Shown one piece after another: positions 1 through 64,000 of a DNA stretch of 64,000 nucleotides. A program made the translations under genes and the position numbers. The notes under the pieces are model-generated. The model was given only the letters and a program-made list of their open reading frames with translations. It did not search any database and was not told where the DNA came from. This DNA is from Candidatus Rifleibacterium amylolyticum (GTDB lineage Bacteria > Muiribacteriota > Ozemobacteria > Ozemobacterales > Ozemobacteraceae): assembly GCA_009917695.1 (NCBI GenBank), contig JAACJG010000012.1, forward strand, positions 62,001 through 126,000. The letters run 5' to 3'. Positions within the stretch are counted from its first letter, which is position 1. Each line of letters opens with the position of its first letter.

Positions 1-297
1 AGAACCAATGGTTATTTGAACGACCTGGGCGCTGAGCAGGTTGACGAGATCTGTTCCGAGCATCTCGAAAAATCGATCAACAAAATCGTCATCAATCTTG
101 AGCAGTCGCCGCTGATCAACAGTATAGGAATATCAATTCTGATAGGCGTCATAGAAGCGATCGAGGAATCGGAAGGTGCGCTGGCATTCACTAACTTAAC
201 CCCAACTAACCGCAAAACTTTTGAAATGATGGGGCTTTTGCAGTTTGCACAGCCCTTCGATAAAGAAGAAGAAGCCGTAGCAAAATTTAAGGGTTAA
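1..297 (+). CDS. STAS-domain anti-sigma-factor antagonist (5' truncated by window)
   Basis: The reading frame is open to the first base of the window, so the true start lies upstream; a TTG at position 16 is probably internal, because the residues before it (RTNGYL) fit the start of a STAS fold. The rest is a single STAS domain of the RsbV/SpoIIAA type. The conserved loop NSIGISILIG carries the serine that is phosphorylated in this family. Such proteins bind an anti-sigma kinase and are reset by SpoIIE-type phosphatases. It lies 5 bp before the GGDEF gene and is probably co-transcribed with it. The minus-strand SpoIIE phosphatase at 2.6-5.2 kb is a possible partner by inference only. Confidence 0.8.
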   Translation, partial: RTNGYLNDLGAEQVDEICSEHLEKSINKIVINLEQSPLINSIGISILIGVIEAIEESEGALAFTNLTPTNRKTFEMMGLLQFAQPFDKEEEAVAKFKG

Positions 298-302
298 GTC
301 TC

Positions 303-1883
303 ATGTCTGAGCAGATGTCTGACCTTGAACAGAAAATGCAGCAGCAGGTGCTGCGCTATGAGTATGTTCTGGAAGCCCTCAGTGATATTGGCGATGAGCT
401 TTGTCGCGTCAGCAGCTTTGATGCTCAGCTGAAGTCTCTTTTACACCTTCTTCTCGGCACCCTTGGCGTTCGCAAGGGAGGCATTTTTCTCTTCGAAAAC
501 TATACGAAGAAGGTATCCCTGCGTTGCTCCTGGAAACTCGTTCACAAAACTTACGATTTTGAACTCGAGCAGGATGAAGTCAAACTGCTCGAAGACGAAT
601 CCGCTGAAATCACGCATCGGGTCAAAGATTTCCCGCATCTTAAAAACTGTCTGCAGGATTTTACAGAAGACAATCTTGACTGTATCTCTGTCCTGAAGGT
701 TAGAGAAAAGCTCATCGGTTTTCTCGTAGTCGGTCATAAACTCAAAGAAGTGCCTCTCACCGACAAAGAAATGAGCTTTCTCAAGACTCTTTCTCGAAAC
801 ATTTCGGTTGCTATAAATAACTTTCTTCTTCTCTCTGAGCTGCGCGAAGCAAACGTAAGGCTCGACGAGAAGATCCAGGAAGTCAGTATTCTTTATCAGG
901 CATCGCAGATGATTTCGTCAGAGCTGCAGTTGCAGGCTCTGCTCGATATGGCGATGAGTGCTATCTCTGAAATTACCGATATAGAGCGCGGTTCTACCTG
1001 GCTTTACGATGAAGAACATCGCTCGTTCAACCTGATGAGCCATCTTGGCGATGCAACAGAGCTGCCAGACGCCCTGTCGCTCGAAGATTCAGAAATATTA
1101 CAGATGGCACAGGACCGCAAAGAATCATTTGAATACGAGCAGGGCAGGTCAGAGAAGCCGGCAACGCTCAAACGCCTTGACGAGAAGGTTTTTGGCCGTT
1201 CATTTGTTGTCGTTCCAATTCTTAATCAGGGCGAGTTTCTTGGCCTCGTGCATCTGTGCGCTGCCGAATCGGCAAAAGGTTTTACCAATCGTGACATAAG
1301 GCTGATCAAGGTTTTTGCCGTGCAGCTGGGGGCTGCCGTTAAGAACGCGCAGCTTTATGAGCAGGCTATTACCGATGGTATGACCAAGCTTTATCTGCAC
1401 CGCTACTTCAAACAGCGCCTGCTCGATGAAATAAAGCGCGCTGCAAGATTCAAACGCAGTCTTGCTCTGATAATGGTCGATATCGATCACTTCAAGTGTC
1501 TGAATGACAATTATGGCCATCAGACCGGAGATGATGTACTGAGACATGTGGCAGCCATACTGCGCCGCGCTGTGCGTACACACGATCTGCCGGTTCGCTA
1601 TGGTGGTGAAGAATTTGCTCTGGTACTGCCAGAAACCGATATGACCGGGGCAGTTGCTGTAGCCGAGCGTGTGCGGCGTTCCATCGAAAACGATTATCTC
1701 GAAGTGTCTGGGGTCGTGCACAAGATCAGCGCGAGCTTTGGTGTTTCAGTGTTCCCTGACTGCGCTGACGATATGGATTCTTTGATAAAGGCTGCCGACG
1801 TTGCACTCTACTGGTCTAAAGAACACGGCCGCAACCAGGTTACCGCCGCCCCTTCGAAAGTATCGCGCGAGGCTGATATTTAA
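303..1883 (+). CDS. GAF-GAF-GGDEF diguanylate cyclase
   Basis: This 526-residue soluble protein should make cyclic di-GMP from two GTP. Two GAF-like sensor domains span roughly residues 25-175 and 195-355, with a charged helical linker between them. The C-terminal GGDEF domain begins near residue 360. The active-site signature is GGEEF (about residue 436), which is catalytically competent in this family. An RTHD sequence five residues upstream matches the RxxD product-inhibition site, so feedback control is likely. No membrane segment or EAL domain is present. The gene follows the STAS gene by 5 bp, and its stop overlaps the stop of the convergent methyltransferase by 4 bp. Confidence 0.9.
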   Translation: MSEQMSDLEQKMQQQVLRYEYVLEALSDIGDELCRVSSFDAQLKSLLHLLLGTLGVRKGGIFLFENYTKKVSLRCSWKLVHKTYDFELEQDEVKLLEDESAEITHRVKDFPHLKNCLQDFTEDNLDCISVLKVREKLIGFLVVGHKLKEVPLTDKEMSFLKTLSRNISVAINNFLLLSELREANVRLDEKIQEVSILYQASQMISSELQLQALLDMAMSAISEITDIERGSTWLYDEEHRSFNLMSHLGDATELPDALSLEDSEILQMAQDRKESFEYEQGRSEKPATLKRLDEKVFGRSFVVVPILNQGEFLGLVHLCAAESAKGFTNRDIRLIKVFAVQLGAAVKNAQLYEQAITDGMTKLYLHRYFKQRLLDEIKRAARFKRSLALIMVDIDHFKCLNDNYGHQTGDDVLRHVAAILRRAVRTHDLPVRYGGEEFALVLPETDMTGAVAVAERVRRSIENDYLEVSGVVHKISASFGVSVFPDCADDMDSLIKAADVALYWSKEHGRNQVTAAPSKVSREADI

Positions 1884-2554
1884 CAGGTCAGCTTGCCAGT
1901 ATTCCCGCCAGAACTCTTTTGTAACAGCATTATCTTGCTGCGGCGTGGGGTAATCTCATCTTTCAGGATTCTCCAGCCTTTTTCCGGCAGTAAAGAAAGC
2001 TCTTCTTCTCGGTATGGGCGCACCAGCATGCCTTTATAGGCGCCTTTAACGAAGACAATAGATCCGTCATCCCTGGTCACTGCATTTTTGTCGCCTTCAT
2101 ACTCGCCGAAACTGTCTACGGTCATCAGCATCACGCCCTCAGGTTTCAATACCCGGAAAGCTTCGTTAAGCGCATTGTTAAAGCCATTGGCGTCGAGATG
2201 GTCGAACAGGTGATGCGCCAGAATGCCGTCGATGCTGTCACTGAGAAAAGGAAGACTTCTCGCGTCGCCGGTGATTACCAGTCCCTTGAGTTCTTCTTCG
2301 AAAAAATTGTTCTTCATGACCCGGGCGGCCTTAAATGAAAGATCTATTCCGACTATGTTGTAGCCAACCTGGCTCAGATAGAGGCTGTTGCGACCTTCAC
2401 CGCAACCAAGATCGAGAATGTTGCCGTTTCTCGGGACATGGTTGAACAGATGCTGCACCAGCTTGGCTGAAGGTGCAATCATGCCGTGGTATTTAAGAAA
2501 GCGATTCCAGGTTTTTTCCCAGTAGTTGCGAGCTTGAGCTTCAATTTCGCTCAT
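1880..2554 (-). CDS. Class I SAM-dependent methyltransferase
   Basis: A 224-residue Rossmann-fold methyltransferase. The SAM-binding motif I is ILDLGCGEGRNS (about residues 46-57). It is followed by an acidic motif II (VGIDLS) and a motif IV-like stretch (DGILAHHLFDHL). The domain resembles the Methyltransf_11/25 and TehB-like groups; the substrate cannot be predicted. It starts 1 bp after the stop of the SpoIIE gene, so ychF, spoIIE-like and this gene look like one minus-strand operon. It converges on the GGDEF gene with a 4 bp overlap of stops. Confidence 0.8.
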   Translation of the reverse strand: MSEIEAQARNYWEKTWNRFLKYHGMIAPSAKLVQHLFNHVPRNGNILDLGCGEGRNSLYLSQVGYNIVGIDLSFKAARVMKNNFFEEELKGLVITGDARSLPFLSDSIDGILAHHLFDHLDANGFNNALNEAFRVLKPEGVMLMTVDSFGEYEGDKNAVTRDDGSIVFVKGAYKGMLVRPYREEELSLLPEKGWRILKDEITPRRSKIMLLQKSSGGNTGKLTC

Positions 2555-2555
2555 T

Positions 2556-5249
2556 TCATTTTCTCCCCGTATACTCTATCGAAACAGCAGTAATATCGTC
2601 GTGCTGCTTGGCAGATTTCGAAAATTCTTCGACTTCCATAAGAAGAGCGCCAGCCAGATCGCTGCAGCGCGGGCGTGTCAGAAAGCGCTTGAGGCTGCTT
2701 TCACCATATTCTTCATCCAGGCTGTTGCGGGCTTCAGTCACACCGTCTGTGTAAAGGAACAACAGGTCATCTTGCTTCAGCCGGAAAGAGATCGATTCAT
2801 AGACATAGTCTTCAAGTATGCCAAGGGGCAGTCCTTTGGAGGTCTTTTCGTGTATGGCTTTCTCCATGCCGCGACCGCTGACAACGAGAGCAGGATTGTG
2901 CCCTGCACATGACAGCTCGATTTCTCCTGTTCCCGCATTAATTATAACGTACATTGCCGTAATAAAACGATCGTTCGTGATATTTTTTGCGATGATCCGG
3001 TTGGCTCGGGTCAAAACCTCACTGGCACTGAGTTTTTCAAGCTCCATGGTCGAGAGAGTCGTCTTGAATACAGTCATGATGATGGCTGCCGGCACGTTTT
3101 TGCCGGCGGCATCAGCTATTACAACTGCCAATCGGTTCTCGTCGAGCCTGAAAAAATCGTAGTAATCGCCGCCAACTTCTTCAGCTGATTTACTGACACG
3201 GCTGATATGCAGCCCTGATATCTCAGGAACCGCCTGAGGCAGCAGGTTTTCCTGTATCTCCTTGGCCATCTGCAGCTGGTCATCCATTTTCTTTTTGAGA
3301 TCGTGTTCCTGCAGCAGCCCGTCAGTCTCAATAATAGCTGCGATCTGGCTGGCAATGATCTGAATGAAGAAGATTTCCTGCCATGACAGTCTGGTTTCAG
3401 GGTTCAGATAATAGACAAAGAGAAGTCCGCGTTGTTCCTGCAGTTCTTCTGAACCATGCACCGGCATGTTGAGAGGTTCGGTTACCAGGCTGCCTTTTAA
3501 CCCCTTTTCATACTTACGATCACTCAGAGTCGGGTTGCTGCCAATTGCCAGCGGACGGTAGACTGGCTGGAAAAAGTTGCTGCCGTCTGAGCCGGTTTTA
3601 ATGCCGAGACTGTTCTCGAAATACCAGCCGGTAACGCCGTTATCGTCTTCGTCACAAGGAATCTTCTCTATCGCTGAGTCGGTTGGGCTCTGAGGATTGT
3701 AGCCGACAGATTCACAATATGGCGCAAATTCGCTGCTTGCCTTGAAGCGCTCGCTGAATTCAGGATCGCCAAGTCTGCTGAAATAGCGGTTTGACTTGTT
3801 AGAACTGATGTCTGGTTCTTCATCGGCCTGTTCTTCTTTAATAATCATGACTTTGACGAGATCGATACCAGGGCAATGCCAGATCAGCTGTTCGAGTATC
3901 ATATTTATCGCTTTTTCTATGCGTTCATCTGGAGTGTCGGTGCGCTTGGTCGTTTCGTGCAGTTCGCGATAGATAACGGTCATGCTGTGAATCGACTCGA
4001 GATACTTCTGGTTGACATCACCCTGCTGCTTCAGCCGGCCGGTCATTACCTGAAAAGCTTTTGCCAGTGAATCGATTTCTTCTGTACCGGCAAGCGGGAT
4101 TTCGCCGAGCGGTCGACCGAGCTCGAATGCTTCGATTTCTGTACTCAGCTTTTTGAGAGGCCCGCCAATCTGCTTCGGAAAGAAGATTATGATATAAATG
4201 CCGGCAACCAGCACGATCACAAGAAAAGCCAGAATCAGTTTGTGGTTGTTGCTGGCGTGAAGTTTGAGCTGGTCTGAAATGTAGAATATCCTGTTCCAGA
4301 AAATCTCGGCTTCGCTGGTTGAAAGCGCGACGCCCTGCTGTTTCAGCACCGCCATTTCGGCGAGTATTCGCTGCAGTTGATCTTCGAATTCGATCAGATC
4401 GCTTTCTGGCGCCTCAAGAATGTTGCGCAGTTTTTGAAATGACTCGTAAAAGCTGCGGATCTTTGTTTCAACCTGTGAGAGAACTCTTTTGTGCAATACC
4501 GCGTTGCTCTCCTGCACCGAGCGTTCGAGCAGAAACATGACCGCCCGCAGACGGCTCTCGACCCGCGCTGCTGAATTCTTGCCTCTCTTCATTTCTTCAG
4601 GCGTTTCTCTTCCGTGTTTGATGCTTAAATACAACGCGACTTCGGTTTCGGCGAGTATAAGGTCTTTTTCTATGCGCGAAATTTTATCCATCAGCGTCGA
4701 GGTGGTGCCCAGAGAGGCCTGAAAATCAGGGTTTTTGAAGGCAGAATTAAGATCGATCATCATGCTCTTGAAACGGTCGAGCAGGTTCTCTACCTCTGTG
4801 CGCAGACCCTCCGCCGCTTTTGCCCGGCGGTCAGAATTCCTTTTCAGTGCGCGATTGCGGTTTTTTAACAGCAGCTTGAAAGCATCGAGCTGTCGCATGA
4901 AGGTTGTGTTGAGTTGCGCGATGTTGCGTAATACTGCCGAACGCTCTTCGTCGGTTATCAGATTCTCAAGTTTCTTGATCAGACCGACAAGCTCGTCTGC
5001 CCGCATGGCCATGGTTGCTTCCAGTTCATCATTCATGCTGCCGCTGATAATGTCGTTGGCGGTGTCATCCAGTTGTGTCCAGTAACTGCCAACACGTTCG
5101 TAAGAACGTGCGATCGCAATGTTAACCGGCAGAATAGAAGTGACAAAGCCTTCGATATCCCAGTAGGAAATCGAGGTCAGCAGCATGAAAACCAGAATCA
5201 GGGCGAGAACCGCCATGATGCCGCGGGTTAGACGTCTCTGCAGGCTCAT
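2556..5249 (-). CDS. Membrane sensor PP2C (SpoIIE/RsbU-type) serine phosphatase with HAMP domain
   Basis: This 897-residue sensor phosphatase has a first membrane helix at about residues 12-33 and a long helical, probably periplasmic, region (35-335). A second helix (about 340-358) is followed by HAMP (360-412), a GAF-like region (about 430-650) and a C-terminal SpoIIE phosphatase domain (about 670-895). Metal-binding acidic residues are visible in EEVGGDYYDFF, VIADAAGKNVPAA, LYTDGVTEA and KQHDDITAV. Family members dephosphorylate STAS antagonists in partner-switching control of sigma factors. The partial STAS protein at the window start is a plausible substrate (inference). The gene begins 21 bp after ychF and ends 1 bp before the methyltransferase. 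Confidence 0.88.
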   Translation of the reverse strand: MSLQRRLTRGIMAVLALILVFMLLTSISYWDIEGFVTSILPVNIAIARSYERVGSYWTQLDDTANDIISGSMNDELEATMAMRADELVGLIKKLENLITDEERSAVLRNIAQLNTTFMRQLDAFKLLLKNRNRALKRNSDRRAKAAEGLRTEVENLLDRFKSMMIDLNSAFKNPDFQASLGTTSTLMDKISRIEKDLILAETEVALYLSIKHGRETPEEMKRGKNSAARVESRLRAVMFLLERSVQESNAVLHKRVLSQVETKIRSFYESFQKLRNILEAPESDLIEFEDQLQRILAEMAVLKQQGVALSTSEAEIFWNRIFYISDQLKLHASNNHKLILAFLVIVLVAGIYIIIFFPKQIGGPLKKLSTEIEAFELGRPLGEIPLAGTEEIDSLAKAFQVMTGRLKQQGDVNQKYLESIHSMTVIYRELHETTKRTDTPDERIEKAINMILEQLIWHCPGIDLVKVMIIKEEQADEEPDISSNKSNRYFSRLGDPEFSERFKASSEFAPYCESVGYNPQSPTDSAIEKIPCDEDDNGVTGWYFENSLGIKTGSDGSNFFQPVYRPLAIGSNPTLSDRKYEKGLKGSLVTEPLNMPVHGSEELQEQRGLLFVYYLNPETRLSWQEIFFIQIIASQIAAIIETDGLLQEHDLKKKMDDQLQMAKEIQENLLPQAVPEISGLHISRVSKSAEEVGGDYYDFFRLDENRLAVVIADAAGKNVPAAIIMTVFKTTLSTMELEKLSASEVLTRANRIIAKNITNDRFITAMYVIINAGTGEIELSCAGHNPALVVSGRGMEKAIHEKTSKGLPLGILEDYVYESISFRLKQDDLLFLYTDGVTEARNSLDEEYGESSLKRFLTRPRCSDLAGALLMEVEEFSKSAKQHDDITAVSIEYTGRK

Positions 5250-5270
5250 TCGGGTAGCAAACCCGCTTTG

Positions 5271-6353
5271 TCAGACGTTGAACCTGAAATTGATGATGTC
5301 CCCATCTTTAACCACATACTCTTTTCCTTCTAGTCTGGCCAGCCCGGCGGCCTTGACGCCCGCCATGCTGCCCTTCGCCACAAAGTCGTCATAAGCCACA
5401 ACTTCGGCCCGGATAAAGCCCCGTTCTATATCAGAATGAATCTTTCCGGCAGCCTTGTGCGCGCTGGTGCCGCTTTGCAGGGGCCAGGCCCGCACTTCAT
5501 CTTCGCCGACAGTCAAAAAGCTTATGTAGTTGAGAAGCTTGTAGGCTTCTGAAATAAGGCGGTTGCGGCCTGATTCCTTGATTCCATACTCTTCCAGAAA
5601 TACGGCCTCTTCTTCAGGAGAAAGTGCAGAAATTTCCATTTCGGTGGCTGCTGAGATAAGCGTTGGCTGCCATCCGCGTTCTTTACATATCTTGTTGAAT
5701 GCTTCGACCTTGCCGTCGGGTGTCGAGAACTGTGCATCAGAACAGTTGCCGACCAGCAGCAATGGTTTCTGGGTCAAGAAACGGTAGCCGCGCAGGCTCT
5801 GTTCCTGCTCTTCGCTGAGCTCGACTGTCGAGATAAACTTGTTGTCTTCAAGAGTCGCGCGCAGACGTTCCATCAGCTCAAGCTCTTTGGCCGCCTCTGG
5901 CTTTTTTACCACTCTGATCTCTTTCTGCAGGCGCTCGATCTTGTTGGTGATCATTTCGAGATCGCTGAAAATGAATTCGAGACAGAGCTCTTCGACATCG
6001 GCTGCCGGGTCGATTTTGTTATGAATGTGCGGGATTTCTTCGCTTTCGAAGAGCCTGACAACAAGCATGATCGCTTCGCAGGTTCTGATATTGGCAAGGG
6101 TTTTGCTCGCCGATTTGCTTTCTGAACTGCTTATGCCTGGTATATCGGTGAATTCGACAGTGGCATAGGTCGTCTTTTTAGGCTTGAAGACCGTGGTGAG
6201 GTGATCTATGCGGGGGTCGGGAACCTTGATGATGCCGCTGTTTATCTCATCGGTCTGGACGAGATAGTCGCGAGTCTGCGCCTTGGCGCGGGTTGCCATG
6301 TTGAATATACTTGTTTTGCCAGACATTGGCAGTCCAGCCAATCCGATTTTCAT
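5271..6353 (-). CDS. ychF: YchF-type (Obg family) P-loop NTPase with C-terminal TGS-like domain
   Basis: A 360-residue P-loop protein of the YchF/OLA1 group, which usually prefers ATP and associates with ribosomes. Visible motifs are the P-loop GLPMSGKTSIFN at residues 5-16 and the switch II sequence TDIPGI near residue 70. A helical coiled-coil insert covers about 130-200. The ending GDIINFRFNV is almost diagnostic of YchF. The P-loop differs from the usual NVGKST, having a methionine, a serine and a terminal threonine, so this is a divergent member. The length matches the family (about 363). It leads the operon that continues into the SpoIIE phosphatase. Confidence 0.85.
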   Translation of the reverse strand: MKIGLAGLPMSGKTSIFNMATRAKAQTRDYLVQTDEINSGIIKVPDPRIDHLTTVFKPKKTTYATVEFTDIPGISSSESKSASKTLANIRTCEAIMLVVRLFESEEIPHIHNKIDPAADVEELCLEFIFSDLEMITNKIERLQKEIRVVKKPEAAKELELMERLRATLEDNKFISTVELSEEQEQSLRGYRFLTQKPLLLVGNCSDAQFSTPDGKVEAFNKICKERGWQPTLISAATEMEISALSPEEEAVFLEEYGIKESGRNRLISEAYKLLNYISFLTVGEDEVRAWPLQSGTSAHKAAGKIHSDIERGFIRAEVVAYDDFVAKGSMAGVKAAGLARLEGKEYVVKDGDIINFRFNV

Positions 6354-6434
6354 TGAACGCTCCTGCTGTAACTAGAGTTTTTCCGGCTGTATGATAGCAC
6401 AGACAGCCGTCTAATGCTATGTTGTCTGTAATGT

Positions 6435-6466
6435 AAAAAGCGCGCTCCAGCTGTCTGGAAGCGCGC
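6435..6466 (-). terminator. Rho-independent terminator after the nucleoside transporter
   Basis: On the minus strand an 11-bp GC-rich stem (arms 6455-6466 and 6440-6450, one bulged base) with a 4-nt loop is followed by TTTTT at 6439-6435. It lies just past the stop of the CNT transporter at 6485. Confidence 0.85.
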
Positions 6467-6484
6467 CTGTTAAGCTGCTGGTCG

Positions 6485-7828
6485 TTATTCTATCAGAATG
6501 CCGGCAATGTTGGCAGTCAAAAAGCAGGCAAAGGAGCCGGCAATAAGAGCTCTGAACGCCAGTTTGGCCAGGTCGCCGCGTCTGGCCGGGGCAATGCCGC
6601 CGATGCCACCCAGCTGAATGCCGATTGAACCGAGATTGGCGAATCCGCACAGGGCGTAGCTGAGAATGATGCGACTGCGCATTGCCAGTTGAACCGGTTC
6701 GCCATTGGCACCAAGAATCTGGCCGTTGACATATTTGCCGAGGTCGGCATAAGCGACGAATTCGTTGAGAATCAGCTTTTTGCCAAGCAGTTCGCCGGCA
6801 ACGTAAATATCGCTCGTCGGAATTCCCAGCAGCCAGGCAAAGGGGGCAGCCACCAGACCGATAAGTGACTCGATGCTGTTATAGCTGGTTATGCCAACTG
6901 CATCAGCAATCAATTTCCAGATGTGATTGCCCATCGCGATCATGGCGATAAAGCCAATAAGCATGGCAGCTACATTCAATGCCAGGCTCATGCCCTCTGA
7001 ACAGCCACGGGCAGCTGCGTCGATGACGTTCTGGTCGATTTTTTCGATTCTCAGCTCGACACTGCCACTGGTTACCGGCACTTCGGTTTCTGGCACCAGT
7101 ATCTTGGCGAACACCAGCGCTGCCGGTGCCGACATGACTGAGGCAGCGATCAAATGTCCGGCAATGCCAGGTATATGGTCTTTAAGCATTCCTACATAAG
7201 CAGCCATGACGCCGCCGGCGATGGTAGCCATGCCGCCGGCCATGATGCAGCAGAGTTCAGAAAAAGTCATTTTGTCGACATAGGGCTTGATGACAAGCGG
7301 AGCTTCCGTCTGGCCGACGAAAATATTGGCGGCGGCACTGAGTGATTCAGCACCAGAAGTCTTCATGGTTTTCTGCATGATCATGGCGACGTAATATACC
7401 AGTCTCTGCATGATGCCCAGATGATAGAGAATCGCCATGAACGACGAAAAGAAGATGATTGTCGGCAACACGTTGAAGGCAAAATAGGCGCCAGTGGTCG
7501 CTGTCAGTTTCAGCGTCGAAACGCCAGCGGCAAGATCAGGTGACGCTGCTGCGTCGCCAACATTGACTGGCACGACAAAGTTTACCAGTTCGCCGAAGAT
7601 GAATTTTGCACCATCGGTCGAGAAGCTCAGCATTCTGACAACAGCATCGTTGAGCCAGCCAAATATCGCCTCGCCCTGAGGAGTCTTGAGAATCAGAACA
7701 GCAAAAATCAGCTGCAGGGCAATGCCCCAGCCGACCAGCTTCCAGTCGATTTTTTTGCGATCTGTAGAAAGTGCATAACAGATGCCTATTTGAACAGGTA
7801 TGCCGATCAGACTGATGAATTTTTCCAT
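6485..7828 (-). CDS. Concentrative nucleoside transporter (CNT/NupC family)
   Basis: A 447-residue polytopic inner-membrane protein of the CNT family, which takes up nucleosides with Na+ or H+. Family hallmarks are the early membrane segments around WKLVGWGIALQ, the EAPLVIKPY region (about 195) where substrate-contacting residues lie, and the later gate-forming motif NEFVAYADLG (about 358) with the following ALCGFANLGSIGIQLGG. The length is slightly above E. coli NupC (400). It is a single gene with its own terminator downstream and another terminator separating it from the VIT-VWA gene upstream. Specificity (pyrimidine or purine) cannot be read from the sequence. Confidence 0.9.
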   Translation of the reverse strand: MEKFISLIGIPVQIGICYALSTDRKKIDWKLVGWGIALQLIFAVLILKTPQGEAIFGWLNDAVVRMLSFSTDGAKFIFGELVNFVVPVNVGDAAASPDLAAGVSTLKLTATTGAYFAFNVLPTIIFFSSFMAILYHLGIMQRLVYYVAMIMQKTMKTSGAESLSAAANIFVGQTEAPLVIKPYVDKMTFSELCCIMAGGMATIAGGVMAAYVGMLKDHIPGIAGHLIAASVMSAPAALVFAKILVPETEVPVTSGSVELRIEKIDQNVIDAAARGCSEGMSLALNVAAMLIGFIAMIAMGNHIWKLIADAVGITSYNSIESLIGLVAAPFAWLLGIPTSDIYVAGELLGKKLILNEFVAYADLGKYVNGQILGANGEPVQLAMRSRIILSYALCGFANLGSIGIQLGGIGGIAPARRGDLAKLAFRALIAGSFACFLTANIAGILIE

Positions 7829-7886
7829 TCCTTGCGCTCCTCGCTTGTATTAATGCACGAATGATAACACAATCGGTGAAAAATTC

Positions 7887-7925
7887 AAAAAAAATCTGCC
7901 GCCAGAACATGTCTCTGGCGGCAGA
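7887..7925 (-). terminator. Rho-independent terminator after the VIT-VWA gene
   Basis: A perfect 12-bp stem (arms 7914-7925 and 7895-7906) with a short loop is followed on the minus strand by eight T residues (7894-7887). It lies 21 bp past the VIT-VWA stop codon. Confidence 0.9.
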
Positions 7926-7945
7926 AATTCTTTTTAACAAAGATG

Positions 7946-10210
7946 TTAAAGATCTACAGACTTTTCTTCTCCGCGATCGGGACTGATTTCGATAACTTTG
8001 TTTCTGAAGATGACTATCACTTTTTCCCCTACAGAAAGCATTTTGGCAAGGTCAGGGTATTTGTTGCAGAGATCGAAGTAGGCTGCTGACCAGGCCTTTA
8101 TCGTTATCTGAGGATCCTGGCCCTTTACCGAGCTGTCAATCCACTTTTCATCGATAAAGTAGAAGGTCTTGCCACCGGCTTCCTTGCTGACTGGGGCCTG
8201 AATGCCTCTGGTGACGACCCGCGAACCTGGTTGTGCTCTGGCCGGGCTGAAGCTCTGAGGAGCTGCCGCCGACTTGAGCGTATTCATTTCACGCGAAGCG
8301 CCAACCGCATCAGCACCGTCAGAAAGGCTTTCGAGGCGCTGTACCGAAAATTTGCTTTTTTCTTCATCGAACGAAGCTGACGGCATGTCGTCGGGGATCA
8401 TTGTCTGGCGAAGATTTGGCCCGAGCCTGTCGTTGTCTTCGAGTACCAGATAAGACGTGTATGGAGTTAGAATTCCATACCGTTTTGCCAGAGTGATGAT
8501 CTCGTTTTTAAGCTCATCATCTGCACCGTTCTTGCGTATCTGTTCGAGCAGAAAACCGATCTTGCGGGTCGCCCATATCTTGGCGACGAAAGCATTCTCA
8601 GCCTCGCGCGCCGGAAAATCAGTTTCAAAATCAAGCTTGACCATCTCTTCGCGCAGACGCCCGCTCAGTGTGATTCTTGCCGCGCCAGGTTTACTGTAGC
8701 GGCCGAGAATGAGTATATTGCTGCCTTTAAAAACATCGCCAACCTTGCGCGGGTAGATCTGGCTGACTTCGACATTGTGAAACTGCAGGCTGACATCGGT
8801 CAGCACCGGATGTGTCAGCTTCGAAAACAGTGCCGAGATTTTAATTTCAAGGTCTTCGTCTTCAGAGACATAATCCGAAACGCCACTGTTCTCTTCGGCC
8901 AGACTATCTATCAGAGTGGCATTGAGATCGTCGCCGATACCGAACGAAAATAACCTGATTCCCTCAGTGTTTTTGCGCTGCATCAGCTTGATTATCTCGT
9001 CAGCGTCGGTGAGGCCGGCAGTAGGCTTACCATCGGTCACGAATACGATAAATTTCGGGTTCTTGCTCTCGCTCTTGTTCAACGCACCGACCGCCAGTTC
9101 CAGTGACTCAGAAATATTGGTGCCGCCTGCCGCATCGAGGTTTTTGATGTAATTCAATGCCCCTTCTCGTGTGTCGGCGTTCATCTTTGTCAGCGCGCCC
9201 TTATATGCTTCTGCTTCGGTCGAAAAATTTACCAGTATGAAATTGCTGCCATCAGACAGCGAATTGATGCAATATTCGAGTGCCTTGCGGGCCTGGGTGA
9301 TTTTTTTACCGGCCATGCTGCCAGAAGTATCCATCACCAGTGCGACATCTATGTCGGGTGTTTTCTCCTGCTGACCTTTAAGCGCCGGCGCGAGCATGAG
9401 CATGAATGTGCCGTCTTCGCTTGGGTCAGGGCGATGATTGATCGCGGTCAGCGAGACATCTTTGCTGGCTACGGCGTAGTAAAGCACGAAATCCTTATCA
9501 GGAAAATGCTTTTCGGCCTCGAAGCCGATAACGACCTCGCGCTCGTTCTTGCGATGTATCGAGATCTTGTGGGTCGGCGAATACACCGAGCTGATTGGCA
9601 GATCAGATTTGATCAGCGCTTCGATGGCCACGTTCTTCATATCTTCTTTTGTGTATTTGTCAATATCGAGAGGGTAGACGTAGCGTACCAGACCGCCTTC
9701 CATCTTCAACGCTTCCTGATAGGCAATTTTCACGTTCTTTTCACTACGCGCTTCTATCGGGTAAATGCGGGTCTTGAACACGCCGTGTCCCATATACTCT
9801 AGCAGACCGGGATCACGCATCTGCCTGACGATATCTTCGTAGATTTTGCGCGCTTTGTCGGCGTCCATCAACTCGCCGCTCGTCATTTTCCCTTCGACAT
9901 CCATAGAAAAGCCGCTGATCGATGCGTTAACCGGTAACGGGAAAATATACAGGCCTTCAACCGTATGATTCTGGTGGTTGAAAAAAATCTGATCTACTTC
10001 GGTTGTCGCCGCCAGGTTGTTTATGTGTATTTTGACGTGATGTTTGTTAACCGACAGTGGCACGGTAAAATTCTCGGCCGGTCGTGATGGCGGAACGAAT
10101 ATGATTCTTTCTTCGTGAATCGGAAAGATCATGCCGTCGGCGAATGCGACTCCACCGGACAAACAAAGACAAAGAACGACAAAAACAAACAGGCTGTAGT
10201 GGTGTTTCAT
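7946..10210 (-). CDS. Secreted VIT-VWA (inter-alpha-trypsin-inhibitor-like) protein
   Basis: This 754-residue protein starts with a signal peptide (about residues 1-25, cleavage near AFA-DG). A VIT domain spans about residues 40-170 and a von Willebrand factor A domain about 285-465. The VWA metal site is intact: DTSGSM (about 294-299), a conserved threonine in GGTNIS and an aspartate in FVTDGKPT. A C-terminal helical region follows (about 540-600), then a segment of unknown fold. Bacterial VIT-VWA proteins are usually exported; many carry sorting signals or membrane anchors, but no LPXTG or C-terminal helix is visible here. It is a single gene, flanked by terminators. Its ligand is unknown. 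Confidence 0.85.
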   Translation of the reverse strand: MKHHYSLFVFVVLCLCLSGGVAFADGMIFPIHEERIIFVPPSRPAENFTVPLSVNKHHVKIHINNLAATTEVDQIFFNHQNHTVEGLYIFPLPVNASISGFSMDVEGKMTSGELMDADKARKIYEDIVRQMRDPGLLEYMGHGVFKTRIYPIEARSEKNVKIAYQEALKMEGGLVRYVYPLDIDKYTKEDMKNVAIEALIKSDLPISSVYSPTHKISIHRKNEREVVIGFEAEKHFPDKDFVLYYAVASKDVSLTAINHRPDPSEDGTFMLMLAPALKGQQEKTPDIDVALVMDTSGSMAGKKITQARKALEYCINSLSDGSNFILVNFSTEAEAYKGALTKMNADTREGALNYIKNLDAAGGTNISESLELAVGALNKSESKNPKFIVFVTDGKPTAGLTDADEIIKLMQRKNTEGIRLFSFGIGDDLNATLIDSLAEENSGVSDYVSEDEDLEIKISALFSKLTHPVLTDVSLQFHNVEVSQIYPRKVGDVFKGSNILILGRYSKPGAARITLSGRLREEMVKLDFETDFPAREAENAFVAKIWATRKIGFLLEQIRKNGADDELKNEIITLAKRYGILTPYTSYLVLEDNDRLGPNLRQTMIPDDMPSASFDEEKSKFSVQRLESLSDGADAVGASREMNTLKSAAAPQSFSPARAQPGSRVVTRGIQAPVSKEAGGKTFYFIDEKWIDSSVKGQDPQITIKAWSAAYFDLCNKYPDLAKMLSVGEKVIVIFRNKVIEISPDRGEEKSVDL

Positions 10211-10285
10211 ATTTCCTCCCGTGAATTGCTATCAGGATACAACGAAATTCAATCAGTGCGGATTCATATTTTTTGCGGGTATAAG

Positions 10286-10318
10286 AAAAAGCGCTTCTGC
10301 CGGTAAAAGCAGAAGCGC
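10286..10318 (-). terminator. Rho-independent terminator ending the pheS-pheT-membrane protein operon
   Basis: A perfect 10-bp stem (arms 10309-10318 and 10291-10300, 8-nt loop) is followed on the minus strand by TTTTT at 10290-10286. It sits 17 bp beyond the small membrane protein gene. Confidence 0.85.
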
Positions 10319-10334
10319 CTTCGTCAGTTAACAG

Positions 10335-10661
10335 TCACATGGCCAGGCCGATAAGCGACAGAACAACGGATTGCATGGTGAATGTAGCTGATTTAACAAA
10401 GTCAAACAGGCCGAGCATTTTGAGCAGGCTTTCGACATTGTCTGGAAACAGCATTTTGCCAAAGAGAAGTATGCCACAGAAGATAGCTATGCCGGCTGAA
10501 ATGTAGATAATCCATTTGTCGAGCGTGGTCGGGCGCAGGTTCAATCGTTTGATGATATCGTGCTTGTAAAGAGTCACAGCCAGAAACATCATGCCGAAAA
10601 AGAAAATCGCAAAGGTTTCGGCCGTCGATTGATCGGCAAAGAGCTTGTACAGTTCAGCCAT
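10335..10661 (-). CDS. Small conserved-looking membrane protein, function unknown
   Basis: A 108-residue protein with three probable membrane segments: about residues 15-33, 50-70 and 87-107. A short basic loop follows the first helix (KHDIIKRLNLRP). No enzymatic motif is visible and I do not recognise the family. It begins 12 bp after pheT and shares the terminator at 10286-10318, so it is probably the last gene of the phenylalanyl-tRNA synthetase transcript. That position gives no functional clue beyond co-expression. Coding status is supported by tight spacing, the terminator and a sensible hydrophobicity pattern. Confidence 0.65.
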   Translation of the reverse strand: MAELYKLFADQSTAETFAIFFFGMMFLAVTLYKHDIIKRLNLRPTTLDKWIIYISAGIAIFCGILLFGKMLFPDNVESLLKMLGLFDFVKSATFTMQSVVLSLIGLAM

Positions 10662-10673
10662 AGGCAGTTCCTC

Positions 10674-13052
10674 TCAGCGTAGTTTTACAGATAACTCACG
10701 GTCGAGACGGCCGATCATTTTGTCGATAAGAGGTTGTATTTCTTCGTCCGTCAGTGTCTTTCTAAGGTCACGGAAGGTCAGAGAATAGGCGAGAGATCTG
10801 AAGCCGGGCTCGATCCCTTTGCCCTGATAGACATCGAACAGGTAGCAGTCTTCGAGAAGCGCTTTGCCTTCAGCCGTAAGAATTTTGCTGATGTCGCGAT
10901 TGCCGACACTTTCGGGTGCCAGCAGCGCCAGGTCTCTTCTGATTGCGGGCAGGTCGGGAATCGGCTGCATGCGCTGACAGCCCTCAGCCGCTTTGGCCGC
11001 CTTGCCGAGATCTATTTCTACGATATAAATGCATTTTGGCATTTTCTTGTTATCGATGAATTCAGGGTGCAACTGTCCAAACTCGCCGATATGATTTTTG
11101 CCGGCGCTCAGCTCCATCTGCATGGTTGGGTGGAACAGGCTGTAGCTGCCGGGAGCGAATTTGATTTTGAGCCCCAGCAGTTTTGCAATGTTTTCGACTA
11201 TGCCTTTAACGACATAAAGGTCGAAGTTTTCGCCGTTTCGCCGCCAGTCGCGTGAGTTTACCGAGCCGCTGAAGCCAAGGCTGAGACGGGTGTATTCTTC
11301 ACTCAGCCCGCCGGCTGCCGGGTGAAAGACTCTGCCGATTTCGAACAGTCTCAGGTTGAATTCGTCATTGAGAATGTTGCGACGCAGAGCATCGTACATT
11401 CCCCATTTGAGGCTGGTTCGCATGGCGCTGAGCTCTTCTGATAGAGGATTCTGCAGCATCAGCGGTTTCTTCTCGCGAAAGCTCTCGTTGATGTTGGCCG
11501 GAATGAAGCTGTAGGTCATGATTTCGTTGAATCCACAGGAAACCATGTGGTCGCGCAGCCTTGTGCAGATCTTCTGTAATGGCGTTGGCAACTGGAGAAC
11601 CGAAGTGATCGCCGGCAATGTTTCGGGAATGTTGTTATAACCATACATGCGGGCAATTTCTTCGATAATGTCGGCTTCGAGTTCGAGATCATGGCGATAG
11701 GGCGGTACACTGACGATCAGGTCTTCGCCATCGCGGCGGGTATCGAGTTTGAGTCTGAGCAGAAAAGTTTCGATCTGGGCCGGGGTCAGATTGATGCCGA
11801 TGACGCGGTTGGCACGTTTGGTGCGAACTCTTATCTGTCGCAGGATTTCGGGTTTGGGATAACAATCGACGATACCCTTTACCGGTCTGCCGCCGGCAAT
11901 CTGCCGTAACAGGCGCGCTGCCTCGTTGAGTGCGATCGGAACATTGTCGATGTTGGTGCCGCGCTCGAAACGATATGATGAATCAGACATCATGCCAAGT
12001 CGCTTTGCGGTTTTTCTTACGGTAGTCGGGTTGAAGAAGGCTGCTTCGAGCATGACGCTTGTGGTCTGCTCGGTTACCGACGAATGCAGGCCACCCATGA
12101 CGCCGGCGAGGGCTACCGGTTTTTTTGCGTCAGCAATTACCAGCATGGTACTGTCGAGAGGATGCTCGACGTTGTCGAGAGTCATGATTTTCTCGTCTTT
12201 GCGGGCGTTGCGAACGATAATGCTGTTGCCTTCGATCTTGTTCAGGTCGAAAGCATGCATTGGATGGCCGATATCCAGCATTATGTAGTTGGTAATATCG
12301 ACGACGTTGTTGATCGAGCGCAGGCCGATTTTTTCCAGTCTGTCTTTGAGCCAATCTGGCGATGGGCCAACTTTAATGCCGTGGACGACGCGGGCGCCGT
12401 AACGCGGGCAGTGATCGGTGTCTTCAATTTCCACACTGATGTGGTTGTCGACATTATCATCGCCTTCTTCGTCGCCGAGAGGGTTTCGATGTAAGGGCAG
12501 ATTGAATATTGCCGAGAGTTCGCGGGCGATGCCAAGGTGCGACAGTGCATCACCGCGATTTGGCGTGATGCTTATGTCGAACACTACATCGTCGAGGTCG
12601 AGAGCTTTGACGATGTTTTCGCCGATGCTTGCCTTATCGTCGAGAATATAGAGTCCACCATGGTCTTCGCTGAGACCCAGCTCTTTTTTGCTGCACATCA
12701 TGCCGAAAGATTCGACGCCGCGAATCTTGGCGCGGCTGATCTCGAAGCCACCCGGCAATTTGGCGCCAATCATGGCAACCGGCACCTTGTCGCCGGCTTT
12801 CATATTGCTGGCACCGCAGACAATCTGCAATGGCTGCCCGCGATTGACATCGACGCTGCACAGCGAAAGTTTGTCGGCGTCAGGGTGCGGGTCGCGGCTG
12901 AGAATTTTGCCGACCACTATCTGATCGAGGTTTTTACCTGGCTGAATTACTTCTTCAACCTCTAATCCGGCCATGTTCAGAGCTTCGGCGATCTTTTCGG
13001 GGGTTTCCTGAATATCTATGTAATCTTTTAACCAGCTTAAAAGTATTTTCAC
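10674..13052 (-). CDS. pheT: Phenylalanyl-tRNA synthetase beta subunit
   Basis: The 792-residue beta chain of the alpha2-beta2 enzyme that charges tRNA-Phe. The N-terminal tRNA-binding (OB/EMAP-like) domain is at about 40-150 (IVVGKILSRDPHPDADKL). The B3/B4 editing domain follows at about 210-385. The B5 domain (about 400-470) precedes the inactive synthetase-like core, and the C-terminal anticodon-binding FDX-ACB domain ends the chain at about 700-792. The length is typical of the family (about 795). The gene begins 12 bp after pheS and the two are certainly co-expressed. No truncation or frameshift is visible. Confidence 0.97.
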   Translation of the reverse strand: MKILLSWLKDYIDIQETPEKIAEALNMAGLEVEEVIQPGKNLDQIVVGKILSRDPHPDADKLSLCSVDVNRGQPLQIVCGASNMKAGDKVPVAMIGAKLPGGFEISRAKIRGVESFGMMCSKKELGLSEDHGGLYILDDKASIGENIVKALDLDDVVFDISITPNRGDALSHLGIARELSAIFNLPLHRNPLGDEEGDDNVDNHISVEIEDTDHCPRYGARVVHGIKVGPSPDWLKDRLEKIGLRSINNVVDITNYIMLDIGHPMHAFDLNKIEGNSIIVRNARKDEKIMTLDNVEHPLDSTMLVIADAKKPVALAGVMGGLHSSVTEQTTSVMLEAAFFNPTTVRKTAKRLGMMSDSSYRFERGTNIDNVPIALNEAARLLRQIAGGRPVKGIVDCYPKPEILRQIRVRTKRANRVIGINLTPAQIETFLLRLKLDTRRDGEDLIVSVPPYRHDLELEADIIEEIARMYGYNNIPETLPAITSVLQLPTPLQKICTRLRDHMVSCGFNEIMTYSFIPANINESFREKKPLMLQNPLSEELSAMRTSLKWGMYDALRRNILNDEFNLRLFEIGRVFHPAAGGLSEEYTRLSLGFSGSVNSRDWRRNGENFDLYVVKGIVENIAKLLGLKIKFAPGSYSLFHPTMQMELSAGKNHIGEFGQLHPEFIDNKKMPKCIYIVEIDLGKAAKAAEGCQRMQPIPDLPAIRRDLALLAPESVGNRDISKILTAEGKALLEDCYLFDVYQGKGIEPGFRSLAYSLTFRDLRKTLTDEEIQPLIDKMIGRLDRELSVKLR

Positions 13053-13064
13053 TTGCTTATTACC

Positions 13065-14078
13065 TCAGAATTGTCTCAGGAACCTGACATCAGAAGAGAA
13101 AAGCAGCCTGATATCGTTGATTCCGTAGCGTAGCATGGCAATGCGGTCGATGCCCATACCAAAGGCGAAACCTGTATACTTCTCAGTATCGTATTTAACG
13201 GCATCGAATACTTTCGGGTTGACCATGCCGCAGCCCAGAACTTCCATCCATCCTGTGTTTTTACAGACTTTGCAGCCTTTGCCTTCGCAGAATATGCATT
13301 GGATGTCCATTTCGGCTGAGGGCTCGGTAAACGGGAAGTAACTCGGCCTGAACCGGTGCGGGCGCTTGCCGAACATGTTCTCGACGAACATGACGAGCGT
13401 GCCCTTGAGATCGGCCATGCTTATGTTCTCGCCGACTACCAGACCTTCCATCTGGTTGAACATCGGCGAATGTGTGATATCACTGTCTTTACGGAATACC
13501 TTGCCAAGACCGATCATTTTGAGCGGCGGCTTGAGAGCTTCCATGGTTCGTATCTGCACCGGCGAAGTCTGGGTGCGCAGAACCTGCCCTGATTCAATAT
13601 AGAAGGTATCCTGCATATCGCGTGCCGGGTGATGCGACGGCACGTTGAGAGCTTCAAAGTTGTAATATTCTTCTTCGATTTCGGGGCCTTCTGCCATGAA
13701 GAAGCCCATGGACAGAAAGATATCAGCCACTTCACGGGCGACCTGAACTACCGGGTGCAGGCTGCCGCTGCTGTGATACAGGCCGGGCAGCGAGTAATCG
13801 GGACGCTCGGCGTTGAGCTTTTCGTTCTGCTCCTTGAGCGCCATTTCCCGCATGCTTTCTTCAATCGAGCTCTGAATTGCATTTTTAAGCTCGTTGATGG
13901 CTGCCCCGACGCTTTTACGTTCTTCGGGCGCGAGCTTGCCAAGGCCTTTAAGCAGTTCTGTGACTTCGCCCTTTTTGCCAAGATACTTGACGCGCAGGGC
14001 TTCGAGGCCGGCCGTGTCTTTTGCCGCCTTGCGTTCTGAATGATATTGCTGTAACAACTTGTCGTGAGATTCGGACAT
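13065..14078 (-). CDS. pheS: Phenylalanyl-tRNA synthetase alpha subunit
   Basis: The 337-residue catalytic chain of phenylalanyl-tRNA synthetase. An N-terminal coiled-coil tRNA-binding arm (about 1-85) precedes the class II core. Motif 2 is visible as GKVFRKDSDITHSPMFNQME (about 197-216). A cysteine-bearing insert (about 259-271, CIFCEGKGCKVCKN) could bind zinc, a feature of some bacterial PheS. Motif 3 is GFAFGMGIDRIAMLRYG near the C-terminus. It sits 12 bp before pheT and 31 bp after the SpoU-type methyltransferase gene. Confidence 0.96.
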   Translation of the reverse strand: MSESHDKLLQQYHSERKAAKDTAGLEALRVKYLGKKGEVTELLKGLGKLAPEERKSVGAAINELKNAIQSSIEESMREMALKEQNEKLNAERPDYSLPGLYHSSGSLHPVVQVAREVADIFLSMGFFMAEGPEIEEEYYNFEALNVPSHHPARDMQDTFYIESGQVLRTQTSPVQIRTMEALKPPLKMIGLGKVFRKDSDITHSPMFNQMEGLVVGENISMADLKGTLVMFVENMFGKRPHRFRPSYFPFTEPSAEMDIQCIFCEGKGCKVCKNTGWMEVLGCGMVNPKVFDAVKYDTEKYTGFAFGMGIDRIAMLRYGINDIRLLFSSDVRFLRQF

Positions 14079-14109
14079 TGGTTCTCCTTAATACAGTGCG
14101 GTAACCCTG

Positions 14110-14883
14110 TTAACGCTTCTGGCCCCGAGCCCACTCATACAGACAGAGAGCTACCGAGGTCGCAACGTTCAATGATTCTACCTGTCCTTGCATTGGTATT
14201 GCAAGTGTATGATTGCATTCTGCAAAAATCTCCTGATGCAGACCCTGACCTTCCTGGCCAAAAAACATGGCGCATCGGGCTGGAAAGGCGAAAGCGGGCA
14301 GGGGAGTGCCATTCATACTGGCAGCTATGCATGTATACCCACTATCCTTCAATTGCTGAAGGGCTTGCCGATGGTCTGGCAAGCTCAGAACCGGAATCCG
14401 GAAGCTTGAGCCCATGGCTGCTCTGATGGCTTTGGGGTTGGTTGGGCTGCAACAGCCCTTCAGCAGAATGACGGCGTCGGCAGCGAGCGCTTCGCCGGTG
14501 CGCATAATAGTGCCAAGATTTCCAGGATCCTGTATGCGGTCGAGTACGACGACCATGCTGGCATTTTTCAGGATTTCTTCGATATCTGGTGCCGGGGTCG
14601 ATGTGAAGTAGGCAACGATATTGCCCGGAGTCTGAACTGTTGCCAGTTCCTTTAAGATGCTGCGCGGCACCAGCAGCGATCTGGATTCAATGTCGGGGCG
14701 CCCGGCCACGGTGGCAGCATTGTCGATGAAGCACATCTGAAGTTTGGCACCAGATCTGAGAGCTTCGTCGATAAGCTTGTAGCCTTCGACGACAAGCCAC
14801 GGCGCCGCATCGTCGGTTTTTCCGGCGTTGATACGTAAAGCCTGCTTTATCAGCGGGTTGTTTCGTGATTCAATTGATTTCAA
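14110..14883 (-). CDS. SpoU/TrmH-family RNA 2'-O-ribose methyltransferase
   Basis: A 257-residue RNA methyltransferase with an N-terminal substrate-binding domain (about 1-95) and a C-terminal SPOUT (trefoil-knot) domain. All three SpoU motifs are present: motif 1 DRIQDPGNLGTIMRTGEA (about 116-133), motif 2 FFGQEGQGL (about 208-216) and motif 3 IPMQGQVESLNVATSVAL near the end. The arginine in motif 1 and the ESLN serine-asparagine pair are the expected catalytic residues. RlmB- or TsnR/AviRb-like 23S rRNA enzymes are the closest guess; the target nucleotide is not predictable. It lies between the rplT terminator and pheS and probably heads the pheST transcript. Confidence 0.85.
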   Translation of the reverse strand: MKSIESRNNPLIKQALRINAGKTDDAAPWLVVEGYKLIDEALRSGAKLQMCFIDNAATVAGRPDIESRSLLVPRSILKELATVQTPGNIVAYFTSTPAPDIEEILKNASMVVVLDRIQDPGNLGTIMRTGEALAADAVILLKGCCSPTNPKAIRAAMGSSFRIPVLSLPDHRQALQQLKDSGYTCIAASMNGTPLPAFAFPARCAMFFGQEGQGLHQEIFAECNHTLAIPMQGQVESLNVATSVALCLYEWARGQKR

Positions 14884-14910
14884 ATGCCATTTCCTGTTGG
14901 TCGGGCAATA

Positions 14911-14942
14911 AAAAACACCCGGGTTTTGTCTCCCCGGGTGTT
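14911..14942 (-). terminator. Rho-independent terminator of the infC-rpmI-rplT operon
   Basis: A 10-bp stem (arms 14933-14942 and 14914-14923, nine-base loop) runs into a minus-strand T stretch at 14915-14909. It lies 22 bp beyond the rplT stop. Confidence 0.88.
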
Positions 14943-14963
14943 CTTATATGCTTGAAAATGTGA

Positions 14964-15320
14964 TCAGGCAACTTCTTTGCGAGCTACAGCCACGATTTCA
15001 GCAAATGCCTGGGGATCTTTAACCGCGATGTCGGCGAGAGCCTTGCGGTTGAGATCGATGCCGGCCTTCTTCAGGCCAAACATGAATACGCTGTAGGAAA
15101 TTTCGCTGAGGCGGCAGGCTGCATTTATTCTGGCAATCCACAGGCGGCGGAATTCACGTGCGCGTTTGCGGCGATCATCGTAAGCGTGATCGAGAGCGTG
15201 AATTACAGCCTGTTTGGCTACCTTTTTAACATTATTATGCGCACCCCAGAAACCCTTGGTTCGGCGGAACAGTTTCTGTTCTTTGCGTCTTGCATTACTT
15301 CCACTTTTTGATCTTGGCAT
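14964..15320 (-). CDS. rplT: 50S ribosomal protein L20
   Basis: The 118-residue L20 protein, an early-assembly 23S rRNA-binding protein of the large subunit. The highly basic N-terminus ([16 protein letters not shown]) and the globular C-terminal half with IARINAACR and [15 protein letters not shown] are typical. In several bacteria L20 also represses its own operon by binding the mRNA leader or an internal site; the leader structure upstream of infC is compatible with that. It is the third gene of infC-rpmI-rplT and is followed by a clear terminator. Confidence 0.97.
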
Positions 15321-15374
15321 GACTATACCCTCCTGTTAATTATAGAATTATTCCCAGTTACTCTCGACACCGGG

Positions 15375-15572
15375 TCAGGAGTACGGCAGCATTACTTTCA
15401 GAGCGTTTTCGTTTGCTTTGCAGCAGTTGGCAGACTGACGGTAGTTGCGCTTGCGCTTACTTGACTTCTTGGTCAGAATATGGCTTCCATAGGCCTTGTA
15501 CCGTCTAAAGGCACCAGAACCGGTCTTCTTGATGCGTTTGGCAGCGGCGCGGTTAGTTTTCATCTTTGGCAT
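15375..15572 (-). CDS. rpmI: 50S ribosomal protein L35
   Basis: The 65-residue L35 protein. The N-terminal [13 protein letters not shown] motif, the central [14 protein letters not shown] stretch and the overall basic composition are diagnostic. It lies between infC (30 bp gap) and rplT (54 bp gap) in the conserved order. A pair of adjacent cysteines near the C-terminus (NCCKAN) is slightly unusual. Confidence 0.95.
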
Positions 15573-15602
15573 AAATCTTTCCTCCTGTTGGGCGGTTTCG
15601 AG

Positions 15603-16118
15603 CTACTTTTTCTTGGTTCTGAAGAGAATCATGGTGATGGCATTGCCTTCCTGGGCGGCGTCTTTTTCGATCTCGGCATCTTCGCCGAGGATAACCTTCA
15701 TGCGATCGACGACCTTGAAGCCAACTTCCATATGCGCTCTTTCGCGTCCACGGAACGATACAGAAACTTTAACCTTGTCACCTTCATCAAGAAATTTGCG
15801 AATGTTGTTACATTTGGTCTGCAGATCGCCTTCATCAGTTTTCGGGCGAACTTTAACTTCTTTCAGCTTGATGACCTTCTGTTTCTTCTTGGCTTCCTTG
15901 GCTTTTTTCGTCAGCTCATACTTATATTGACCGAAGTCCATAAGTCTGCATACTGGCGGATTCGCTGCAGGCGCTACTTCTACCAGGTCGTAGCCCCTTT
16001 CCTCAGCCATTTGAACGGCATCGCTGGTGGCAATGACGCCGACCATGTGACCCTGTTCATCTACCAGGCGAACCTGGGGAACCCTTATCCTTCTGTTGAC
16101 ACGAACGTTACCTTTGAT
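15603..16118 (-). CDS. infC: Translation initiation factor IF-3 with ATC start codon
   Basis: IF-3 binds the 30S subunit and checks start-codon and initiator-tRNA pairing. The first in-frame ATG (16046) would drop about 24 conserved N-terminal residues. Reading upstream gives KGNVRVNRRIRVPQVRLVDE, which is the expected IF-3 start. It begins at an ATC codon (16118-16116) placed 6 nt after a strong GGAGGT site (16130-16125). IF-3 genes characteristically use rare ATT/ATC-type starts for autoregulation, so this start is chosen, giving 171 residues. The core motif DLVEVAPAANPPVCRLMD and the C-terminal domain are intact. Confidence 0.93.
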   Translation of the reverse strand: MKGNVRVNRRIRVPQVRLVDEQGHMVGVIATSDAVQMAEERGYDLVEVAPAANPPVCRLMDFGQYKYELTKKAKEAKKKQKVIKLKEVKVRPKTDEGDLQTKCNNIRKFLDEGDKVKVSVSFRGRERAHMEVGFKVVDRMKVILGEDAEIEKDAAQEGNAITMILFRTKKK

Positions 16119-16131
16119 ACTCTTACCTCCA

Positions 16132-16168
16132 GAAAAATAAAAAATGGAGCAGCAGGAAGCTACTCCAT
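16132..16168 (-). terminator. Leader terminator (putative attenuator) just before the infC ribosome site
   Basis: On the minus strand a 10-bp stem with one mismatch (arms 16159-16168 and 16144-16153, 5-nt loop) is followed by a long T-rich run (16143-16132). It ends 2 bp before the infC Shine-Dalgarno GGAGGT, well downstream of the promoter at 16261-16289. A terminator inside a leader of about 130 nt is the arrangement expected for transcription attenuation of infC-rpmI-rplT, possibly by L20. Confidence 0.75.
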
Positions 16169-16260
16169 GAATTGACTTTCGTCTTCATGTGCCCTTGAGG
16201 GGCGAACCTCTTTGCGTTGTTGCTTGAGGTGAGGATATAAATCCTGCTTGCTGTCTTTCG

Positions 16261-16289
16261 ATATTATCAGACCTTCAATGCGCTGTCAA
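16261..16289 (-). promoter_or_regulatory. Sigma-70-type promoter of infC-rpmI-rplT
   Basis: On the minus strand a perfect TTGACA (16289-16284) is followed by a 17-bp spacer and TAATAT (16266-16261). It overlaps the last codons of the antiporter gene. Initiation near 16254 would give a leader of about 136 nt containing the attenuator-like hairpin. Confidence 0.75.
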
Positions 16290-18505
16290 GCATTTTGTTC
16301 GTAAGAAAATTCTGGATCATCATCATTTTCAGCGACAGGAGCTTCGGCCTTTTTACCAAACCCGAAGATGAAGGCCGCCAGAATGACCATGGATAGTGGA
16401 AGGATCAGCCATGAAGAGAAGCCCAGTCCGGCGGGAATATAGCAGAAAACTATAGCGACTAGGCCTACCAGAGCTGCGTAGGGGGCCTGCGTTCTGACAT
16501 GGTCGATGTGATCCGAGCCTGACGCCATAGATGACATAATCGTCGTGTCCGATATCGGGCTGCAGTGGTCGCCGAATATCGAGCCTTCCAGAACTGCTCC
16601 GATCGATACCAGAATCATTTCTTTAACGTACAGACCGGCTTCGGGCGCATTTGGCAGCATGGCAATAGCTTCTTCGTAATGCTTGAGATTGAGCTGATAG
16701 GCGAGGGGAATACTTATCGGCAGCAGAATCGCCATGGTTCCCCAGCTGGTGCCGGTTGAGAACGAGATCAGGCAGGCAAGAATAAAGATTATCGTTGGCA
16801 GCAGCCAGTAGGGAATTACATCAGTGACCATTTCGACAATGTACTTAGCCGTTCCCAGATCGCTGCAGATGCCGTTGATCGACCACGCCAGCAACATGAT
16901 CATTACTGCCATGACCAGGGTGCGGGCACCGTCTGTCCAGGCTTTAAGGCCGGCGTCAAGCGTTATCAGGCCCTGAGTGAGGCCAAGTAGCAGCGCTATT
17001 ATTGAACCGATTACGCTTACCCAGATGAGCACACGGGTTGAGTCGGCTCCGGAAAATGCAGTGCGCGCCTTTTCTGAAAAGGTCATGGTGGAAGGTGCCA
17101 GTTCCAGATAGGCTGCCGATCCTTCGGCGAGCTGTTCAATCTCTGTGGCAGCTTCAGCTCCGGTTTTACCGGCCCATGCCGTAGTGGCATCATAGTTTAT
17201 GCGGACAAAAGTGCAGTTGTTGTTTGATATAACAGCAGTTTTCGTGTCAGAAGAAACGCTATTAACCGTCCATTCTTCTGATTTATCGCTTATCTTTGTG
17301 GTGCCACCATTTGCCAGATGATAATGAGGTGCATACATGCCACCGTCTCCGAGCAGACCGATAAAGGTGCCGAGGATAACTATGGCAATCGGAACAGCAG
17401 CGTTGTACCAGCGCTTTGGCATCTCCTGGGGCAATACTGGTGCCGCCGATTCAGGGCTGCTGATCGGTTTGGCGTTGTCGGCAAGCACTTTGCCCTCATG
17501 CACTGCACGTTGTTCTGCTGCCAGCATCGGGCCAAAGTCTCTGCGCGTGACGGCGATCATAAAACCAAAGAAAAGAGCCAGCAGACAGTAGAAACGAAAG
17601 GGTATCGTCTGGAGAAAGACGCCGTAGAAATTGGTTTCTGCTATGCCGATCGAGACGTAAGATTCTCTGATCAGGCCTATCTCATAGCCGATCCAGGTCG
17701 AGAGCACTGCGATACCGGCTACCGGCGCTGCGGTTGAGTCAACGATATAGCTGAGTTTTTCGCGTGATATTTTGTTTTCGTCGGTGATCGGGCGCATTGA
17801 ATTGCCGACGATCAGCGTGTTGGCGTAGTCATCGAAAAATATCAGAACACCCATCAGCCAGGCCGAAAGCTGAGCACTGCGAGGCCCGCGGACTTTGAGA
17901 GAAATTTTTTCGACGATTCCCTGCATGCCGCCGGTTCGGTTGATAACACCAATCATGCCACCCAGACATACTGAAAAAATTATGATGGCAGCGTGCCCAC
18001 TGTCTGCGAGAGCGTTGAGCAGATATTTGTCGAGAGCCCTTAAAAAACCGGTGAAGGGATTGTAATTGAAAATGATACTTGATCCAAGCCAGATGCCGAT
18101 AAAGAGAGAACTGATGACCTCGCGGCTCAACAGGGCCAGAACTATGGCGAAGAGCGGCGGCAGTATCGAGAGCCAGCCGGGAATGCAGCGCAGTGAAGAG
18201 CTTGCTGTATGTTCGCCAACTTTAACGCTGATCTGCGGGTTTCCGGAATTGGGGAATACGACTTTGATCTCTTTAAGATCGCTCTCTTTTGAAACTCCCG
18301 ACGAGACCAGCTGACCGTCTATTTCAACACGATACAAAACCGGCTCCGGGTTGTCTTCATTCAGGCCGCTGACGCTGATTGCCGTTTTGATTCCGCTCAG
18401 AGTGAAATCCGGAGGGGTAATTTGCAGCTGGGCAGACAACTGACTGCAGCAGCAGAAAAATAGCAGAAGAAAAAGACAGTATCTGAATCTGGATGGGCTA
18501 CTCAT
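16286..18505 (-). CDS. NhaC-family Na+/H+ antiporter with N-terminal extracytoplasmic domain
   Basis: A 739-residue membrane protein. Residues 1-25 look like a signal peptide. About 30-108 form a small beta-rich, Ig-like extracytoplasmic domain. From about 115 onward there are many membrane helices of the NhaC/YuiF antiporter family. Conserved polar stretches include IFFDDYANTLIVGNSMRPI (about 221-239), TGTSWGTMAI and EGSIFGDHCSPISDTTIMSS (about 637-656), which match ion-binding segments of this family. A loop insert lies at about 395-480. NhaC proteins are usually about 450-520 residues, so the signal peptide, extra domain and insert are additions. The ion (Na+, Li+ or an organic substrate) is uncertain. 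Confidence 0.85.
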   Translation of the reverse strand: MSSPSRFRYCLFLLLFFCCCSQLSAQLQITPPDFTLSGIKTAISVSGLNEDNPEPVLYRVEIDGQLVSSGVSKESDLKEIKVVFPNSGNPQISVKVGEHTASSSLRCIPGWLSILPPLFAIVLALLSREVISSLFIGIWLGSSIIFNYNPFTGFLRALDKYLLNALADSGHAAIIIFSVCLGGMIGVINRTGGMQGIVEKISLKVRGPRSAQLSAWLMGVLIFFDDYANTLIVGNSMRPITDENKISREKLSYIVDSTAAPVAGIAVLSTWIGYEIGLIRESYVSIGIAETNFYGVFLQTIPFRFYCLLALFFGFMIAVTRRDFGPMLAAEQRAVHEGKVLADNAKPISSPESAAPVLPQEMPKRWYNAAVPIAIVILGTFIGLLGDGGMYAPHYHLANGGTTKISDKSEEWTVNSVSSDTKTAVISNNNCTFVRINYDATTAWAGKTGAEAATEIEQLAEGSAAYLELAPSTMTFSEKARTAFSGADSTRVLIWVSVIGSIIALLLGLTQGLITLDAGLKAWTDGARTLVMAVMIMLLAWSINGICSDLGTAKYIVEMVTDVIPYWLLPTIIFILACLISFSTGTSWGTMAILLPISIPLAYQLNLKHYEEAIAMLPNAPEAGLYVKEMILVSIGAVLEGSIFGDHCSPISDTTIMSSMASGSDHIDHVRTQAPYAALVGLVAIVFCYIPAGLGFSSWLILPLSMVILAAFIFGFGKKAEAPVAENDDDPEFSYEQNA

Positions 18506-18590
18506 TCTCTCTCCATATATCTATCGGATAAGCAGCAAAATATCATTTACCGATCTATCTGACAAGAGACTGGTGTACTGATTTCAAAAA

Positions 18591-19163
18591 TTACCAGTTG
18601 TCGAGCAGATCGCCAGATCTTTTCCAGCGCGAATCATCGCCGGCTCCAATGGCTTCTTCTCTGACTGTTGCCATTGATTCCTGTTTGTGAGTCTGTACTT
18701 CGTCAAATCCTCTGACTGGCACTTCTACAGTGGTTGTCAGGTAGATGACGCCACTGGCTGTGCTCTCGCGGGCCCAGTTGAATTCTTTGAGATTTTTGCT
18801 GAGCGTATTGTTGTTGCCATCTTCGGTTCTGGTGAATTCATTGCCGGAACGGCTGTAGGTTATTACTACATCCTTTGGTTGGCCGCCTTCTGTTTTTCTG
18901 GTTATCGTGAATTCGATGCCGTCATCGCCAGAGTTGCCTTCGATAGTGCCGGCGCGGGCCATCGAAATGTCACGTTCGAGGTTTCTGGTAATGACTTCGA
19001 CATCGCCCTTCGCCTGCCCGCGTGCTTCGGCAACGGCCTGATTGAAGGTGATATGCGACCAGGTCTGGTAGATACCATAGGCAACTATAGTGAAAACAAG
19101 AGTTGCCACAACGGATTCGATAAGAGTAAAAGCTGATTTTCGTTTAATAGTCCTGGAGAACAT
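18591..19163 (-). CDS. Prepilin-like protein with type IV N-methylation motif
   Basis: This 190-residue protein starts with a short basic leader followed by KSAFTLIESVVATLVFT, a near-canonical prepilin peptidase site and hydrophobic helix with the expected glutamate at +5; the residue before the cut is Ala or Ser rather than Gly. The rest is a beta-rich minor-pseudopilin-like domain (GspI/GspJ/PilW style). I prefer the start at 19163 (MFSRTIKRK), preceded at a distance by GAGGAG, over the longer start at 19199, which lacks a ribosome site and would overlap the upstream gene more. It ends the four-gene prepilin-like operon starting at 23079. Confidence 0.75.
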   Translation of the reverse strand: MFSRTIKRKSAFTLIESVVATLVFTIVAYGIYQTWSHITFNQAVAEARGQAKGDVEVITRNLERDISMARAGTIEGNSGDDGIEFTITRKTEGGQPKDVVITYSRSGNEFTRTEDGNNNTLSKNLKEFNWARESTASGVIYLTTTVEVPVRGFDEVQTHKQESMATVREEAIGAGDDSRWKRSGDLLDNW

Positions 19164-19572
19164 GCAGAAAGGGTAACTCCTCGGTTTTGGTAACGCCATT
19201 CAGGCCGGTATAGGTGACTACAGCCTTCATTTCAAGAGCCTTGTTATCCATTTTGGGTGTGGCGAGTACTTCAAGTTCAAAATCTCGATGCTCTTTCTGG
19301 GCTTCGATCAATTTTGTCAGAGAAAATGGGTAAGGCTGTCCTTCCAGCTTTCCGCCTGATACTCCGTCCATCACTTCCTTGAATGGCCGGGAGAGGATCT
19401 CTTCTTTGACAGATGAAAGAATTGACTTCGCCAGCGAAAGCTTGGCAGCTTCGACTTCCTGGGCTGACTGCTGTGCCAGGATTCTATAGATTGGAATTAT
19501 CGCCAGGGCAAAGATAAATGCCGCGACCATGACCTCGAGCATCGAGTAGCCATGCCGGCTAGCGCTTTTCAT
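19144..19572 (-). CDS. Prepilin-like protein (minor pseudopilin)
   Basis: A 142-residue protein when started at 19572 (MKSASRHGYSMLEVMVAA). The sequence HGYSMLEVMVAAFIFALAI is a prepilin-type leader with glutamate at position 5 of the mature chain and a following hydrophobic helix. An upstream start at 19680 would add 36 residues and destroy the leader, so it is rejected. The gene overlaps the end of the 915-residue gene by 14 bp and the start of the next pseudopilin by about 20 bp, indicating translational coupling. It resembles GspI/PilV-type minor pilins that prime assembly of a type II secretion or pilus fibre. Confidence 0.78.
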   Translation of the reverse strand: MKSASRHGYSMLEVMVAAFIFALAIIPIYRILAQQSAQEVEAAKLSLAKSILSSVKEEILSRPFKEVMDGVSGGKLEGQPYPFSLTKLIEAQKEHRDFELEVLATPKMDNKALEMKAVVTYTGLNGVTKTEELPFLHVLQDY

Positions 19573-22306
19573 ATTCGTAACGGCTCCATTGTTTGCCCAG
19601 AACAGCGTGATATCTGCCCGGATCGTATTTGCCAACATCGCGAACCATCGACAGAAATGTGGTACGGCAGGCAGGTGCATTATACATTACTCTGACCGTA
19701 TGGAAAACATTTCGGTTAAACGTATCCATTACCAGATTTCCATCAATTATAAGTGGGTTTCCGGCGGCATTCTGCAGGCATTCATGTGAATAACATGCCG
19801 CCTGGATCATGGAAACTCCAGGACTGACCATTATCGCACCATTGCGGGCGATGAGGCCAAAAACCGTTTCGTTGTCGGCTCGTGTGATGTTGCCGGTGAC
19901 CCTTATGTTGAGTCTCCCGACGATCAGGCCCTTGCCCTTAACGGTTAATGCTGGCAGGTTGATGTCATCATTGTTGACGAAAGTAACGCCATCCAGCTCA
20001 AAGCAGCCGCCGGCGCTGCGATTTGGAATGTCGCTGATAAAATCAGCTGCGGTTTCATAATAATACTTTGCCTTTTTGGCATATTGCAGGTCGCTGTAAA
20101 GAGCCGGCGGTCTGGTGCCGGGGTTGGACGGATTAAACGTTGATGAATTGGCGGTTGTTGGCTCTCGCCTTATTCCATAGGGCTCTGCGCGTCTGATATG
20201 CCTGATCTCGATCTTAGACTTGTCTACTTTACTAAGCAGCTCAAGAGTTTCCTCATCCAATGCCAGGCCCGCTGTGGTCTCTATGTCTACCTCATCGCCA
20301 GCAGCGTAAGGGCCGGGGTAATCGGGCGGTGCCAGTGTGACTTCGAAGGGATCGCCTGCACCATCTACAGTCCTGACTCTCCAGAGATTGTCATCCATGT
20401 CGTTGTCTAAAGAGGGGGCGATCTTGGATATAAGCCTGACTTTTGTTATAGTCGGTGCACCGCCACCAATGTCTGCATCCATAAGTTCCATGGCAGCATT
20501 GCCATCTATTTCGACTTTGGCCTTCAGCGACAACTGGCTGAATTGCTGCTTGAGATTGGCCTCGATCTGAACGTTAAAAGGATATTCTATCATGTAATCA
20601 CCAAACAGCATGGTTGGTACATTAATTGTGAGATTTTCTTTCAATACATTGAACATGTTAACTATGCCTCTGCCACTGGTTAAAAATTCTTGATTAATTT
20701 CTGGGCCATCTATTGGCAGGTATACCGTATCCATAAACATTGGATTGCCGCTCAGCCAGTTGAAACGAGGGTCAAGCTTATTATTCGCATCGAGTTGCAG
20801 CTTATCGTCGTGGTCGGCCATAAGGCCGTTGTAGTGTGTGGTGTAAACTTCTTCAAGGGCACCGGTAAACAGGTGAATAGCCATGTCAGATGTGCCGTTG
20901 ATGCGAATCATGCCGGGAATCAAAGTCTGTTCGTTGATCGACCCCGAGCTGAACGCCTCTTCAAGTTTTGAAAACTTCAGTCTGTAGTTATCGGCGGGGT
21001 CGTGTGGTAATGCGTGGATAGATGACGTTGCGGTCGTGCCATCGGCAGGTATGCCGATAAATTTGATTTCTTCATCATTACTGTTGTTTACAAAAAACAC
21101 ATATTCGGGTGCTACCGGCTGCATATCAGAAATCTTGAAATCTCTTTCAGCAACGAGAGTACGCTGAACTATTCGGCCACTGTTGGCCATCGGTTCGTAG
21201 AATACATCTGCCTTGATTCTGATCGCTCCGGTTTTTTCGACGGCAGTTTCATCTTTCCAGCCTGTCGATACTCCGGGTAATCCGCCGACGTTACCCCATT
21301 TGCCGTTGAGGTAAGACCTGATATTACTGTCATTCCAGTCATAGCTGAATATTTCGTCTGTGTCGCCGGTGAAATCTTTGACCAGCCCGCGTGAAGAAAA
21401 TTTCTGCATATAGGGTTCGGAAGTTTCAAGCATTCCAGCAAGAATATCTCTATATCCCTTGATTGTGAACTCAGGAATGTCGATTTTACCAAATATACCC
21501 AGACTTACATAGCCGGAGATTTCTATTACGTCGGTTGCTCTGGTCGGGTTCGTGACTCGTTCAGGAATTTTGAGCTTGAGAACCAGTTTGAGTGATATTT
21601 TAATAAATAGAACTTTTACCTTGACCGTTCCAGTATCTGAGGTTTCGCTGACGCTGTGATTTTCTGGCAGCAACATGTTGAGCTTGTAATTATTCATCAG
21701 GTCGCCAAGCCGTAATGGGCTGTCGGCCGGTGCGTTGAGCGAGTTGATGTATCTTCCGACGTTTCCGAGGGTTTGCACGGGTTGTGTGTTGATTCCTGCC
21801 ACATTCTCACTGCCGTCACCGTCGATTCCAGCAAAGGCTGCGGCAGAAGCTATGCTGGCTGAAAGCCGAACCGTCCAGCTGCCGTTTTCCATGAGGCTGC
21901 GCAGTGTGCCAAGGTAGTCGTCAGCGACAGCATCAGCTGAAGTGATCGTACCCAGCTGCTTTTCAGAATCGGCCAGAAGTTCCATTGGCAGGTCGCTGCC
22001 ATCATTAGAACTCAAGGTGACGCCGCCATTCTGCAGGCTGCCAGGCATGCGCAGGTTGTTATACCATTCTTCGCCATCAGTGTTCATCTGATCGCCGATC
22101 ATGCGAAGGCCTACGGTTACAGCCGCTTCGGCCACAGCTTCGGCTTTGGATTCGTTCGACATCATGCGCGTAGACCAGCGTCTAGCGGTTCTGGTGTTTG
22201 AGAAGAACAAGACCATTATGGTAAGCACAGAAAGCGCTCCAATGGCGACCAGAAAGGCCGAACCGGTTTTTCTGCTGACAGGGCACTTCGTTTTATCTGT
22301 ATTCAT
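19559..22306 (-). CDS. Very large PilX/GspK-like prepilin-associated protein
   Basis: A 915-residue protein. The N-terminus has a basic leader, then GSAFLVAIGALSVLTIMVLFF, a single hydrophobic helix similar to the PilX N-terminal domain of type IV pilus and GspK proteins, but without the usual glutamate at +5. The remainder (about 45-915) is beta- and loop-rich with no enzyme motif recognised. GspK and PilX are normally 150-350 residues, so this is three to five times larger. It overlaps the upstream 258-residue gene by 4 bp and the downstream pseudopilin by 14 bp. A surface or tip component of a pseudopilus-like structure is a reasonable inference, not shown. Confidence 0.65.
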   Translation of the reverse strand: MNTDKTKCPVSRKTGSAFLVAIGALSVLTIMVLFFSNTRTARRWSTRMMSNESKAEAVAEAAVTVGLRMIGDQMNTDGEEWYNNLRMPGSLQNGGVTLSSNDGSDLPMELLADSEKQLGTITSADAVADDYLGTLRSLMENGSWTVRLSASIASAAAFAGIDGDGSENVAGINTQPVQTLGNVGRYINSLNAPADSPLRLGDLMNNYKLNMLLPENHSVSETSDTGTVKVKVLFIKISLKLVLKLKIPERVTNPTRATDVIEISGYVSLGIFGKIDIPEFTIKGYRDILAGMLETSEPYMQKFSSRGLVKDFTGDTDEIFSYDWNDSNIRSYLNGKWGNVGGLPGVSTGWKDETAVEKTGAIRIKADVFYEPMANSGRIVQRTLVAERDFKISDMQPVAPEYVFFVNNSNDEEIKFIGIPADGTTATSSIHALPHDPADNYRLKFSKLEEAFSSGSINEQTLIPGMIRINGTSDMAIHLFTGALEEVYTTHYNGLMADHDDKLQLDANNKLDPRFNWLSGNPMFMDTVYLPIDGPEINQEFLTSGRGIVNMFNVLKENLTINVPTMLFGDYMIEYPFNVQIEANLKQQFSQLSLKAKVEIDGNAAMELMDADIGGGAPTITKVRLISKIAPSLDNDMDDNLWRVRTVDGAGDPFEVTLAPPDYPGPYAAGDEVDIETTAGLALDEETLELLSKVDKSKIEIRHIRRAEPYGIRREPTTANSSTFNPSNPGTRPPALYSDLQYAKKAKYYYETAADFISDIPNRSAGGCFELDGVTFVNNDDINLPALTVKGKGLIVGRLNIRVTGNITRADNETVFGLIARNGAIMVSPGVSMIQAACYSHECLQNAAGNPLIIDGNLVMDTFNRNVFHTVRVMYNAPACRTTFLSMVRDVGKYDPGRYHAVLGKQWSRYEYEKR

Positions 22307-23079
22307 CCCTGAAGCTCCTCTTCTACGTCACGAATTCGGCGCTTAACTTCTTCCATGGCAAGGTGTCTGTCGTATCCCTTTTTTTCTTTCAGCAGATAGC
22401 TTGCGATGGCTTCCTGCATGGCCGGATCATTGCGCGCCTTGTAATAGATTTCCTGGTATTTTATACGGTCGAGAAATTCTGAATTCTGTTTCTGGTCAAA
22501 AAAGCTCAGGTCATTGTCCTTGAGCATTTCGCCAAGCATTTTGCCCCATTTGAAATAGTCTTCTGGCGTTCCATTGGTGCGCGCCAGAAAGAAACGCTGA
22601 CGTAGGGCTATAAACCTTACGGAAAGGCGGTTTTCCGGGTCGAGGGCAGCCTTTTCGAATTCCTCGGCAGCATGAAGTTTGTCGCCATTGTAGAGGTAAT
22701 AAACGGCCATCTGAACGTTCGGGTTGTTGCGGGCGGCATACAACTCACGGGTATGAGCGGAAATCGTAGGATCATCAATCATCTTCTCCAGCCATTTGGC
22801 GCCGGCAGCACGAATTTCTGCGTGATGTGCTTCGCGGGCTTTTGCTGCGGCCTCAGCCCCGCGTATGGTGCGCGGCCCAACTCTGCGCATGGCTTGCTGT
22901 TGCGATGGTTTCTGTTGATAGGTTTTGGTCGGCTCGTTTTTTTTGCCGGCGACGCGAGGCGGGGGAGAGTCAATGCCAGGCTTCGGCTTGGCCGGTCGGA
23001 AAAACAGCATGCCAAAAAACATCACGCCAAGCATCAACAGGCCAATACCCAGTATTATCTTGTTTCTATCGTCGTCCAC
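22303..23079 (-). CDS. Single-pass membrane protein with helical (TPR-like) cytoplasmic or periplasmic domain
   Basis: A 258-residue protein with one membrane helix at about residues 8-26, then a proline- and lysine-rich linker (about 28-70). A helical domain follows (about 75-258) with the sequence pattern of degenerate tetratricopeptide-like repeats. No family was recognised. It is the first gene of the prepilin-like operon and overlaps the 915-residue gene by 4 bp (ATGA type). By position it may act as an assembly or anchoring factor for the pseudopilins; this is inference only. Confidence 0.65.
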   Translation of the reverse strand: MDDDRNKIILGIGLLMLGVMFFGMLFFRPAKPKPGIDSPPPRVAGKKNEPTKTYQQKPSQQQAMRRVGPRTIRGAEAAAKAREAHHAEIRAAGAKWLEKMIDDPTISAHTRELYAARNNPNVQMAVYYLYNGDKLHAAEEFEKAALDPENRLSVRFIALRQRFFLARTNGTPEDYFKWGKMLGEMLKDNDLSFFDQKQNSEFLDRIKYQEIYYKARNDPAMQEAIASYLLKEKKGYDRHLAMEEVKRRIRDVEEELQG

Positions 23080-23267
23080 AAGCTTCTCTCCACAGCACCT
23101 GATTGTTTCTCTGTCTGAGATGCAAAACCTTACCTTACATCATAGCGCAATATGCCGGCCAAATCAAGAAAACGCCGCAATAATTCCATGCCATTCTGTG
23201 GAATTACAGACAGGCGTAATAATATTTGCAATCACATATTATACGGAAGAAAATCGCCTGATGTTGC

Positions 23268-23298
23268 AAAAAAAAGCCCTCAGGCTTTCGCCTGAGGG
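23268..23298 (-). terminator. Rho-independent terminator after the large repeat protein gene
   Basis: A perfect 9-bp stem (23277-23285 with 23290-23298, TTTC loop on the plus strand) is followed on the minus strand by eight T residues (23275-23268). A short T run on the other side could make it weakly bidirectional. Confidence 0.88.
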
Positions 23299-23324
23299 AA
23301 CTTTTTATCTACAGTAGCTTGCGC

Positions 23325-25175
23325 TTACTTGCCAGCCTGGGCTTTGAGACTTTCGTATTCAGCCTTGGCTTTGTTCATTTCCTGGGCAACCTTCATGGCA
23401 TCAGCCTGGCGACCCTGAGAGAGCATTTCGTTGTAAAGCTTGTAGAGTTCCTGATATTTGGCCTGAGCAAGCTGTACTTCAGATGAGTAAGTACCCATCG
23501 GAGTTGCTTCGCCAGATATCGAGATTTCGGGAGACTGTGCACCTGCTACCGGGATCTCGCCACCGGTTGAACCGGCAACTGAGCCGATGGTGACCGGGCC
23601 GGAAACCTGACCTACAGGAGCGCCGCCGAACGGATTGGAACCAACCGGCATACCGATTGAACCATAGCTGGTGCCACCCTTGCCGAACAGACCGGCGATC
23701 TTGTTAGCAGCCCAGTTACCCAGCATACCACCTGCGATACCGCCGATGATGGTGCCGAATGGCGGGAAGATCATTGAACCGAGCATTGCGCCAGCGGTAG
23801 AACCAATGGTCTGACCGGCTACGCCAACCCAGTTGATCTGCTTGAAGGCTTCTTTGATCGAGAATCTGCCGTTTTTGAGGTCACCGGCGAGATAAGCACC
23901 CACTGAACCACCTACGATAGAACCGAAGGTCGGAGCAAGAGCTGAGAGCACGCCGCCAACAACCGGGATCGCAGTGAGGAAAGGAGTGAAGAATGAACCT
24001 GCAGCTGCGCCAGTTACTGAACCAACCACGCCACCGGCGAATTCGGCTGATACAACTGTTCTGACTGCCTTGCTGAGGCTGGGCTTTTCACCGCTGAGGA
24101 TCTGGGTGGCGAGATCGACACCAACAGTGATACCGGCGGTCATCAGGATGTTCTTGGCGCTGAAGCCTGATTTCAGGCTGTCTTTTACGTTCTGAACGCC
24201 CTGGTTGGTCATAGCTTTACCAGCTTCATAACCAGACTTGAACTTACCAGTGGTCTTGTCTTTCAGATTGCTGAGGAAACCCTTCTTGTCAGCGTCAGCA
24301 ACGGCACCAGATTCCTGAGTGCTCTGAGCTGCGTCCTGAGAAGCCTGGGCGCCTTCCTGTGAGGTCTGGCCACTCTGAGCTGCATCCTGAGAAGCCTGAG
24401 CGCCTTCCTGTGAGGTCTGGCCACTCTGAGCTGCGTCCTGAGAAGCCTGGGCACCTTCCTGTGAGGTCTGACCACTCTGAGCCGCATCCTGAGATGCCTG
24501 ACCGCTCTGAGAAGCGTCTGAGCTGCCACCCTTTACTTCGGGGGTAGCGGGTTTTTTCTTGAAAAGATTGGCGATTCTGTCTTTTGCGCTCTTGAGCAGA
24601 TTGCCGATCTTGCTGCCGCCAGATTTGACGACTTCGCCAACTTTGCCGGCACCAGACTTAACTGCATCAGTAGTCTTGTTGCCGAAATTCTGGCCGCTTT
24701 CTTTACCAGAAGTAAAGCTGTCCTTAACTTTCTGGCCATAAGAATTGAGTTCGTTTTTGATCCAGCTGCCTTCGGTCTTGGCGCCGCTTACTGCAGTAGA
24801 AGCATCAGCTGCCTGTGCAGCAGTGCCAGTAGTAGCGGTAGTGCCCTGAGAAGCCTGGACTGACGAGCCAGTAGTGGCAGCAGTAGTAGAAGTCTGAGCT
24901 GCTGTGGTGGCGCTTGGGCCATTCAGAGCCAGTTTCAGATACTGGGCCATTTCGAGAGCAACCGGCTGACCATTAACATAGCGAACATTGTAATGGAGAG
25001 TGTTGCCACCGTTATTTACGGTTACCCACTGACCGGGGGTCACGTTGACGCTCTGGCCGCCGACATTTACCTTGATGGCGCTGTACTCGGCCATCAACGG
25101 TGCTTCCAGCAGGAAGCTGGCGATCAGAACGATGCACAGCAGTTTGCTGAGAACCTTGATAGTGCTGTTCCTCAT
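23325..25175 (-). CDS. Large secreted protein with Ser/Gln/Ala repeats and glycine-zipper core
   Basis: A 616-residue exported protein. The signal peptide covers about residues 1-29. A small domain follows (30-90, starting IKVNVGGQSVNVTPGQW), then a threonine/alanine-rich linker. About 217-290 hold tandem 17-residue repeats (ASQDAAQSGQTSQEGAQ). A long glycine-zipper region with hydrophobic segments (about 345-505, e.g. GGIAGGMLGNWAAN) could insert in membranes. The end is a coiled coil (about 565-614). I do not recognise the family. It has a strong extended -10 promoter, a leader of about 130 nt and its own terminator, suggesting an abundant surface or envelope protein. Confidence 0.7.
   Translation of the reverse strand: MRNSTIKVLSKLLCIVLIASFLLEAPLMAEYSAIKVNVGGQSVNVTPGQWVTVNNGGNTLHYNVRYVNGQPVALEMAQYLKLALNGPSATTAAQTSTTAATTGSSVQASQGTTATTGTAAQAADASTAVSGAKTEGSWIKNELNSYGQKVKDSFTSGKESGQNFGNKTTDAVKSGAGKVGEVVKSGGSKIGNLLKSAKDRIANLFKKKPATPEVKGGSSDASQSGQASQDAAQSGQTSQEGAQASQDAAQSGQTSQEGAQASQDAAQSGQTSQEGAQASQDAAQSTQESGAVADADKKGFLSNLKDKTTGKFKSGYEAGKAMTNQGVQNVKDSLKSGFSAKNILMTAGITVGVDLATQILSGEKPSLSKAVRTVVSAEFAGGVVGSVTGAAAGSFFTPFLTAIPVVGGVLSALAPTFGSIVGGSVGAYLAGDLKNGRFSIKEAFKQINWVGVAGQTIGSTAGAMLGSMIFPPFGTIIGGIAGGMLGNWAANKIAGLFGKGGTSYGSIGMPVGSNPFGGAPVGQVSGPVTIGSVAGSTGGEIPVAGAQSPEISISGEATPMGTYSSEVQLAQAKYQELYKLYNEMLSQGRQADAMKVAQEMNKAKAEYESLKAQAGK
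24328..24500. repeat. 51-bp in-frame tandem repeat
   Basis: Copies begin at 24328, 24379, 24430 and (partial) 24481, an exact 51-bp period with only a few substitutions. Each unit encodes 17 residues rich in Ser, Gln and Ala within the secreted protein. Near-identity between copies indicates recent expansion and possible copy-number variation. Confidence 0.9.
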
Positions 25176-25307
25176 ACTAAATTCTCCTGAATCGATTGGA
25201 TTACCCGTAGAACTAGAACCCGATAAACCCGATCCACTGGCACAGACCTACCCGAATGTGCTTGTAAATCGTTTTTTCTGGGGGTGTACCCATCACCCTT
25301 GCATTCA

Positions 25308-25335
25308 ATTATAACAGACGAAAATAAAACCGCAA
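25308..25335 (-). promoter_or_regulatory. Extended -10 promoter of the secreted repeat protein
   Basis: On the minus strand TTGCGG (25335-25330) is followed by a 16-bp spacer and a perfect TATAAT (25313-25308), preceded by TG one base upstream. It lies about 132 bp before the start codon at 25175, leaving a leader of roughly 125 nt in which no known riboswitch was recognised. Confidence 0.65.
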
Positions 25336-25433
25336 GCCATCGACAAATATTTTTTTCCAGATTCTATCATATCGCTTCATAACTTCGCCTTTCGTAATGA
25401 AAGATCTGGTCATGAATTGCTCTAAACATGAAA

Positions 25434-25459
25434 GAGCTGCCCTCTTGCGAGGACAGCTC
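25434..25459 (-). terminator. Probable terminator after gdhA
   Basis: An 11-bp stem with one mismatch (arms 25449-25459 and 25434-25444, 4-nt loop) lies 21 bp past the gdhA stop. The T run on the minus strand is weak (TTTCATG), so termination may be partial. Confidence 0.5.
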
Positions 25460-25480
25460 CGGTCAGTGGTCAGAGTAAAA

Positions 25481-26815
25481 TCAGACAACACCCTGATCGA
25501 GCATTGCAGTGGCGACCTTCATGAAGCCGGCCACGTTGGCGCCCTTGATGTAGTTGATGCGTTCGCCTTCTTTGCCATGTTTGACACAGGCTTCGTGGAT
25601 CGAATGCATGATGTGTTTCAGTTTGGCATCGACTTCTTCGGCAGTCCAGTTCAGGCGTTCGCTGTTCTGGGTCATTTCGAGGCCGGAAACCGCAACACCA
25701 CCGGCATTTACGGCTTTGCCCGGGGCGAACAGCATCTTGCTGTGAGCCAGCTTGGCGCCTTCGGCGGTGCAGCCCATGTTGGAGACTTCAAGCAGCAGTT
25801 TGCAGCCATTAGCGGCAAGTTTCTTGACGTCTTCTTCGTTGCATTCATTCTGGGTAGCGCAGAGAACGGCTACATCACATTTAACGCCCCAGGGCTTTTC
25901 CTTCGGGAAGAATTTTGCCTTGGGATACTTTTTGACATAGTCTTCGGCCTGATCGTTGCAGGAAGCGCGCATTTCGAGCAGGTATTCGCACTTTTCTTCG
26001 TTGAAGCCTTCTTCATCATGTACATAGCCGTCAGGACCGCTGATGGTTACGCATTTGGCGCCGAGTTCGATGAGTTTCTTGATCGAGCCCCAGGTAACGT
26101 TACCGAAACCGGATACGGCAACGGTTTTACCCTTGAAGGTTTCACCAGCGCGTTTGAGCATGTCGATGCCGAAATAGATAGCGCCAAAGCCGGTGGCTTC
26201 GGGGCGAATGAGGCTGCCGCCCCAGGTTGCGCCCTTACCGGTGAAAACGCCGGTGAATTCATTGGCGATGCGCTTATACTGGCCGAACAGATAGCCGATT
26301 TCGCGGCCGCCGACGCCGATGTCGCCTGCCGGAACGTCGAGGTTTGGGCCAATATGGCGATAAAGTTCAGTCATGAAAGACTGGCAGAAGCGCATAATTT
26401 CATTGTCAGAGCGGCCTTTCGGGTTGAAATCGGAGCCGCCTTTGCCACCGCCCATTGGCAGTGTGGTCAGAGCATTCTTGAACATCTGTTCAAAGCCCAG
26501 GAATTTGAGAATGGAAAGGTTTACGCTTGGGTGAAAGCGCAAGCCGCCTTTGTAGGGGCCGATCGCGCTGTTAAATTGCACGCGATAACCTCGGTTAACC
26601 TGAATTTCGCCCTTGTCATCAACCCAAGGAACTCTAAAAGAGATGGCGCGTTCGGGTTCTACGATTCTTTCAAGAATCTTGCCTTTAACCATGCGGGGAT
26701 TCTTGTGGTATTCTTCCCAGATGGTTTCGACGACTTCGTGAACGGCCTGATGAAATTCGGGTTCGTTCGGGTTTCTGGCTTTTACCATGTCCATGAATTC
26801 GGCGATGCTTTTCAT
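25481..26815 (-). CDS. gdhA: Glutamate dehydrogenase (probably NADP-type)
   Basis: A 444-residue hexameric-type glutamate dehydrogenase that interconverts 2-oxoglutarate plus ammonia and glutamate. The catalytic motif PMGGGKGGSDFNPKG (about 121-135) includes the active-site lysine. The nucleotide fold has GFGNVTWGS (about 237-245). The start at 26815 (MKSIAEFMDM) follows a GAAAGGA-like ribosome site; the longer in-frame start at 26887 runs through the promoter and is rejected. The length and sequence style match the small bacterial NADP-dependent enzymes such as E. coli GdhA (447). It is monocistronic, with its own promoter and terminator. Confidence 0.95.
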   Translation of the reverse strand: MKSIAEFMDMVKARNPNEPEFHQAVHEVVETIWEEYHKNPRMVKGKILERIVEPERAISFRVPWVDDKGEIQVNRGYRVQFNSAIGPYKGGLRFHPSVNLSILKFLGFEQMFKNALTTLPMGGGKGGSDFNPKGRSDNEIMRFCQSFMTELYRHIGPNLDVPAGDIGVGGREIGYLFGQYKRIANEFTGVFTGKGATWGGSLIRPEATGFGAIYFGIDMLKRAGETFKGKTVAVSGFGNVTWGSIKKLIELGAKCVTISGPDGYVHDEEGFNEEKCEYLLEMRASCNDQAEDYVKKYPKAKFFPKEKPWGVKCDVAVLCATQNECNEEDVKKLAANGCKLLLEVSNMGCTAEGAKLAHSKMLFAPGKAVNAGGVAVSGLEMTQNSERLNWTAEEVDAKLKHIMHSIHEACVKHGKEGERINYIKGANVAGFMKVATAMLDQGVV

Positions 26816-26877
26816 TACTTCACTTTCCTTTCGATGCGACCTGATATTTATAACCCGATCAACGGGTATCAAGGGGC

Positions 26878-26906
26878 AACATAGCACGGAGTTGCAAAGT
26901 ACTCAA
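26878..26906 (-). promoter_or_regulatory. Promoter of gdhA with a small downstream inverted repeat
   Basis: On the minus strand TTGAGT (26906-26901), a 17-bp spacer and TATGTT (26883-26878) form a plausible sigma-70 promoter 63 bp before gdhA. A short inverted repeat ACCCG-N5-CGGGT (26853-26867) lies between the -10 box and the gene and could be an operator or leader hairpin. Confidence 0.5.
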
Positions 26907-26929
26907 CTTTTTGTTGAAAATTTATTAAG

Positions 26930-27898
26930 TCAGGCTTTTGCTGCGCCTGCTGCCGGTTCGGGCGGCGATGTCAGCAGTCTTTGTGCCACGGCAGCTAATG
27001 GTTGTTGAAACATCATGGCCACAAGCACCGGAATGCTGGATTCTACCGGAAAATGGCCGATAGCAAGCACCAGTCCGACACTGGTATTGCGGATGCCGGC
27101 ACAGAAAGTGCTGGTGATCAAAGCTCCTGTTTTGAAACCAAAAATTCTGGCAAGCAGATAACCTGTTACAAATCCTGTCAAAGTCATGCACATGGTAAGC
27201 AGAACGATTAAAGGCGCTTTACTGAACATTTCAGCTGCTGATTTCTGTGCCATGCCAACGTTTATGGTTATCACCAGACACATGCAGAAAAACGAAGGCA
27301 GACCGAGATACCTGATATTGCGGTTATAAAAAGTACCCCGACTAAGATCGTTGATCGTCAGACCGAGGACAGATGGCAATACGATCATGAATATAAGTCC
27401 GCGTATCATCGAATTATAGTCTATTGTTGCCTGCTGGCCTGCAAATATAAGCAGTATCGCCGGCACGATGAGAGGGCTGAGCAGTGTGTCTACTGTGGCC
27501 GCTGTCAGCGCAAGGGCGACATCGCCTTTGCCGAGCCCGGCCCAGATTACAGCTGTTATACCGATTGGCAGAGCTGCCATAAGTATGTAACCAAGTATAA
27601 GCTCCTGGCGTCCGGGAAACAGCAGGTTGCTGCAGATACTTGCTATAACCGGCATCAGCAGATGCTGCAAAACGACAATGCTGATAAGGGGCAGCGGCTT
27701 TCTGAAAATTATTCCGAGGTCTTTCCAGCTTGTTTTAAGCGCGGTTACGAAGGTCATGTAACCGAACATCCAGGGGACGGCGCCGCGCATGCCGCCAAGG
27801 CTTTCGCCACCGAGCCAGCCACAGAGCATGGCGAAAAGCATGAAAAAAATCATGCGTGAGTTGAGGTAAAGATACAATCGTTCGCCGGCTGGCCGCAT
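26930..27898 (-). CDS. Bile acid:sodium symporter (BASS/SBF-like) family transporter
   Basis: A 322-residue protein with about nine or ten hydrophobic segments, typical of BASS transporters. These move organic anions (bile acids, pantoate, pyruvate or keto acids) with sodium. The segments MAALPIGITAVIWAGLGKGDVALALTA (about 118-144) and the matching crossover in the second half (TSTFCAGIRNTSVGLVLAIG, about 280-299) carry the polar residues of the two-fold repeat. The position between gdhA and a peptidase gives no clue to the substrate. It is a single minus-strand gene; no strong terminator was seen before gdhA. Confidence 0.75.
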   Translation of the reverse strand: MRPAGERLYLYLNSRMIFFMLFAMLCGWLGGESLGGMRGAVPWMFGYMTFVTALKTSWKDLGIIFRKPLPLISIVVLQHLLMPVIASICSNLLFPGRQELILGYILMAALPIGITAVIWAGLGKGDVALALTAATVDTLLSPLIVPAILLIFAGQQATIDYNSMIRGLIFMIVLPSVLGLTINDLSRGTFYNRNIRYLGLPSFFCMCLVITINVGMAQKSAAEMFSKAPLIVLLTMCMTLTGFVTGYLLARIFGFKTGALITSTFCAGIRNTSVGLVLAIGHFPVESSIPVLVAMMFQQPLAAVAQRLLTSPPEPAAGAAKA

Positions 27899-27969
27899 AG
27901 CTGTTTTTCCGGGTGAGTTATGCCGCGATTATAACGCCAATACCGGCAATAATCCAGACAAACTTAAAC

Positions 27970-29358
27970 TTACAGTTTGCGCACCCAGTCTTCGAAGTGC
28001 TCCTGAAAATGGTCCATGTCGCGACCAGTGGCATCGATCATGGCCTCTTCGAAAGATTTGCCCTCGCCAAGCGAAGAAAGAATGGTGTCGAAAGCACGCT
28101 CGCCATAATAGTCGGCCAGGCAGCGGGTTGCCAGATAAGAACCGATGTAGCCGCGCAGAACATCTTTGCGCGAAGAACTGTTGAGCAACGCCGGCACCCG
28201 GTTAAGCTTGACGACCTTGCCACCATCGATGAATTCATTCTCGACAATACTGTTGTAATCTGAACGCATTTCATCGGGTGAACCGTTGGCGGCGGCGAAT
28301 TCCTGATACTGCGCGATGCCTTCGTTGAGCCAGAGCGGACAGCGGTTGTTGGTGCGCAGATGAATGATGGTGTGCGTAAACTCATGTGCCAGCAGCCCTT
28401 TTACATATTCTTCGCTCTTGTATCCTGACTTGAGGGGAACCATTATCTTGATGCCCTGCGCTGAAGCGGCTGACCAGTCGCGGCTGACTTTGTAATAGTC
28501 TTCGGTCAGGTAGAAGATGACGTTGATTTTGACGTCCGGATGAAAATTCAGCGATCTGGTTACCTGATAAAAGACCTCGTTGAGCACTTCGAAAGTGATG
28601 TCGCCGAGGTCATCGCGCGAGTCTCCGGCAAAATGCACGACAAAACGCCGGTCTTCTACGCTTGAGGAACCATCGGTCGAGGCCATCTGCTCGCGGGCGC
28701 GGTTGATCGCCTCGTCGATAGCCGCTTTCTGGTTTTCATCCTGCGTGGCATCGCGTGCGCGTTCCCACCAGCTGATCGCTTCATCGAAATAGTGCAGCTC
28801 GTAATTACTTTTGCCGAGGTAGAACAGGATGAAAAATGAATCAGGAAATGTGTTTACAGCTCGCCCGAGGTATTCTATCGCCTTCTCGTAGTCCATCATC
28901 TGAACCGCGGCCAGGCCGATTTTACCTATGATCTGCATGTCATCAGGTTCGCGGCCATGCACGTATTCGAAATGCTCGAGCGCTTTTTCGTAGTTACCCT
29001 TGAAATACAGCAGGTCGCCCCAGAAGGTTTCAACAATGATGTTGTCTGGCGCAAGTCTGGCGGTTTCAAGCATCAGGTCTTCGTTTTCTTCATAAGTGCG
29101 GTCGACGCGCAGCATGATTTTTTTCAAGAGAAAGGCAGCCAGATCCAGCTTCTGTTCGCGCGTTGCACCGATAGCATAAGCGGCATCACGCAGATCTTCG
29201 ATTTTGTGGTCGAGCTCATCGCCCAGTGCGTTATATATCTGATATTCCTGCAGAGCTTCAGGCGTCGCCGGCGGCAGAGGCTGACGAAACAGCTGTATCT
29301 GTGCCCGGAGCGAGCAGGGTAGAAGAACGAGCAGTAGTATGGTTAACAGCTTTTTCAT
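27970..29358 (-). CDS. Exported TPR protein with gluzincin (peptidase MA-like) metalloprotease domain
   Basis: A 462-residue protein with a signal peptide (about residues 1-19, ending near LRA-QI). A helical TPR region follows at about 85-205. The C-terminal metalloprotease domain (about 225-460) has the zinc motif HEFTH (about 328-332), followed by a downstream glutamate in WLNEGIAQY, the arrangement of gluzincins of the peptidase MA-like family. It is expected in the periplasm or outside the cell. No pro-peptide or anchor is obvious. It lies between the dnaJ terminator and the BASS transporter and appears to be a single gene. Confidence 0.85.
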   Translation of the reverse strand: MKKLLTILLLVLLPCSLRAQIQLFRQPLPPATPEALQEYQIYNALGDELDHKIEDLRDAAYAIGATREQKLDLAAFLLKKIMLRVDRTYEENEDLMLETARLAPDNIIVETFWGDLLYFKGNYEKALEHFEYVHGREPDDMQIIGKIGLAAVQMMDYEKAIEYLGRAVNTFPDSFFILFYLGKSNYELHYFDEAISWWERARDATQDENQKAAIDEAINRAREQMASTDGSSSVEDRRFVVHFAGDSRDDLGDITFEVLNEVFYQVTRSLNFHPDVKINVIFYLTEDYYKVSRDWSAASAQGIKIMVPLKSGYKSEEYVKGLLAHEFTHTIIHLRTNNRCPLWLNEGIAQYQEFAAANGSPDEMRSDYNSIVENEFIDGGKVVKLNRVPALLNSSSRKDVLRGYIGSYLATRCLADYYGERAFDTILSSLGEGKSFEEAMIDATGRDMDHFQEHFEDWVRKL

Positions 29359-29410
29359 GGTGTTCTACAAATAAACATATCAGAAAAATGCAAAATTGGA
29401 AACGCCATGA

Positions 29411-29446
29411 AAAAACCGGCAGAACACTGAGTGCTCTGCCGGTTTT
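29411..29446. terminator. Bidirectional terminator after dnaJ
   Basis: A 12-bp perfect stem (29412-29423 with 29435-29446) has A runs on one side and T runs on the other, so it can work on both strands. On the minus strand it closes the chaperone cluster 14 bp after dnaJ. Confidence 0.85.
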
Positions 29447-29460
29447 GAATTAGCCGGTTG

Positions 29461-30582
29461 TTAACCACCGAGGGCTTTTTTGACCTTGTCGAAGAAGGAT
29501 TTGCCAGAACCTATGCCGGTAGCTTTCGATTCGGGGTCTTCCTCGGCAAGCATCATCAGAAGCTCACGCTGGCGGGCATTAAGCTCGGTCGGTGTGCGCA
29601 CGAAGATTTTGACCAGCTGGTCGCCCTGGCCGCCGCGCAGCGATTTTACGCCGTAGCCGCGCAATCTGAAGATTTTGCCGGTCTGCGTACCTTCGGGAAT
29701 CTTTATTTTAACTACACCTTTGAGGGTTGGCACTTCTACTTCGCCGCCAATAGCTGCGAGTGGAAAGGTGATGTTCTTTTCGCAGATGATGTCGTCGCCG
29801 ATTCTCTCGAAGAAATCGTGTTTGCCGACACTCAGAAAGATATAGAGGCTGCCGTTCGGTCCGCCTTTTTCGCCGGGTTCGCCTTCGCCAGCGAGTTTGA
29901 GTTTGCTGCCGGTTTCGACTCCCGGAGGAATTTTGACGTCGATTTTCTGCGAATGTTTGATACGTCCACTGCCTTTGCAGGACTGGCAAGGCTTATCAAT
30001 AATTTCGCCTTCGCCCTGGCACTGATGACAGGTGCGCTGAATCGAGAAAAAACCCTGCGCCAGCGAGATAGAGCCGCGGCCCTTACAGACCGGGCATTGC
30101 TTGCGGCTGCTGCCGGCTTCGGCGCCAGACCCGGAACAGGTGGTACAACGGGTAGATTTTTGAATGGTAATATTCTTGTCGCAGCCGAAAACCGCTTCTT
30201 CAAAAGTGATTTCGAGATCGTATCGCAGGTCGGCGCCGCGCTTGGGGCCGCGTCGCTGACCGCCGCTGCCACCACCGCCGAAAAAGTCGGAAAGGATGTC
30301 GCCGAAGATGTCGCCGAAGCCGCCGAATCCGCCCATGTCCTGATAATTGAAGCTGTTCGGGTCGATGCCGGCATGGCCGAACTGGTCGTAGGCCGCTCTT
30401 TTCTGCTGGTCAGAGAGTATCTGATAGGCTTCGTTTATCTCTTTGAATTTTTCTACAGCGTCCGGGCTCTTGTTGACGTCCGGATGAAACTGGCGTGCCA
30501 GATTGCGAAACGCCTTTTTGATTTCGTTTTCGTCGGCGTTCTTGGGCACTCCCAGTACTTCGTAATAATCACGCTTGGCCAT
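29461..30582 (-). CDS. dnaJ: Chaperone DnaJ (Hsp40)
   Basis: A 373-residue type I DnaJ that delivers clients to DnaK and stimulates its ATPase. The J domain (about 1-70) has the HPD motif in [11 protein letters not shown] glycine/phenylalanine-rich linker follows (about 75-112). All four zinc-binding repeats are present: [24 protein letters not shown] and CQSCKGSG. The C-terminal client-binding domains complete the chain. It is the last gene of the chaperone cluster, separated from dnaK by 115 bp containing a strong GC-rich hairpin. Confidence 0.97.
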
Positions 30583-30661
30583 TAAATTCTCCCTTGAAGG
30601 CGTATCATGCTCTGTCTGAAACTCTGGCCGTCAAATAACTCAGGTTCGCGGTCAAGTAAGC

Positions 30662-30687
30662 GGCCGTGGGCCTGTGTGCCCACGGCC
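30662..30687 (-). other. GC-rich intercistronic hairpin between dnaK and dnaJ
   Basis: A perfect 10-bp stem (30662-30671 with 30678-30687, 6-nt loop), almost all G-C pairs, lies 10 bp after the dnaK stop. No T run follows on the minus strand, so it is not a standard terminator. Similar hairpins follow both groEL genes. Confidence 0.85.
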
Positions 30688-30697
30688 AATTGCGTTG

Positions 30698-32560
30698 TCA
30701 GTCGGCTTTTTTGAATTCAGCGTCAACGACGTTTTCGTCGTCGCCGGCAGTCTTCTGACCACTCTGGCTCTGCTGCTCGGGATTCGGCTGGTGCTGGGCA
30801 TCAGCGTGCGAAGCCTGGGCATTCTTGTAGATCATTTCGCCAAGTTTCTGTGCCGTGGTCTGCAGCTCTTCGACTTTTTTCTTGATCATGTCGACGTCTT
30901 TGCTCTCAAGAGCTTTTTTAAGCTCGCCGACCTTGCCTTCAACTTCGTTCTTGAGATCAGCCGGAACCTTGTCGCCAAGTTCCTTGAGCGTCTTTTCGGT
31001 CTGATAAACCAGGCTCTCGCCGGTATTGACAGTTTCGATCGATTCGCGCTGCTTGGCGTCTTCCTGGGCGTGTCGCTCGGCTTCTTTGACCATGCGGTCG
31101 ATCTCATCTTTGTTGAGGCCGGAACTGTTGGTGATGGTGATCGCCTGTTCCTTGCCGGTGCCGAGATCCTTGGCTGATACGTTGACTATGCCGTTGGCGT
31201 CGATGTCGAAGGTTACTTCGATCTGCGGCACACCGCGCGGAGCCGGCGGAATGCCGACGAGGTCGAAGCGGCCGAGAGTCTTGTTGTCGGCTGCCATCTG
31301 GCGTTCACCCTGCAGAACATGTACCGAAACGGCCGGCTGGTTGTCAGAGGCGGTCGAGAACACCTGACTTTTCTTGGTCGGAATTGTGGTATTACGTGAG
31401 ATGAGGGTGGTCATAACGCCGCCGAGGGTTTCGATGCCGAGAGAGAGCGGGGTTACGTCGAGCAGCAGAACGTCTTTAACTTCGCCACCGAGAATACCGG
31501 CCTGAATGGCGGCGCCCATGGCGACGCATTCCATCGGATCGACGCCTCTTTCGGGGTCTTTGCCGAAGTGCGATTTGAGCAGGTTCTGAATGATCGGCAT
31601 GCGGGTCGGGCCGCCAACCATGATGATATGGTCGATTTCGCCGCGTTTGAGACCGGCGTCATTGAGGGCGTTGTCGATCGGGGCTTTGCAGCGCTCGACG
31701 ACGTTGTCAATCAGTTCTTCGAGTTTTGAGCGGGTAATCGTCATTACCATGTGCTTGGGGCCTTCGGCTGTGGCGGTAATGAAGGGCAGGTTGATGTCGG
31801 TGCTGGTGGTGGTCGAGAGCTCGATTTTGGCGCGTTCAGCGGCTTCTCTTACGCGCTGGTAAGCCATCGAGTCCTTCGACAGATCGATACCTTCCTGCTT
31901 TTTGAATTCGCTGATGATCCATTGAATGACGACGTTGTCCATGTCGGTGCCGCCGAGTTTGGTGTCACCGTTGGTTGAGAGCACTTCAAATACGCCGCTG
32001 CCGAGTTCGAGAATGGTGACGTCGAGGGTGCCGCCGCCAAGGTCGAATACCAGAATTTTGCGTTCGCCTTCTTTGTCGAGACCGTAGGCAAGGGCGGCTG
32101 CAGTCGGTTCGTTTATGATGCGCTTGACTTCGATGCCGGCGATAGCACCGGCGTCCTTGGTGGCCTGGCGCTGAGCGTCATCGAAATAGGCCGGAACAGT
32201 GATTACTGCGCCGGTTACCTTGTCGTTCAGAAAAGCTTCGGCGTCAGCTTTGATCTTCTGAAGAATGCAGGCCGAGATTTCCTGCGGGGTATAATCTTTG
32301 TTGTCGACCTTGATCTTTTCTTTGGTGCCCATCTTGCGTTTTACGGCAATAATGGTGCGGTCGGGGTTGGTGGTGGCCTGGCGTCTGGCCGGTTCACCGA
32401 TCAGGCGCTGACCGTCTTTGGTAAAAGCAACAACGCTCGGAAAAGCTTTGCCGCCGATTGAATTGCCTTCGGCGCTCGGAATGATAACCGGTTTGCCGCC
32501 TTCAATAACTGCAGCGGCGGAGTTGGAAGTACCTAAGTCGATACCGATAACCCTTGACAT
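30698..32560 (-). CDS. dnaK: Chaperone DnaK (Hsp70)
   Basis: A 620-residue Hsp70. The ATPase domain starts with [13 protein letters not shown] and carries the other signatures ([13 protein letters not shown] near 173-185 and [11 protein letters not shown] near 316-326). The interdomain linker [17 protein letters not shown] (about 367-383) and the substrate-binding domain are intact. The C-terminal helical lid ends with a disordered Q/H-rich stretch and an acidic tail ([12 protein letters not shown]), typical of DnaK. It is flanked by grpE (29 bp upstream) and dnaJ in the conserved HrcA-type order. Control is expected from the single CIRCE element at 38499-38525. Confidence 0.98.
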
Positions 32561-32589
32561 TTATATTCCTCCTGTTTCTGTTTAACAGA

Positions 32590-33207
32590 TTATTTCTGGT
32601 TGATTTCTACCTTGGCGGTGCGCAGTACGCGCTCCTTGAACATATAACCCTTTTCGAATTCGGCCAGCACGATTTCGTCGTCCTGGTCTTCAACGCTGCG
32701 TTTGCACATGGCTTCGTGAATGTGTGGGTCGAACTTCTGGCCTTTGGCGCCGATTTCCTTGAGGCCTTCTTTTTCGAGCACATCAGAGAACTGTATTGAA
32801 AACATCTCGAGGCCATCGATGATTTTTTTGTCGATGTTGCTTTTGCCGATCTGTTCCATTGCCTTGTCGAGTGTATCGATAACCGGCAGCAGGCGTTTGA
32901 GAAAATCTTCGACACCGCGTCCGCGTGCTTCGAGCTGCTCTTTGGCAGTTCGGCGCTGCAGGTTCTGGTAATCGGCAAGCGCTCTGAAATAGCGTTGCTT
33001 CATATCTTCGAGCTCTCTGGCAAGCTTCTTTTCGTTATCGACAGGCTTGCCGGTGTCGTCGCCCTTGTCGCCTTCAGCAGCAGAGGCTTTCGCTTCGGCG
33101 CCGGCCTCGTTTTCGGTTTTCCCTTCTTCCTGATTTTCGGTATCTTCGGCAACAGCTTCAGATTCTTTACTGACAGGAGTTTCGTTCTTGCTATCTTTTT
33201 GCATCAT
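32590..33207 (-). CDS. grpE: Nucleotide exchange factor GrpE
   Basis: GrpE releases ADP from DnaK. The N-terminal third is acidic and low in complexity (about 1-60). A long coiled coil follows (about 65-125), then the C-terminal beta domain with GQKFDPHIHEAM (about 157-168). An ATG at 33207 preceded by AAGGTG at 9 nt spacing is preferred, giving 205 residues; a GTG start at 33219 would add four residues. It begins just after hrcA and precedes dnaK. Confidence 0.95.
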   Translation of the reverse strand: MMQKDSKNETPVSKESEAVAEDTENQEEGKTENEAGAEAKASAAEGDKGDDTGKPVDNEKKLARELEDMKQRYFRALADYQNLQRRTAKEQLEARGRGVEDFLKRLLPVIDTLDKAMEQIGKSNIDKKIIDGLEMFSIQFSDVLEKEGLKEIGAKGQKFDPHIHEAMCKRSVEDQDDEIVLAEFEKGYMFKERVLRTAKVEINQK

Positions 33208-33221
33208 TTCAGGTGTCACCT

Positions 33222-34352
33222 TTAAAAAGAGTTCGGTTCATTTCGCTCGCCCTGTCCAACCAGGAGCTTGCTGAGAGTGTTCGACAGCCGGGCCAGAGTG
33301 GCCACAACGCGACCGTAGTCCATGCGCAGAGGGCCGATCAGTCCGATTCGGCCGATAGAGCGGTTGGGGCCGCGATATCGGGCTGCAACCAGAGAAACAT
33401 CTTTGATCGCCAGTCCCGAATCAGAGCCTATGTTTACCACAATCTCGCGCTTGCTATCAAGTGATTTTGCCAGCAGATGCAGCAGGTTTTCCTTGTGGTC
33501 GAGCAAACTGACCATCTGCCTTATTTTTTCAGGGTCGTTAAATTCGGGCTGGTCAAAAAAGTTTACGAGACCGTCGAGAAACAATGCGTCTGAATCCGGG
33601 TCGGCAGCTGAATCCTGGACTTTTTTGACGAGTTGTGACAGCAGATTATTGTAGCGTGAGATGATGTGGCGGGTTTTTTCGATGTAATCCTGCTCGTATT
33701 GATGGAACTGCTGCTGGCAGAGTTGAGCGTTGAGCAGAATTGACAGCTTTTCGAGCACGTCGTCACTGGTCTCGCCGGGAATATTGACGATCTGGTCGTT
33801 GATGTTGCCAAAGTCATCAACTGTAACCAGCATTGCCTTGTTCTCGAGCACTCTGAAAAGTTTGATCGAACGCAACGGGTTCTTGCCATGCTGCGGGGCC
33901 AGCAGCACTCCGGCGAGATTGGTTTTCTGGCAGGCATATCTGATGGCAGATTTTAAAATGTCCTGCTGGCGGTTGTGTGTCTCGTGCGAGATTTCGGCGA
34001 TCTTGCCGATCAGCGCTTCTTCGAGCTGGCTGATGCGCTCGAATTCGACGAGAAAATTGACGTAAAATTTGTAGCCCTTTTCGGTGGGCACGCGGCCGGC
34101 TGAGGTGTGGGGCGAATAAAGGTAGCCCATGCTCTCAAGGTCGGCCATTTCGTTGCGCAGAGTGGCCGGTGAGCAGGCGAGCTGACTCGATTTCGACAGA
34201 TTGCGCGACCCTACCGGGATTCCGGTGGAAATAAAGGTGTCGCAGACCTCACGCAGAACCGTTTTCTGGCGCTCGTTGAGGCTGTTGTCGGTGATTTCGG
34301 AGTCGGCGAGGGCGGCCTGTAATAATGAAGATTCGTTCATTGCCTTAATCAT
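33222..34352 (-). CDS. hrcA: Heat-inducible transcription repressor HrcA
   Basis: HrcA binds CIRCE operators and needs GroEL for full activity. The N-terminal winged-helix DNA-binding domain covers about residues 20-95 (QLACSPATLRNEMADLESMGYL with HTSAGRVPTEKGY after it). The GAF-like and dimerisation domains follow. I start it at 34352 (MIKAMNESS), or possibly 34340. The longer ATG at 34391 would place the GC-rich hairpin at 34359-34383 inside the coding region. The result is about 376 residues, slightly longer than the usual 340-350. The gene sits between groEL1 and grpE, so the repressor is made from the operon it controls. Confidence 0.93.
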   Translation of the reverse strand: MIKAMNESSLLQAALADSEITDNSLNERQKTVLREVCDTFISTGIPVGSRNLSKSSQLACSPATLRNEMADLESMGYLYSPHTSAGRVPTEKGYKFYVNFLVEFERISQLEEALIGKIAEISHETHNRQQDILKSAIRYACQKTNLAGVLLAPQHGKNPLRSIKLFRVLENKAMLVTVDDFGNINDQIVNIPGETSDDVLEKLSILLNAQLCQQQFHQYEQDYIEKTRHIISRYNNLLSQLVKKVQDSAADPDSDALFLDGLVNFFDQPEFNDPEKIRQMVSLLDHKENLLHLLAKSLDSKREIVVNIGSDSGLAIKDVSLVAARYRGPNRSIGRIGLIGPLRMDYGRVVATLARLSNTLSKLLVGQGERNEPNSF

Positions 34353-34358
34353 GAAGGC

Positions 34359-34383
34359 CCCCCCGGCAGTGAATGCCGGGGGG
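34359..34383 (-). other. GC-rich intercistronic hairpin between groEL1 and hrcA
   Basis: A perfect 10-bp stem (34359-34368 with 34374-34383, 5-nt loop), nearly all G-C, starts 14 bp after the groEL1 stop and ends 6 bp before the chosen hrcA start. There is no T run. It may also hide the hrcA ribosome site. Confidence 0.85.
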
Positions 34384-34397
34384 ACAGTCATTCATGC

Positions 34398-36026
34398 TCA
34401 GTAGTCCATGTCCATTTCGGGAGCGGCTGCTTTAGTTTTCTTTTCGGGAGCTTCGGCGACGAGAACTTCAGTTGTCAGCAGAATCGAGGCGATGGATGAG
34501 GCGTTCTGCAGAGCTGATCTGGTCACCTTGGCGGGGTCGATGATACCGGCTTTGAACATGTCGGTGTAATCATCAGCAACGACGTCATAGCCGTAGCCAT
34601 TGCCCTTGTGGGCTTTGACGTTTTCGACGATTACTGAAGGTTCGAGGCCGGCATTGCTCAGGATCATGCGCATTGGGGCGTAGAGGGCTTTTCTGACGGT
34701 GTTGATGCCGACTTTTTCGTCGTCATCACAGTTCTTTTCGAGTTTGTCAAGAACTGGCAGGGCGTTGATGTAGGTCACGCCGCCGCCGGCGACGACGCCT
34801 TCTTCGACCGCAGCGCGGGTGGCGCTGAGAGCGTCTTCAACCCGGGTTTTGCGCTCTTTCATTTCTGTTTCGGTAGCAGCACCGACCTTGATCACGGCAA
34901 CACCGCCGGCGAGCTTGGCCAGGCGTTCCTGCAGTTTTTCCTTGTCGTATGAGCTGGTGCTGTGTTCGATTTCGGCTTTGATCTGGTTGATGCGGTTCTT
35001 GAGAGCCTTGGCATCGCCACAACCTTCGACGATGGTTGTCATTTCTTTGCTGACCACGACCTTTTTGGCCTGGCCGAGCATGTTGATGGTAGCGCTGTCG
35101 AGTTTCATGCCGAGATCTTCACTGATCTTCTGGCCGCCGGTGAGAACTGCGATGTCGTCGAGCATGGCTTTGCGGCGATCGCCGAAGCCGGGTGCCTTGA
35201 CAGCAACACAGTTGAAAGTGCCGCGCAGTTTGTTGACAACCAGAGTTGCCAGTGCTTCGCCTTCGATATCTTCAGCGATGATGAGCAGGGGCTTGTTGAC
35301 CTGAACGATCTTTTCGAGCAGCGGCAGGATTTCTTTGAGGTTATTGATCTTGTTTTCAGTTATGAGAATGTAGGGGTTGTCGAGAACCGCTTCCATTCTT
35401 TCCTGATCGTTAACCATATAGGGGCTGACATAGCCCTTGTCGAATTCCATACCATCGACGAATTCGAGGGTAGTGTCGAAGCTCTGGGCTTCTTCTACGG
35501 TAATGACGCCATCTTTGCCGACTTTGTCCATGGCTTCAGCGATTACTTTGCCGATTTCGGGGTCGCGGGCCGAGATGGTGGCTACCTGAGCAACACTGTC
35601 TTTATTGTCATCGATTTTCTTGGAGAGATTTTTGATCTCTTTGACGATGGCGTCAACAGCTTTTTCGATGCCACGTTTTACATAGCTCGGGTTAGCTCCG
35701 GCGGTTACGTTTTTAAAGCCTTCGTGTACAATGGCCTGGGCAAGAACGGTTGCGGTAGTGGTGCCGTCGCCGGCGACGTCATTGGTTTTGCTGGCTACTT
35801 CTTTAACGAGCTGGGCGCCCATATTTTCAAATTTATCTTCGACTTCGATTTCTTTGGCAATGGTCACGCCGTCGTTGGTGACGGTCGGGCTGCCGAATTT
35901 CTTGTCGAGGATGGCATAACAACCCTTGGGGCCGAGGGTGGCGCGAACTGCATTGGCGACGAGGTCAACGCCGGTTTCGAGAGACTTGCGGGCTTCTGTC
36001 CAGTATTTGAGATGCTTGGCAGTCAT
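34398..36026 (-). CDS. groEL: Chaperonin GroEL, copy 1 (no GGM tail)
   Basis: A 542-residue Hsp60 that folds proteins with GroES. The ATP-binding motif [11 protein letters not shown] (about 86-96) and the other chaperonin signatures are intact. The chain ends in [14 protein letters not shown] and lacks the usual glycine-glycine-methionine repeat tail that lines the cavity. The sequence is closely related to the copy at 36435-38099 but clearly diverged, so this is an established paralogue rather than an assembly repeat. It lies 30 bp after its own groES. The unusual GPKGCYAIL in place of GPKGRNVVL is shared by both copies. Confidence 0.97.
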
Positions 36027-36056
36027 TGGTTTACTCCTGTTTGCCTTATGATCTTA

Positions 36057-36350
36057 TCAGTTGATGATGGCGAGAATGTCTTCTTCGCGCAGGATCAGAT
36101 AGCTTTCTTCATCGACCTTGATTTCGGTTCCGGCATATTTCGAGAAGATGATTTTGTCATCTTTTTTTACTTCGAGCGGAGTGCGCTTGCCTTCGTCAGT
36201 CAGTTTGCCCGGGCCGGCTGCAATTACGGTGCCTTCGATCGGCTTTTCCTTGCTGGCGGTATCGGGAAGGATTACGCCGCCTTTTGATTTTTCGATGGCG
36301 TCTTTCGGTTTTACGATAACTCTGTCGTTAAGTGGTTTGAGGTTCATCAT
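36057..36350 (-). CDS. groES: Co-chaperonin GroES, copy 1
   Basis: A 97-residue GroES. It has the canonical start ([15 protein letters not shown]), the mobile loop ([16 protein letters not shown], about 21-36) that docks on GroEL, and the ending [12 protein letters not shown]. It sits 30 bp before groEL copy 1. It differs clearly from the second GroES (38161-38448), most in the mobile loop, so the two could have different GroEL preferences (inference). Confidence 0.96.
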
Positions 36351-36389
36351 TTTTCTCCTGATAAACTTATGAAATTATGTTCGAGGGCT

Positions 36390-36417
36390 GGCGGGGCAGG
36401 GGAGTGCCCTCCCCGCC
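36390..36417 (-). other. GC-rich intercistronic hairpin between groEL2 and groES1
   Basis: An 11-bp stem with one bulged base (36390-36401 with 36407-36417, 5-nt loop), nearly all G-C, starts 17 bp after the groEL2 stop. It has no T run on the minus strand. It is the first of three such hairpins in the chaperone cluster. Confidence 0.8.
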
Positions 36418-36434
36418 GGGAAATCGGGTTTTGC

Positions 36435-38099
36435 TTACATCATGCCGGGCATGCCCATGCCGCCCATGCCACCCATACCGCCCATTCCACCCATGCCGCC
36501 CATACCGGCCGGTTTGGTTTCTTCGGGGATATCGGCAACGAGAACTTCAGTGGTCATGAGGATCGCAGCGATAGAGGAAGCGTTCTGCAGTGCTGATCTG
36601 GTAACTTTGGCCGGGTCAATGATGCCGGCTTTGAACATGTCGATGTATTCGTTGGTGAGAACGTTGTAGCCGTAGCCGGGCTTGTCTTCATTGCGGATTT
36701 TTTCGATGATGACTGCGGGCTCGAGACCGGCGTTGGCGAGGATGAAGTGAATCGGCTTGTGCAGAGCTTTTCTGACGATATCGACGCCGATTTTCTCGTC
36801 ACCGTTAACCTGCAGGGTGTCGAGGGCTTTGCAGGCGTTGAGCAGAGCTACACCGCCGCCGGCGACGACGCCTTCTTCGACCGCAGCGCGGGTGGCGCTG
36901 AGAGCGTCTTCAACACGGGTCTTGCGTTCTTTCATTGCGGTTTCGGTAGCAGCACCGACTTTGATTACGGCTACGCCGCCAGAAAGCTTGGCCAGGCGTT
37001 CCTGCAGTTTTTCCTTGTCGTATGAGCTGGTGCTTCTTTCGATTTCGGCTTTGATCTGACCAATGCGGGCCTGAATGTCTTTGGCATTGCCGGCGCCTTC
37101 GATGATGGTGGTCGATTCTTTGCTGATGACAACCTTCTTGGCGTTGCCGAGGTGTTCGAGGGTGGCGTTTTCAAGCTTGAGACCGATTTCTTCGCTGATC
37201 TTCTGACCTTTGGTCATGACGGCGATGTCTTCGAGCATGGCTTTGCGGCGGTCACCAAAGGCCGGGGCTTTAACGGCGACGCAGTTGAAAGTGCCGCGCA
37301 GTCTGTTGACTACGAGGGTTGCCAGTGCTTCGCCTTCGATGTCTTCGGCGATGATGAGCAGGGGTTTCTTGGTCTGCACGATGCTTTCGAGAACCGGCAG
37401 AATGTCTTTGATGTTGGTGATTTTGCTGTCGGTGATGAGAATGTAGGGGTTTTCGAGAACTGCTTCCATTCTCTCAGTGTCAGTTACCATGTAGGGGCTG
37501 ACATAGCCTTTGTCGAATTCCATACCTTCGACGAAGTCGAGGGTGGTATCGAAACTCTTGGCTTCTTCAACGGTGATAACGCCGTCTTTGCCGACTTTGT
37601 CCATGGCTTCGGCGATGACTTTGCCGATTTCGGGGTCACGAGCCGAGATGGTGGCAACCTGAGCGACGCTGTCTTTGTTGTCGTCGATGCGTTTGGACTG
37701 TTCTTTGATCTTGGCGACTACGGCGTTAACGGCTTTTTCGATGCCGCGCTTGATATAAATCGGGGTAGCGCCGGCTGCGGTGTTTTTAAAACCTTCGTGT
37801 ACAATTGCCTGCGCGAGAACGGTAGCGGTGGTGGTACCGTCGCCGGCGATGTCGTTGGTCTTGCTGGCGACTTCTTTAACGAGCTGAGCGCCCATGTTTT
37901 CGAAGCGATCTTCGACTTCGATTTCTTTGGCGATCATGACGCCGTCATTGGTGACGGTCGGGCTGCCAAAGCTCTTGTTGAGGATGGCATAACAGCCTTT
38001 GGGGCCCAGGGTCGAGCGAACTGCATTCGCCACGGTATCGACGCCTTTTTCGAGGGCTCTTCTTGCGTTTTCGCCATACTTCAGTTGTTTTGCTGCCAT
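36435..38099 (-). CDS. groEL: Chaperonin GroEL, copy 2 (canonical GGM tail)
   Basis: A 554-residue Hsp60 with intact ATP-binding motifs ([11 protein letters not shown] near 86-96). The C-terminus is a canonical glycine-glycine-methionine repeat ending GMPGMM. As the first GroEL behind the CIRCE promoter it is likely the principal chaperonin. It shares long identical blocks with copy 1 in the equatorial domain (e.g. [15 protein letters not shown]). It is preceded by its own groES with a 61 bp gap. Confidence 0.98.
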
Positions 38100-38160
38100 T
38101 GTAAAATTCTCCTTAAGAATTAATTTTTGTCGTTGTTATGAAGGGGAACGGGGAAAGTTG

Positions 38161-38448
38161 TTATTCTACGGCGAGAACTTCGTCTTCTTTCATGATCAGG
38201 TGCTTTTCGCCGTCGATCATGATTTCGGTTCCTGCCCATTCGGTGAAAATTACGTTGTCGCCCTGCTTGACCTGCATCGGCACGAGTTTACCTTTGCTGT
38301 CAGTGAGGCCTTTGCCGACAAATACGACTTTGCCAGTCTTGGGGCGTGCTTTTGAAGCTGTGTCGGGAATGATGATTCCGGTTGCCGTTTTCTTTTCGGT
38401 TTCGGCGGGTTTGATTACGATACGGTTACCCATCGGGGTGAGGTTCAT
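38161..38448 (-). CDS. groES: Co-chaperonin GroES, copy 2
   Basis: A 95-residue GroES beginning MNLTPMGNRIVIKP, with mobile loop KKTATGIIIPDTASKARP (about 18-35) and the ending LIMKEDEVLAVE. It is the first gene after the CIRCE element and promoter, with a ribosome site (AGGAGG) just before the ATG. It forms the leading groESL pair of the cluster. Confidence 0.97.
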   Translation of the reverse strand: MNLTPMGNRIVIKPAETEKKTATGIIIPDTASKARPKTGKVVFVGKGLTDSKGKLVPMQVKQGDNVIFTEWAGTEIMIDGEKHLIMKEDEVLAVE

Positions 38449-38498
38449 GATGTCCTCCTGTTCGAATTTTATGGAATTTTAAAAACTTAAATTCGCTG

Positions 38499-38525
38499 TT
38501 AGCACTCGACCGCGTTGAGTGCTAG
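38499..38525 (-). promoter_or_regulatory. CIRCE operator (HrcA binding site)
   Basis: TTAGCACTC-N9-GAGTGCTAG, one base from the perfect CIRCE inverted repeat. It is 51 bp upstream of groES copy 2 and immediately downstream of a promoter. The matching repressor gene hrcA lies within the downstream cluster. No second CIRCE was found before groES1, hrcA, grpE, dnaK or dnaJ. Confidence 0.95.
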
Positions 38526-38528
38526 CAA

Positions 38529-38557
38529 AATATAGCGAAAAGCTCTCGACAACTAAA
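38529..38557 (-). promoter_or_regulatory. Promoter of the chaperone cluster
   Basis: On the minus strand TTTAGT (38557-38552), a 17-bp spacer and TATATT (38534-38529) precede the CIRCE element by 3 bp. HrcA bound at CIRCE would block initiation at this promoter. Confidence 0.65.
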
Positions 38558-38734
38558 GACTGTTTAACATTGATTTAAGAATTTGACGGATGATTATGGC
38601 CGTTTAAGCTCAAAAATCAGTCGATAGCTCAAAATTTAGTCGAAAATCTTTGTTTTTTGTTTTTATGAAGCCGTAAAGGCTGTCAAAATCAGCTTATGTG
38701 TTGAATTTTGTTCAGTCATCAATTCATTTCTGCA

Positions 38735-39175
38735 TTATTTTGTGCAGCTTTGCTCTGTTTTTTTGAGATTGGCGATTGAGGCTTTGATGCGGGATATGCC
38801 GGCGCCTAGCACGTTCAAGACGACTGACAGGCTCCAGATATTCAACTGTGAAGGTGTCAGATACTTGAGCAGGTTTCCGCCTACCATTATTGCCACCAGT
38901 GTGAAAGACATCATGACATCGAGCGCGGCTCCGACCTCTTCACTCGAAGACCTGAAAATGAAGCTCATGGCACAGGTTGCCATCAGCTTTTTCCCTGCTG
39001 CTGTGAGGCTGAGCAGATTCACCATGTTAATAATAAAATCGATTATACCCCAGACGATGAGAATCCAGCCCATGGGGTTGTTGGCGTCTCCGCTGATGCC
39101 TTTCAGGGCGATTCCGGCCAGTATTTTGAAGGCGGCGAACGGCAGGCCGATTGTAATGATGTCGAGTTTTTCCAC
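38735..39175 (-). CDS. Small membrane protein, function unknown
   Basis: A 146-residue protein started at a GTG (39175) that follows AGGAGA at good spacing. It has hydrophobic segments at about residues 6-26, 34-58, 85-107 and possibly 112-130, then a lysine-rich C-terminus. No motif or family was recognised. It is a single gene upstream of the chaperone cluster and on the same strand, but the chaperone promoter lies between them. About 175 bp separate it from the divergent FosA-like fusion gene. Confidence 0.6.
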   Translation of the reverse strand: MEKLDIITIGLPFAAFKILAGIALKGISGDANNPMGWILIVWGIIDFIINMVNLLSLTAAGKKLMATCAMSFIFRSSSEEVGAALDVMMSFTLVAIMVGGNLLKYLTPSQLNIWSLSVVLNVLGAGISRIKASIANLKKTEQSCTK

Positions 39176-39285
39176 TATGTCTCTCCTGTTCAGACATCAT
39201 ACCATTTTACCGCCAGAATTCAATTGCAACGAGTTTGCCAACCTCGCGATCATGGTGACGTCTGCTCATGCTATTGCGTCAGGCT

Positions 39286-39313
39286 TTGAGCGGGAACCAA
39301 TCTATGTTAGCAT
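39286..39313 (+). promoter_or_regulatory. Probable promoter of the glyoxalase-phosphorylase fusion gene
   Basis: TTGAGC (39286-39291), a 16-bp spacer and TAGCAT (39308-39313) lie about 37 bp before the chosen ATG at 39350. Confidence 0.45.
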
Positions 39314-39349
39314 TTTTATCGACAAACTCTGTTTTAGAGGTAAGTGCGG

Positions 39350-40540
39350 ATGCGTGGCTTAAACCATATAACTTTTTCTGTCAGTGATCTTGATAAGTCT
39401 TTCTGTTTCTATGAGAGTATTCTTGGATTGCGCCCGGTTGCAAGACTGAAACACTGTGCATATTTTCTCGCTGGCAACCTCTGGCTGGCCATCGTTCACG
39501 AATCAGATTTGGCCAAATCTTCACGGGATGACTATACGCATGTTGCCTTTGATTGCAGTAGCGAAGAATTTGCTGGCCTTAAGGAAAAACTGCTGGCATC
39601 TGGTTGCCGGGAATGGTCGGTGAACCATTCCGAAGGCGATTCGTTCTACTTTACCGATCCTGATGGCCATAAGCTTGAAATTCACATTGGGGATCTGCAA
39701 TCACGGCTGAATGCAATCAGGGGCAATCAGGACGTACATATCTACGAGCCTGATCGATTTCTACAGTCGGTTGCAGATGAGGTGCCGGCGATTCTTGAAT
39801 TTGACCCTGATAAGCCGGCATTCATAGAGCCTTCCAGAGTGTTGAAGCGACTTGAAAAAATGCCTGAGCACTGTGTTGTCTGCTTCTTCAATGATGTCAT
39901 TGCCAGCCTTGAAAAGCAGGGTCGTCTTGAACTGATTACGCAGTTGAAATCTGAGATTGGCTACAATCCTGTTTATCTGATAAAGAATCTTGCCATGCCC
40001 GTTGCCCTTCTTCACCCGGGCGTTGGTGCACCTCTTGCCGCCGGATTTATCGAAGAAGCTATCGCACTGGGCGCCAGTCGCTTTATAGCCTGTGGCGGCG
40101 CGGGTTCGCTCGCAGCCTCACATCAGGTCGGCAAGCTTATCGTTCCGACATTTGCTGTCAGAGACGAGGGCACTTCCTATCACTATATGAGCCATGAGAT
40201 ACAAGCTGTTCCGACTGCCGCTGCTTTAAGTGCCGTTGTCGCAACGCTCGAGGGCCACAGCGTCGATTATGAATGTGCCGGAACCTGGACCACCGACGGG
40301 ATATATCGTGAAACTCGCAAAAAGATCGAAGATAAGAGAAAAATGGGCTGCAGCTGCGTCGAAATGGAAGCCGCAGCGCTCTTTGCCGTAGCGCGCTTCA
40401 GAAATGTCGAGATGGCTCAAATTCTTTATGCCGGCGATGATCTCAGCGGCGAATTCTGGGACTCAAGAAACTGGCATAGTCGAACCGATATTCGCGAAAG
40501 ACTTCTCGAGCTTGCCATTGAAGCCTGCCTCAAAATTTGA
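39350..40540 (+). CDS. Fusion of FosA-like VOC domain and nucleoside phosphorylase domain
   Basis: A 396-residue two-domain protein. Residues about 1-125 form a vicinal-oxygen-chelate domain strikingly like FosA fosfomycin transferase. The three metal ligands seem kept: His in GLNHITF, His in YTHVAF and Glu in HKLEIHIGD; SEGDSFYF also matches. The lysine that in FosA precedes this stretch is serine here (EWSVNHSEG). Residues about 150-396 resemble the PNP_UDP_1 nucleoside phosphorylase family: GGAGSLAASHQVG, VRDEGTSYHY, TTDGIYRET and CVEMEAAALFAVA. The ATG at 39350 is preferred over GTG 39344 for ribosome-site spacing. The fused function is unknown. Confidence 0.82.
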   Translation: MRGLNHITFSVSDLDKSFCFYESILGLRPVARLKHCAYFLAGNLWLAIVHESDLAKSSRDDYTHVAFDCSSEEFAGLKEKLLASGCREWSVNHSEGDSFYFTDPDGHKLEIHIGDLQSRLNAIRGNQDVHIYEPDRFLQSVADEVPAILEFDPDKPAFIEPSRVLKRLEKMPEHCVVCFFNDVIASLEKQGRLELITQLKSEIGYNPVYLIKNLAMPVALLHPGVGAPLAAGFIEEAIALGASRFIACGGAGSLAASHQVGKLIVPTFAVRDEGTSYHYMSHEIQAVPTAAALSAVVATLEGHSVDYECAGTWTTDGIYRETRKKIEDKRKMGCSCVEMEAAALFAVARFRNVEMAQILYAGDDLSGEFWDSRNWHSRTDIRERLLELAIEACLKI

Positions 40541-40568
40541 TCCGATATGAGCTGTTCAATTTGTCATA

Positions 40569-40781
40569 TCACTGATTGAACAGCTTTTCTGCCACGGCTT
40601 TAATTGCAGCTTTGCTCACTTTTTTGAGGTTGTGATCCAGGCTCTTATGCTCCAGAGCTGATATGGTGTCACTTTGCAGGCGAAATTCAAGACTAGAGTC
40701 AGGCTCGATGCCTTTTGTATAAGTGATGAAATCTAAGTGCGATTGCCGGTTGAATATATTGGCGTTTTGGCATAGATTGGC
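40569..40781 (-). pseudogene. Possible gene remnant without start codon
   Basis: An open stretch of 70 codons lies between TAA at 40784-40782 and TGA at 40571-40569. Its translation looks protein-like, ending LDHNLKKVSKAAIKAVAEKLF with an amphipathic helical pattern, but it has no ATG, GTG or TTG near its beginning and no ribosome site. It may be the C-terminal scrap of a decayed gene, or chance. The plus-strand promoter at 40750-40778 overlaps its upstream end. Confidence 0.3.
40750..40778 (+). promoter_or_regulatory. Probable promoter of the tandem-domain membrane protein
   Basis: TTGAAT (40750-40755), a 17-bp spacer and TAGATT (40773-40778) lie 54 bp before the ATG at 40833. Confidence 0.45.
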
Positions 40782-40832
40782 TTAAGTTGGCAGTGAGACG
40801 TCAGTCTGTAATATTAACGAGTGAGGATTACC

Positions 40833-41621
40833 ATGAAATCTATTTTTAAAGCTGGTTGCGGATTGATTGTTCTGTTTGGCCTGGTGATAGCCGCATTGCT
40901 TATTTATGGCAAATCTGGCGGCGAAAGGGCTGTCGGCGAATTCTTTGCCAAGGCTGAAAGCCAGTCTGCTGCTGAATTTCGCGAGCTGATTCATCCCGGT
41001 CTCATAAAAGAAGCTGACCCTGAATTGATACAGGTTTTCATGCAGACTGTTCAAAAAGAATGCGGCAAATTCGCCGGTTTGAACATGAATGGCATGAGTT
41101 TTTCTGATAAATACGAGAATGGTGTGCGAACGGAAGAATACAAAGGCAGCTTTCGTTTCGAGAAACAGGAACTGCCTATGGAGATGACATTCGTCGATGG
41201 CAAACTGCTTGGTTTTTCGGTTAAAAATCAGGCTGTGGCAGTGAAGCTGGTAGCGGCGCTGCGGGTTATGCCGGCATCGCTCATCAGGCCGTATGCCGAA
41301 AAGGCTGCTGCCTTCTGGACTTCGGCCTTAACCGGCAAACCAGAAGAAGCCTTTGGCATGCTGCACGAAAATCTGCAGGTGCAGTATGGGAAAGAGCGCT
41401 TTCTGGAAACCTTCAACGAAATGACGAATCAGGCTGGCAAGCTCACTAAGGTGATTTTCGTCTCATCGCGACCGAAAAAAGACGAAGAAGGCAAAGTTCT
41501 CTTTTTCTTCAAGCTCGACTTCGTTAATGAAAAAGGCGTAAATGCGCACAGCGTGATAGAACTCGCCGGCTTTAAGGGGCACCTGCTCGGCTTCAGCATT
41601 CCATCGAGTGAAACGCCCTGA
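40833..41621 (+). CDS. Membrane-anchored protein with two similar DUF3887/DUF4019-like domains
   Basis: A 262-residue protein anchored by one N-terminal helix (about residues 7-27). Two related halves follow (about 33-130 and 140-262). Each begins with a helix of the type AAAFWTSALTGKPEEAF and ends in a strand such as GKLLGFSV or GHLLGFSI. This is the pattern of DUF3887/DUF4019-type domains of the NTF2-like fold, so an internal duplication is likely. No catalytic residues are evident. The ATG at 40833 follows GAGGA, better than the in-frame GTG at 40821. It is a single gene. Confidence 0.65.
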   Translation: MKSIFKAGCGLIVLFGLVIAALLIYGKSGGERAVGEFFAKAESQSAAEFRELIHPGLIKEADPELIQVFMQTVQKECGKFAGLNMNGMSFSDKYENGVRTEEYKGSFRFEKQELPMEMTFVDGKLLGFSVKNQAVAVKLVAALRVMPASLIRPYAEKAAAFWTSALTGKPEEAFGMLHENLQVQYGKERFLETFNEMTNQAGKLTKVIFVSSRPKKDEEGKVLFFFKLDFVNEKGVNAHSVIELAGFKGHLLGFSIPSSETP

Positions 41622-41630
41622 TTTTACTAC

Positions 41631-41703
41631 ATTGCGAGCGAAGCGAAGCAATCTCTTTTTCTAATAGGATTGCTTCGTCGGGCTGACGCCCTTCTCGCAA
41701 TGA
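41631..41703. repeat. REP/MITE-like palindromic intergenic repeat
   Basis: A compound palindrome of about 70 bp. Outer arms are ATTGCGAG (41631-41638) and CTCGCAAT (41694-41701). An inner perfect 10-bp stem CGAAGCAATC / GATTGCTTCG (41644-41653 with 41668-41677) encloses a 14-nt loop. This resembles small dispersed palindromes common in intergenic regions of many bacteria. It starts 10 bp after a stop codon. Confidence 0.75.
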
Positions 41704-41898
41704 CAGTGAACCCTATACTCTTATGTGACAGAGGGCTAGTGCTGCTTCGTGGCAAAATTTGCTGTGAGATGTCTTGCAAGGCTTGCCTGTTGCGAAGTCG
41801 GAAAACTGTTGCAGCAATTGGCAAATCCGTATCCACGCATTGTATATTAGTTTTCTGCGTTTCTTGTAACATTTATGACTCCTGATACTGGAAAGTCC

Positions 41899-42579
41899 TC
41901 AGGTGGGGCGGGGTTTGCGGATCTGGTCGATCTGAATCCTCAGATCATCGCCTTGATAATCCGAAGAATCAGCGTTCAACATCGGCTGGTTCGAGAGCTG
42001 AAACATCCGACTGAAGCGACTAACCTTGTAGTTTTCCAGCTCAGTCGTCAGTGCAGCAAGCTCGGGGCGGGCCATGTCAAATTTTCCGTCTTCGCCGGCT
42101 GAATGTAGAAAAATTCGGAGATATCTGCCGTCATCCAGGCAGTAATACGCAATTGGGTTGCCCCAGGCATCGACCAGAGAATCGACCTGTGTCTCACACA
42201 TCAGGTAGGGGCCTTTCCATCTAGATTTGTACTGGGTTGCTGTCAGCCCAAGAGTGCACTGTTCACCATCGATCGTCGGAACAAAGGTGCTGAAGAGAAT
42301 GTTTCCGTTGGTTTCGTCAGTGTACAGGTGCTTCCAGACTCGCGCATAAGCTGAAGCATCGAAGGGATCTTTTCCAGCAAAGGGGTAATTTTTGAGATGA
42401 CCCTTGTATGACAAAAAAGCCGTTTTAAGAGAGGTGAGCTGAGATTTAACCCTGGCCCGGTCGCTACGGCCGGCAAGATCTCCGATGAGGAATTCATTCA
42501 GGGACGCAACCAGTGAAATAACGACAAATACCGCCAGATAAATGAATATCGCGCTGCCTGTCTGATGTTGAGGTTCCAT
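41899..42579 (-). CDS. GspG-like (pseudopilin-type) membrane-anchored protein
   Basis: A 226-residue protein when started at 42579 (MEPQHQTGSAIF), preceded by AGGAGC. One hydrophobic helix (about 8-30) follows a short leader with TGSA, like the TGSAF start of the 915-residue protein in the prepilin operon. The remainder has features of type II secretion major pseudopilins: ARVKSQLTSLKTAFLSYKGH and a C-terminal VDAWGNPIAYYCLDDG stretch that resembles the DPWGxPY motif. The canonical GFTLIE peptidase site is absent. It is monocistronic with its own promoter. It may be a divergent pseudopilin or an anchored relative. Confidence 0.6.
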   Translation of the reverse strand: MEPQHQTGSAIFIYLAVFVVISLVASLNEFLIGDLAGRSDRARVKSQLTSLKTAFLSYKGHLKNYPFAGKDPFDASAYARVWKHLYTDETNGNILFSTFVPTIDGEQCTLGLTATQYKSRWKGPYLMCETQVDSLVDAWGNPIAYYCLDDGRYLRIFLHSAGEDGKFDMARPELAALTTELENYKVSRFSRMFQLSNQPMLNADSSDYQGDDLRIQIDQIRKPRPT

Positions 42580-42611
42580 AAGTTGCTCCTGCCATTCGTT
42601 GCGTTGAGTGC

Positions 42612-42639
42612 AATATAGTGCAAAAAAAGCGAACGTCAA
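42612..42639 (-). promoter_or_regulatory. Promoter of the GspG-like gene
   Basis: On the minus strand TTGACG (42639-42634), a 16-bp spacer and TATATT (42617-42612) lie 32 bp before the ATG at 42579. Confidence 0.65.
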
Positions 42640-42929
42640 GGGCGGTGGATTTGCCGGCGGCTTTTGTCAGAATCGCTTTTGCTCGGACTTTTCGGTAGGC
42701 TGTGTTGCTGGTTCTGTGGCGGAGAACTGCCGTCAGTTTTTACCAGACCGGTTCTAGTCACTTCTTTAAGGGAATCGCATTCAATTCTTTTGTTTTGTGC
42801 CAAAATGCCTGTCGTGTCTTGAAAAAAAAAGGTGCATATGCTCAGGGTTTTGATAAAATTTAGTCGAGTTGGAAACAAAACTCTTTCTGACTGAGGGCAA
42901 ACCAGAATTATCTTATATGAGTCAGCAAG
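42640..42929. other. Intergenic region between divergent genes
   Basis: About 290 bp with no convincing reading frame. It should contain the promoter of the two tandem phosphatase genes, but no clear -35/-10 pair was found on the plus strand. Confidence 0.5.
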
Positions 42930-45809
42930 GTGGAGTGTGGACATAGCTTGAGAGCACAGGTGACAAGGTTATTAAATGTTTTTTATAATGTTGTCCTGCT
43001 CATTATTCTGCCTCTTGTGGTGCTGCATTGGGCCGCTGAAACTCATTTTGCCGTGCAGCTTAAAGAAAAGGAAGCGGCGATCGAGAAGTCTCTGAGTTCG
43101 GCATTGTTCAAGATCGAGCCATTCCGTGATGATCGTAGATTCTTTCACTCTTTTTTGCAGAAGAAATTCAACACTGCCGAAGCAGCTGAAGACAATGGCG
43201 CCGGGTTTTATGCCGCAGTGAAAAAGATTTTTGGCGGTCGCGCCAAAGTCATTAACTGTGATGAAAATGGCAATGTCATAGCTGAATTAAGTGATGAGAA
43301 GCGGTTCGGCTATCTGATGAAAAAAATGGTGCAGGCTGTTCATGCCATCAAGAAAGAGCAGAGCCTGAAAAGTGCGGTACTGCCATCACGTATCGAACTG
43401 GTCTCAAGTAATATAGAATTGTTGCGCCGATATTTTGGCGAATTTTTAACTGCAGATGTAATGGATCGCCCACTTCGCTCCGGTCTGGCAGGCGAAGCCC
43501 TTTTTGTCAGCAATGATGCAGATAAGGGCTTTCTATGGTATCAGGCTGGGAAGAAATTCTCAGTTATCTGCATTCTGCACTCTTCTTTGAAAGGGAAGCA
43601 TATTGGCCTTGAAACCATTTCAAGGCAGATAGAAAGCGCTCATGGCGTCAAAACCGGCTATTTTTCGGTGAAAGATGAAAAGCTTTTTGCTCCCTGGCTG
43701 CATCAGCATAATGAATTTCTCATCGAAAAAGAAAAATTCACCAATGCCAGTTTTTATCTGCAAAAAGGAAAAGATTTCTACTGGCATTTTCGTCAGGCCA
43801 GCCCTGATCTTTTTATCTTTTCTGCTATTCCGCGAGAAACCAGCCCTGTGAAAAGCAGATACCAGATTGCCTGGTTTCTGGGAGTGGGAAGGTATCTTTT
43901 GATTATCCTGTTCGTGGCCTATTGCGCTTCATTGCGCTACCGATTCGAGCTTTCGATGAGGTTGAGGCTGGTTCTGATCGTCGGCTTTTCGACGGGCCTG
44001 CCGCTGTTGCTGCTTATCAGCTCATGTTATGAGTATTTTAATTTTCAGAAGACCAATCTTATCTTTCAACGTCACAATCAATCAATGGAAATGATGAGAG
44101 AGCTGGATCGGCGGTATCTTTCTTATCAAAATGAGCTTGCTGAAAGTTTAAACCAGTTTCTTGAAGACTATCAGAAGCGCTATGGAAACGCAGAATGGCA
44201 ATCTGCAGTAATTGATGATTTCAAGACTGAAACCGCCAGTTTCTCTGCCTCTGAATATCTGCTGGTAAAACCTGAAGAAGGCACCTATTTTACAGGTGGC
44301 ACCCGACTTGATGAGACGACAAAAAGTAAGATTGACATGATTTGTTCCAGTATTTTATCGGCTCTGAACAAGTCTGCTGTCGCTGCGGAATCATACGGTA
44401 GCATTTCGCTGAGCGGCTTTGCCAATGAATATGATTTAACGACCAATCTGCTCAAGGATGTCGGGAAAATATCCGAGCGCAATCTGGGTGGCGGCAACAG
44501 AATGACCTATATGAATTTTCTCGGCGACAGAAACAACAATAGATGTTGGGCATTTCTGGTCATGACATGGGATCGTTCCGTTCTGCAGGAACTTTTTCTG
44601 GATAAATATCTGGCGCGTTTTAATGAAGAATTTGCTCCAGGAACCCTTTTGAAAATTGAGAATTCGGGTTTTCAGCAGTCTTTGACCACGCAGAAGATGG
44701 CGTTGTCGCTGCAGGAGATATATGAAATGGCCCGCAGAGATAAGTTTTCGTTTGCAGATGATGTTATTGTTGATGGTAAAAGTCATATCGTTTCAGCGAT
44801 GAGCCCTTTTCATCTGGACGAATTCATTCTTGCGGCAGCGTTCCCGTCTCAGCCTCTCTTCATACAGATTTACCATCTGGCGCAGCAGGTGGCAGTGGGG
44901 GCATTTCTGGTTGCTTTAACAGTTCTGCTTGTTGCTTTGCGTTTCTCAACCAGGATGTTCAGCCCTCTTATCCAGATACGCGAAGGACTTGTGGAAATTC
45001 AAAAGAGAAATTTTCGCAAGCGCTTGAATGTCGTGGATGAATCTGAGCTGGGTGAACTGGCTCAGGCAGTGAATAAAGCCATTGAGAGCATGGCAGATCT
45101 ATCGCTGGGAACATCGGTTCAGGCCGCTCTGCTTCCTCCAGCGGTCATGCGCGGGCCGGCCTATGAAATCCACTCCGAAGTAAGATACATGACTTCGATG
45201 GGTGGCGATTTCTGTGACTATTACGAGTTCGCTGACCGACTGCATATCGCTTTTGGTGATGTGGCCGGGCATGGTATTCCCGCTGCCCTGATCATGGCTA
45301 TGGTAAAAGCATTTCTGCCTGAAAACAGATTGCCGCCAGGCAAATTTCTGGAAAACTGTAACGAAGTTTTTCTCTATCTTCTCAAAAGAAAATGGCGCCG
45401 CATGATGACTCTTGCAAGTCTGCAGGTATGTCTGAAGACCGGAAAAGCTCAACTGGCCAATGCCGGACATTGTTACCCGATTCTCATCGATGTTGAAAAA
45501 AAATCGGCTGAATACATTGTAGCCAAAGGAATGCCGCTTGGATCAAGGCAATTGAAAGAATACGAAGAGGTTCAGCTTGTTATCAGGCCGGGCTGCATGC
45601 TTCTTTTTTATTCAGACGGCTTCATTGAAGATACCGATCAGACTGATACTCCTTTTGGGTTTGAAAACTTTCTGAAGCTGGTTCAGAGTCTGGCGGCAAA
45701 TTCGCCAGCAGAACTGATCAAAGCTTTGTTCATGGCAAATAATGCTTGGACTAAGGAGCAGAAAGACGATTTAAGTCTGCTTTGTGTGAGGTATACCGGG
45801 AATGACTGA
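42930..45809 (+). CDS. Membrane SpoIIE-type PP2C phosphatase with HAMP (first of tandem pair)
   Basis: About 959 residues. The start is uncertain: GTG at 42930 or TTG at 42948, both near a GGTGGAG site. A first membrane helix lies at about 17-35. A sensor region follows, then helices around 312-330 and 348-365, a second sensor region and a helix near 655-677. HAMP covers about 678-730 and a SpoIIE phosphatase domain about 755-957. Catalytic acidic residues are seen in SMGGDFCDYYEF, FGDVAGHGIPAA, FYSDGFIED and EQKDDLSLL. It overlaps the next phosphatase gene by 8 bp, so the two are co-translated. No STAS or kinase partner lies beside it. Confidence 0.85.
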   Translation: MECGHSLRAQVTRLLNVFYNVVLLIILPLVVLHWAAETHFAVQLKEKEAAIEKSLSSALFKIEPFRDDRRFFHSFLQKKFNTAEAAEDNGAGFYAAVKKIFGGRAKVINCDENGNVIAELSDEKRFGYLMKKMVQAVHAIKKEQSLKSAVLPSRIELVSSNIELLRRYFGEFLTADVMDRPLRSGLAGEALFVSNDADKGFLWYQAGKKFSVICILHSSLKGKHIGLETISRQIESAHGVKTGYFSVKDEKLFAPWLHQHNEFLIEKEKFTNASFYLQKGKDFYWHFRQASPDLFIFSAIPRETSPVKSRYQIAWFLGVGRYLLIILFVAYCASLRYRFELSMRLRLVLIVGFSTGLPLLLLISSCYEYFNFQKTNLIFQRHNQSMEMMRELDRRYLSYQNELAESLNQFLEDYQKRYGNAEWQSAVIDDFKTETASFSASEYLLVKPEEGTYFTGGTRLDETTKSKIDMICSSILSALNKSAVAAESYGSISLSGFANEYDLTTNLLKDVGKISERNLGGGNRMTYMNFLGDRNNNRCWAFLVMTWDRSVLQELFLDKYLARFNEEFAPGTLLKIENSGFQQSLTTQKMALSLQEIYEMARRDKFSFADDVIVDGKSHIVSAMSPFHLDEFILAAAFPSQPLFIQIYHLAQQVAVGAFLVALTVLLVALRFSTRMFSPLIQIREGLVEIQKRNFRKRLNVVDESELGELAQAVNKAIESMADLSLGTSVQAALLPPAVMRGPAYEIHSEVRYMTSMGGDFCDYYEFADRLHIAFGDVAGHGIPAALIMAMVKAFLPENRLPPGKFLENCNEVFLYLLKRKWRRMMTLASLQVCLKTGKAQLANAGHCYPILIDVEKKSAEYIVAKGMPLGSRQLKEYEEVQLVIRPGCMLLFYSDGFIEDTDQTDTPFGFENFLKLVQSLAANSPAELIKALFMANNAWTKEQKDDLSLLCVRYTGND

Positions 45810-48705
45810 TCTTATCAGGCGACTGCTGCAAAGCAGGAGTATCAGAATACTTCTGCTGACCAATATACCGGTTTTTCTGGTATATGTCGGTCTGATTCTG
45901 ATAAATCAGAGAATGCAGGATCGCGAAATTGACGATTCTGTCGTCAGGCTTAAAACGGAATGTGAGGCCCTTGCTGATTCTGTAGTAAACACTGAGCATT
46001 TTATCTGTTCCAGACTGCGTGATATGTTCTGGGCAAACTGGCAGAATCCCCAGCGTTTACACTCCAGTTTCTCTGAATTTCTTGTTCAGAACAAGCTTGA
46101 CGCTGAATTGATCGCCTGGGATCAATCAAGAAAAGTAGTCTTTTGCAATTTTGATTATCAAAGCAAACAGGAACAGTGGCAGCGCGCCATAGCCTTGCTG
46201 TCAGATTTTCACAGAGGTGTTAAATACGCCCGGGATGAAGATATTCCGGCAGATGAATTGCTCAATCTGCGTAAACTGCTGGGAAACCTGGTTTTTGCAA
46301 GGCAGATGTACGGCTGCGCAAACCCCAGTTCACCAATTCTGGCGGCGACTTCTTTTTCTCAGGAGGCGCATAAACTCTGGTTTCATGTTTTTAACGATGT
46401 CGGGATAATTGTTTTTCTGAAACCCGCGCGAATAAATGACTTTTCTGCAGTTAGAAGCGAGCTTGAAAGGCAAAGATCCGAACACCAGCTGTTCAGATTT
46501 TTTCACTACCGCAAGGGGCGGGTTTTCCCGGATTCAAAAGATAATGAATGGCTGCAGTCCCTCTGCCAAAAGATTTCGGGTAACTTTAAAAAGTTGTATG
46601 AACACGGCAGTAATACTCTTTATTGCTCGTATTTGAGCGAGGATGAAATGCTGATCGGGGTTTTTGATCGTACTCCTCTGCTGCAAAAGGATTTTTTTGC
46701 AGAACGAAAGAGCCTGTTGATTGGGCTGGCAGCTTTTACCAATCTGCTCGCCATCTTTCTTTTCATTCTTGTGCCGGTCAGCTTTTATAACAGCCTTAAG
46801 ACAAGGCTGCTGGTTTTATTTGCTGCTTCAAGCATGCTGCCTTTATTGGCTTTTGCGGTCATCGCCTTTGATTATGTTCAGGAATACCGCGGTGCCAGAA
46901 TTGCTGAAATTAACCGGGTCAGCCTGCGCTTTCTGCAGAAGATCGACGAGGGAACCGGTCTGGCTTATTCAGATCAGATTAATACCCTGCGCAAATATCT
47001 GCCGGTATTGCAGAAAGACCTTAGGGAAAATGGTATCAGCAAAGGAGTCATAAGCAGATTTCTGGCCGGTCAGAAGCCTGAACTGCGGGGCTTTTTCCTG
47101 GTTGGCAGTCAGACCTCAGAAATAGGCTGTGAAGACGCTGTTTTTAACAGAAGCGGGGTTGTTGAACTCATTGACAACGAAGAGAATAGTCCCCCGCATC
47201 CCGCAAAGAAAACTCAGGCAAAGGCTACGGATATTGTTTTTAAAAGCTTTCTGGCGACTATGAATAAAACGTCGGTAAGCGATAAACAGGGGCTGGAAGC
47301 TGAAATGGTTTTTGATTCGATCGGTCAGACAGACAAATTTGTGCTTGTTCAGAGCTATTTTGAAACTCTTGATGGCGTCTGGAAATATGGCTTTGGCAGA
47401 AATATGTATCCCAGCTACATAACTTTGCTGAAGAGTGAGCACTACGATTATAACCTCATTGCCATGCTTGACGAAGAGGAGCTGGCCATGCATTTTGCCG
47501 AAAAGACGATAGATAAATTGAGCAGAAATCCCTTTGGCATCAAGATTTTACTCAAGGTCAGCCATCATTATTTTCCGCATGAGATCGAAAATGATTTTAA
47601 AACCAGATATCAGCTCGACATCATTACCGAAGCGAAGTCCGGCAGTTCATCGATTATAGATTTCAATGGCGAGGGCCATCTTGCCATTGCTCTGCACGGC
47701 TTCCATAATCGGGAACTTGATCTGATGGCTCTTTTCCCGCTTGCTGAAATTGAAAGATCGGTGCAGGCCCTTTCCTTCAATTTCTGGCTGGCAGGCATTC
47801 TCAGCGCCATGGTAGTTCTCAGCCTGAGCCTGCTGATCTCGCGAACGGTTACCGAACCAATCGGCCACCTGAGAAAAGGCGTCAACGCTCTGCATGATCG
47901 CAATTTCCGCTATCGTTTGCCTGACCTGGGAAGAAACGAGTTCGGGCATCTGGCAGAAATGTTCAATCAGACGCTCAGCGACATGGATGAGCTGCAGGTT
48001 GCCAGTCTGGTTCAGGAAAAGCTGATCCCACAGTTTGAAGAAGATCAGCACTGGCACGATATCTGTTTCTTCGGTCGTACCGAGTCGCTTGACGACCTGG
48101 GCGGCGATTACTTCGATCAGGTTGAGACAGATGATGGAAAGATCGGATTTTTACTGGGAGATGTTGCCGGGCATGGGGTGGCGGCTTCATTGCTGGTTGC
48201 TTTTGTAAAGGCAGCCGTCTTAAGGCTGAAGCTTTTTTATGCAGAGCCGCAGACCTTTTTTAACGAGCTCAATCGCCTGTTTCGCCAGACCAAGGATAAG
48301 AGACAACAAAAATTCATGTCGTTGCAATACACGGTTTTTGCAAAAGACAGCCAGGAGTTTTCTTTTATCAATGCGGGTCATTGCTTTCCGGTTCGGGTTG
48401 ATCCGGTGCGGGGTGAGACAGAGCTTTTGCAGATGATTTCTTCGCCTCTGGGCACCAGCAGAAAAGATTATCCGCCACCAATGATGTATGAGCTGACCGC
48501 TGGCCAGGCGCTGGTAATGTACAGCGACGGTTATGTGGAAATGCCCGGCATGAGCTTTGAGTTGTTTCAAAGCATTCTGCTGCAATGTTATGATTCTTCA
48601 CCACAGCAATATTTTATCAATGTGAATCAGCATCTTACCCGGCAAGGCTATATTCAGGCCGGAGACGATAAAACCCTGCTGATCATTCTGCGCAAGAAAG
48701 TCTGA
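45802..48705 (+). CDS. Membrane SpoIIE-type PP2C phosphatase with HAMP (second of tandem pair)
   Basis: 967 residues with the same architecture as its neighbour: a membrane helix at about 15-35, a sensor region, helices around 307-327 and 333-352, another sensor region and a helix near 660-682. HAMP follows (about 683-735) and a SpoIIE phosphatase domain ends the chain (about 750-965). Metal-site residues are in DLGGDYFDQV, LGDVAGHGVAAS, MYSDGYVEM and the terminal AGDDKTLLII. The two proteins are paralogues with low similarity in the sensor regions, which suggests different signals feeding one target. The start ATG lies inside the end of the preceding gene. Confidence 0.85.
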   Translation: MTDLIRRLLQSRSIRILLLTNIPVFLVYVGLILINQRMQDREIDDSVVRLKTECEALADSVVNTEHFICSRLRDMFWANWQNPQRLHSSFSEFLVQNKLDAELIAWDQSRKVVFCNFDYQSKQEQWQRAIALLSDFHRGVKYARDEDIPADELLNLRKLLGNLVFARQMYGCANPSSPILAATSFSQEAHKLWFHVFNDVGIIVFLKPARINDFSAVRSELERQRSEHQLFRFFHYRKGRVFPDSKDNEWLQSLCQKISGNFKKLYEHGSNTLYCSYLSEDEMLIGVFDRTPLLQKDFFAERKSLLIGLAAFTNLLAIFLFILVPVSFYNSLKTRLLVLFAASSMLPLLAFAVIAFDYVQEYRGARIAEINRVSLRFLQKIDEGTGLAYSDQINTLRKYLPVLQKDLRENGISKGVISRFLAGQKPELRGFFLVGSQTSEIGCEDAVFNRSGVVELIDNEENSPPHPAKKTQAKATDIVFKSFLATMNKTSVSDKQGLEAEMVFDSIGQTDKFVLVQSYFETLDGVWKYGFGRNMYPSYITLLKSEHYDYNLIAMLDEEELAMHFAEKTIDKLSRNPFGIKILLKVSHHYFPHEIENDFKTRYQLDIITEAKSGSSSIIDFNGEGHLAIALHGFHNRELDLMALFPLAEIERSVQALSFNFWLAGILSAMVVLSLSLLISRTVTEPIGHLRKGVNALHDRNFRYRLPDLGRNEFGHLAEMFNQTLSDMDELQVASLVQEKLIPQFEEDQHWHDICFFGRTESLDDLGGDYFDQVETDDGKIGFLLGDVAGHGVAASLLVAFVKAAVLRLKLFYAEPQTFFNELNRLFRQTKDKRQQKFMSLQYTVFAKDSQEFSFINAGHCFPVRVDPVRGETELLQMISSPLGTSRKDYPPPMMYELTAGQALVMYSDGYVEMPGMSFELFQSILLQCYDSSPQQYFINVNQHLTRQGYIQAGDDKTLLIILRKKV

Positions 48706-49041
48706 ACTGCCGCTCGCCTGATCTGATAGTCAAGGTCATGCGACCCCCCTGATAAATATTGCACCCCCACTTTCTTGAGAATTGCCGGGTTTACTAACAC
48801 TTTTGTTGACAGGTTCGGATAAATATCTTAGAGTCTTTCCGAAGGCTTATTTATAGACTATAAATACAGGGTTGCGAATCTAGAATGTCATTATCAGCTC
48901 CTTACGGCCAAAAACCATTTCAATGTGCGCTTTTTCAGCAAGGTTCAAGAGTAAAGAGTCTGATCCCCCCGAATTCAAAATCATTCATTTCAGAAAAAAT
49001 CTCTGTGTACACGATTTCTTTTATGCAAAAACTCTGATTGT
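48706..49041 (+). promoter_or_regulatory. Intergenic region with candidate promoter for the citrate-synthase-like cluster
   Basis: 336 bp without a convincing gene. A perfect TTGACA (48806-48811) is followed after 17 bp by TAGAGT (48829-48834), a weak -10. Initiation there would leave a leader of more than 200 nt before the first gene. A short dyad of TTTATAGACTATAAA type is near 48850. No terminator for the phosphatase pair was recognised. Confidence 0.35.
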
Positions 49042-49053
49042 ATGGAGGCAAAA

Positions 49054-49812
49054 GTGACTGCGATAAAGACAAGGATCTGGAAGGAAGAATCTGTTGCCGG
49101 CAACGAATTTGCACCGGAACAGTCTTTTTTATACGGCCAGAATTTCTTTTCAAATCTGGCAGAGAAACAAAGCTGTCTGGCATTGACCTTTCTGCACCTG
49201 AATGGGCAGCTGCCGACGGCTCATCAGGAGAAGTGGCTGGGTTTTCTTCTCAACCTTTCAGCAAACCCCGGAATAAGAGATGAATCGTCTCTGGTCGCGA
49301 TGAATACCGCTATTGGTTCGCCGCCATCGGTTAATTCAGTTCTGGCTGGGCTTATGGCACGTAGCGGCATTAACCGGGGTGCTCAGTGGATTGAAAAGGT
49401 TATGGATAATCTGCTTCTGGCAGAGCGCGAAAGCGCCGCTCTTGCCAGCTTTCGGCCTTATAACGGCCTGGGCAGGCATTACGACGATTTCGACCGCCGA
49501 GCGAAGGCGGCGATCCCCTGGCTGAAGGCCGGTTCCTGCTGGGGAAAACACTGCGAACTGCTGGAAAGCCAGGCAACTCCTGAAGAAGCAATTCTACTCG
49601 AAGGATTGATCGCAGCTGGATTGCTCGATCTCGGCTTTTCTCCTGCGGCCGGCGCGGTTTTGTTTCTGCTGGCGGCGGGGCCGGCTTTGGCGGCCTATGC
49701 TATTGAGCAGCAGGCACTCGGATACAAGAATTTTCCGCATTATTTTGCACCGGGCCATTACTTTCATTCTGGCGCCAGCCCTGATCAGGAAAATGAAACG
49801 GAGACAGATTGA
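49054..49812 (+). CDS. Degenerate citrate-synthase-like protein A
   Basis: A 252-residue protein if started at GTG 49054, which follows GGAGG at 5 nt; an ATG at 49042 is upstream of that site. The pattern is that of a short citrate synthase or citryl-CoA lyase: YGQNFFSNLAEKQSCLALTFL near the start, NGLGRHYDDFDRRAK where the family has GFGHPVYKxxDPRAK, and EGLIAAGLLDLGFSP where it has VDGxxAAxLLDLGFPP. The catalytic histidine of GFGH is arginine (though the next residue is His) and the catalytic aspartate appears to be glutamate. It may bind an acyl-CoA without normal synthase chemistry. The next gene is 3 bp downstream. Confidence 0.62.
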   Translation: MTAIKTRIWKEESVAGNEFAPEQSFLYGQNFFSNLAEKQSCLALTFLHLNGQLPTAHQEKWLGFLLNLSANPGIRDESSLVAMNTAIGSPPSVNSVLAGLMARSGINRGAQWIEKVMDNLLLAERESAALASFRPYNGLGRHYDDFDRRAKAAIPWLKAGSCWGKHCELLESQATPEEAILLEGLIAAGLLDLGFSPAAGAVLFLLAAGPALAAYAIEQQALGYKNFPHYFAPGHYFHSGASPDQENETETD

Positions 49813-49815
49813 GTC

Positions 49816-50625
49816 ATGTCAGTAAAAGCATCCGATCGTGATATCGCAACCCTCAGACTCTGGCAGCAGAAGGCATATTCTGACCTGGGGGGTGTCAACC
49901 CTGATCAGAGCGTTACGCTGGCAGGGCATAATCTTTTCTCAGAACTGGTTGGCAACCTGTCGCTGGCCGCCTGTTTCCATCTATATGTTAAAAAAACTCT
50001 GCCGTCGCCGCAGGTTGAAAGACTGCTTTCGGCAATTGTTACTGCAACCGTATATCCTGACATCAGAATCTGGCCGAACCGGGCGGTGGCGTTTTGTGCT
50101 TCGGCAGGAACCGGAAACGCAGCCGGTGTCGCAAGCGGAATGCTTGGCATGGAGGGTTTGATGTTTGGTGGTGATTGTGTCGCCGAGAGCTTCCGGTTTA
50201 TCCGTGATTTAATGGCTGCTGAAGAAAATGGACTTTCAATAGAGAGCCAGATTGAAAAGGCTAAAGAGAGAAATCAGAAAATTCCTGGATTCGGAAGGCC
50301 GATAGTTAAAGGCGATGAAAGGCTTAAACCAATTTTGCAGGTTGCCAGGGAAGTTGGCCTGGATGATGGCTTATTTCTATCATTTGGACGCAGAGTAGAG
50401 GTTCTACTCGACAAAGAGTTTGGCATCAGGTTTAACGTTGCAGCCCTGATTGCTTGTTTGTTGGGAGATATGGACTACACGCTATCCGAGGTCAGAGCAT
50501 TTGGCACCCTTTTTCCGATGATATCGTTCTTAGGTGTGTTTCATGAGCATTCTCGACCTGACGCCAGACCGGTGTTTCCTCTTGCGATCAGCGATATAGA
50601 GTATATTGGAGAGCAAGTGCCATGA
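49816..50625 (+). CDS. Degenerate citrate-synthase-like protein B
   Basis: A 269-residue protein related to citrate synthase/citryl-CoA lyase, and distantly to protein A. IPGFGRPIVKGDERLKPILQ (about 155-174) aligns with the GFGHP-KGDPRA motif, with arginine for the catalytic histidine. MFGGDC stands where LHGGAN normally supplies another histidine. NVAALIACLLGDMDY replaces NVDxxxAxLLxDLGF, losing the catalytic aspartate. The fold appears kept while the three usual catalytic residues are gone. It starts 3 bp after protein A and its last 4 bp overlap the thiamine-diphosphate enzyme gene. A heteromeric A/B complex is a reasonable inference. Confidence 0.65.
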   Translation: MSVKASDRDIATLRLWQQKAYSDLGGVNPDQSVTLAGHNLFSELVGNLSLAACFHLYVKKTLPSPQVERLLSAIVTATVYPDIRIWPNRAVAFCASAGTGNAAGVASGMLGMEGLMFGGDCVAESFRFIRDLMAAEENGLSIESQIEKAKERNQKIPGFGRPIVKGDERLKPILQVAREVGLDDGLFLSFGRRVEVLLDKEFGIRFNVAALIACLLGDMDYTLSEVRAFGTLFPMISFLGVFHEHSRPDARPVFPLAISDIEYIGEQVP

Positions 50626-52343
50626 ATTGTGCAGAACAACTGACAAAGCTGCTGCAGAGTGAGGGAGTTAAGTATATCTTCGGAGTTCCGGGCGCTCCTT
50701 TAATGCCACTTTTTCATGCTCTCGACCGCCCGAATTGCCATATAAAACCGATTATTGCCAAGCATGAGGCGGGTGGCGCCTTTATGGCGGATGGCTACGC
50801 GCGTGTTTCCGGGTGTCTTGGCGTGTGTTGCGGAACGGCCGGCCCGGGCACGACAAATCTGGTCACTGGCGTTGCCGTCAGTTTCAAAGATTCAATTCCA
50901 CTTCTGGTTCTCACTGCTCAGGTTCCGCTCAATGTTTTTGGCAAGGGTGCAACCCAGGAAAGTTCGGCCGAAGACAGATCGTTTTCGTCTGCCGAGCTGC
51001 TCAAGCCATTGACCAAATACAGCGCCATGATCATGACCCCCGAGCACCTCACTTTTTTTGCAAGAAAAGCGGTAAGAAACGCTCTCAGGCATCGTATGGG
51101 ACCGACCCATCTAAATCTCCCTCCAGACGTGATGCGCCGACCCAGCTCTTCTGACGGCACTCTCATGGAAATGTTCAAGGACGATGCCAGATATTTTGAC
51201 CGGGCCAAGGTAAAAGAAGCGGCTCAGGCAATCTTACAGGCAAAAAAGCCGGTTATATTTGCCGGGTTTGGCGTTATTCTTTCCAATGCGACCCAGAAGC
51301 TGCTTGAGCTGGCCGAACTGCTATGCATTCCCGTTGCTTCGACTCCAAAGGGCAAGGGCAGCTTTCCTGAAAGCCACCCGCTTGCTCTGGGAGTAATGGG
51401 CCTGGCTGGCTCTGAAGCGGCTGAAGAGAAAATTCTGGCTCCCGACAACTCTGACCTGATGATTGCGATAGGCATGAGTTTTGATGAGTGGAGCACCAAC
51501 AGCTGGGATCCCGGAATCAAGGGCACGAAAAAACTGATTCACCTCGATATAGACCCACAGCAGATTGGCAAGAATTATTCGGCCAATATTGCCCTTATCG
51601 GCGATGCCAAAACCGTGATTTCAGAGCTTCTTTATGAAATAAGACGGCAAAGCGAGCAGACCGACTTTGTTCCTGCCAGATCTCAGAAGGCGCAGACTTC
51701 GGTTTATGGCAATCTGCTTAACTCTTCAGAGACTGAGCAGATGTTGTCTGATAGCGTCCCGATCAAGCCGCAGAGGCTGATTCATGAGCTGCGCAAATCT
51801 CTTCCAGATGAAACCATCTTTTTCATCGACGCCGGCAATCACACACTCTGGGCTCTGCATTATCTTCAGATAAATCAGCCGGGAACTTTCGTCATTGCAG
51901 CAGGCTTCGGTCCGATGGGTTATTCAATTCCCGCAGCGATTGGCGGGAAGCTTGCCGCCGGCAGTCGGCCGGTTGTCGCACTCTGCGGCGATGGCTGCTT
52001 CCTGATGCATGGCATGGAAGTGGCAACGGCAGTCAAATACAATATTCCCGTCATCTGGGTGGTTTTTAACGATGGCCGTCTGAACATGGTTTATCAGGCA
52101 GAGCAGCTGCAGAGCCGGGGTGGTCTGGAAAGCTACGAGTTTCCAAGACTTGATATCGCTGCGGTGGCGATTTCACTTGGAGCCATCGGTGAAAGAGTCA
52201 ATCGACCTGACCAGATCAAAGGTGTGATTGAAAAGTGTTTGAAAGCGAACCAGCCTGCGGTGATCGATGTTATAATCGATCCTGAAGAAGTCTCGCCACT
52301 CAAAAAACGGATCGAAGCGATACTAAAGAACATGAAAGCCTGA
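50622..52343 (+). CDS. Thiamine-diphosphate-dependent enzyme of the acetolactate synthase family
   Basis: A 573-residue enzyme with the three-domain plan of acetolactate synthase, oxalyl-CoA decarboxylase and 2-hydroxyacyl-CoA lyase. The cofactor-activating glutamate is in AKHEAGGAFMADGYA (about 46-60). The central domain covers about 190-320. The ThDP-Mg motif is CGDGCFLMHGMEVATAVKYN (about 451-470), followed by NDGRLNM. It overlaps citrate-synthase-like gene B by 4 bp (ATGA). No small regulatory subunit or other ilv genes are nearby, which argues against a standard branched-chain role. A CoA-ester or 2-oxoacid substrate is suggested by the neighbours only. Confidence 0.85.
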   Translation: MNCAEQLTKLLQSEGVKYIFGVPGAPLMPLFHALDRPNCHIKPIIAKHEAGGAFMADGYARVSGCLGVCCGTAGPGTTNLVTGVAVSFKDSIPLLVLTAQVPLNVFGKGATQESSAEDRSFSSAELLKPLTKYSAMIMTPEHLTFFARKAVRNALRHRMGPTHLNLPPDVMRRPSSSDGTLMEMFKDDARYFDRAKVKEAAQAILQAKKPVIFAGFGVILSNATQKLLELAELLCIPVASTPKGKGSFPESHPLALGVMGLAGSEAAEEKILAPDNSDLMIAIGMSFDEWSTNSWDPGIKGTKKLIHLDIDPQQIGKNYSANIALIGDAKTVISELLYEIRRQSEQTDFVPARSQKAQTSVYGNLLNSSETEQMLSDSVPIKPQRLIHELRKSLPDETIFFIDAGNHTLWALHYLQINQPGTFVIAAGFGPMGYSIPAAIGGKLAAGSRPVVALCGDGCFLMHGMEVATAVKYNIPVIWVVFNDGRLNMVYQAEQLQSRGGLESYEFPRLDIAAVAISLGAIGERVNRPDQIKGVIEKCLKANQPAVIDVIIDPEEVSPLKKRIEAILKNMKA

Positions 52344-52346
52344 GCT

Positions 52347-54200
52347 ATGACCTTGAAAGACAGTTTACAGCAAGCAAATGAAGAGCTGTGGGTTCTTTCG
52401 AAGATTATTCGCAATGTTTCCGGCAAAGTTCAGGTTGATGATTTTTTGCAGGAAATCGTTGAGGACGCGCGCCGCTACATCGGGATGGATTCGCTGAACA
52501 TCGGTTTAATTTCCAAGACCTCGCAATGTCTTGAGCCTCTGTGGGTAAGCGGCATTTCGCCGCAGCTGGCGCGTCGGAATTTTCCGAAAATTCCCCTGGC
52601 AAACACTGAGGACATCGCAATAAAGTGTCTGAACGATAAAAAAATGATTTGCGTATCCGACGTGAAGTCTAATTCCAGCGTTCATGATGATATAAAGACT
52701 CTGGCAGCAGGCGTGTCTTTTATACTGATGCCTTTGATTGTTGATGACAGTGCAATTGGGCTGGTCGGTTTTGTTAACAACGTCTCAAGGCATGAAATTG
52801 AAGCCGAGACCATTCAGCGTTACCAGCGCTTTGTCGATACGCTTGCCATGTTTTTTAACAATTCGCAGATATATGCTGAGCTGGAACTGCTGAAACAGAG
52901 CCTTGAACGTCAGGTAGAAGAGAGAACTGCCGATCTCAGGCAGGCACACGAAACCATCTGGGATGTAAAAGAAAACCTTTCAGCAATAATTGAAAATTCT
53001 ACCGTTGGTATTATCGCAACCGATCCAGTTGGGGTGATCAGAGTCTTTAACCGCGCAGCCGGCGAGATTCTCGGCACCAGGCTTGGTTTGTTGTCTGAAC
53101 CCCGCATCAGTTGCATTATCGGCCCCGACCTCATGCGCAGGATTTCAGAGGCAAATGCTGGCGAGGCTCATGACGGCAATGTAATATGCAGAAACTTTGA
53201 AACTGAGCTTTTGCGTGGCGGCGAGCCGTCAGAGACCTCAGAGCCTGTACCGGTGAGCCTCTCGGCTGTGCGGCTGAAAAGTCGAGAAGGTAGCGTAACT
53301 GGCTATGTCTATGTTTTTCAGGATATCCGTGAAGTCAGGTTCCTTGAGACCAAGCTTATTCAGGCTGAAAAGCTCAAAATGATCGGCCAGATGGCGGCCG
53401 GGATTTCGCATGAGTTAAATACGCCGCTCTCTATGATAAAGGCTTCTGCAGCTGTGATCAAACAGGCGGAGAATGGCCTTCATAGTGATATGGTTGCAAA
53501 GCATCTGGGCTTCATCAATGATGCGGTGGGTCGGGCATCTACATTTGTGCATGATTTTCTCAAGCTCGCCAAACCCACGGCAAACCACTGCCAGAAAGCC
53601 GAGATTGCAGATGTAATCAATAAGGCAAACGAGCTTTTCCGACTCAAGTCTCATAGAAAAAGCGTCGATTTTGTCAATTCAGTTGAAGATAACCTGCCGC
53701 CAGTCTATTGTGATGTGAATAAAATCATTCAGGTTCTTATCAACCTTTATGACAATGCGGTTGATGCCATGGGCGGGCAGGGAGAAATTGCAGTTAAGGT
53801 GCTTTGTCGTGAACTTCTGCCCGCTGATGTTCAGTCAGAAGAGCAATTGAAGCGTCGGGCCGGCGACTCGCCGAGAAGTATACTGATGAATTATCGAAAT
53901 TTTCACCTGCATGATCTCTACAAGCTGCCACCGGTTTTTGAGCCCGGCGACAGAATCATTCAAATAGAAGTGACAGATAAAGGTTCTGGCATGTCTCAAG
54001 GCTTGATTGAGCAGGTTTTCGACCCATTTTTTTCTACAAAAGCGGGAAATGGCAATGGCCTTGGCCTGACCATTTCGCAGCGAATAATCAAGGAGCACAA
54101 AGGCTCTATTTCACTGAGTTCTATTCCGGATAAAGGTACAACAGCGACGATAAAGCTGCCAACTTATCAGACAATGATCAGATTTGAAAGGATGGTCTAG
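52347..54200 (+). CDS. GAF-PAS sensor histidine kinase
   Basis: A 617-residue cytosolic kinase. A GAF domain covers about residues 15-175, a coiled coil about 176-210 (LERQVEERTADLRQAHE) and a PAS domain about 213-330. HisKA follows with the phosphoryl-accepting histidine in GISHELNTPLSM (about residue 355). The HATPase domain has an N box (NLYDNAVDAMGG), a G1 box (DKGSGM), an F box (DPFFSTKAG) and a G2 box (GNGLGLTI). It starts 3 bp after the thiamine enzyme and abuts the receiver-kinase gene, so the five genes appear to be one operon. Confidence 0.9.
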   Translation: MTLKDSLQQANEELWVLSKIIRNVSGKVQVDDFLQEIVEDARRYIGMDSLNIGLISKTSQCLEPLWVSGISPQLARRNFPKIPLANTEDIAIKCLNDKKMICVSDVKSNSSVHDDIKTLAAGVSFILMPLIVDDSAIGLVGFVNNVSRHEIEAETIQRYQRFVDTLAMFFNNSQIYAELELLKQSLERQVEERTADLRQAHETIWDVKENLSAIIENSTVGIIATDPVGVIRVFNRAAGEILGTRLGLLSEPRISCIIGPDLMRRISEANAGEAHDGNVICRNFETELLRGGEPSETSEPVPVSLSAVRLKSREGSVTGYVYVFQDIREVRFLETKLIQAEKLKMIGQMAAGISHELNTPLSMIKASAAVIKQAENGLHSDMVAKHLGFINDAVGRASTFVHDFLKLAKPTANHCQKAEIADVINKANELFRLKSHRKSVDFVNSVEDNLPPVYCDVNKIIQVLINLYDNAVDAMGGQGEIAVKVLCRELLPADVQSEEQLKRRAGDSPRSILMNYRNFHLHDLYKLPPVFEPGDRIIQIEVTDKGSGMSQGLIEQVFDPFFSTKAGNGNGLGLTISQRIIKEHKGSISLSSIPDKGTTATIKLPTYQTMIRFERMV

Positions 54201-55418
54201 ATGATCCAGGACACCAGATTCAACGTTTTGATTGCCGACGATGAGCCCAGGTTTTGCCAAATACTCGAGGATCTGCTGGCGAATGAGAATATTAACATTT
54301 ACAGCGTTTCCACTCCTGAAAATGCTGTAAAGGCCGTTTTAAACTATGACATACATCTGGCTTTGCTTGACAAGCGCTTTCCAACCGACCATGAGGGTGT
54401 TCAAACACTGAGACGGGTAAAAGAACTGAAGCCGGAAACAGAAGTAATAATGATGACTGCCTATCCTGACGCCGAATCAAATCTGGACGCGGTCGCGTTG
54501 GGTGCCTGCTGCTATCTGCAAAAGACTATGGATTATGAGAAAATGCAGGTTGTTCTAAGGCGCCTGCTCGATCGGATTCAGCAGAAAAGGCGAAACATCA
54601 GCCTGATTGCCGAGCTTGAAGAAAGAAACAGGTGGCTTGAGTCAATTTCCGCTACGATAAAGAGTTGGAATGAAAAGCTGGTCAGGCGCGTCAAAGTAGC
54701 CGAGAAGATTGATTTTGCTGGTGAAGACGAAGACAATGAAAAGTATCTGCCACCGGACAACATAGAATTGTTTTCAGTGGCTCTTGTTCATGAACTTAAC
54801 AATCACCTGCAGATCATCAGTGCTGTCATGGAAGAGCTCGCTGATGAGGCAAACATGAACAAGGATGAATTGATTAAAGAGCTTGACGATTCAATCGATC
54901 AGCTTCAAAAAGTTACTGCAAATTATTCGCAGATTTTTGTTGGCGCGGAAAGCAAGAAAAAGTCGCCTGCCGATCTGGAACTGATACTGCATTATGTATT
55001 CAAGTCCGCCTGGCGTCTTGGTCAAAGCAGAGACCTTCAGCTGAAGAGACAGATAGAATTGAACCATCTTAAGATTATGTGCGTATCAAGACTGCTGTCT
55101 GATGCGCTTCTCAATGTCATGAAAAATGCAATCGAAGCTGCGGCTCCTTATGGCAGAGAAGAACATGCCAGTGTCTCGTTGAAGGCATACAAAGAGGATG
55201 CGGAAGTTGTCATCGAAATTGGTAATACTGGCGCGCCGCTTGCAGAGGATGTGCTGAAAAAACTATTCATCGGCATGAGCCAAAAAGAGGGGCATGTCGG
55301 TGTTGGTCTGTGTCTTGCCAGGTATGCGATTGAACAGCATGCTGGAACAATGGAGCTGATAAGAAAAGATGATTGCTGGAACATCTTTCAGATCAGACTG
55401 CCAAAAGCTCAGTCATAA
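54201..55418 (+). CDS. Receiver domain-histidine kinase hybrid
   Basis: A 405-residue protein with an N-terminal receiver (about 6-130): acidic pocket IADDEP, phosphorylatable aspartate in LALLDKRFP (about residue 56), threonine in MMTAYPD and lysine in LQKTMD. A helical linker follows. A HisKA-like segment has VHELNNHLQII (about 195), then HATPase boxes: MKNAIEAAA, EIGNTGAPLAED and VGVGLCLAR. It has no DNA-binding output. It begins directly after the kinase stop. The pair probably relays phosphate from kinase to this receiver, which then controls its own kinase module. Confidence 0.85.
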   Translation: MIQDTRFNVLIADDEPRFCQILEDLLANENINIYSVSTPENAVKAVLNYDIHLALLDKRFPTDHEGVQTLRRVKELKPETEVIMMTAYPDAESNLDAVALGACCYLQKTMDYEKMQVVLRRLLDRIQQKRRNISLIAELEERNRWLESISATIKSWNEKLVRRVKVAEKIDFAGEDEDNEKYLPPDNIELFSVALVHELNNHLQIISAVMEELADEANMNKDELIKELDDSIDQLQKVTANYSQIFVGAESKKKSPADLELILHYVFKSAWRLGQSRDLQLKRQIELNHLKIMCVSRLLSDALLNVMKNAIEAAAPYGREEHASVSLKAYKEDAEVVIEIGNTGAPLAEDVLKKLFIGMSQKEGHVGVGLCLARYAIEQHAGTMELIRKDDCWNIFQIRLPKAQS

Positions 55419-55707
55419 TCTGACTTACTGTTGCAGCTGACCGTGCGGAAACTGTTCGCGGGCGATGGTTACCTCCTCATTTTTGCATGCTTTGTCCGAT
55501 CCTCTAAAACATTTATTCAAGTATTTTATCACATTTTGTTTCGGTAGCTAAAATGGCCCCATTCAGAAACTTATTTATGGCAATCTCGTGCAACGAGATG
55601 GGGAGGTGGCCGAGGGTAAACTTTTGGTTTTTTTGCGACGAAAAGCTGCATTGACTCTGGAAAATGGCTCGTGATACGGTGAAAGTGCAAAAGCAAATTT
55701 CTATCCA
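55419..55707. other. Junction between the operon and the accessory region
   Basis: About 290 bp with no convincing gene. A small hairpin ATCTCGT-GCA-ACGAGAT (55583-55599) is followed by GGGGAGGTGGCCGAG, which looks like the first bases of a tRNA-Ser/Leu but does not continue as a tRNA. No obvious terminator follows the receiver-kinase gene. Gene style changes after this point. Confidence 0.4.
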
Positions 55708-57282
55708 ATGCCTGCAATGGGGGACGAAATGGCTTCAAAAAAAGAATGGACATGGGAGTATTGCGGAACCTGGTTTGGAGTCAAACTTTCCGAGGACGGG
55801 AATAACCTGACCTGGTGGGCGAGCCACGTTAAGGACCTGAAAAGCGGGAAAAAATACGTCGGAAAGCGTTCGCAGTCCGTCGAGAGTTTCAAGAAGAAAG
55901 GTCCCAGTTACGATAACATCACGATCTGGGAGCTGAAAAATCCCGACTATATCGATAACATGTACAACCCCTTCTACAGCGAAGGGGAGCCGGATGAAAT
56001 CGATGGTCCCAGACTGCACCAGATTCCGCAGAACATCCGCATAGAGCTTTGCGAATATTTCGGAGCCGATATGACCAGATGGCCCCCTCCGCCGGATACT
56101 ACAAAGGGCCCGCCCGAATCCCCGGAATCAGTTTCTGAAAAAGACGGTCATGAAGAAGATGCAGAATTTGCGATTTCCCGGATTCCGGATGTTCCATACA
56201 AACCGGCGCTGCCTGGGGGAAAAGACCTTGCGGACCTCGAAGCTCTCTTCAAACGCTTCCCCCGGCTTGCGAACACAATCAAGTCGATGTCATTCTCTGT
56301 GTATCACTTCGGAACTTCTATTCAAAACCGTTTCATTGAAATCGCAGGGGCGGTTCTTTGTCCCGTTCTGAAATCGGAGGCTGATCTCCGCGACCTGATC
56401 GCAGTTTTGAAGGATTCGCGCCAGGCTTTGCGTCAGTGCGGAACCATGGGATTGGATGTGAGCTCAGCTGTGTTCTGGAAGTTCGCCAATGCAAAGCTTG
56501 AATACTCAGACTTGCTGAAAGTCCTGTTCAAAAATTCTCCCGCCCTTGAAAGTCGGTTTACCGCAAATCCCCGGAAAGGGATAAGGATTCTCCTTCTTGA
56601 TGATGAGTTTTTGATGATGACTGTTGTTGAACATTCCCCGATCATCGAAAAGCTTATCAGTACAGATGATGATCTTGATTCATTCGTAGAATTGATGGTG
56701 AGAACGGCGGGAAACAAAAATCTCAACTCGGACCAGATGTTTCAGGCAATGCCAAAACTGTGTTCAATTCTAGATCTGAAAACCGGAAAGGAAGTGTTCG
56801 ATTTCCTGATCGGCTTGATAAAACGCGGAATATACATGCATGGAATGAATGATCCCGCCTGGTTGCATAAATTGAAGCAGCAACACAAGGGAATTCAGAA
56901 TAAGGCGGTTTCCCTGAAAATTCTGACGAGATTGAAAGAGTTCGAGGATGTTTTCGAGTATGCAAAACCCTATCTTTCATCTGATCAGAATGCCAGGAAG
57001 ATCGAGGCAGCGTTTCGGAAAATGTACGGGCATTATTTTGGTTACAGCGATCTTCAGGCGGACATGGAAGGAATGATTCCGCTGGTTTTGAAAATCTGTG
57101 TCCCGCTCGCGAAAAATCTGAGTGATTTCCTGAAGCTGTGCGGCGAAGTTCCCCGACTCGTCGAAGATCTTCCCAGGGATGGGGAATCGACTCCGGTTGG
57201 CTGGACTCACATCTTTGACACAAAGGATCTTGAAGCTCGTGTCAGAAAATCCGGGTCACTGGATGATATCCTGAAGGCATAG
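55708..57282 (+). CDS. Orphan 524-residue protein, function unknown
   Basis: A long soluble protein with no signal peptide or membrane helix. Start options are ATG 55708, 55717 or 55729; the last follows GGGGGA at 4 nt. Residues about 10-120 form a tryptophan- and charge-rich N-terminal region (e.g. WTWEYCGTWFGVKL, TRWPPPPDT). A disordered linker runs about 125-165 and a mainly helical C-terminal domain about 175-520. I see no catalytic motif and recognise no family. Codon and residue style differ from the upstream operon, suggesting acquisition. It sits at the edge of the region with toxin-antitoxin and restriction genes, so a defence role is possible but unsupported. Confidence 0.6.
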   Translation: MPAMGDEMASKKEWTWEYCGTWFGVKLSEDGNNLTWWASHVKDLKSGKKYVGKRSQSVESFKKKGPSYDNITIWELKNPDYIDNMYNPFYSEGEPDEIDGPRLHQIPQNIRIELCEYFGADMTRWPPPPDTTKGPPESPESVSEKDGHEEDAEFAISRIPDVPYKPALPGGKDLADLEALFKRFPRLANTIKSMSFSVYHFGTSIQNRFIEIAGAVLCPVLKSEADLRDLIAVLKDSRQALRQCGTMGLDVSSAVFWKFANAKLEYSDLLKVLFKNSPALESRFTANPRKGIRILLLDDEFLMMTVVEHSPIIEKLISTDDDLDSFVELMVRTAGNKNLNSDQMFQAMPKLCSILDLKTGKEVFDFLIGLIKRGIYMHGMNDPAWLHKLKQQHKGIQNKAVSLKILTRLKEFEDVFEYAKPYLSSDQNARKIEAAFRKMYGHYFGYSDLQADMEGMIPLVLKICVPLAKNLSDFLKLCGEVPRLVEDLPRDGESTPVGWTHIFDTKDLEARVRKSGSLDDILKA

Positions 57283-57295
57283 TCTGATTAGAAAT

Positions 57296-57450
57296 TCATT
57301 TGTATGCATTTTTACGGAAATCGATGGTAAGAATTGAAACAATTTTCAGCTTTTCATCAATTGAATAAAAAATCCGAAATTTACCAATCCTGTAACATTC
57401 ATCATCTGCCTGCAAATTAACGCATGCTGCGCTAAATTGTCCATGGCTTC
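57296..57450 (-). pseudogene. C-terminal remnant of a RelE/ParE-type toxin
   Basis: The minus-strand frame ending at TGA 57298-57296 encodes CYRIGKFRIFYSIDEKLKIV followed by SILTIDFRKNAYK, the classic C-terminal core of RelE/ParE toxins. Upstream of it only about 30 further residues are readable before the frame enters the mazF gene end, so the N-terminal half is missing. No antitoxin partner remains nearby. It is best read as a decayed toxin gene. Confidence 0.55.
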
Positions 57451-57462
57451 TGGCAGAAACTA

Positions 57463-57801
57463 TTACTTTGTCAAAACCGAAATAGCCAAATTTTGCACAG
57501 ATTCAACTACGGTATCTGGAATTGTGAAAATCAAATCAACATTTCTTTCAGACAGGTCAATACATTTTAACTGATCAGAAAGAATGACGCCTTTAACCTT
57601 AAATCCTTCTGGAATTGGGACCTCAAAAGGATATCCTTTGGCCCTGGATGTAATTGGACATACGATAGCCAAGCCTACTTTTTGATGATACTTTTGAGAT
57701 GACAATATTAAACCCGGTCTTCGGCCGGCTTGCTCATGTCCCAACGAGGGATCAAAATCAATCCAAACTACATCTCCACGATCTGGAATGATTTTTACCA
57801 T
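57463..57801 (-). CDS. mazF: MazF/PemK-type mRNA endonuclease toxin
   Basis: A 112-residue toxin of the MazF/PemK/CcdB-fold family, which cleaves mRNA. Diagnostic segments are RGDVVWIDFDPSLGHEQAGRR, RPGLILSSQKYH, VCPITSRAKGYPFEV and VILSDQLKCIDLSERN. The start at ATG 57801 follows AAGAGG; a TTG at 57810 is also in frame. It starts 2 bp after the antitoxin stop and is surely co-transcribed with it. The length is typical and the family residues are intact, so the toxin is probably functional. Confidence 0.9.
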   Translation of the reverse strand: MVKIIPDRGDVVWIDFDPSLGHEQAGRRPGLILSSQKYHQKVGLAIVCPITSRAKGYPFEVPIPEGFKVKGVILSDQLKCIDLSERNVDLIFTIPDTVVESVQNLAISVLTK

Positions 57802-57803
57802 TG

Positions 57804-58043
57804 TTACCAAACCTCTTTCCCGCGTGGTGGGCCGAAATCAACCAATTTATGTATGTTGTCTTTATTTACTTTTTCCAGGAGCTTATCAAAGTCAACTTCT
57901 TCCAAGGCAGGCTCAACTACCAAAGCCCCGTTCTTCAGGGAAATTTCCACTTCGGAATTGTTGGTTAGATGGATCTCATTCGCAAATGGCTTGGGGATTC
58001 GAATAGCTAAGCTATTTCCCCACATTTGAACTTTGCCTTTCAT
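57804..58043 (-). CDS. mazE: MazE-type AbrB-like antitoxin
   Basis: A 79-residue antitoxin. The N-terminal swapped-hairpin AbrB-like DNA-binding domain (MKGKVQMWGNSLAIRIPKPF) is typical of MazE. The acidic C-terminal half (about 45-79) should neutralise MazF by binding it. AAAGGAG precedes the ATG. A 7-bp inverted repeat 15 bp upstream is the likely autoregulatory operator. Confidence 0.9.
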   Translation of the reverse strand: MKGKVQMWGNSLAIRIPKPFANEIHLTNNSEVEISLKNGALVVEPALEEVDFDKLLEKVNKDNIHKLVDFGPPRGKEVW

Positions 58044-58057
58044 ATAAGCTCCTTTCT

Positions 58058-58080
58058 GCGTATCTACAATAATGATACGC
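58058..58080 (-). promoter_or_regulatory. Inverted-repeat operator of the mazEF-type operon
   Basis: GCGTATC-N9-GATACGC, perfect 7-bp arms, 15 bp upstream of the mazE start. Palindromes at this position are standard binding sites for MazE or MazEF complexes that repress their own promoter. Confidence 0.7.
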
Positions 58081-58218
58081 GCGTAAAGGCACTAAGTCAA
58101 GGTTTTGCCACAGAACAATCTAGCGCCGCCACAAAGATCATTTGAGATGTCCGCTCAAAGGCTGCTTCAGCTTTCCTGGCTCGCACCAGGCAAAAGAGTC
58201 GACAAAACCCTCATCGAA

Positions 58219-59785
58219 TTATCTTTCTTCAAGGGCTTCCAGTTCGATATCTGTCTGCCGGAGACGCTCGGCAATCACCAAAGCCAGGCGGGCAAAAACC
58301 TTGATTCCGACTATTGTTGATGAGTGGACCATTTTGTCGAATTTTTCCCGGGATAGGGCAAAAAGCTCAACGTCTTCTTTGACCTCAGCGTCCGCAGATC
58401 GGAACCGCCGATCCAGGAAGGAAAGTTCCCCCAGATAACTACCCCGGTCGATGTCAGCCAGATGATGTCGCTTTCCACTTTCCAGTGGCAGGAGAATACT
58501 GATCCGACCACGTCGGACCAGGAAAATTTCGTATCCGGAATCACCCTTGCTGAACAACTTTTCCCCTTTTGCGATAGAAAGTTTCCGAGTACAATCAGCT
58601 AACCCCTTGAAATCCGGTTCTTCAAACTCCCGGAACAAATCGAATTCTTCCATTTCCAGGGGGTTCAGTTCGACAGTGTGCTTGACACCAGCAGCGGTCA
58701 GAATTTCGGTTTCGGCATATTCGAGGGCATTGTTTAAAGTCTCCGAGACCAGTATCGCCTCGGTTTCATCGATAATACCGAGTTGGGCCATATAGTCCTC
58801 GAAATTCCGGCGGTCATGAAGAGATCCCAGCCAGGGTCCCGGATAATGGAGACTGGCCACCGCTGGAAACATTGACGAGGGTGGGGCCCATTGTCCCCGC
58901 ACCCGGCATTCCCCCTGTGAGGAAAGCCCCCAGATTGCCGAACCCCTGTCCCAACAATTCCCGATCGGAATTGTGTCTACTGCGGGTCAAAGCATCGAGT
59001 ACGACGCAGGTTTTCAAAGTATCAATAGAAAGCAGGACTGAAAGGGTTATTGCTGGAACCAGGATTAGTTTTATAGATTGAAGATTGATTGTCAGCAAAG
59101 AGCTGGCCCGCGATGAAACCGCATCCAAAAACGAACCCGAAGTATGAATCGGTCCTACTATCAGGGAATTTCCCTCCAAGACCAGCAGATCTTTCCAGAT
59201 CAGTGACAATCCGAAGTAAGCCGCCATTCCGGCAAAAAGTCCTAACACCGGAGCGGGGATTTTTTTGGTCACCTTTGGCGCTGTAACCATGACAATCATC
59301 GCCACCAGGCCAACGATCAGGCCTGGCCACCTCCAAAGATCGGGGGACGTTAATCCGGTGAGGAGCGGAGTGGCTTTGGAATATCCCAGCAACTTTGGCA
59401 TTTGCCCGATTGCAATAAGGATGCCAACTGCCGACATGTACCCGGTAACAACAGGATAAGGAATGAACTTGATCAACCGCCCACACCCCACCAGACCGTA
59501 AAAGATCTGCAAACCGGCGGCAACCAGAACGATAAGGGCGAGAATGCCCGGGATGGCCTCAGGAGGTATCTGGTGGCCATTTTCTCTGACGAGCTCTGCA
59601 ACCACGGCGGACCCGATTATTCCTGTCATGGCCCCCATTCCTACGTATTTCTGGCCAATCCCGGAATACACCAGAACCCCGAAAGCAATCGCCGAAGGCA
59701 AGGCCACCAGCATCGCCCCAAATCCTCCCCAAAAATCGCCTATCTTCGAAGGGGGGGAAACAGCCTTCATCGTTATTGTACTCAT
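58219..59785 (-). pseudogene. SulP transporter-STAS-cNMP-binding protein gene broken by internal deletion
   Basis: The minus strand encodes the first 323 residues of a SulP anion transporter (start 59785, MSTITMKAVSPP) ending abruptly at SGTLAGISS near 58814. In another frame, the last part of a STAS domain (from about HDRRNFEDYMAQLG) and a complete cyclic-nucleotide-binding domain (GEKLFSKGDSGYEIFLVRRG) run to 58219. The last membrane helices and most of STAS, perhaps 180 residues, are missing between them. The original gene was a SulP-STAS-cNMP fusion; deletion and frameshift at about 58820-58830 have disabled it. The apparent start of the second frame at 58902 is out-of-frame SulP DNA. Confidence 0.75.
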
Positions 59786-59865
59786 CTTCTATTCCTCTTT
59801 CTTTTTAATCTGTCTCACTCAAAGTAAAAAACTGTCTCGTCTTCTGTATATTTGCTTGCAAAATG

Positions 59866-59952
59866 CTAACGTCTGCCGCGCCAGTAAAAAGGGCGCCTTT
59901 TTGGGTGAGCGACTGTAAGAAACCTGATTTCTTCTGGTCGAATCGAATACAT
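59866..59952 (-). pseudogene. C-terminal scrap of a ParE/RelE-like toxin
   Basis: The frame ending at TAG 59868-59866 encodes EEIRFLTVAHPKRRPFYWRG, which matches the end of ParE-type toxins (commonly of the form RILAVAHGKRRPGYW). Only about 28 residues remain, fused out of frame to the nucleotidyltransferase remnant at 59952. Confidence 0.5.
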
Positions 59953-60134
59953 CAGTGCTTATGGAAACTTAGAAAGGTTGAGCGCTCTGACTGAAAATCA
60001 ACAACAAAATCCAGATCGCTTTCATCGGTAAATTCGTCAGTCGTTGCCTAACCAAAAAGGTCTAGTCGAGCGACCGACAATTGCTCACAGAGAGCTCGAA
60101 TCTCATTTTGGAAGTTATCAATGTTGAATCTCAC
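59952..60134 (-). pseudogene. MNT-type nucleotidyltransferase antitoxin remnant with stop in the active site
   Basis: A GTG-started frame at 60134 encodes 28 residues ending ARLDLFG, then TAG (60050-60048), then ATTDEFTDESDLDFVVDFQ. This is the MntA/MNT nucleotidyltransferase pattern LFGSATxDxFxxxSDLDFVVDF with the catalytic GS serine codon changed to a stop, consistent with TCG to TAG. A second stop at 59954 truncates the C-terminus. MntA proteins are antitoxins to HepT; no HepT is seen. Confidence 0.65.
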
Positions 60135-60270
60135 ATAAAGATTATACCACAAGACATGGAGCAGTATAAGATTGCCATAATAGTGGCTCGCACTTCAAGG
60201 GGAGCAGTATACTGCGTGAAAGATCTGTGGGTGAAAATTCATTATCCGGCTACGGCCCGATTAAGCTCAT

Positions 60271-60341
60271 GAACCGCCGGATGCGGACCCGCATGTCCGG
60301 TGGTGTGGGAAGGAGGGGGGAAAGCCCCCTCTTTACCCGAT
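60271..60341 (+). mobile_element. 3' end of a group II intron (domains V and VI) without its reverse transcriptase
   Basis: Positions 60271-60305 fold as a domain V-like hairpin (ACCGCCGGA-TGCG-loop-CGCA, then a two-base bulge and TCCGGTGGT). A domain VI-like stem follows at 60313-60331, and the element ends ACCCGAT at 60341, as bacterial group II introns do. The upstream 130 bp hold no reverse transcriptase gene and the 5' intron half was not found. It abuts the hsdR stop codon (60345) in opposite orientation. Confidence 0.65.
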
Positions 60342-60344
60342 TTT

Positions 60345-63300
60345 TTATAATTTGCCACCCACGCCTTTGAATTTCTCAACAAAAGCTACAATTTTTTGAA
60401 AGACACTTTGTTTTTTGGTGAGAAACTGCGGATTAAGCGGACTCATTTTTGGAAGGATTGCATTTAGTTCGGTGCCGTTTTCACTTGCATACTCACGTTT
60501 CAAAGATACGGCAATATATCGCTTCGCTGCTTCTTCATTCAATTTTTCAACAGTGATCAATTCTACGGCTTCACGTTGCTGTTCAGCTTGAGCGAAAGAA
60601 AAGAACGCATCAATAATACCTGGTTTATCAAGGATTTTTTCCAGGTTGGTTTGATTAATAAAATCAACAACCAAACTCTCTTTTGCGCGGTTGCCAATGC
60701 TGGAGCGGATTAGACGGCGCACGTCTTCAATCAAGGCCGCTTTGTCTTTTAGTTTTTTGTTGTTTTCAAAAATCAGTTCCAAAATGTAATCAAGATTAAT
60801 TTCCTGCGATTTGAGAAGATCTACTTCAAAAACTACATCATCCCAGTCTATGTTCGAGGCATCTGCATCTTTACCGGCTTTTTCACGACGAAGCCAATCG
60901 CGAATGTCATTATAGGTTGAGCGGTAATCCTGAATGGCGCGTGCTGTAGGGATCTGAATATCCTGCATGTTTTTTAAGTCTTCATCCGTTAAGTAGTGCT
61001 TTGCTTTAAACTCTTCAACCGCGGCAGGGTCGGTCATATCTAAACATTGAAAAGCCTGCAATCCTGCAAATTCATCGTAATTCTGAAGCACATTTTCAAC
61101 GCGAAGATATTCACCAAACAGTTTCACAAACTCTTTTTTATCTTTTTCTTTAACTATTTCATCTGGATTTGGAAATTTCTTTTGCAGATCAGCCACAATA
61201 TCCAGATATCCCCGACGGGCTTCACCGGTAGTTGTGTCGGAAAACCCTTCCATATACTCTTTATAACTCTTTTCAAGCAACACGTTTTTCGTGTTTTTGT
61301 CTCCAAATAGAGTGATTGCGTCAATGGTGGCCTGCTCTATATCGCGGAAGGTAACGATATTACCAAAGGTTTTTGTTGCATCATAAATACGATTTGTGCG
61401 GGAATAGGCTTGTATTAAACCGTGATAGCGAAGATTCTTATCGACAAAGAGAGTATTTAGTGCGGGTGCATCAAAGCCAGTCAAGAACATGCCAACAACA
61501 ATTATCAAATCAACCTCTTGTTTTTTTACTCGGGCAGACAGGTCACGGTAGTAGTTCTGAAATTCTTTGCTGTCGATACTGTAATTGGTTTTGAACATCA
61601 CGTTATAGTCGCTGATTGCCGCGCTCAAAAACTCTTTTGCACTTTGTTCCATTGCCGAAACTTCAAAGCTTTCGTCAAGGATTTCCCCGATGGCACTTTG
61701 CTCTTCATTGGCAGCAAATGAGAAGATAGTAGCGATTTTGAGTGGTTTATCGCTCTCTTCCTGCAATTTTCGTAGGGTTTCATAGTATATTTTGGCCGCA
61801 TCAAGACTGCTTACGGCAAACATGGCATTAAAGCCTTTAGAGTTAGGTTTAAGGCGGTGTGTTTTTTGTTTGAAGTTAAACAGAATATACCTGGAAATCT
61901 CTTCAATACGTTTTGGGTGCAATAGTGCCTGCTTATTCTCAGCAGCAGTAAGTTTTTTTTCGTCCTGCTCTGTTTCAATTGCCTTGAATTGTGGCCGGAC
62001 ATCATTGTAGTCAACTTTGAACTTAAGCACTTTTTCATCACGAATGGCATCAGTAATTACATAAGAATGCAATTCACGACCGAATACACTGGCGGTGGTT
62101 TCTGCGCCTAAGGCGTTTTGCGGGAAAATTGGGGTGCCGGTAAAGCCGAACTGACAGAAATTTTTAAATTTCTTTTTGAGATTTTTTTGAGCTTCACCGA
62201 ATTGGGAGCGGTGTGCTTCATCAAAGATAAACACAACCTGTTTTTTGTAAATAGGCAGGTTGTTTTCGCTTTTCATCAGGTTGTTGAGCTTTTGAATGGT
62301 AGTAACAATGATTTTGTTATCATCTTTTTCAATGTTCCGTTTTAATCCTTCGGTGCTTTCTGAGCCATTGACACTATCAGGCGAAAAGCGCTGATATTCC
62401 TTCATGGTTTGAAAGTCGAGGTCTTTACGGTCAACGACAAAAAACACCTTGTCGATAAAATCACACTCAGTAGCCAGGCGAGCTGCTTTAAAGCTGGTTA
62501 AGGTTTTTCCTGAGCCGGTAGTATGCCAGATATATCCTCCGCTTTCGGTGGAACTCCAACTTTTAGAATGGTTAGTACTGTTAATTTTCCACAAAATACG
62601 TTCGGTAGCCGCTATTTGATAGGGGCGCATTATTAATAGGGTATTGCTGACATCAAACACCGAATAGCGAAGCAGAACTTCAAGAAGTGTATTTTTCTGA
62701 AAGAAGGTTGCAGTGAAATCTTTCAGGTCTTTTATAAGGGTATTGTCTGACTTAGCCCAGTTCATGGTGAAATCGAAACTGTTTTTATCTCTTTTGGTGG
62801 TATTTGCAAAATATCGGCTGTCGGTGCCGTTTGAAATGACAAAAAGCTGCAAATATTTGTAGAGTGAATGCTCAGAATTGAAGCTTTCCTTGCTGTAACG
62901 GTGTACTTGATTGAAGGCTTCCCGAATAGCTACGCCCCGCTTTTTAAGCTCGATCTGCACTAAAGGCAACCCGTTTACCAGAATGGTAACATCATAGCGA
63001 TTTGTCTGAGTGCCGGTCTGTTCAAACTGTTTTATTACCTGAACTTTATTGCGGGTAATGTTTTTCTTATCAAGCAGATAGATGTTTTGAATATGCCCAT
63101 CATCAAAGACAAAATCGTGGATATAGTCGTCGTGAATTTTGCGGGTTTTATCGACAATGGTATCGCTGGGTTTGTCTAAATAGGATTCCACAAATCGCAA
63201 CCACTCACCGTCGGAAAACTGTGTGTTGTTAAGGATTTGCAACTGAACGCGAACATTTGCCAGCATGCTGTCAAGAGTTTTTAAATCGGGCAGAAATTCA

Positions 63301-63443
63301 TAGCCCTGTTTCTTTAAATCCTGAATCAGTTCCCGCTCCAAATCGCCTTCAGTTTGATAGGCTTCACAAACCTTCCACTCTCTGGTGTATTTATCTAAAA
63401 CGATGAAGTTATTGGTTTCTGCAACAGTTTTGTATTCAACCAT
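60345..63443 (-). CDS. hsdR: Type I restriction enzyme R subunit
   Basis: A 1032-residue restriction and translocation subunit. The N-terminal PD-(D/E)xK nuclease is visible as [19 protein letters not shown] (about 149-167). The SF2 helicase motor follows: Walker A TTGSGKT (about 309-315), DEAH box [11 protein letters not shown] (about 405-415), the later motif FTGTPIFP and the C-terminal helicase half with [17 protein letters not shown] helical C-terminal domain binds the methylase. The length is typical of HsdR. Its start overlaps the end of hsdS by 8 bp. All core motifs are intact, so it is probably functional if hsdM lies beyond the window. Confidence 0.95.
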
Positions 63444-64000
63444 ATTTTGCCTCTAAATCATTTTTGGGAAAATTAAGAAGCATATTACGATAATGTTCAT
63501 ACTGCTTTTGCCGCAACTCGATTTCTCGGGGTAAACCTTCACTGATAGAGTTCGTTAAGGCATCGAATTTATCAAGAATGGAGACAATGCGAGCTTGTTC
63601 TTCTAGTGGCGGAACAGGCATTGTTAATTTCGCTAGGCTTTGTCCCGACAAACGTTTGACCTTTGCACGAGCGACAAACTTGTTTTTCTCGGCATTGAAT
63701 CTCTTTGTCTGAAAGCAATACGACACAAACTTGGAATTCATTGAGTGCCGGAATGCAAAGCAGTCGTCGTGTATTGCAACCTCGTCCTGACCGAGCCAAG
63801 CAACCGCCTTGCCCACGTCCTCAACCGTTTCACCGACAGCGGCAATAACGACGTCGCCTGGTTCTGCGTAGCGCAATGAAGATGCTATCTCAGAGCGAAC
63901 TTTTGATAGGGCATGAATGGTTGAAACTCCATATTGTGTGTAAATTTCGCCATAGTGGATGACACTAATACCGTCATCTGCATAGTCATCTTTGGTAAAG
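63436..64000 (-). CDS. hsdS: Type I restriction enzyme specificity subunit (partial, runs off window)
   Basis: The frame is open from the window end to 63436. The visible 187 residues contain [12 protein letters not shown] and [16 protein letters not shown], then the conserved end of a target recognition domain ([27 protein letters not shown]) and the following conserved coiled coil. The N-terminal part of the gene is outside the window. HsdS sets the DNA sequence recognised by the type I enzyme. An internal TTG at 63876 is not the start. Confidence 0.93.

Follow-up and report, generated by a model that had tools for sequence, protein, structure and literature searches.

Five adjacent plus-strand genes (A to E) of the uncultured Riflebacteria bacterium Candidatus Rifleibacterium amylolyticum, located in the 64,000-nucleotide stretch of DNA analyzed here (the window), form an operon that might act as a small-molecule synthesis-plus-sensing module, a reading we advance tentatively. 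The proposal draws on gene order and its conservation, the clade of the ThDP-dependent enzyme encoded by gene C, the loss of the catalytic triad in A and B, the co-variation of these two proteins and the signalling neighbourhoods of C relatives, all of them read from sequence. The presence of a C-type enzyme among signalling genes in more than 10 other phyla points to a family of small-molecule signalling systems in bacteria that has yet to be described.

The five genes, whose coordinates and successive gaps (+3, -4, +3 and 0 bp) reproduced exactly those of the original prediction, are listed with their flanking elements in Table 1. Gene A starts with a GTG codon at 49054. The upstream sigma-70-like promoter candidate is regarded as weak, since promoter-like matches in the operon region were not above those in shuffles. 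No riboswitch or other known RNA was found in the operon region, and there was no close plasmid match. Other affiliations were considered and rejected: a viral origin, for which there was one unconfirmed pattern match among viral contigs; a defence system, with no PADLOC match except a marginal one for E; and the inclusion of the upstream tandem SpoIIE phosphatases, which are absent beside the unit in genomes G002, G010 and G017.

Table 1. Features of the operon region, in window coordinates.
Feature	Position	Strand	Evidence
Sigma-70-like promoter candidate, operon-upstream, TTGACA-17-TAGAGT	48806..48834	+	10/12 consensus matches, weak
GGAGG ribosome-binding site of gene A	49044..49048	+	Direct sequence reading
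Gene A: citryl-CoA-lyase-fold protein	49054..49812	+	PDB 6hxp, profile, AlphaFold model
Gene B: second citryl-CoA-lyase-fold protein, probable partner of A	49816..50625	+	Pfam, 6hxp, profile, model
Gene C: ThDP-dependent carboligase, BbmA/CsmA/CybE clade	50622..52343	+	Bit scores, tree, catalytic Glu49
Gene D: soluble GAF-PAS-HisKA-HATPase histidine kinase	52347..54200	+	Domain calls, conserved boxes
Gene E: receiver, then HisKA/HATPase-like half	54201..55418	+	Domain calls, receiver residues
Terminator-like stem-loop 3' of operon	55608..55629	+	Consensus match only

Six Riflebacteria genomes, which represent two genera, share the block. Gene set and order are identical in G001, G002 and G005, which belong to the genus of the source genome (contig ends fall in or before E in G001 and G005), and in G010 and G017 of the second genus, with which protein identity is 57-59% for C and 33-34% for B. 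In Wallbacteria, C, A, B, D-like and E-like genes are clustered in a rearranged order. Within a sample of 382 genomes, each of the 10 in which an A-family gene scored above 200 bits has B next to it and C close by, and in one of these, the unrelated lineage G162, a kinase adjoins the A/B/C genes. Linkage is strong, as expected of the conserved unit with its own kinase pair that had been proposed, and the converse possibility, that the five genes would rarely be neighbours in relatives, does not hold.

Gene C encodes all three TPP_enzyme domains and scores 443.6 bits against BbmA versus 248.7 against E. coli acetolactate synthase (ALS). Its clade is split from EcIlvB, EcIlvI, AtALS and Gcl at 100/100 in the tree, and the enzymatically studied BbmA is nested within it, at 100/99 with Elusimicrobia-type members. 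This placement puts C in the clade of alpha-hydroxy-beta-keto acid synthases of the BbmA/CsmA/CybE type (PMC12395478). The catalytic Glu49 is conserved in 79/79 sequences and the GDG...N ThDP motif is kept, with Asp457 in 77/79 and gaps in the other two; both elements are common to BbmA and CsmA (PDB 8x3x, 8x3z) and to CybE, and BbmA also has the FGKGA.QES loop of C. At the column of the ALS acceptor Trp, where BbmA, CsmA, CybE and C all present a small residue (Gly/Ala), C has Ala493 and 65 of the 79 relatives have Gly or Ala (Gly in 60, as in BbmA and CsmA); the BbmA G484F structure 8xod alters exactly this column. C probably joins two 2-oxo acids. It is the sole enzyme of its family in the genome, where neither KARI nor DHAD was detected by a search that was positive in 14/14 control genomes, and hence it does not serve branched-chain amino acid synthesis; KARI is also missing from five of the seven genomes with the A/B/C trio. 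The tree split, the absence of KARI and DHAD and the lack of a family paralogue together rule out an ordinary acetolactate synthase, so that the thiamine enzyme is, as anticipated, distinct from IlvB/IlvG.

Genes A and B share the fold of citryl-CoA lyase and citrate synthase (6hxp, the ATP-citrate lyase core), from which they differ as two divergent, paired paralogues that have lost the His/His/Asp triad. A has no Pfam match and weak NCBIfam and PDB matches to citryl-CoA lyase (6hxp, 2e-10); a profile search gave 2.4e-22, and its AlphaFold model (pLDDT 89.7) returned 6hxp as top Foldseek match (TM 0.76). B matches Pfam Citrate_synt at 1.9e-7 and 6hxp at 6.9e-13 (profile search, 1.5e-27; model pLDDT 79, TM 0.73 to 6hxp). 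Each catalytic position of B is occupied by the expected residue in 0/41 homologues, and the second His and the Asp of A in 0/32; the first His column of A retains His in 12/32 homologues and holds another residue in the A protein of the window. B keeps an arginine-rich, substrate-like motif, GFGRP..DER. The missing residues rule out A and B as true citryl-CoA lyases and make their enzymatic role uncertain; homology of A and B to CybF is likewise rejected, CybF being a 3-oxoacyl-ACP synthase (PMC8777810). Distances of A and B co-vary tightly (r = 0.94), and the two therefore probably form a heteromer, whereas those of C correlate only moderately with A and B (r about 0.55), less than with the TonB receptor gene (0.72). 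The A-B pair clearly illustrates how a citryl-CoA-lyase fold can be retained across phyla despite the loss of its catalytic triad.

Domain calls for D (GAF-PAS-HisKA-HATPase, soluble) agree with the predicted kinase with GAF and PAS sensors, and its H-box and N/G boxes are conserved among homologues. E had been described as a receiver protein lacking a DNA-binding output; no DNA-binding domain appears among its domain calls, but it is not a receiver alone, since it also matches HATPase_c (Pfam, 7.7e-12) and, weakly, HisKA. By these calls E is a REC-(pseudo)kinase, the kinase half of which is degenerate in G010 and G017, while the receiver Asp, Thr and Lys are conserved. The HisKA His and HATPase of D and the receiver residues of E are those of a two-component system. 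In the proposed mechanism, C would make a ligand and D and E would sense it. The A-B heteromer, devoid of normal citrate-synthase chemistry, may bind or modify the C product or an acyl-CoA co-substrate, a role that a KAS III enzyme would fill in some relatives. D would detect the C product or its A/B-bound form through its GAF and PAS sensors and, going by gene order, phosphorylate the receiver of E. Because D is soluble, it could detect an extracellular signal only once that signal was inside the cell.

Relatives of C in more than 10 phyla adjoin signalling genes. Signalling domains lie within 6 kb of C at 68/80 loci, and at 42 of the 47 with good flanks, for loci found via two peptide patterns, which biases the relatives that appear. 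On the same contigs, they occur in 29/33 cases within 4 kb versus 15/33 at 6-10 kb (paired sign test, p = 0.004). The far-flank frequency marks a high baseline of signalling genes in these genomes. Neighbours include two-component, STAS/SpoIIE/RsbW and c-di-GMP proteins, solute-binding proteins and TonB receptors. In Elusimicrobia, archaea, Chloroflexi and other groups, C stands beside signalling genes without A/B, and A/B are thus not what generally ties C to signalling. For the same reason, a ligand made by C and read by the signalling module is at least as likely as the original prediction that the enzyme trio acts on or senses a CoA ester to which the pair responds, of which the conserved unit with its kinase pair stands.

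The place of A-B is taken by a KAS III gene in two clades: TonB-KASIII-C (loci L066 and L116, in which the KAS III Cys/His/Asn are present) stands for TonB-A-B-C, and kinase-C-KASIII (L101) for kinase-C-A'-B, the swap being based on these three loci. KAS III is a documented partner in carbazole and furanolide pathways, where it elaborates the product of the C-type enzyme (PMC7466098, PMC12395478, PMC8777810), and by analogy the arrangement matches such pathways. Known BbmA/CsmA/CybE members act in natural-product biosynthesis with a KAS III partner, like the carbazole CqsB3-CqsB1 and furanolide CybE-CybF pairs (PMC7466098, PMC12395478), in contrast to the citryl-CoA-lyase-fold pair, kinase and receiver found here; signalling genes are not reported as part of the CqsB3-CqsB1 and CybE-CybF pathways. 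The same loci bear on the idea that the operon is an intracellular metabolite sensor, in which A/B, as non-catalytic binding proteins, would respond to an acyl-CoA or 2-oxo acid and in turn regulate C, D or both, C being an effector enzyme and not a signal synthase. The retention of the fold, and in B of the GFGRP..DER motif, despite triad loss, the co-variation of A and B as a pair and the soluble GAF and PAS domains of D are consistent with such a sensor; we nevertheless consider it unlikely, given the signalling neighbourhoods of C that lack A/B and the replacement of A/B by an enzyme.

It is similarly doubtful that C and A/B (or KAS III) make an acyloin-derived secondary metabolite or metallophore, imported by TonB receptors and solute-binding proteins, with the kinases as mere regulators. 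In favour of this pathway, furanolides are products of C relatives (PMC12395478), 28/80 C loci have a TonB receptor within 6 kb, and a natural-product-type O-methyltransferase is found near C in Elusimicrobia. No TonB receptor was detected, however, at Riflebacteria, Elusimicrobia or archaeal C loci, the conserved Riflebacteria block contains no tailoring or assembly-line genes, and GGDEF-EAL, STAS and RsbW proteins recur in the C-locus modules. An ordinary metabolic operon, in which C, as an acetolactate synthase, would serve branched-chain amino acid or acetoin formation and the two-component pair would be incidental, is highly improbable and in its amino-acid form already refuted: C scores 428.8 bits against the TIGR00118 acetolactate synthase model, but this lies under the cut-off of 538, as C lies under every NCBIfam ALS cut-off among the matches listed, and the missing KARI and DHAD, the tree and Ala493 all argue against it.

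The synthesis-plus-sensing reading can be compared with alpha-hydroxyketone signalling. CqsA and LqsA are PLP enzymes unrelated to C, which, as a ThDP enzyme, is not a synthase of their type. In the CqsA/CqsS and LqsA/LqsS/LqsR systems (PMC3376566), a one-enzyme synthase lies beside a histidine kinase and receiver, an arrangement that C-D-E appears to share, and by analogy the alpha-hydroxyketone product class would overlap that expected for C. The literature searched contained neither a comparable ThDP-made signal nor a described system with the gene combination, in keeping with what had been noted beforehand. If the reading is correct, thiamine enzymes would supply one chemical class of signal that connects many environmental phyla, archaea and uncultured lineages among them, and a clade that carries the acetolactate synthase annotation would gain a function. 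The signalling reading is directly testable, because some hosts are in culture (Marinobacter similis, Neptuniibacter marinus, Malonomonas rubra and Hahella sp.).

The operon anatomy of the original prediction was reproduced: the five ORFs A to E lie at the predicted positions with gaps of 3, -4, 3 and 0 bp, and gene A starts with a GTG codon preceded by GGAGG. Pfam and NCBIfam searches identified A as citryl-CoA-lyase-like (NCBIfam, 4.6e-8, far under the curated cut-off), B as a match to Citrate_synt (1.9e-7), C as a complete TPP enzyme, D as a kinase with GAF, PAS, HisKA and HATPase domains, and E as a receiver followed by HATPase_c (7.7e-12). The earlier description of E as a receiver without an output domain must hence be corrected, since the receiver is there but the second half is kinase-like. 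In a sister genus this kinase-like half is degenerate, with its His lost and its G boxes eroded, whereas the residues of the receiver are kept.

Features of the window, with coordinates and strand
Feature	Coordinates	Strand	Observation
Two neighbouring GroEL (Cpn60) genes	34398-36026, 36435-38099	-	Full-length; upstream of hrcA-grpE-dnaK-dnaJ cluster
VOC fusion	39344-40540	+	N-terminal glyoxalase/VOC domain (PF00903) fused to nucleoside-phosphorylase-superfamily domain (PF01048)
Tandem HAMP-SpoIIE phosphatases	42930-45809, 45802-48705	+	Just upstream of operon; 8 bp overlap; N-terminal sensor regions long and divergent
A	49054-49812	+	Citryl-CoA-lyase fold
B	49816-50625	+	Citryl-CoA-lyase fold
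C	50622-52343	+	ThDP enzyme
D	52347-54200	+	Histidine kinase
E	54201-55418	+	Receiver with kinase-like second half
ORF of 524 aa	55708-57282	+	Downstream of operon; no significant family match (Pfam/NCBIfam)
Sulfate-permease ORF and cyclic-nucleotide-binding ORF	58219-58902, 58814-59785	-	Overlap each other in different frames
Type I restriction enzyme R subunit	60345-63443	-	PADLOC REase_I, 1488 bits

Neighbouring genomes in the public collection assign the host to Candidatus Riflebacteria. The block A-B-C-D-E is found in identical order in three genomes of the same genus (G001, G002 and G005, with contig ends cutting G001 and G005) and in two of another genus (G010 and G017), where identity to the window proteins is 40-43% for A, 33-34% for B and 57-59% for C, and where extra histidine kinases follow immediately downstream. 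The flanking genes vary between genomes, including the upstream SpoIIE phosphatases, which in G002, G010 and G017 were not seen next to the operon; the conserved unit is therefore the five genes A to E. In Wallbacteria, another family of the same phylum as Riflebacteria in the taxonomy used, two genomes (G029, G034) have C and an E-like gene in divergent orientation, after which come an SBP_bac_5 solute-binding protein, the A and B genes, a membrane histidine kinase and a regulator resembling NtrC, and a third (G037) has two A-B pairs. Across a 382-genome sample, A-family matches above 200 bits came from ten genomes: six of Riflebacteria, three of Wallbacteria and an unrelated one (G162). B adjoins A and C is close by in every one of them, with an adjacent kinase in G162 too. 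The other matches, at about 120 bits or less, were isolated citryl-CoA-lyase-like genes or turned out to be B. The distribution of the system is patchy, and most other members of the family lack it.

Profile searches and AlphaFold models place A and B in the citryl-CoA lyase fold (TM 0.76 and 0.73, respectively, to 6hxp). Alignment to 6hxp, at about 22-24% identity and hence with some residue uncertainty, shows all three catalytic residues of B gone in 41 homologues, the second His being replaced by Arg in 33 of them; the GxG(H/R)P and N..G motifs anchor B unambiguously. For A, the second His and the Asp are absent in 32 homologues, and the first His, present in 12 of these, is missing in the window protein. 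Pairwise distances of A and B correlate at 0.94 over 29 loci, versus 0.57 and 0.55 with C, which points to a putative A-B heteromer.

Among solved structures, C scored highest against BbmA (443.6 bits), followed by CsmA (311) and E. coli acetolactate synthase (ALS; 248.7). A careful tree, beside which a larger quick tree was built, placed BbmA and CsmA with the C relatives, apart from ALS and Gcl (100/100), and nested BbmA among Elusimicrobia-type C relatives (100/99), with many deep internal branches of the C clade unresolved and CsmA a long branch. The catalytic Glu49 is present in 79/79 relatives, and the ThDP motif is nearly as conserved. In ALS, a Trp shapes the acceptor pocket; the column that holds it in E. 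coli IlvI is Ala in C and Gly in 60 of the 79 relatives, BbmA and CsmA (G484F in the BbmA structure 8xod), so that the small residue in C suggests a larger acceptor. BbmA and CsmA are homologues of CybE, which performs the acyloin condensation of two 2-oxo acids into the alpha-hydroxy-beta-keto acid of furanolides (PMC12395478). Searches that were positive in 14/14 control genomes detected neither KARI nor DHAD in this genome, no second C-like enzyme was found in it, and a role of C in branched-chain amino acid synthesis is excluded here within the 95.6% completeness of the genome. KARI is absent from 5 of the 7 genomes with the A-B-C trio.

A single scan of 84,980 species genomes yielded 80 loci encoding C relatives, the clade being unevenly sampled because two peptide patterns were used. 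Both A and B are present at 32 loci, and ten more have B alongside a shortened A or no A. Loci in Gammaproteobacteria, Zetaproteobacteria, Desulfobulbaceae and Nitrospirota combine a TonB receptor, A, B, C, an ABC_sub_bind protein and kinases, frequently with REC-GGDEF-EAL or YfiR proteins. Elusimicrobia lack A/B and carry HTH-REC, C, SBP_bac_5, cupin and a dCache-HAMP-GAF-PAS hybrid kinase, in some with an O-methyltransferase, and myxobacterial-type loci carry a kinase, C, short A and B. STAS, C and SpoIIE or RsbW-like proteins are grouped in Aerophobetes, Chloroflexi, Verrucomicrobia, Armatimonadetes and archaea. STAS anti-sigma-antagonist genes adjoin C relatives at L064, L068, L072, L073 and L097, and several of these loci also have genes like RsbW and SpoIIE; the set includes bacteria as well as MAGs of archaea (Methanophagales, Bathyarchaeota, Methanomicrobiales). 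A signalling domain lies within 6 kb of C at 68 of the 80 loci. For the 33 loci with full flanks, one occurs within 4 kb in 29 and at 6-10 kb in 15 (discordant 18 vs 4, p = 0.004, an optimistic value, since same-lineage loci are non-independent); the use of different signalling families by different lineages is a stronger argument than the p-value.

At three loci without A/B, a KAS III occupies their position: TonB-KASIII-C at L066 and L116, in a clade whose other members carry A-B (9/11), and kinase-C-KASIII at L101, the rest of the myxobacterial-type clade having B with a shortened A. In the pathways to carbazoles and furanolides, a KAS III-like enzyme accepts an acyl thioester along with the unstable compound that the ThDP enzyme makes (PMC7466098, PMC12395478, PMC8777810). 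The replacement, at these few loci, thus suggests that A-B may handle the product of C or an acyl-CoA. The gene anatomy, its conservation, the clade of C, the residue losses, the A-B co-variation and the neighbourhoods are direct observations, whereas activity, ligand and direction of signalling are inferred throughout. On the favoured reading, C would make a small molecule that the linked kinase senses. Two less likely alternatives are that A/B form the basis of an intracellular sensor for a CoA ester or oxo acid, and that the genes belong to a secondary-metabolite or metallophore pathway under regulation. Closest in logic to the favoured reading are CqsA/CqsS and LqsA/LqsS/LqsR, in which one enzyme makes an alpha-hydroxyketone and a kinase reads it (PMC3376566), but the CqsA and LqsA synthases are unrelated to C. 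The Riflebacteria kinase is soluble, and detection would therefore take place inside the cell. In the literature searched, no paper joined the elements of the operon.

Further downstream in the window, the overlapping cyclic-nucleotide-binding and sulfate-permease ORFs are possibly one frameshifted gene.
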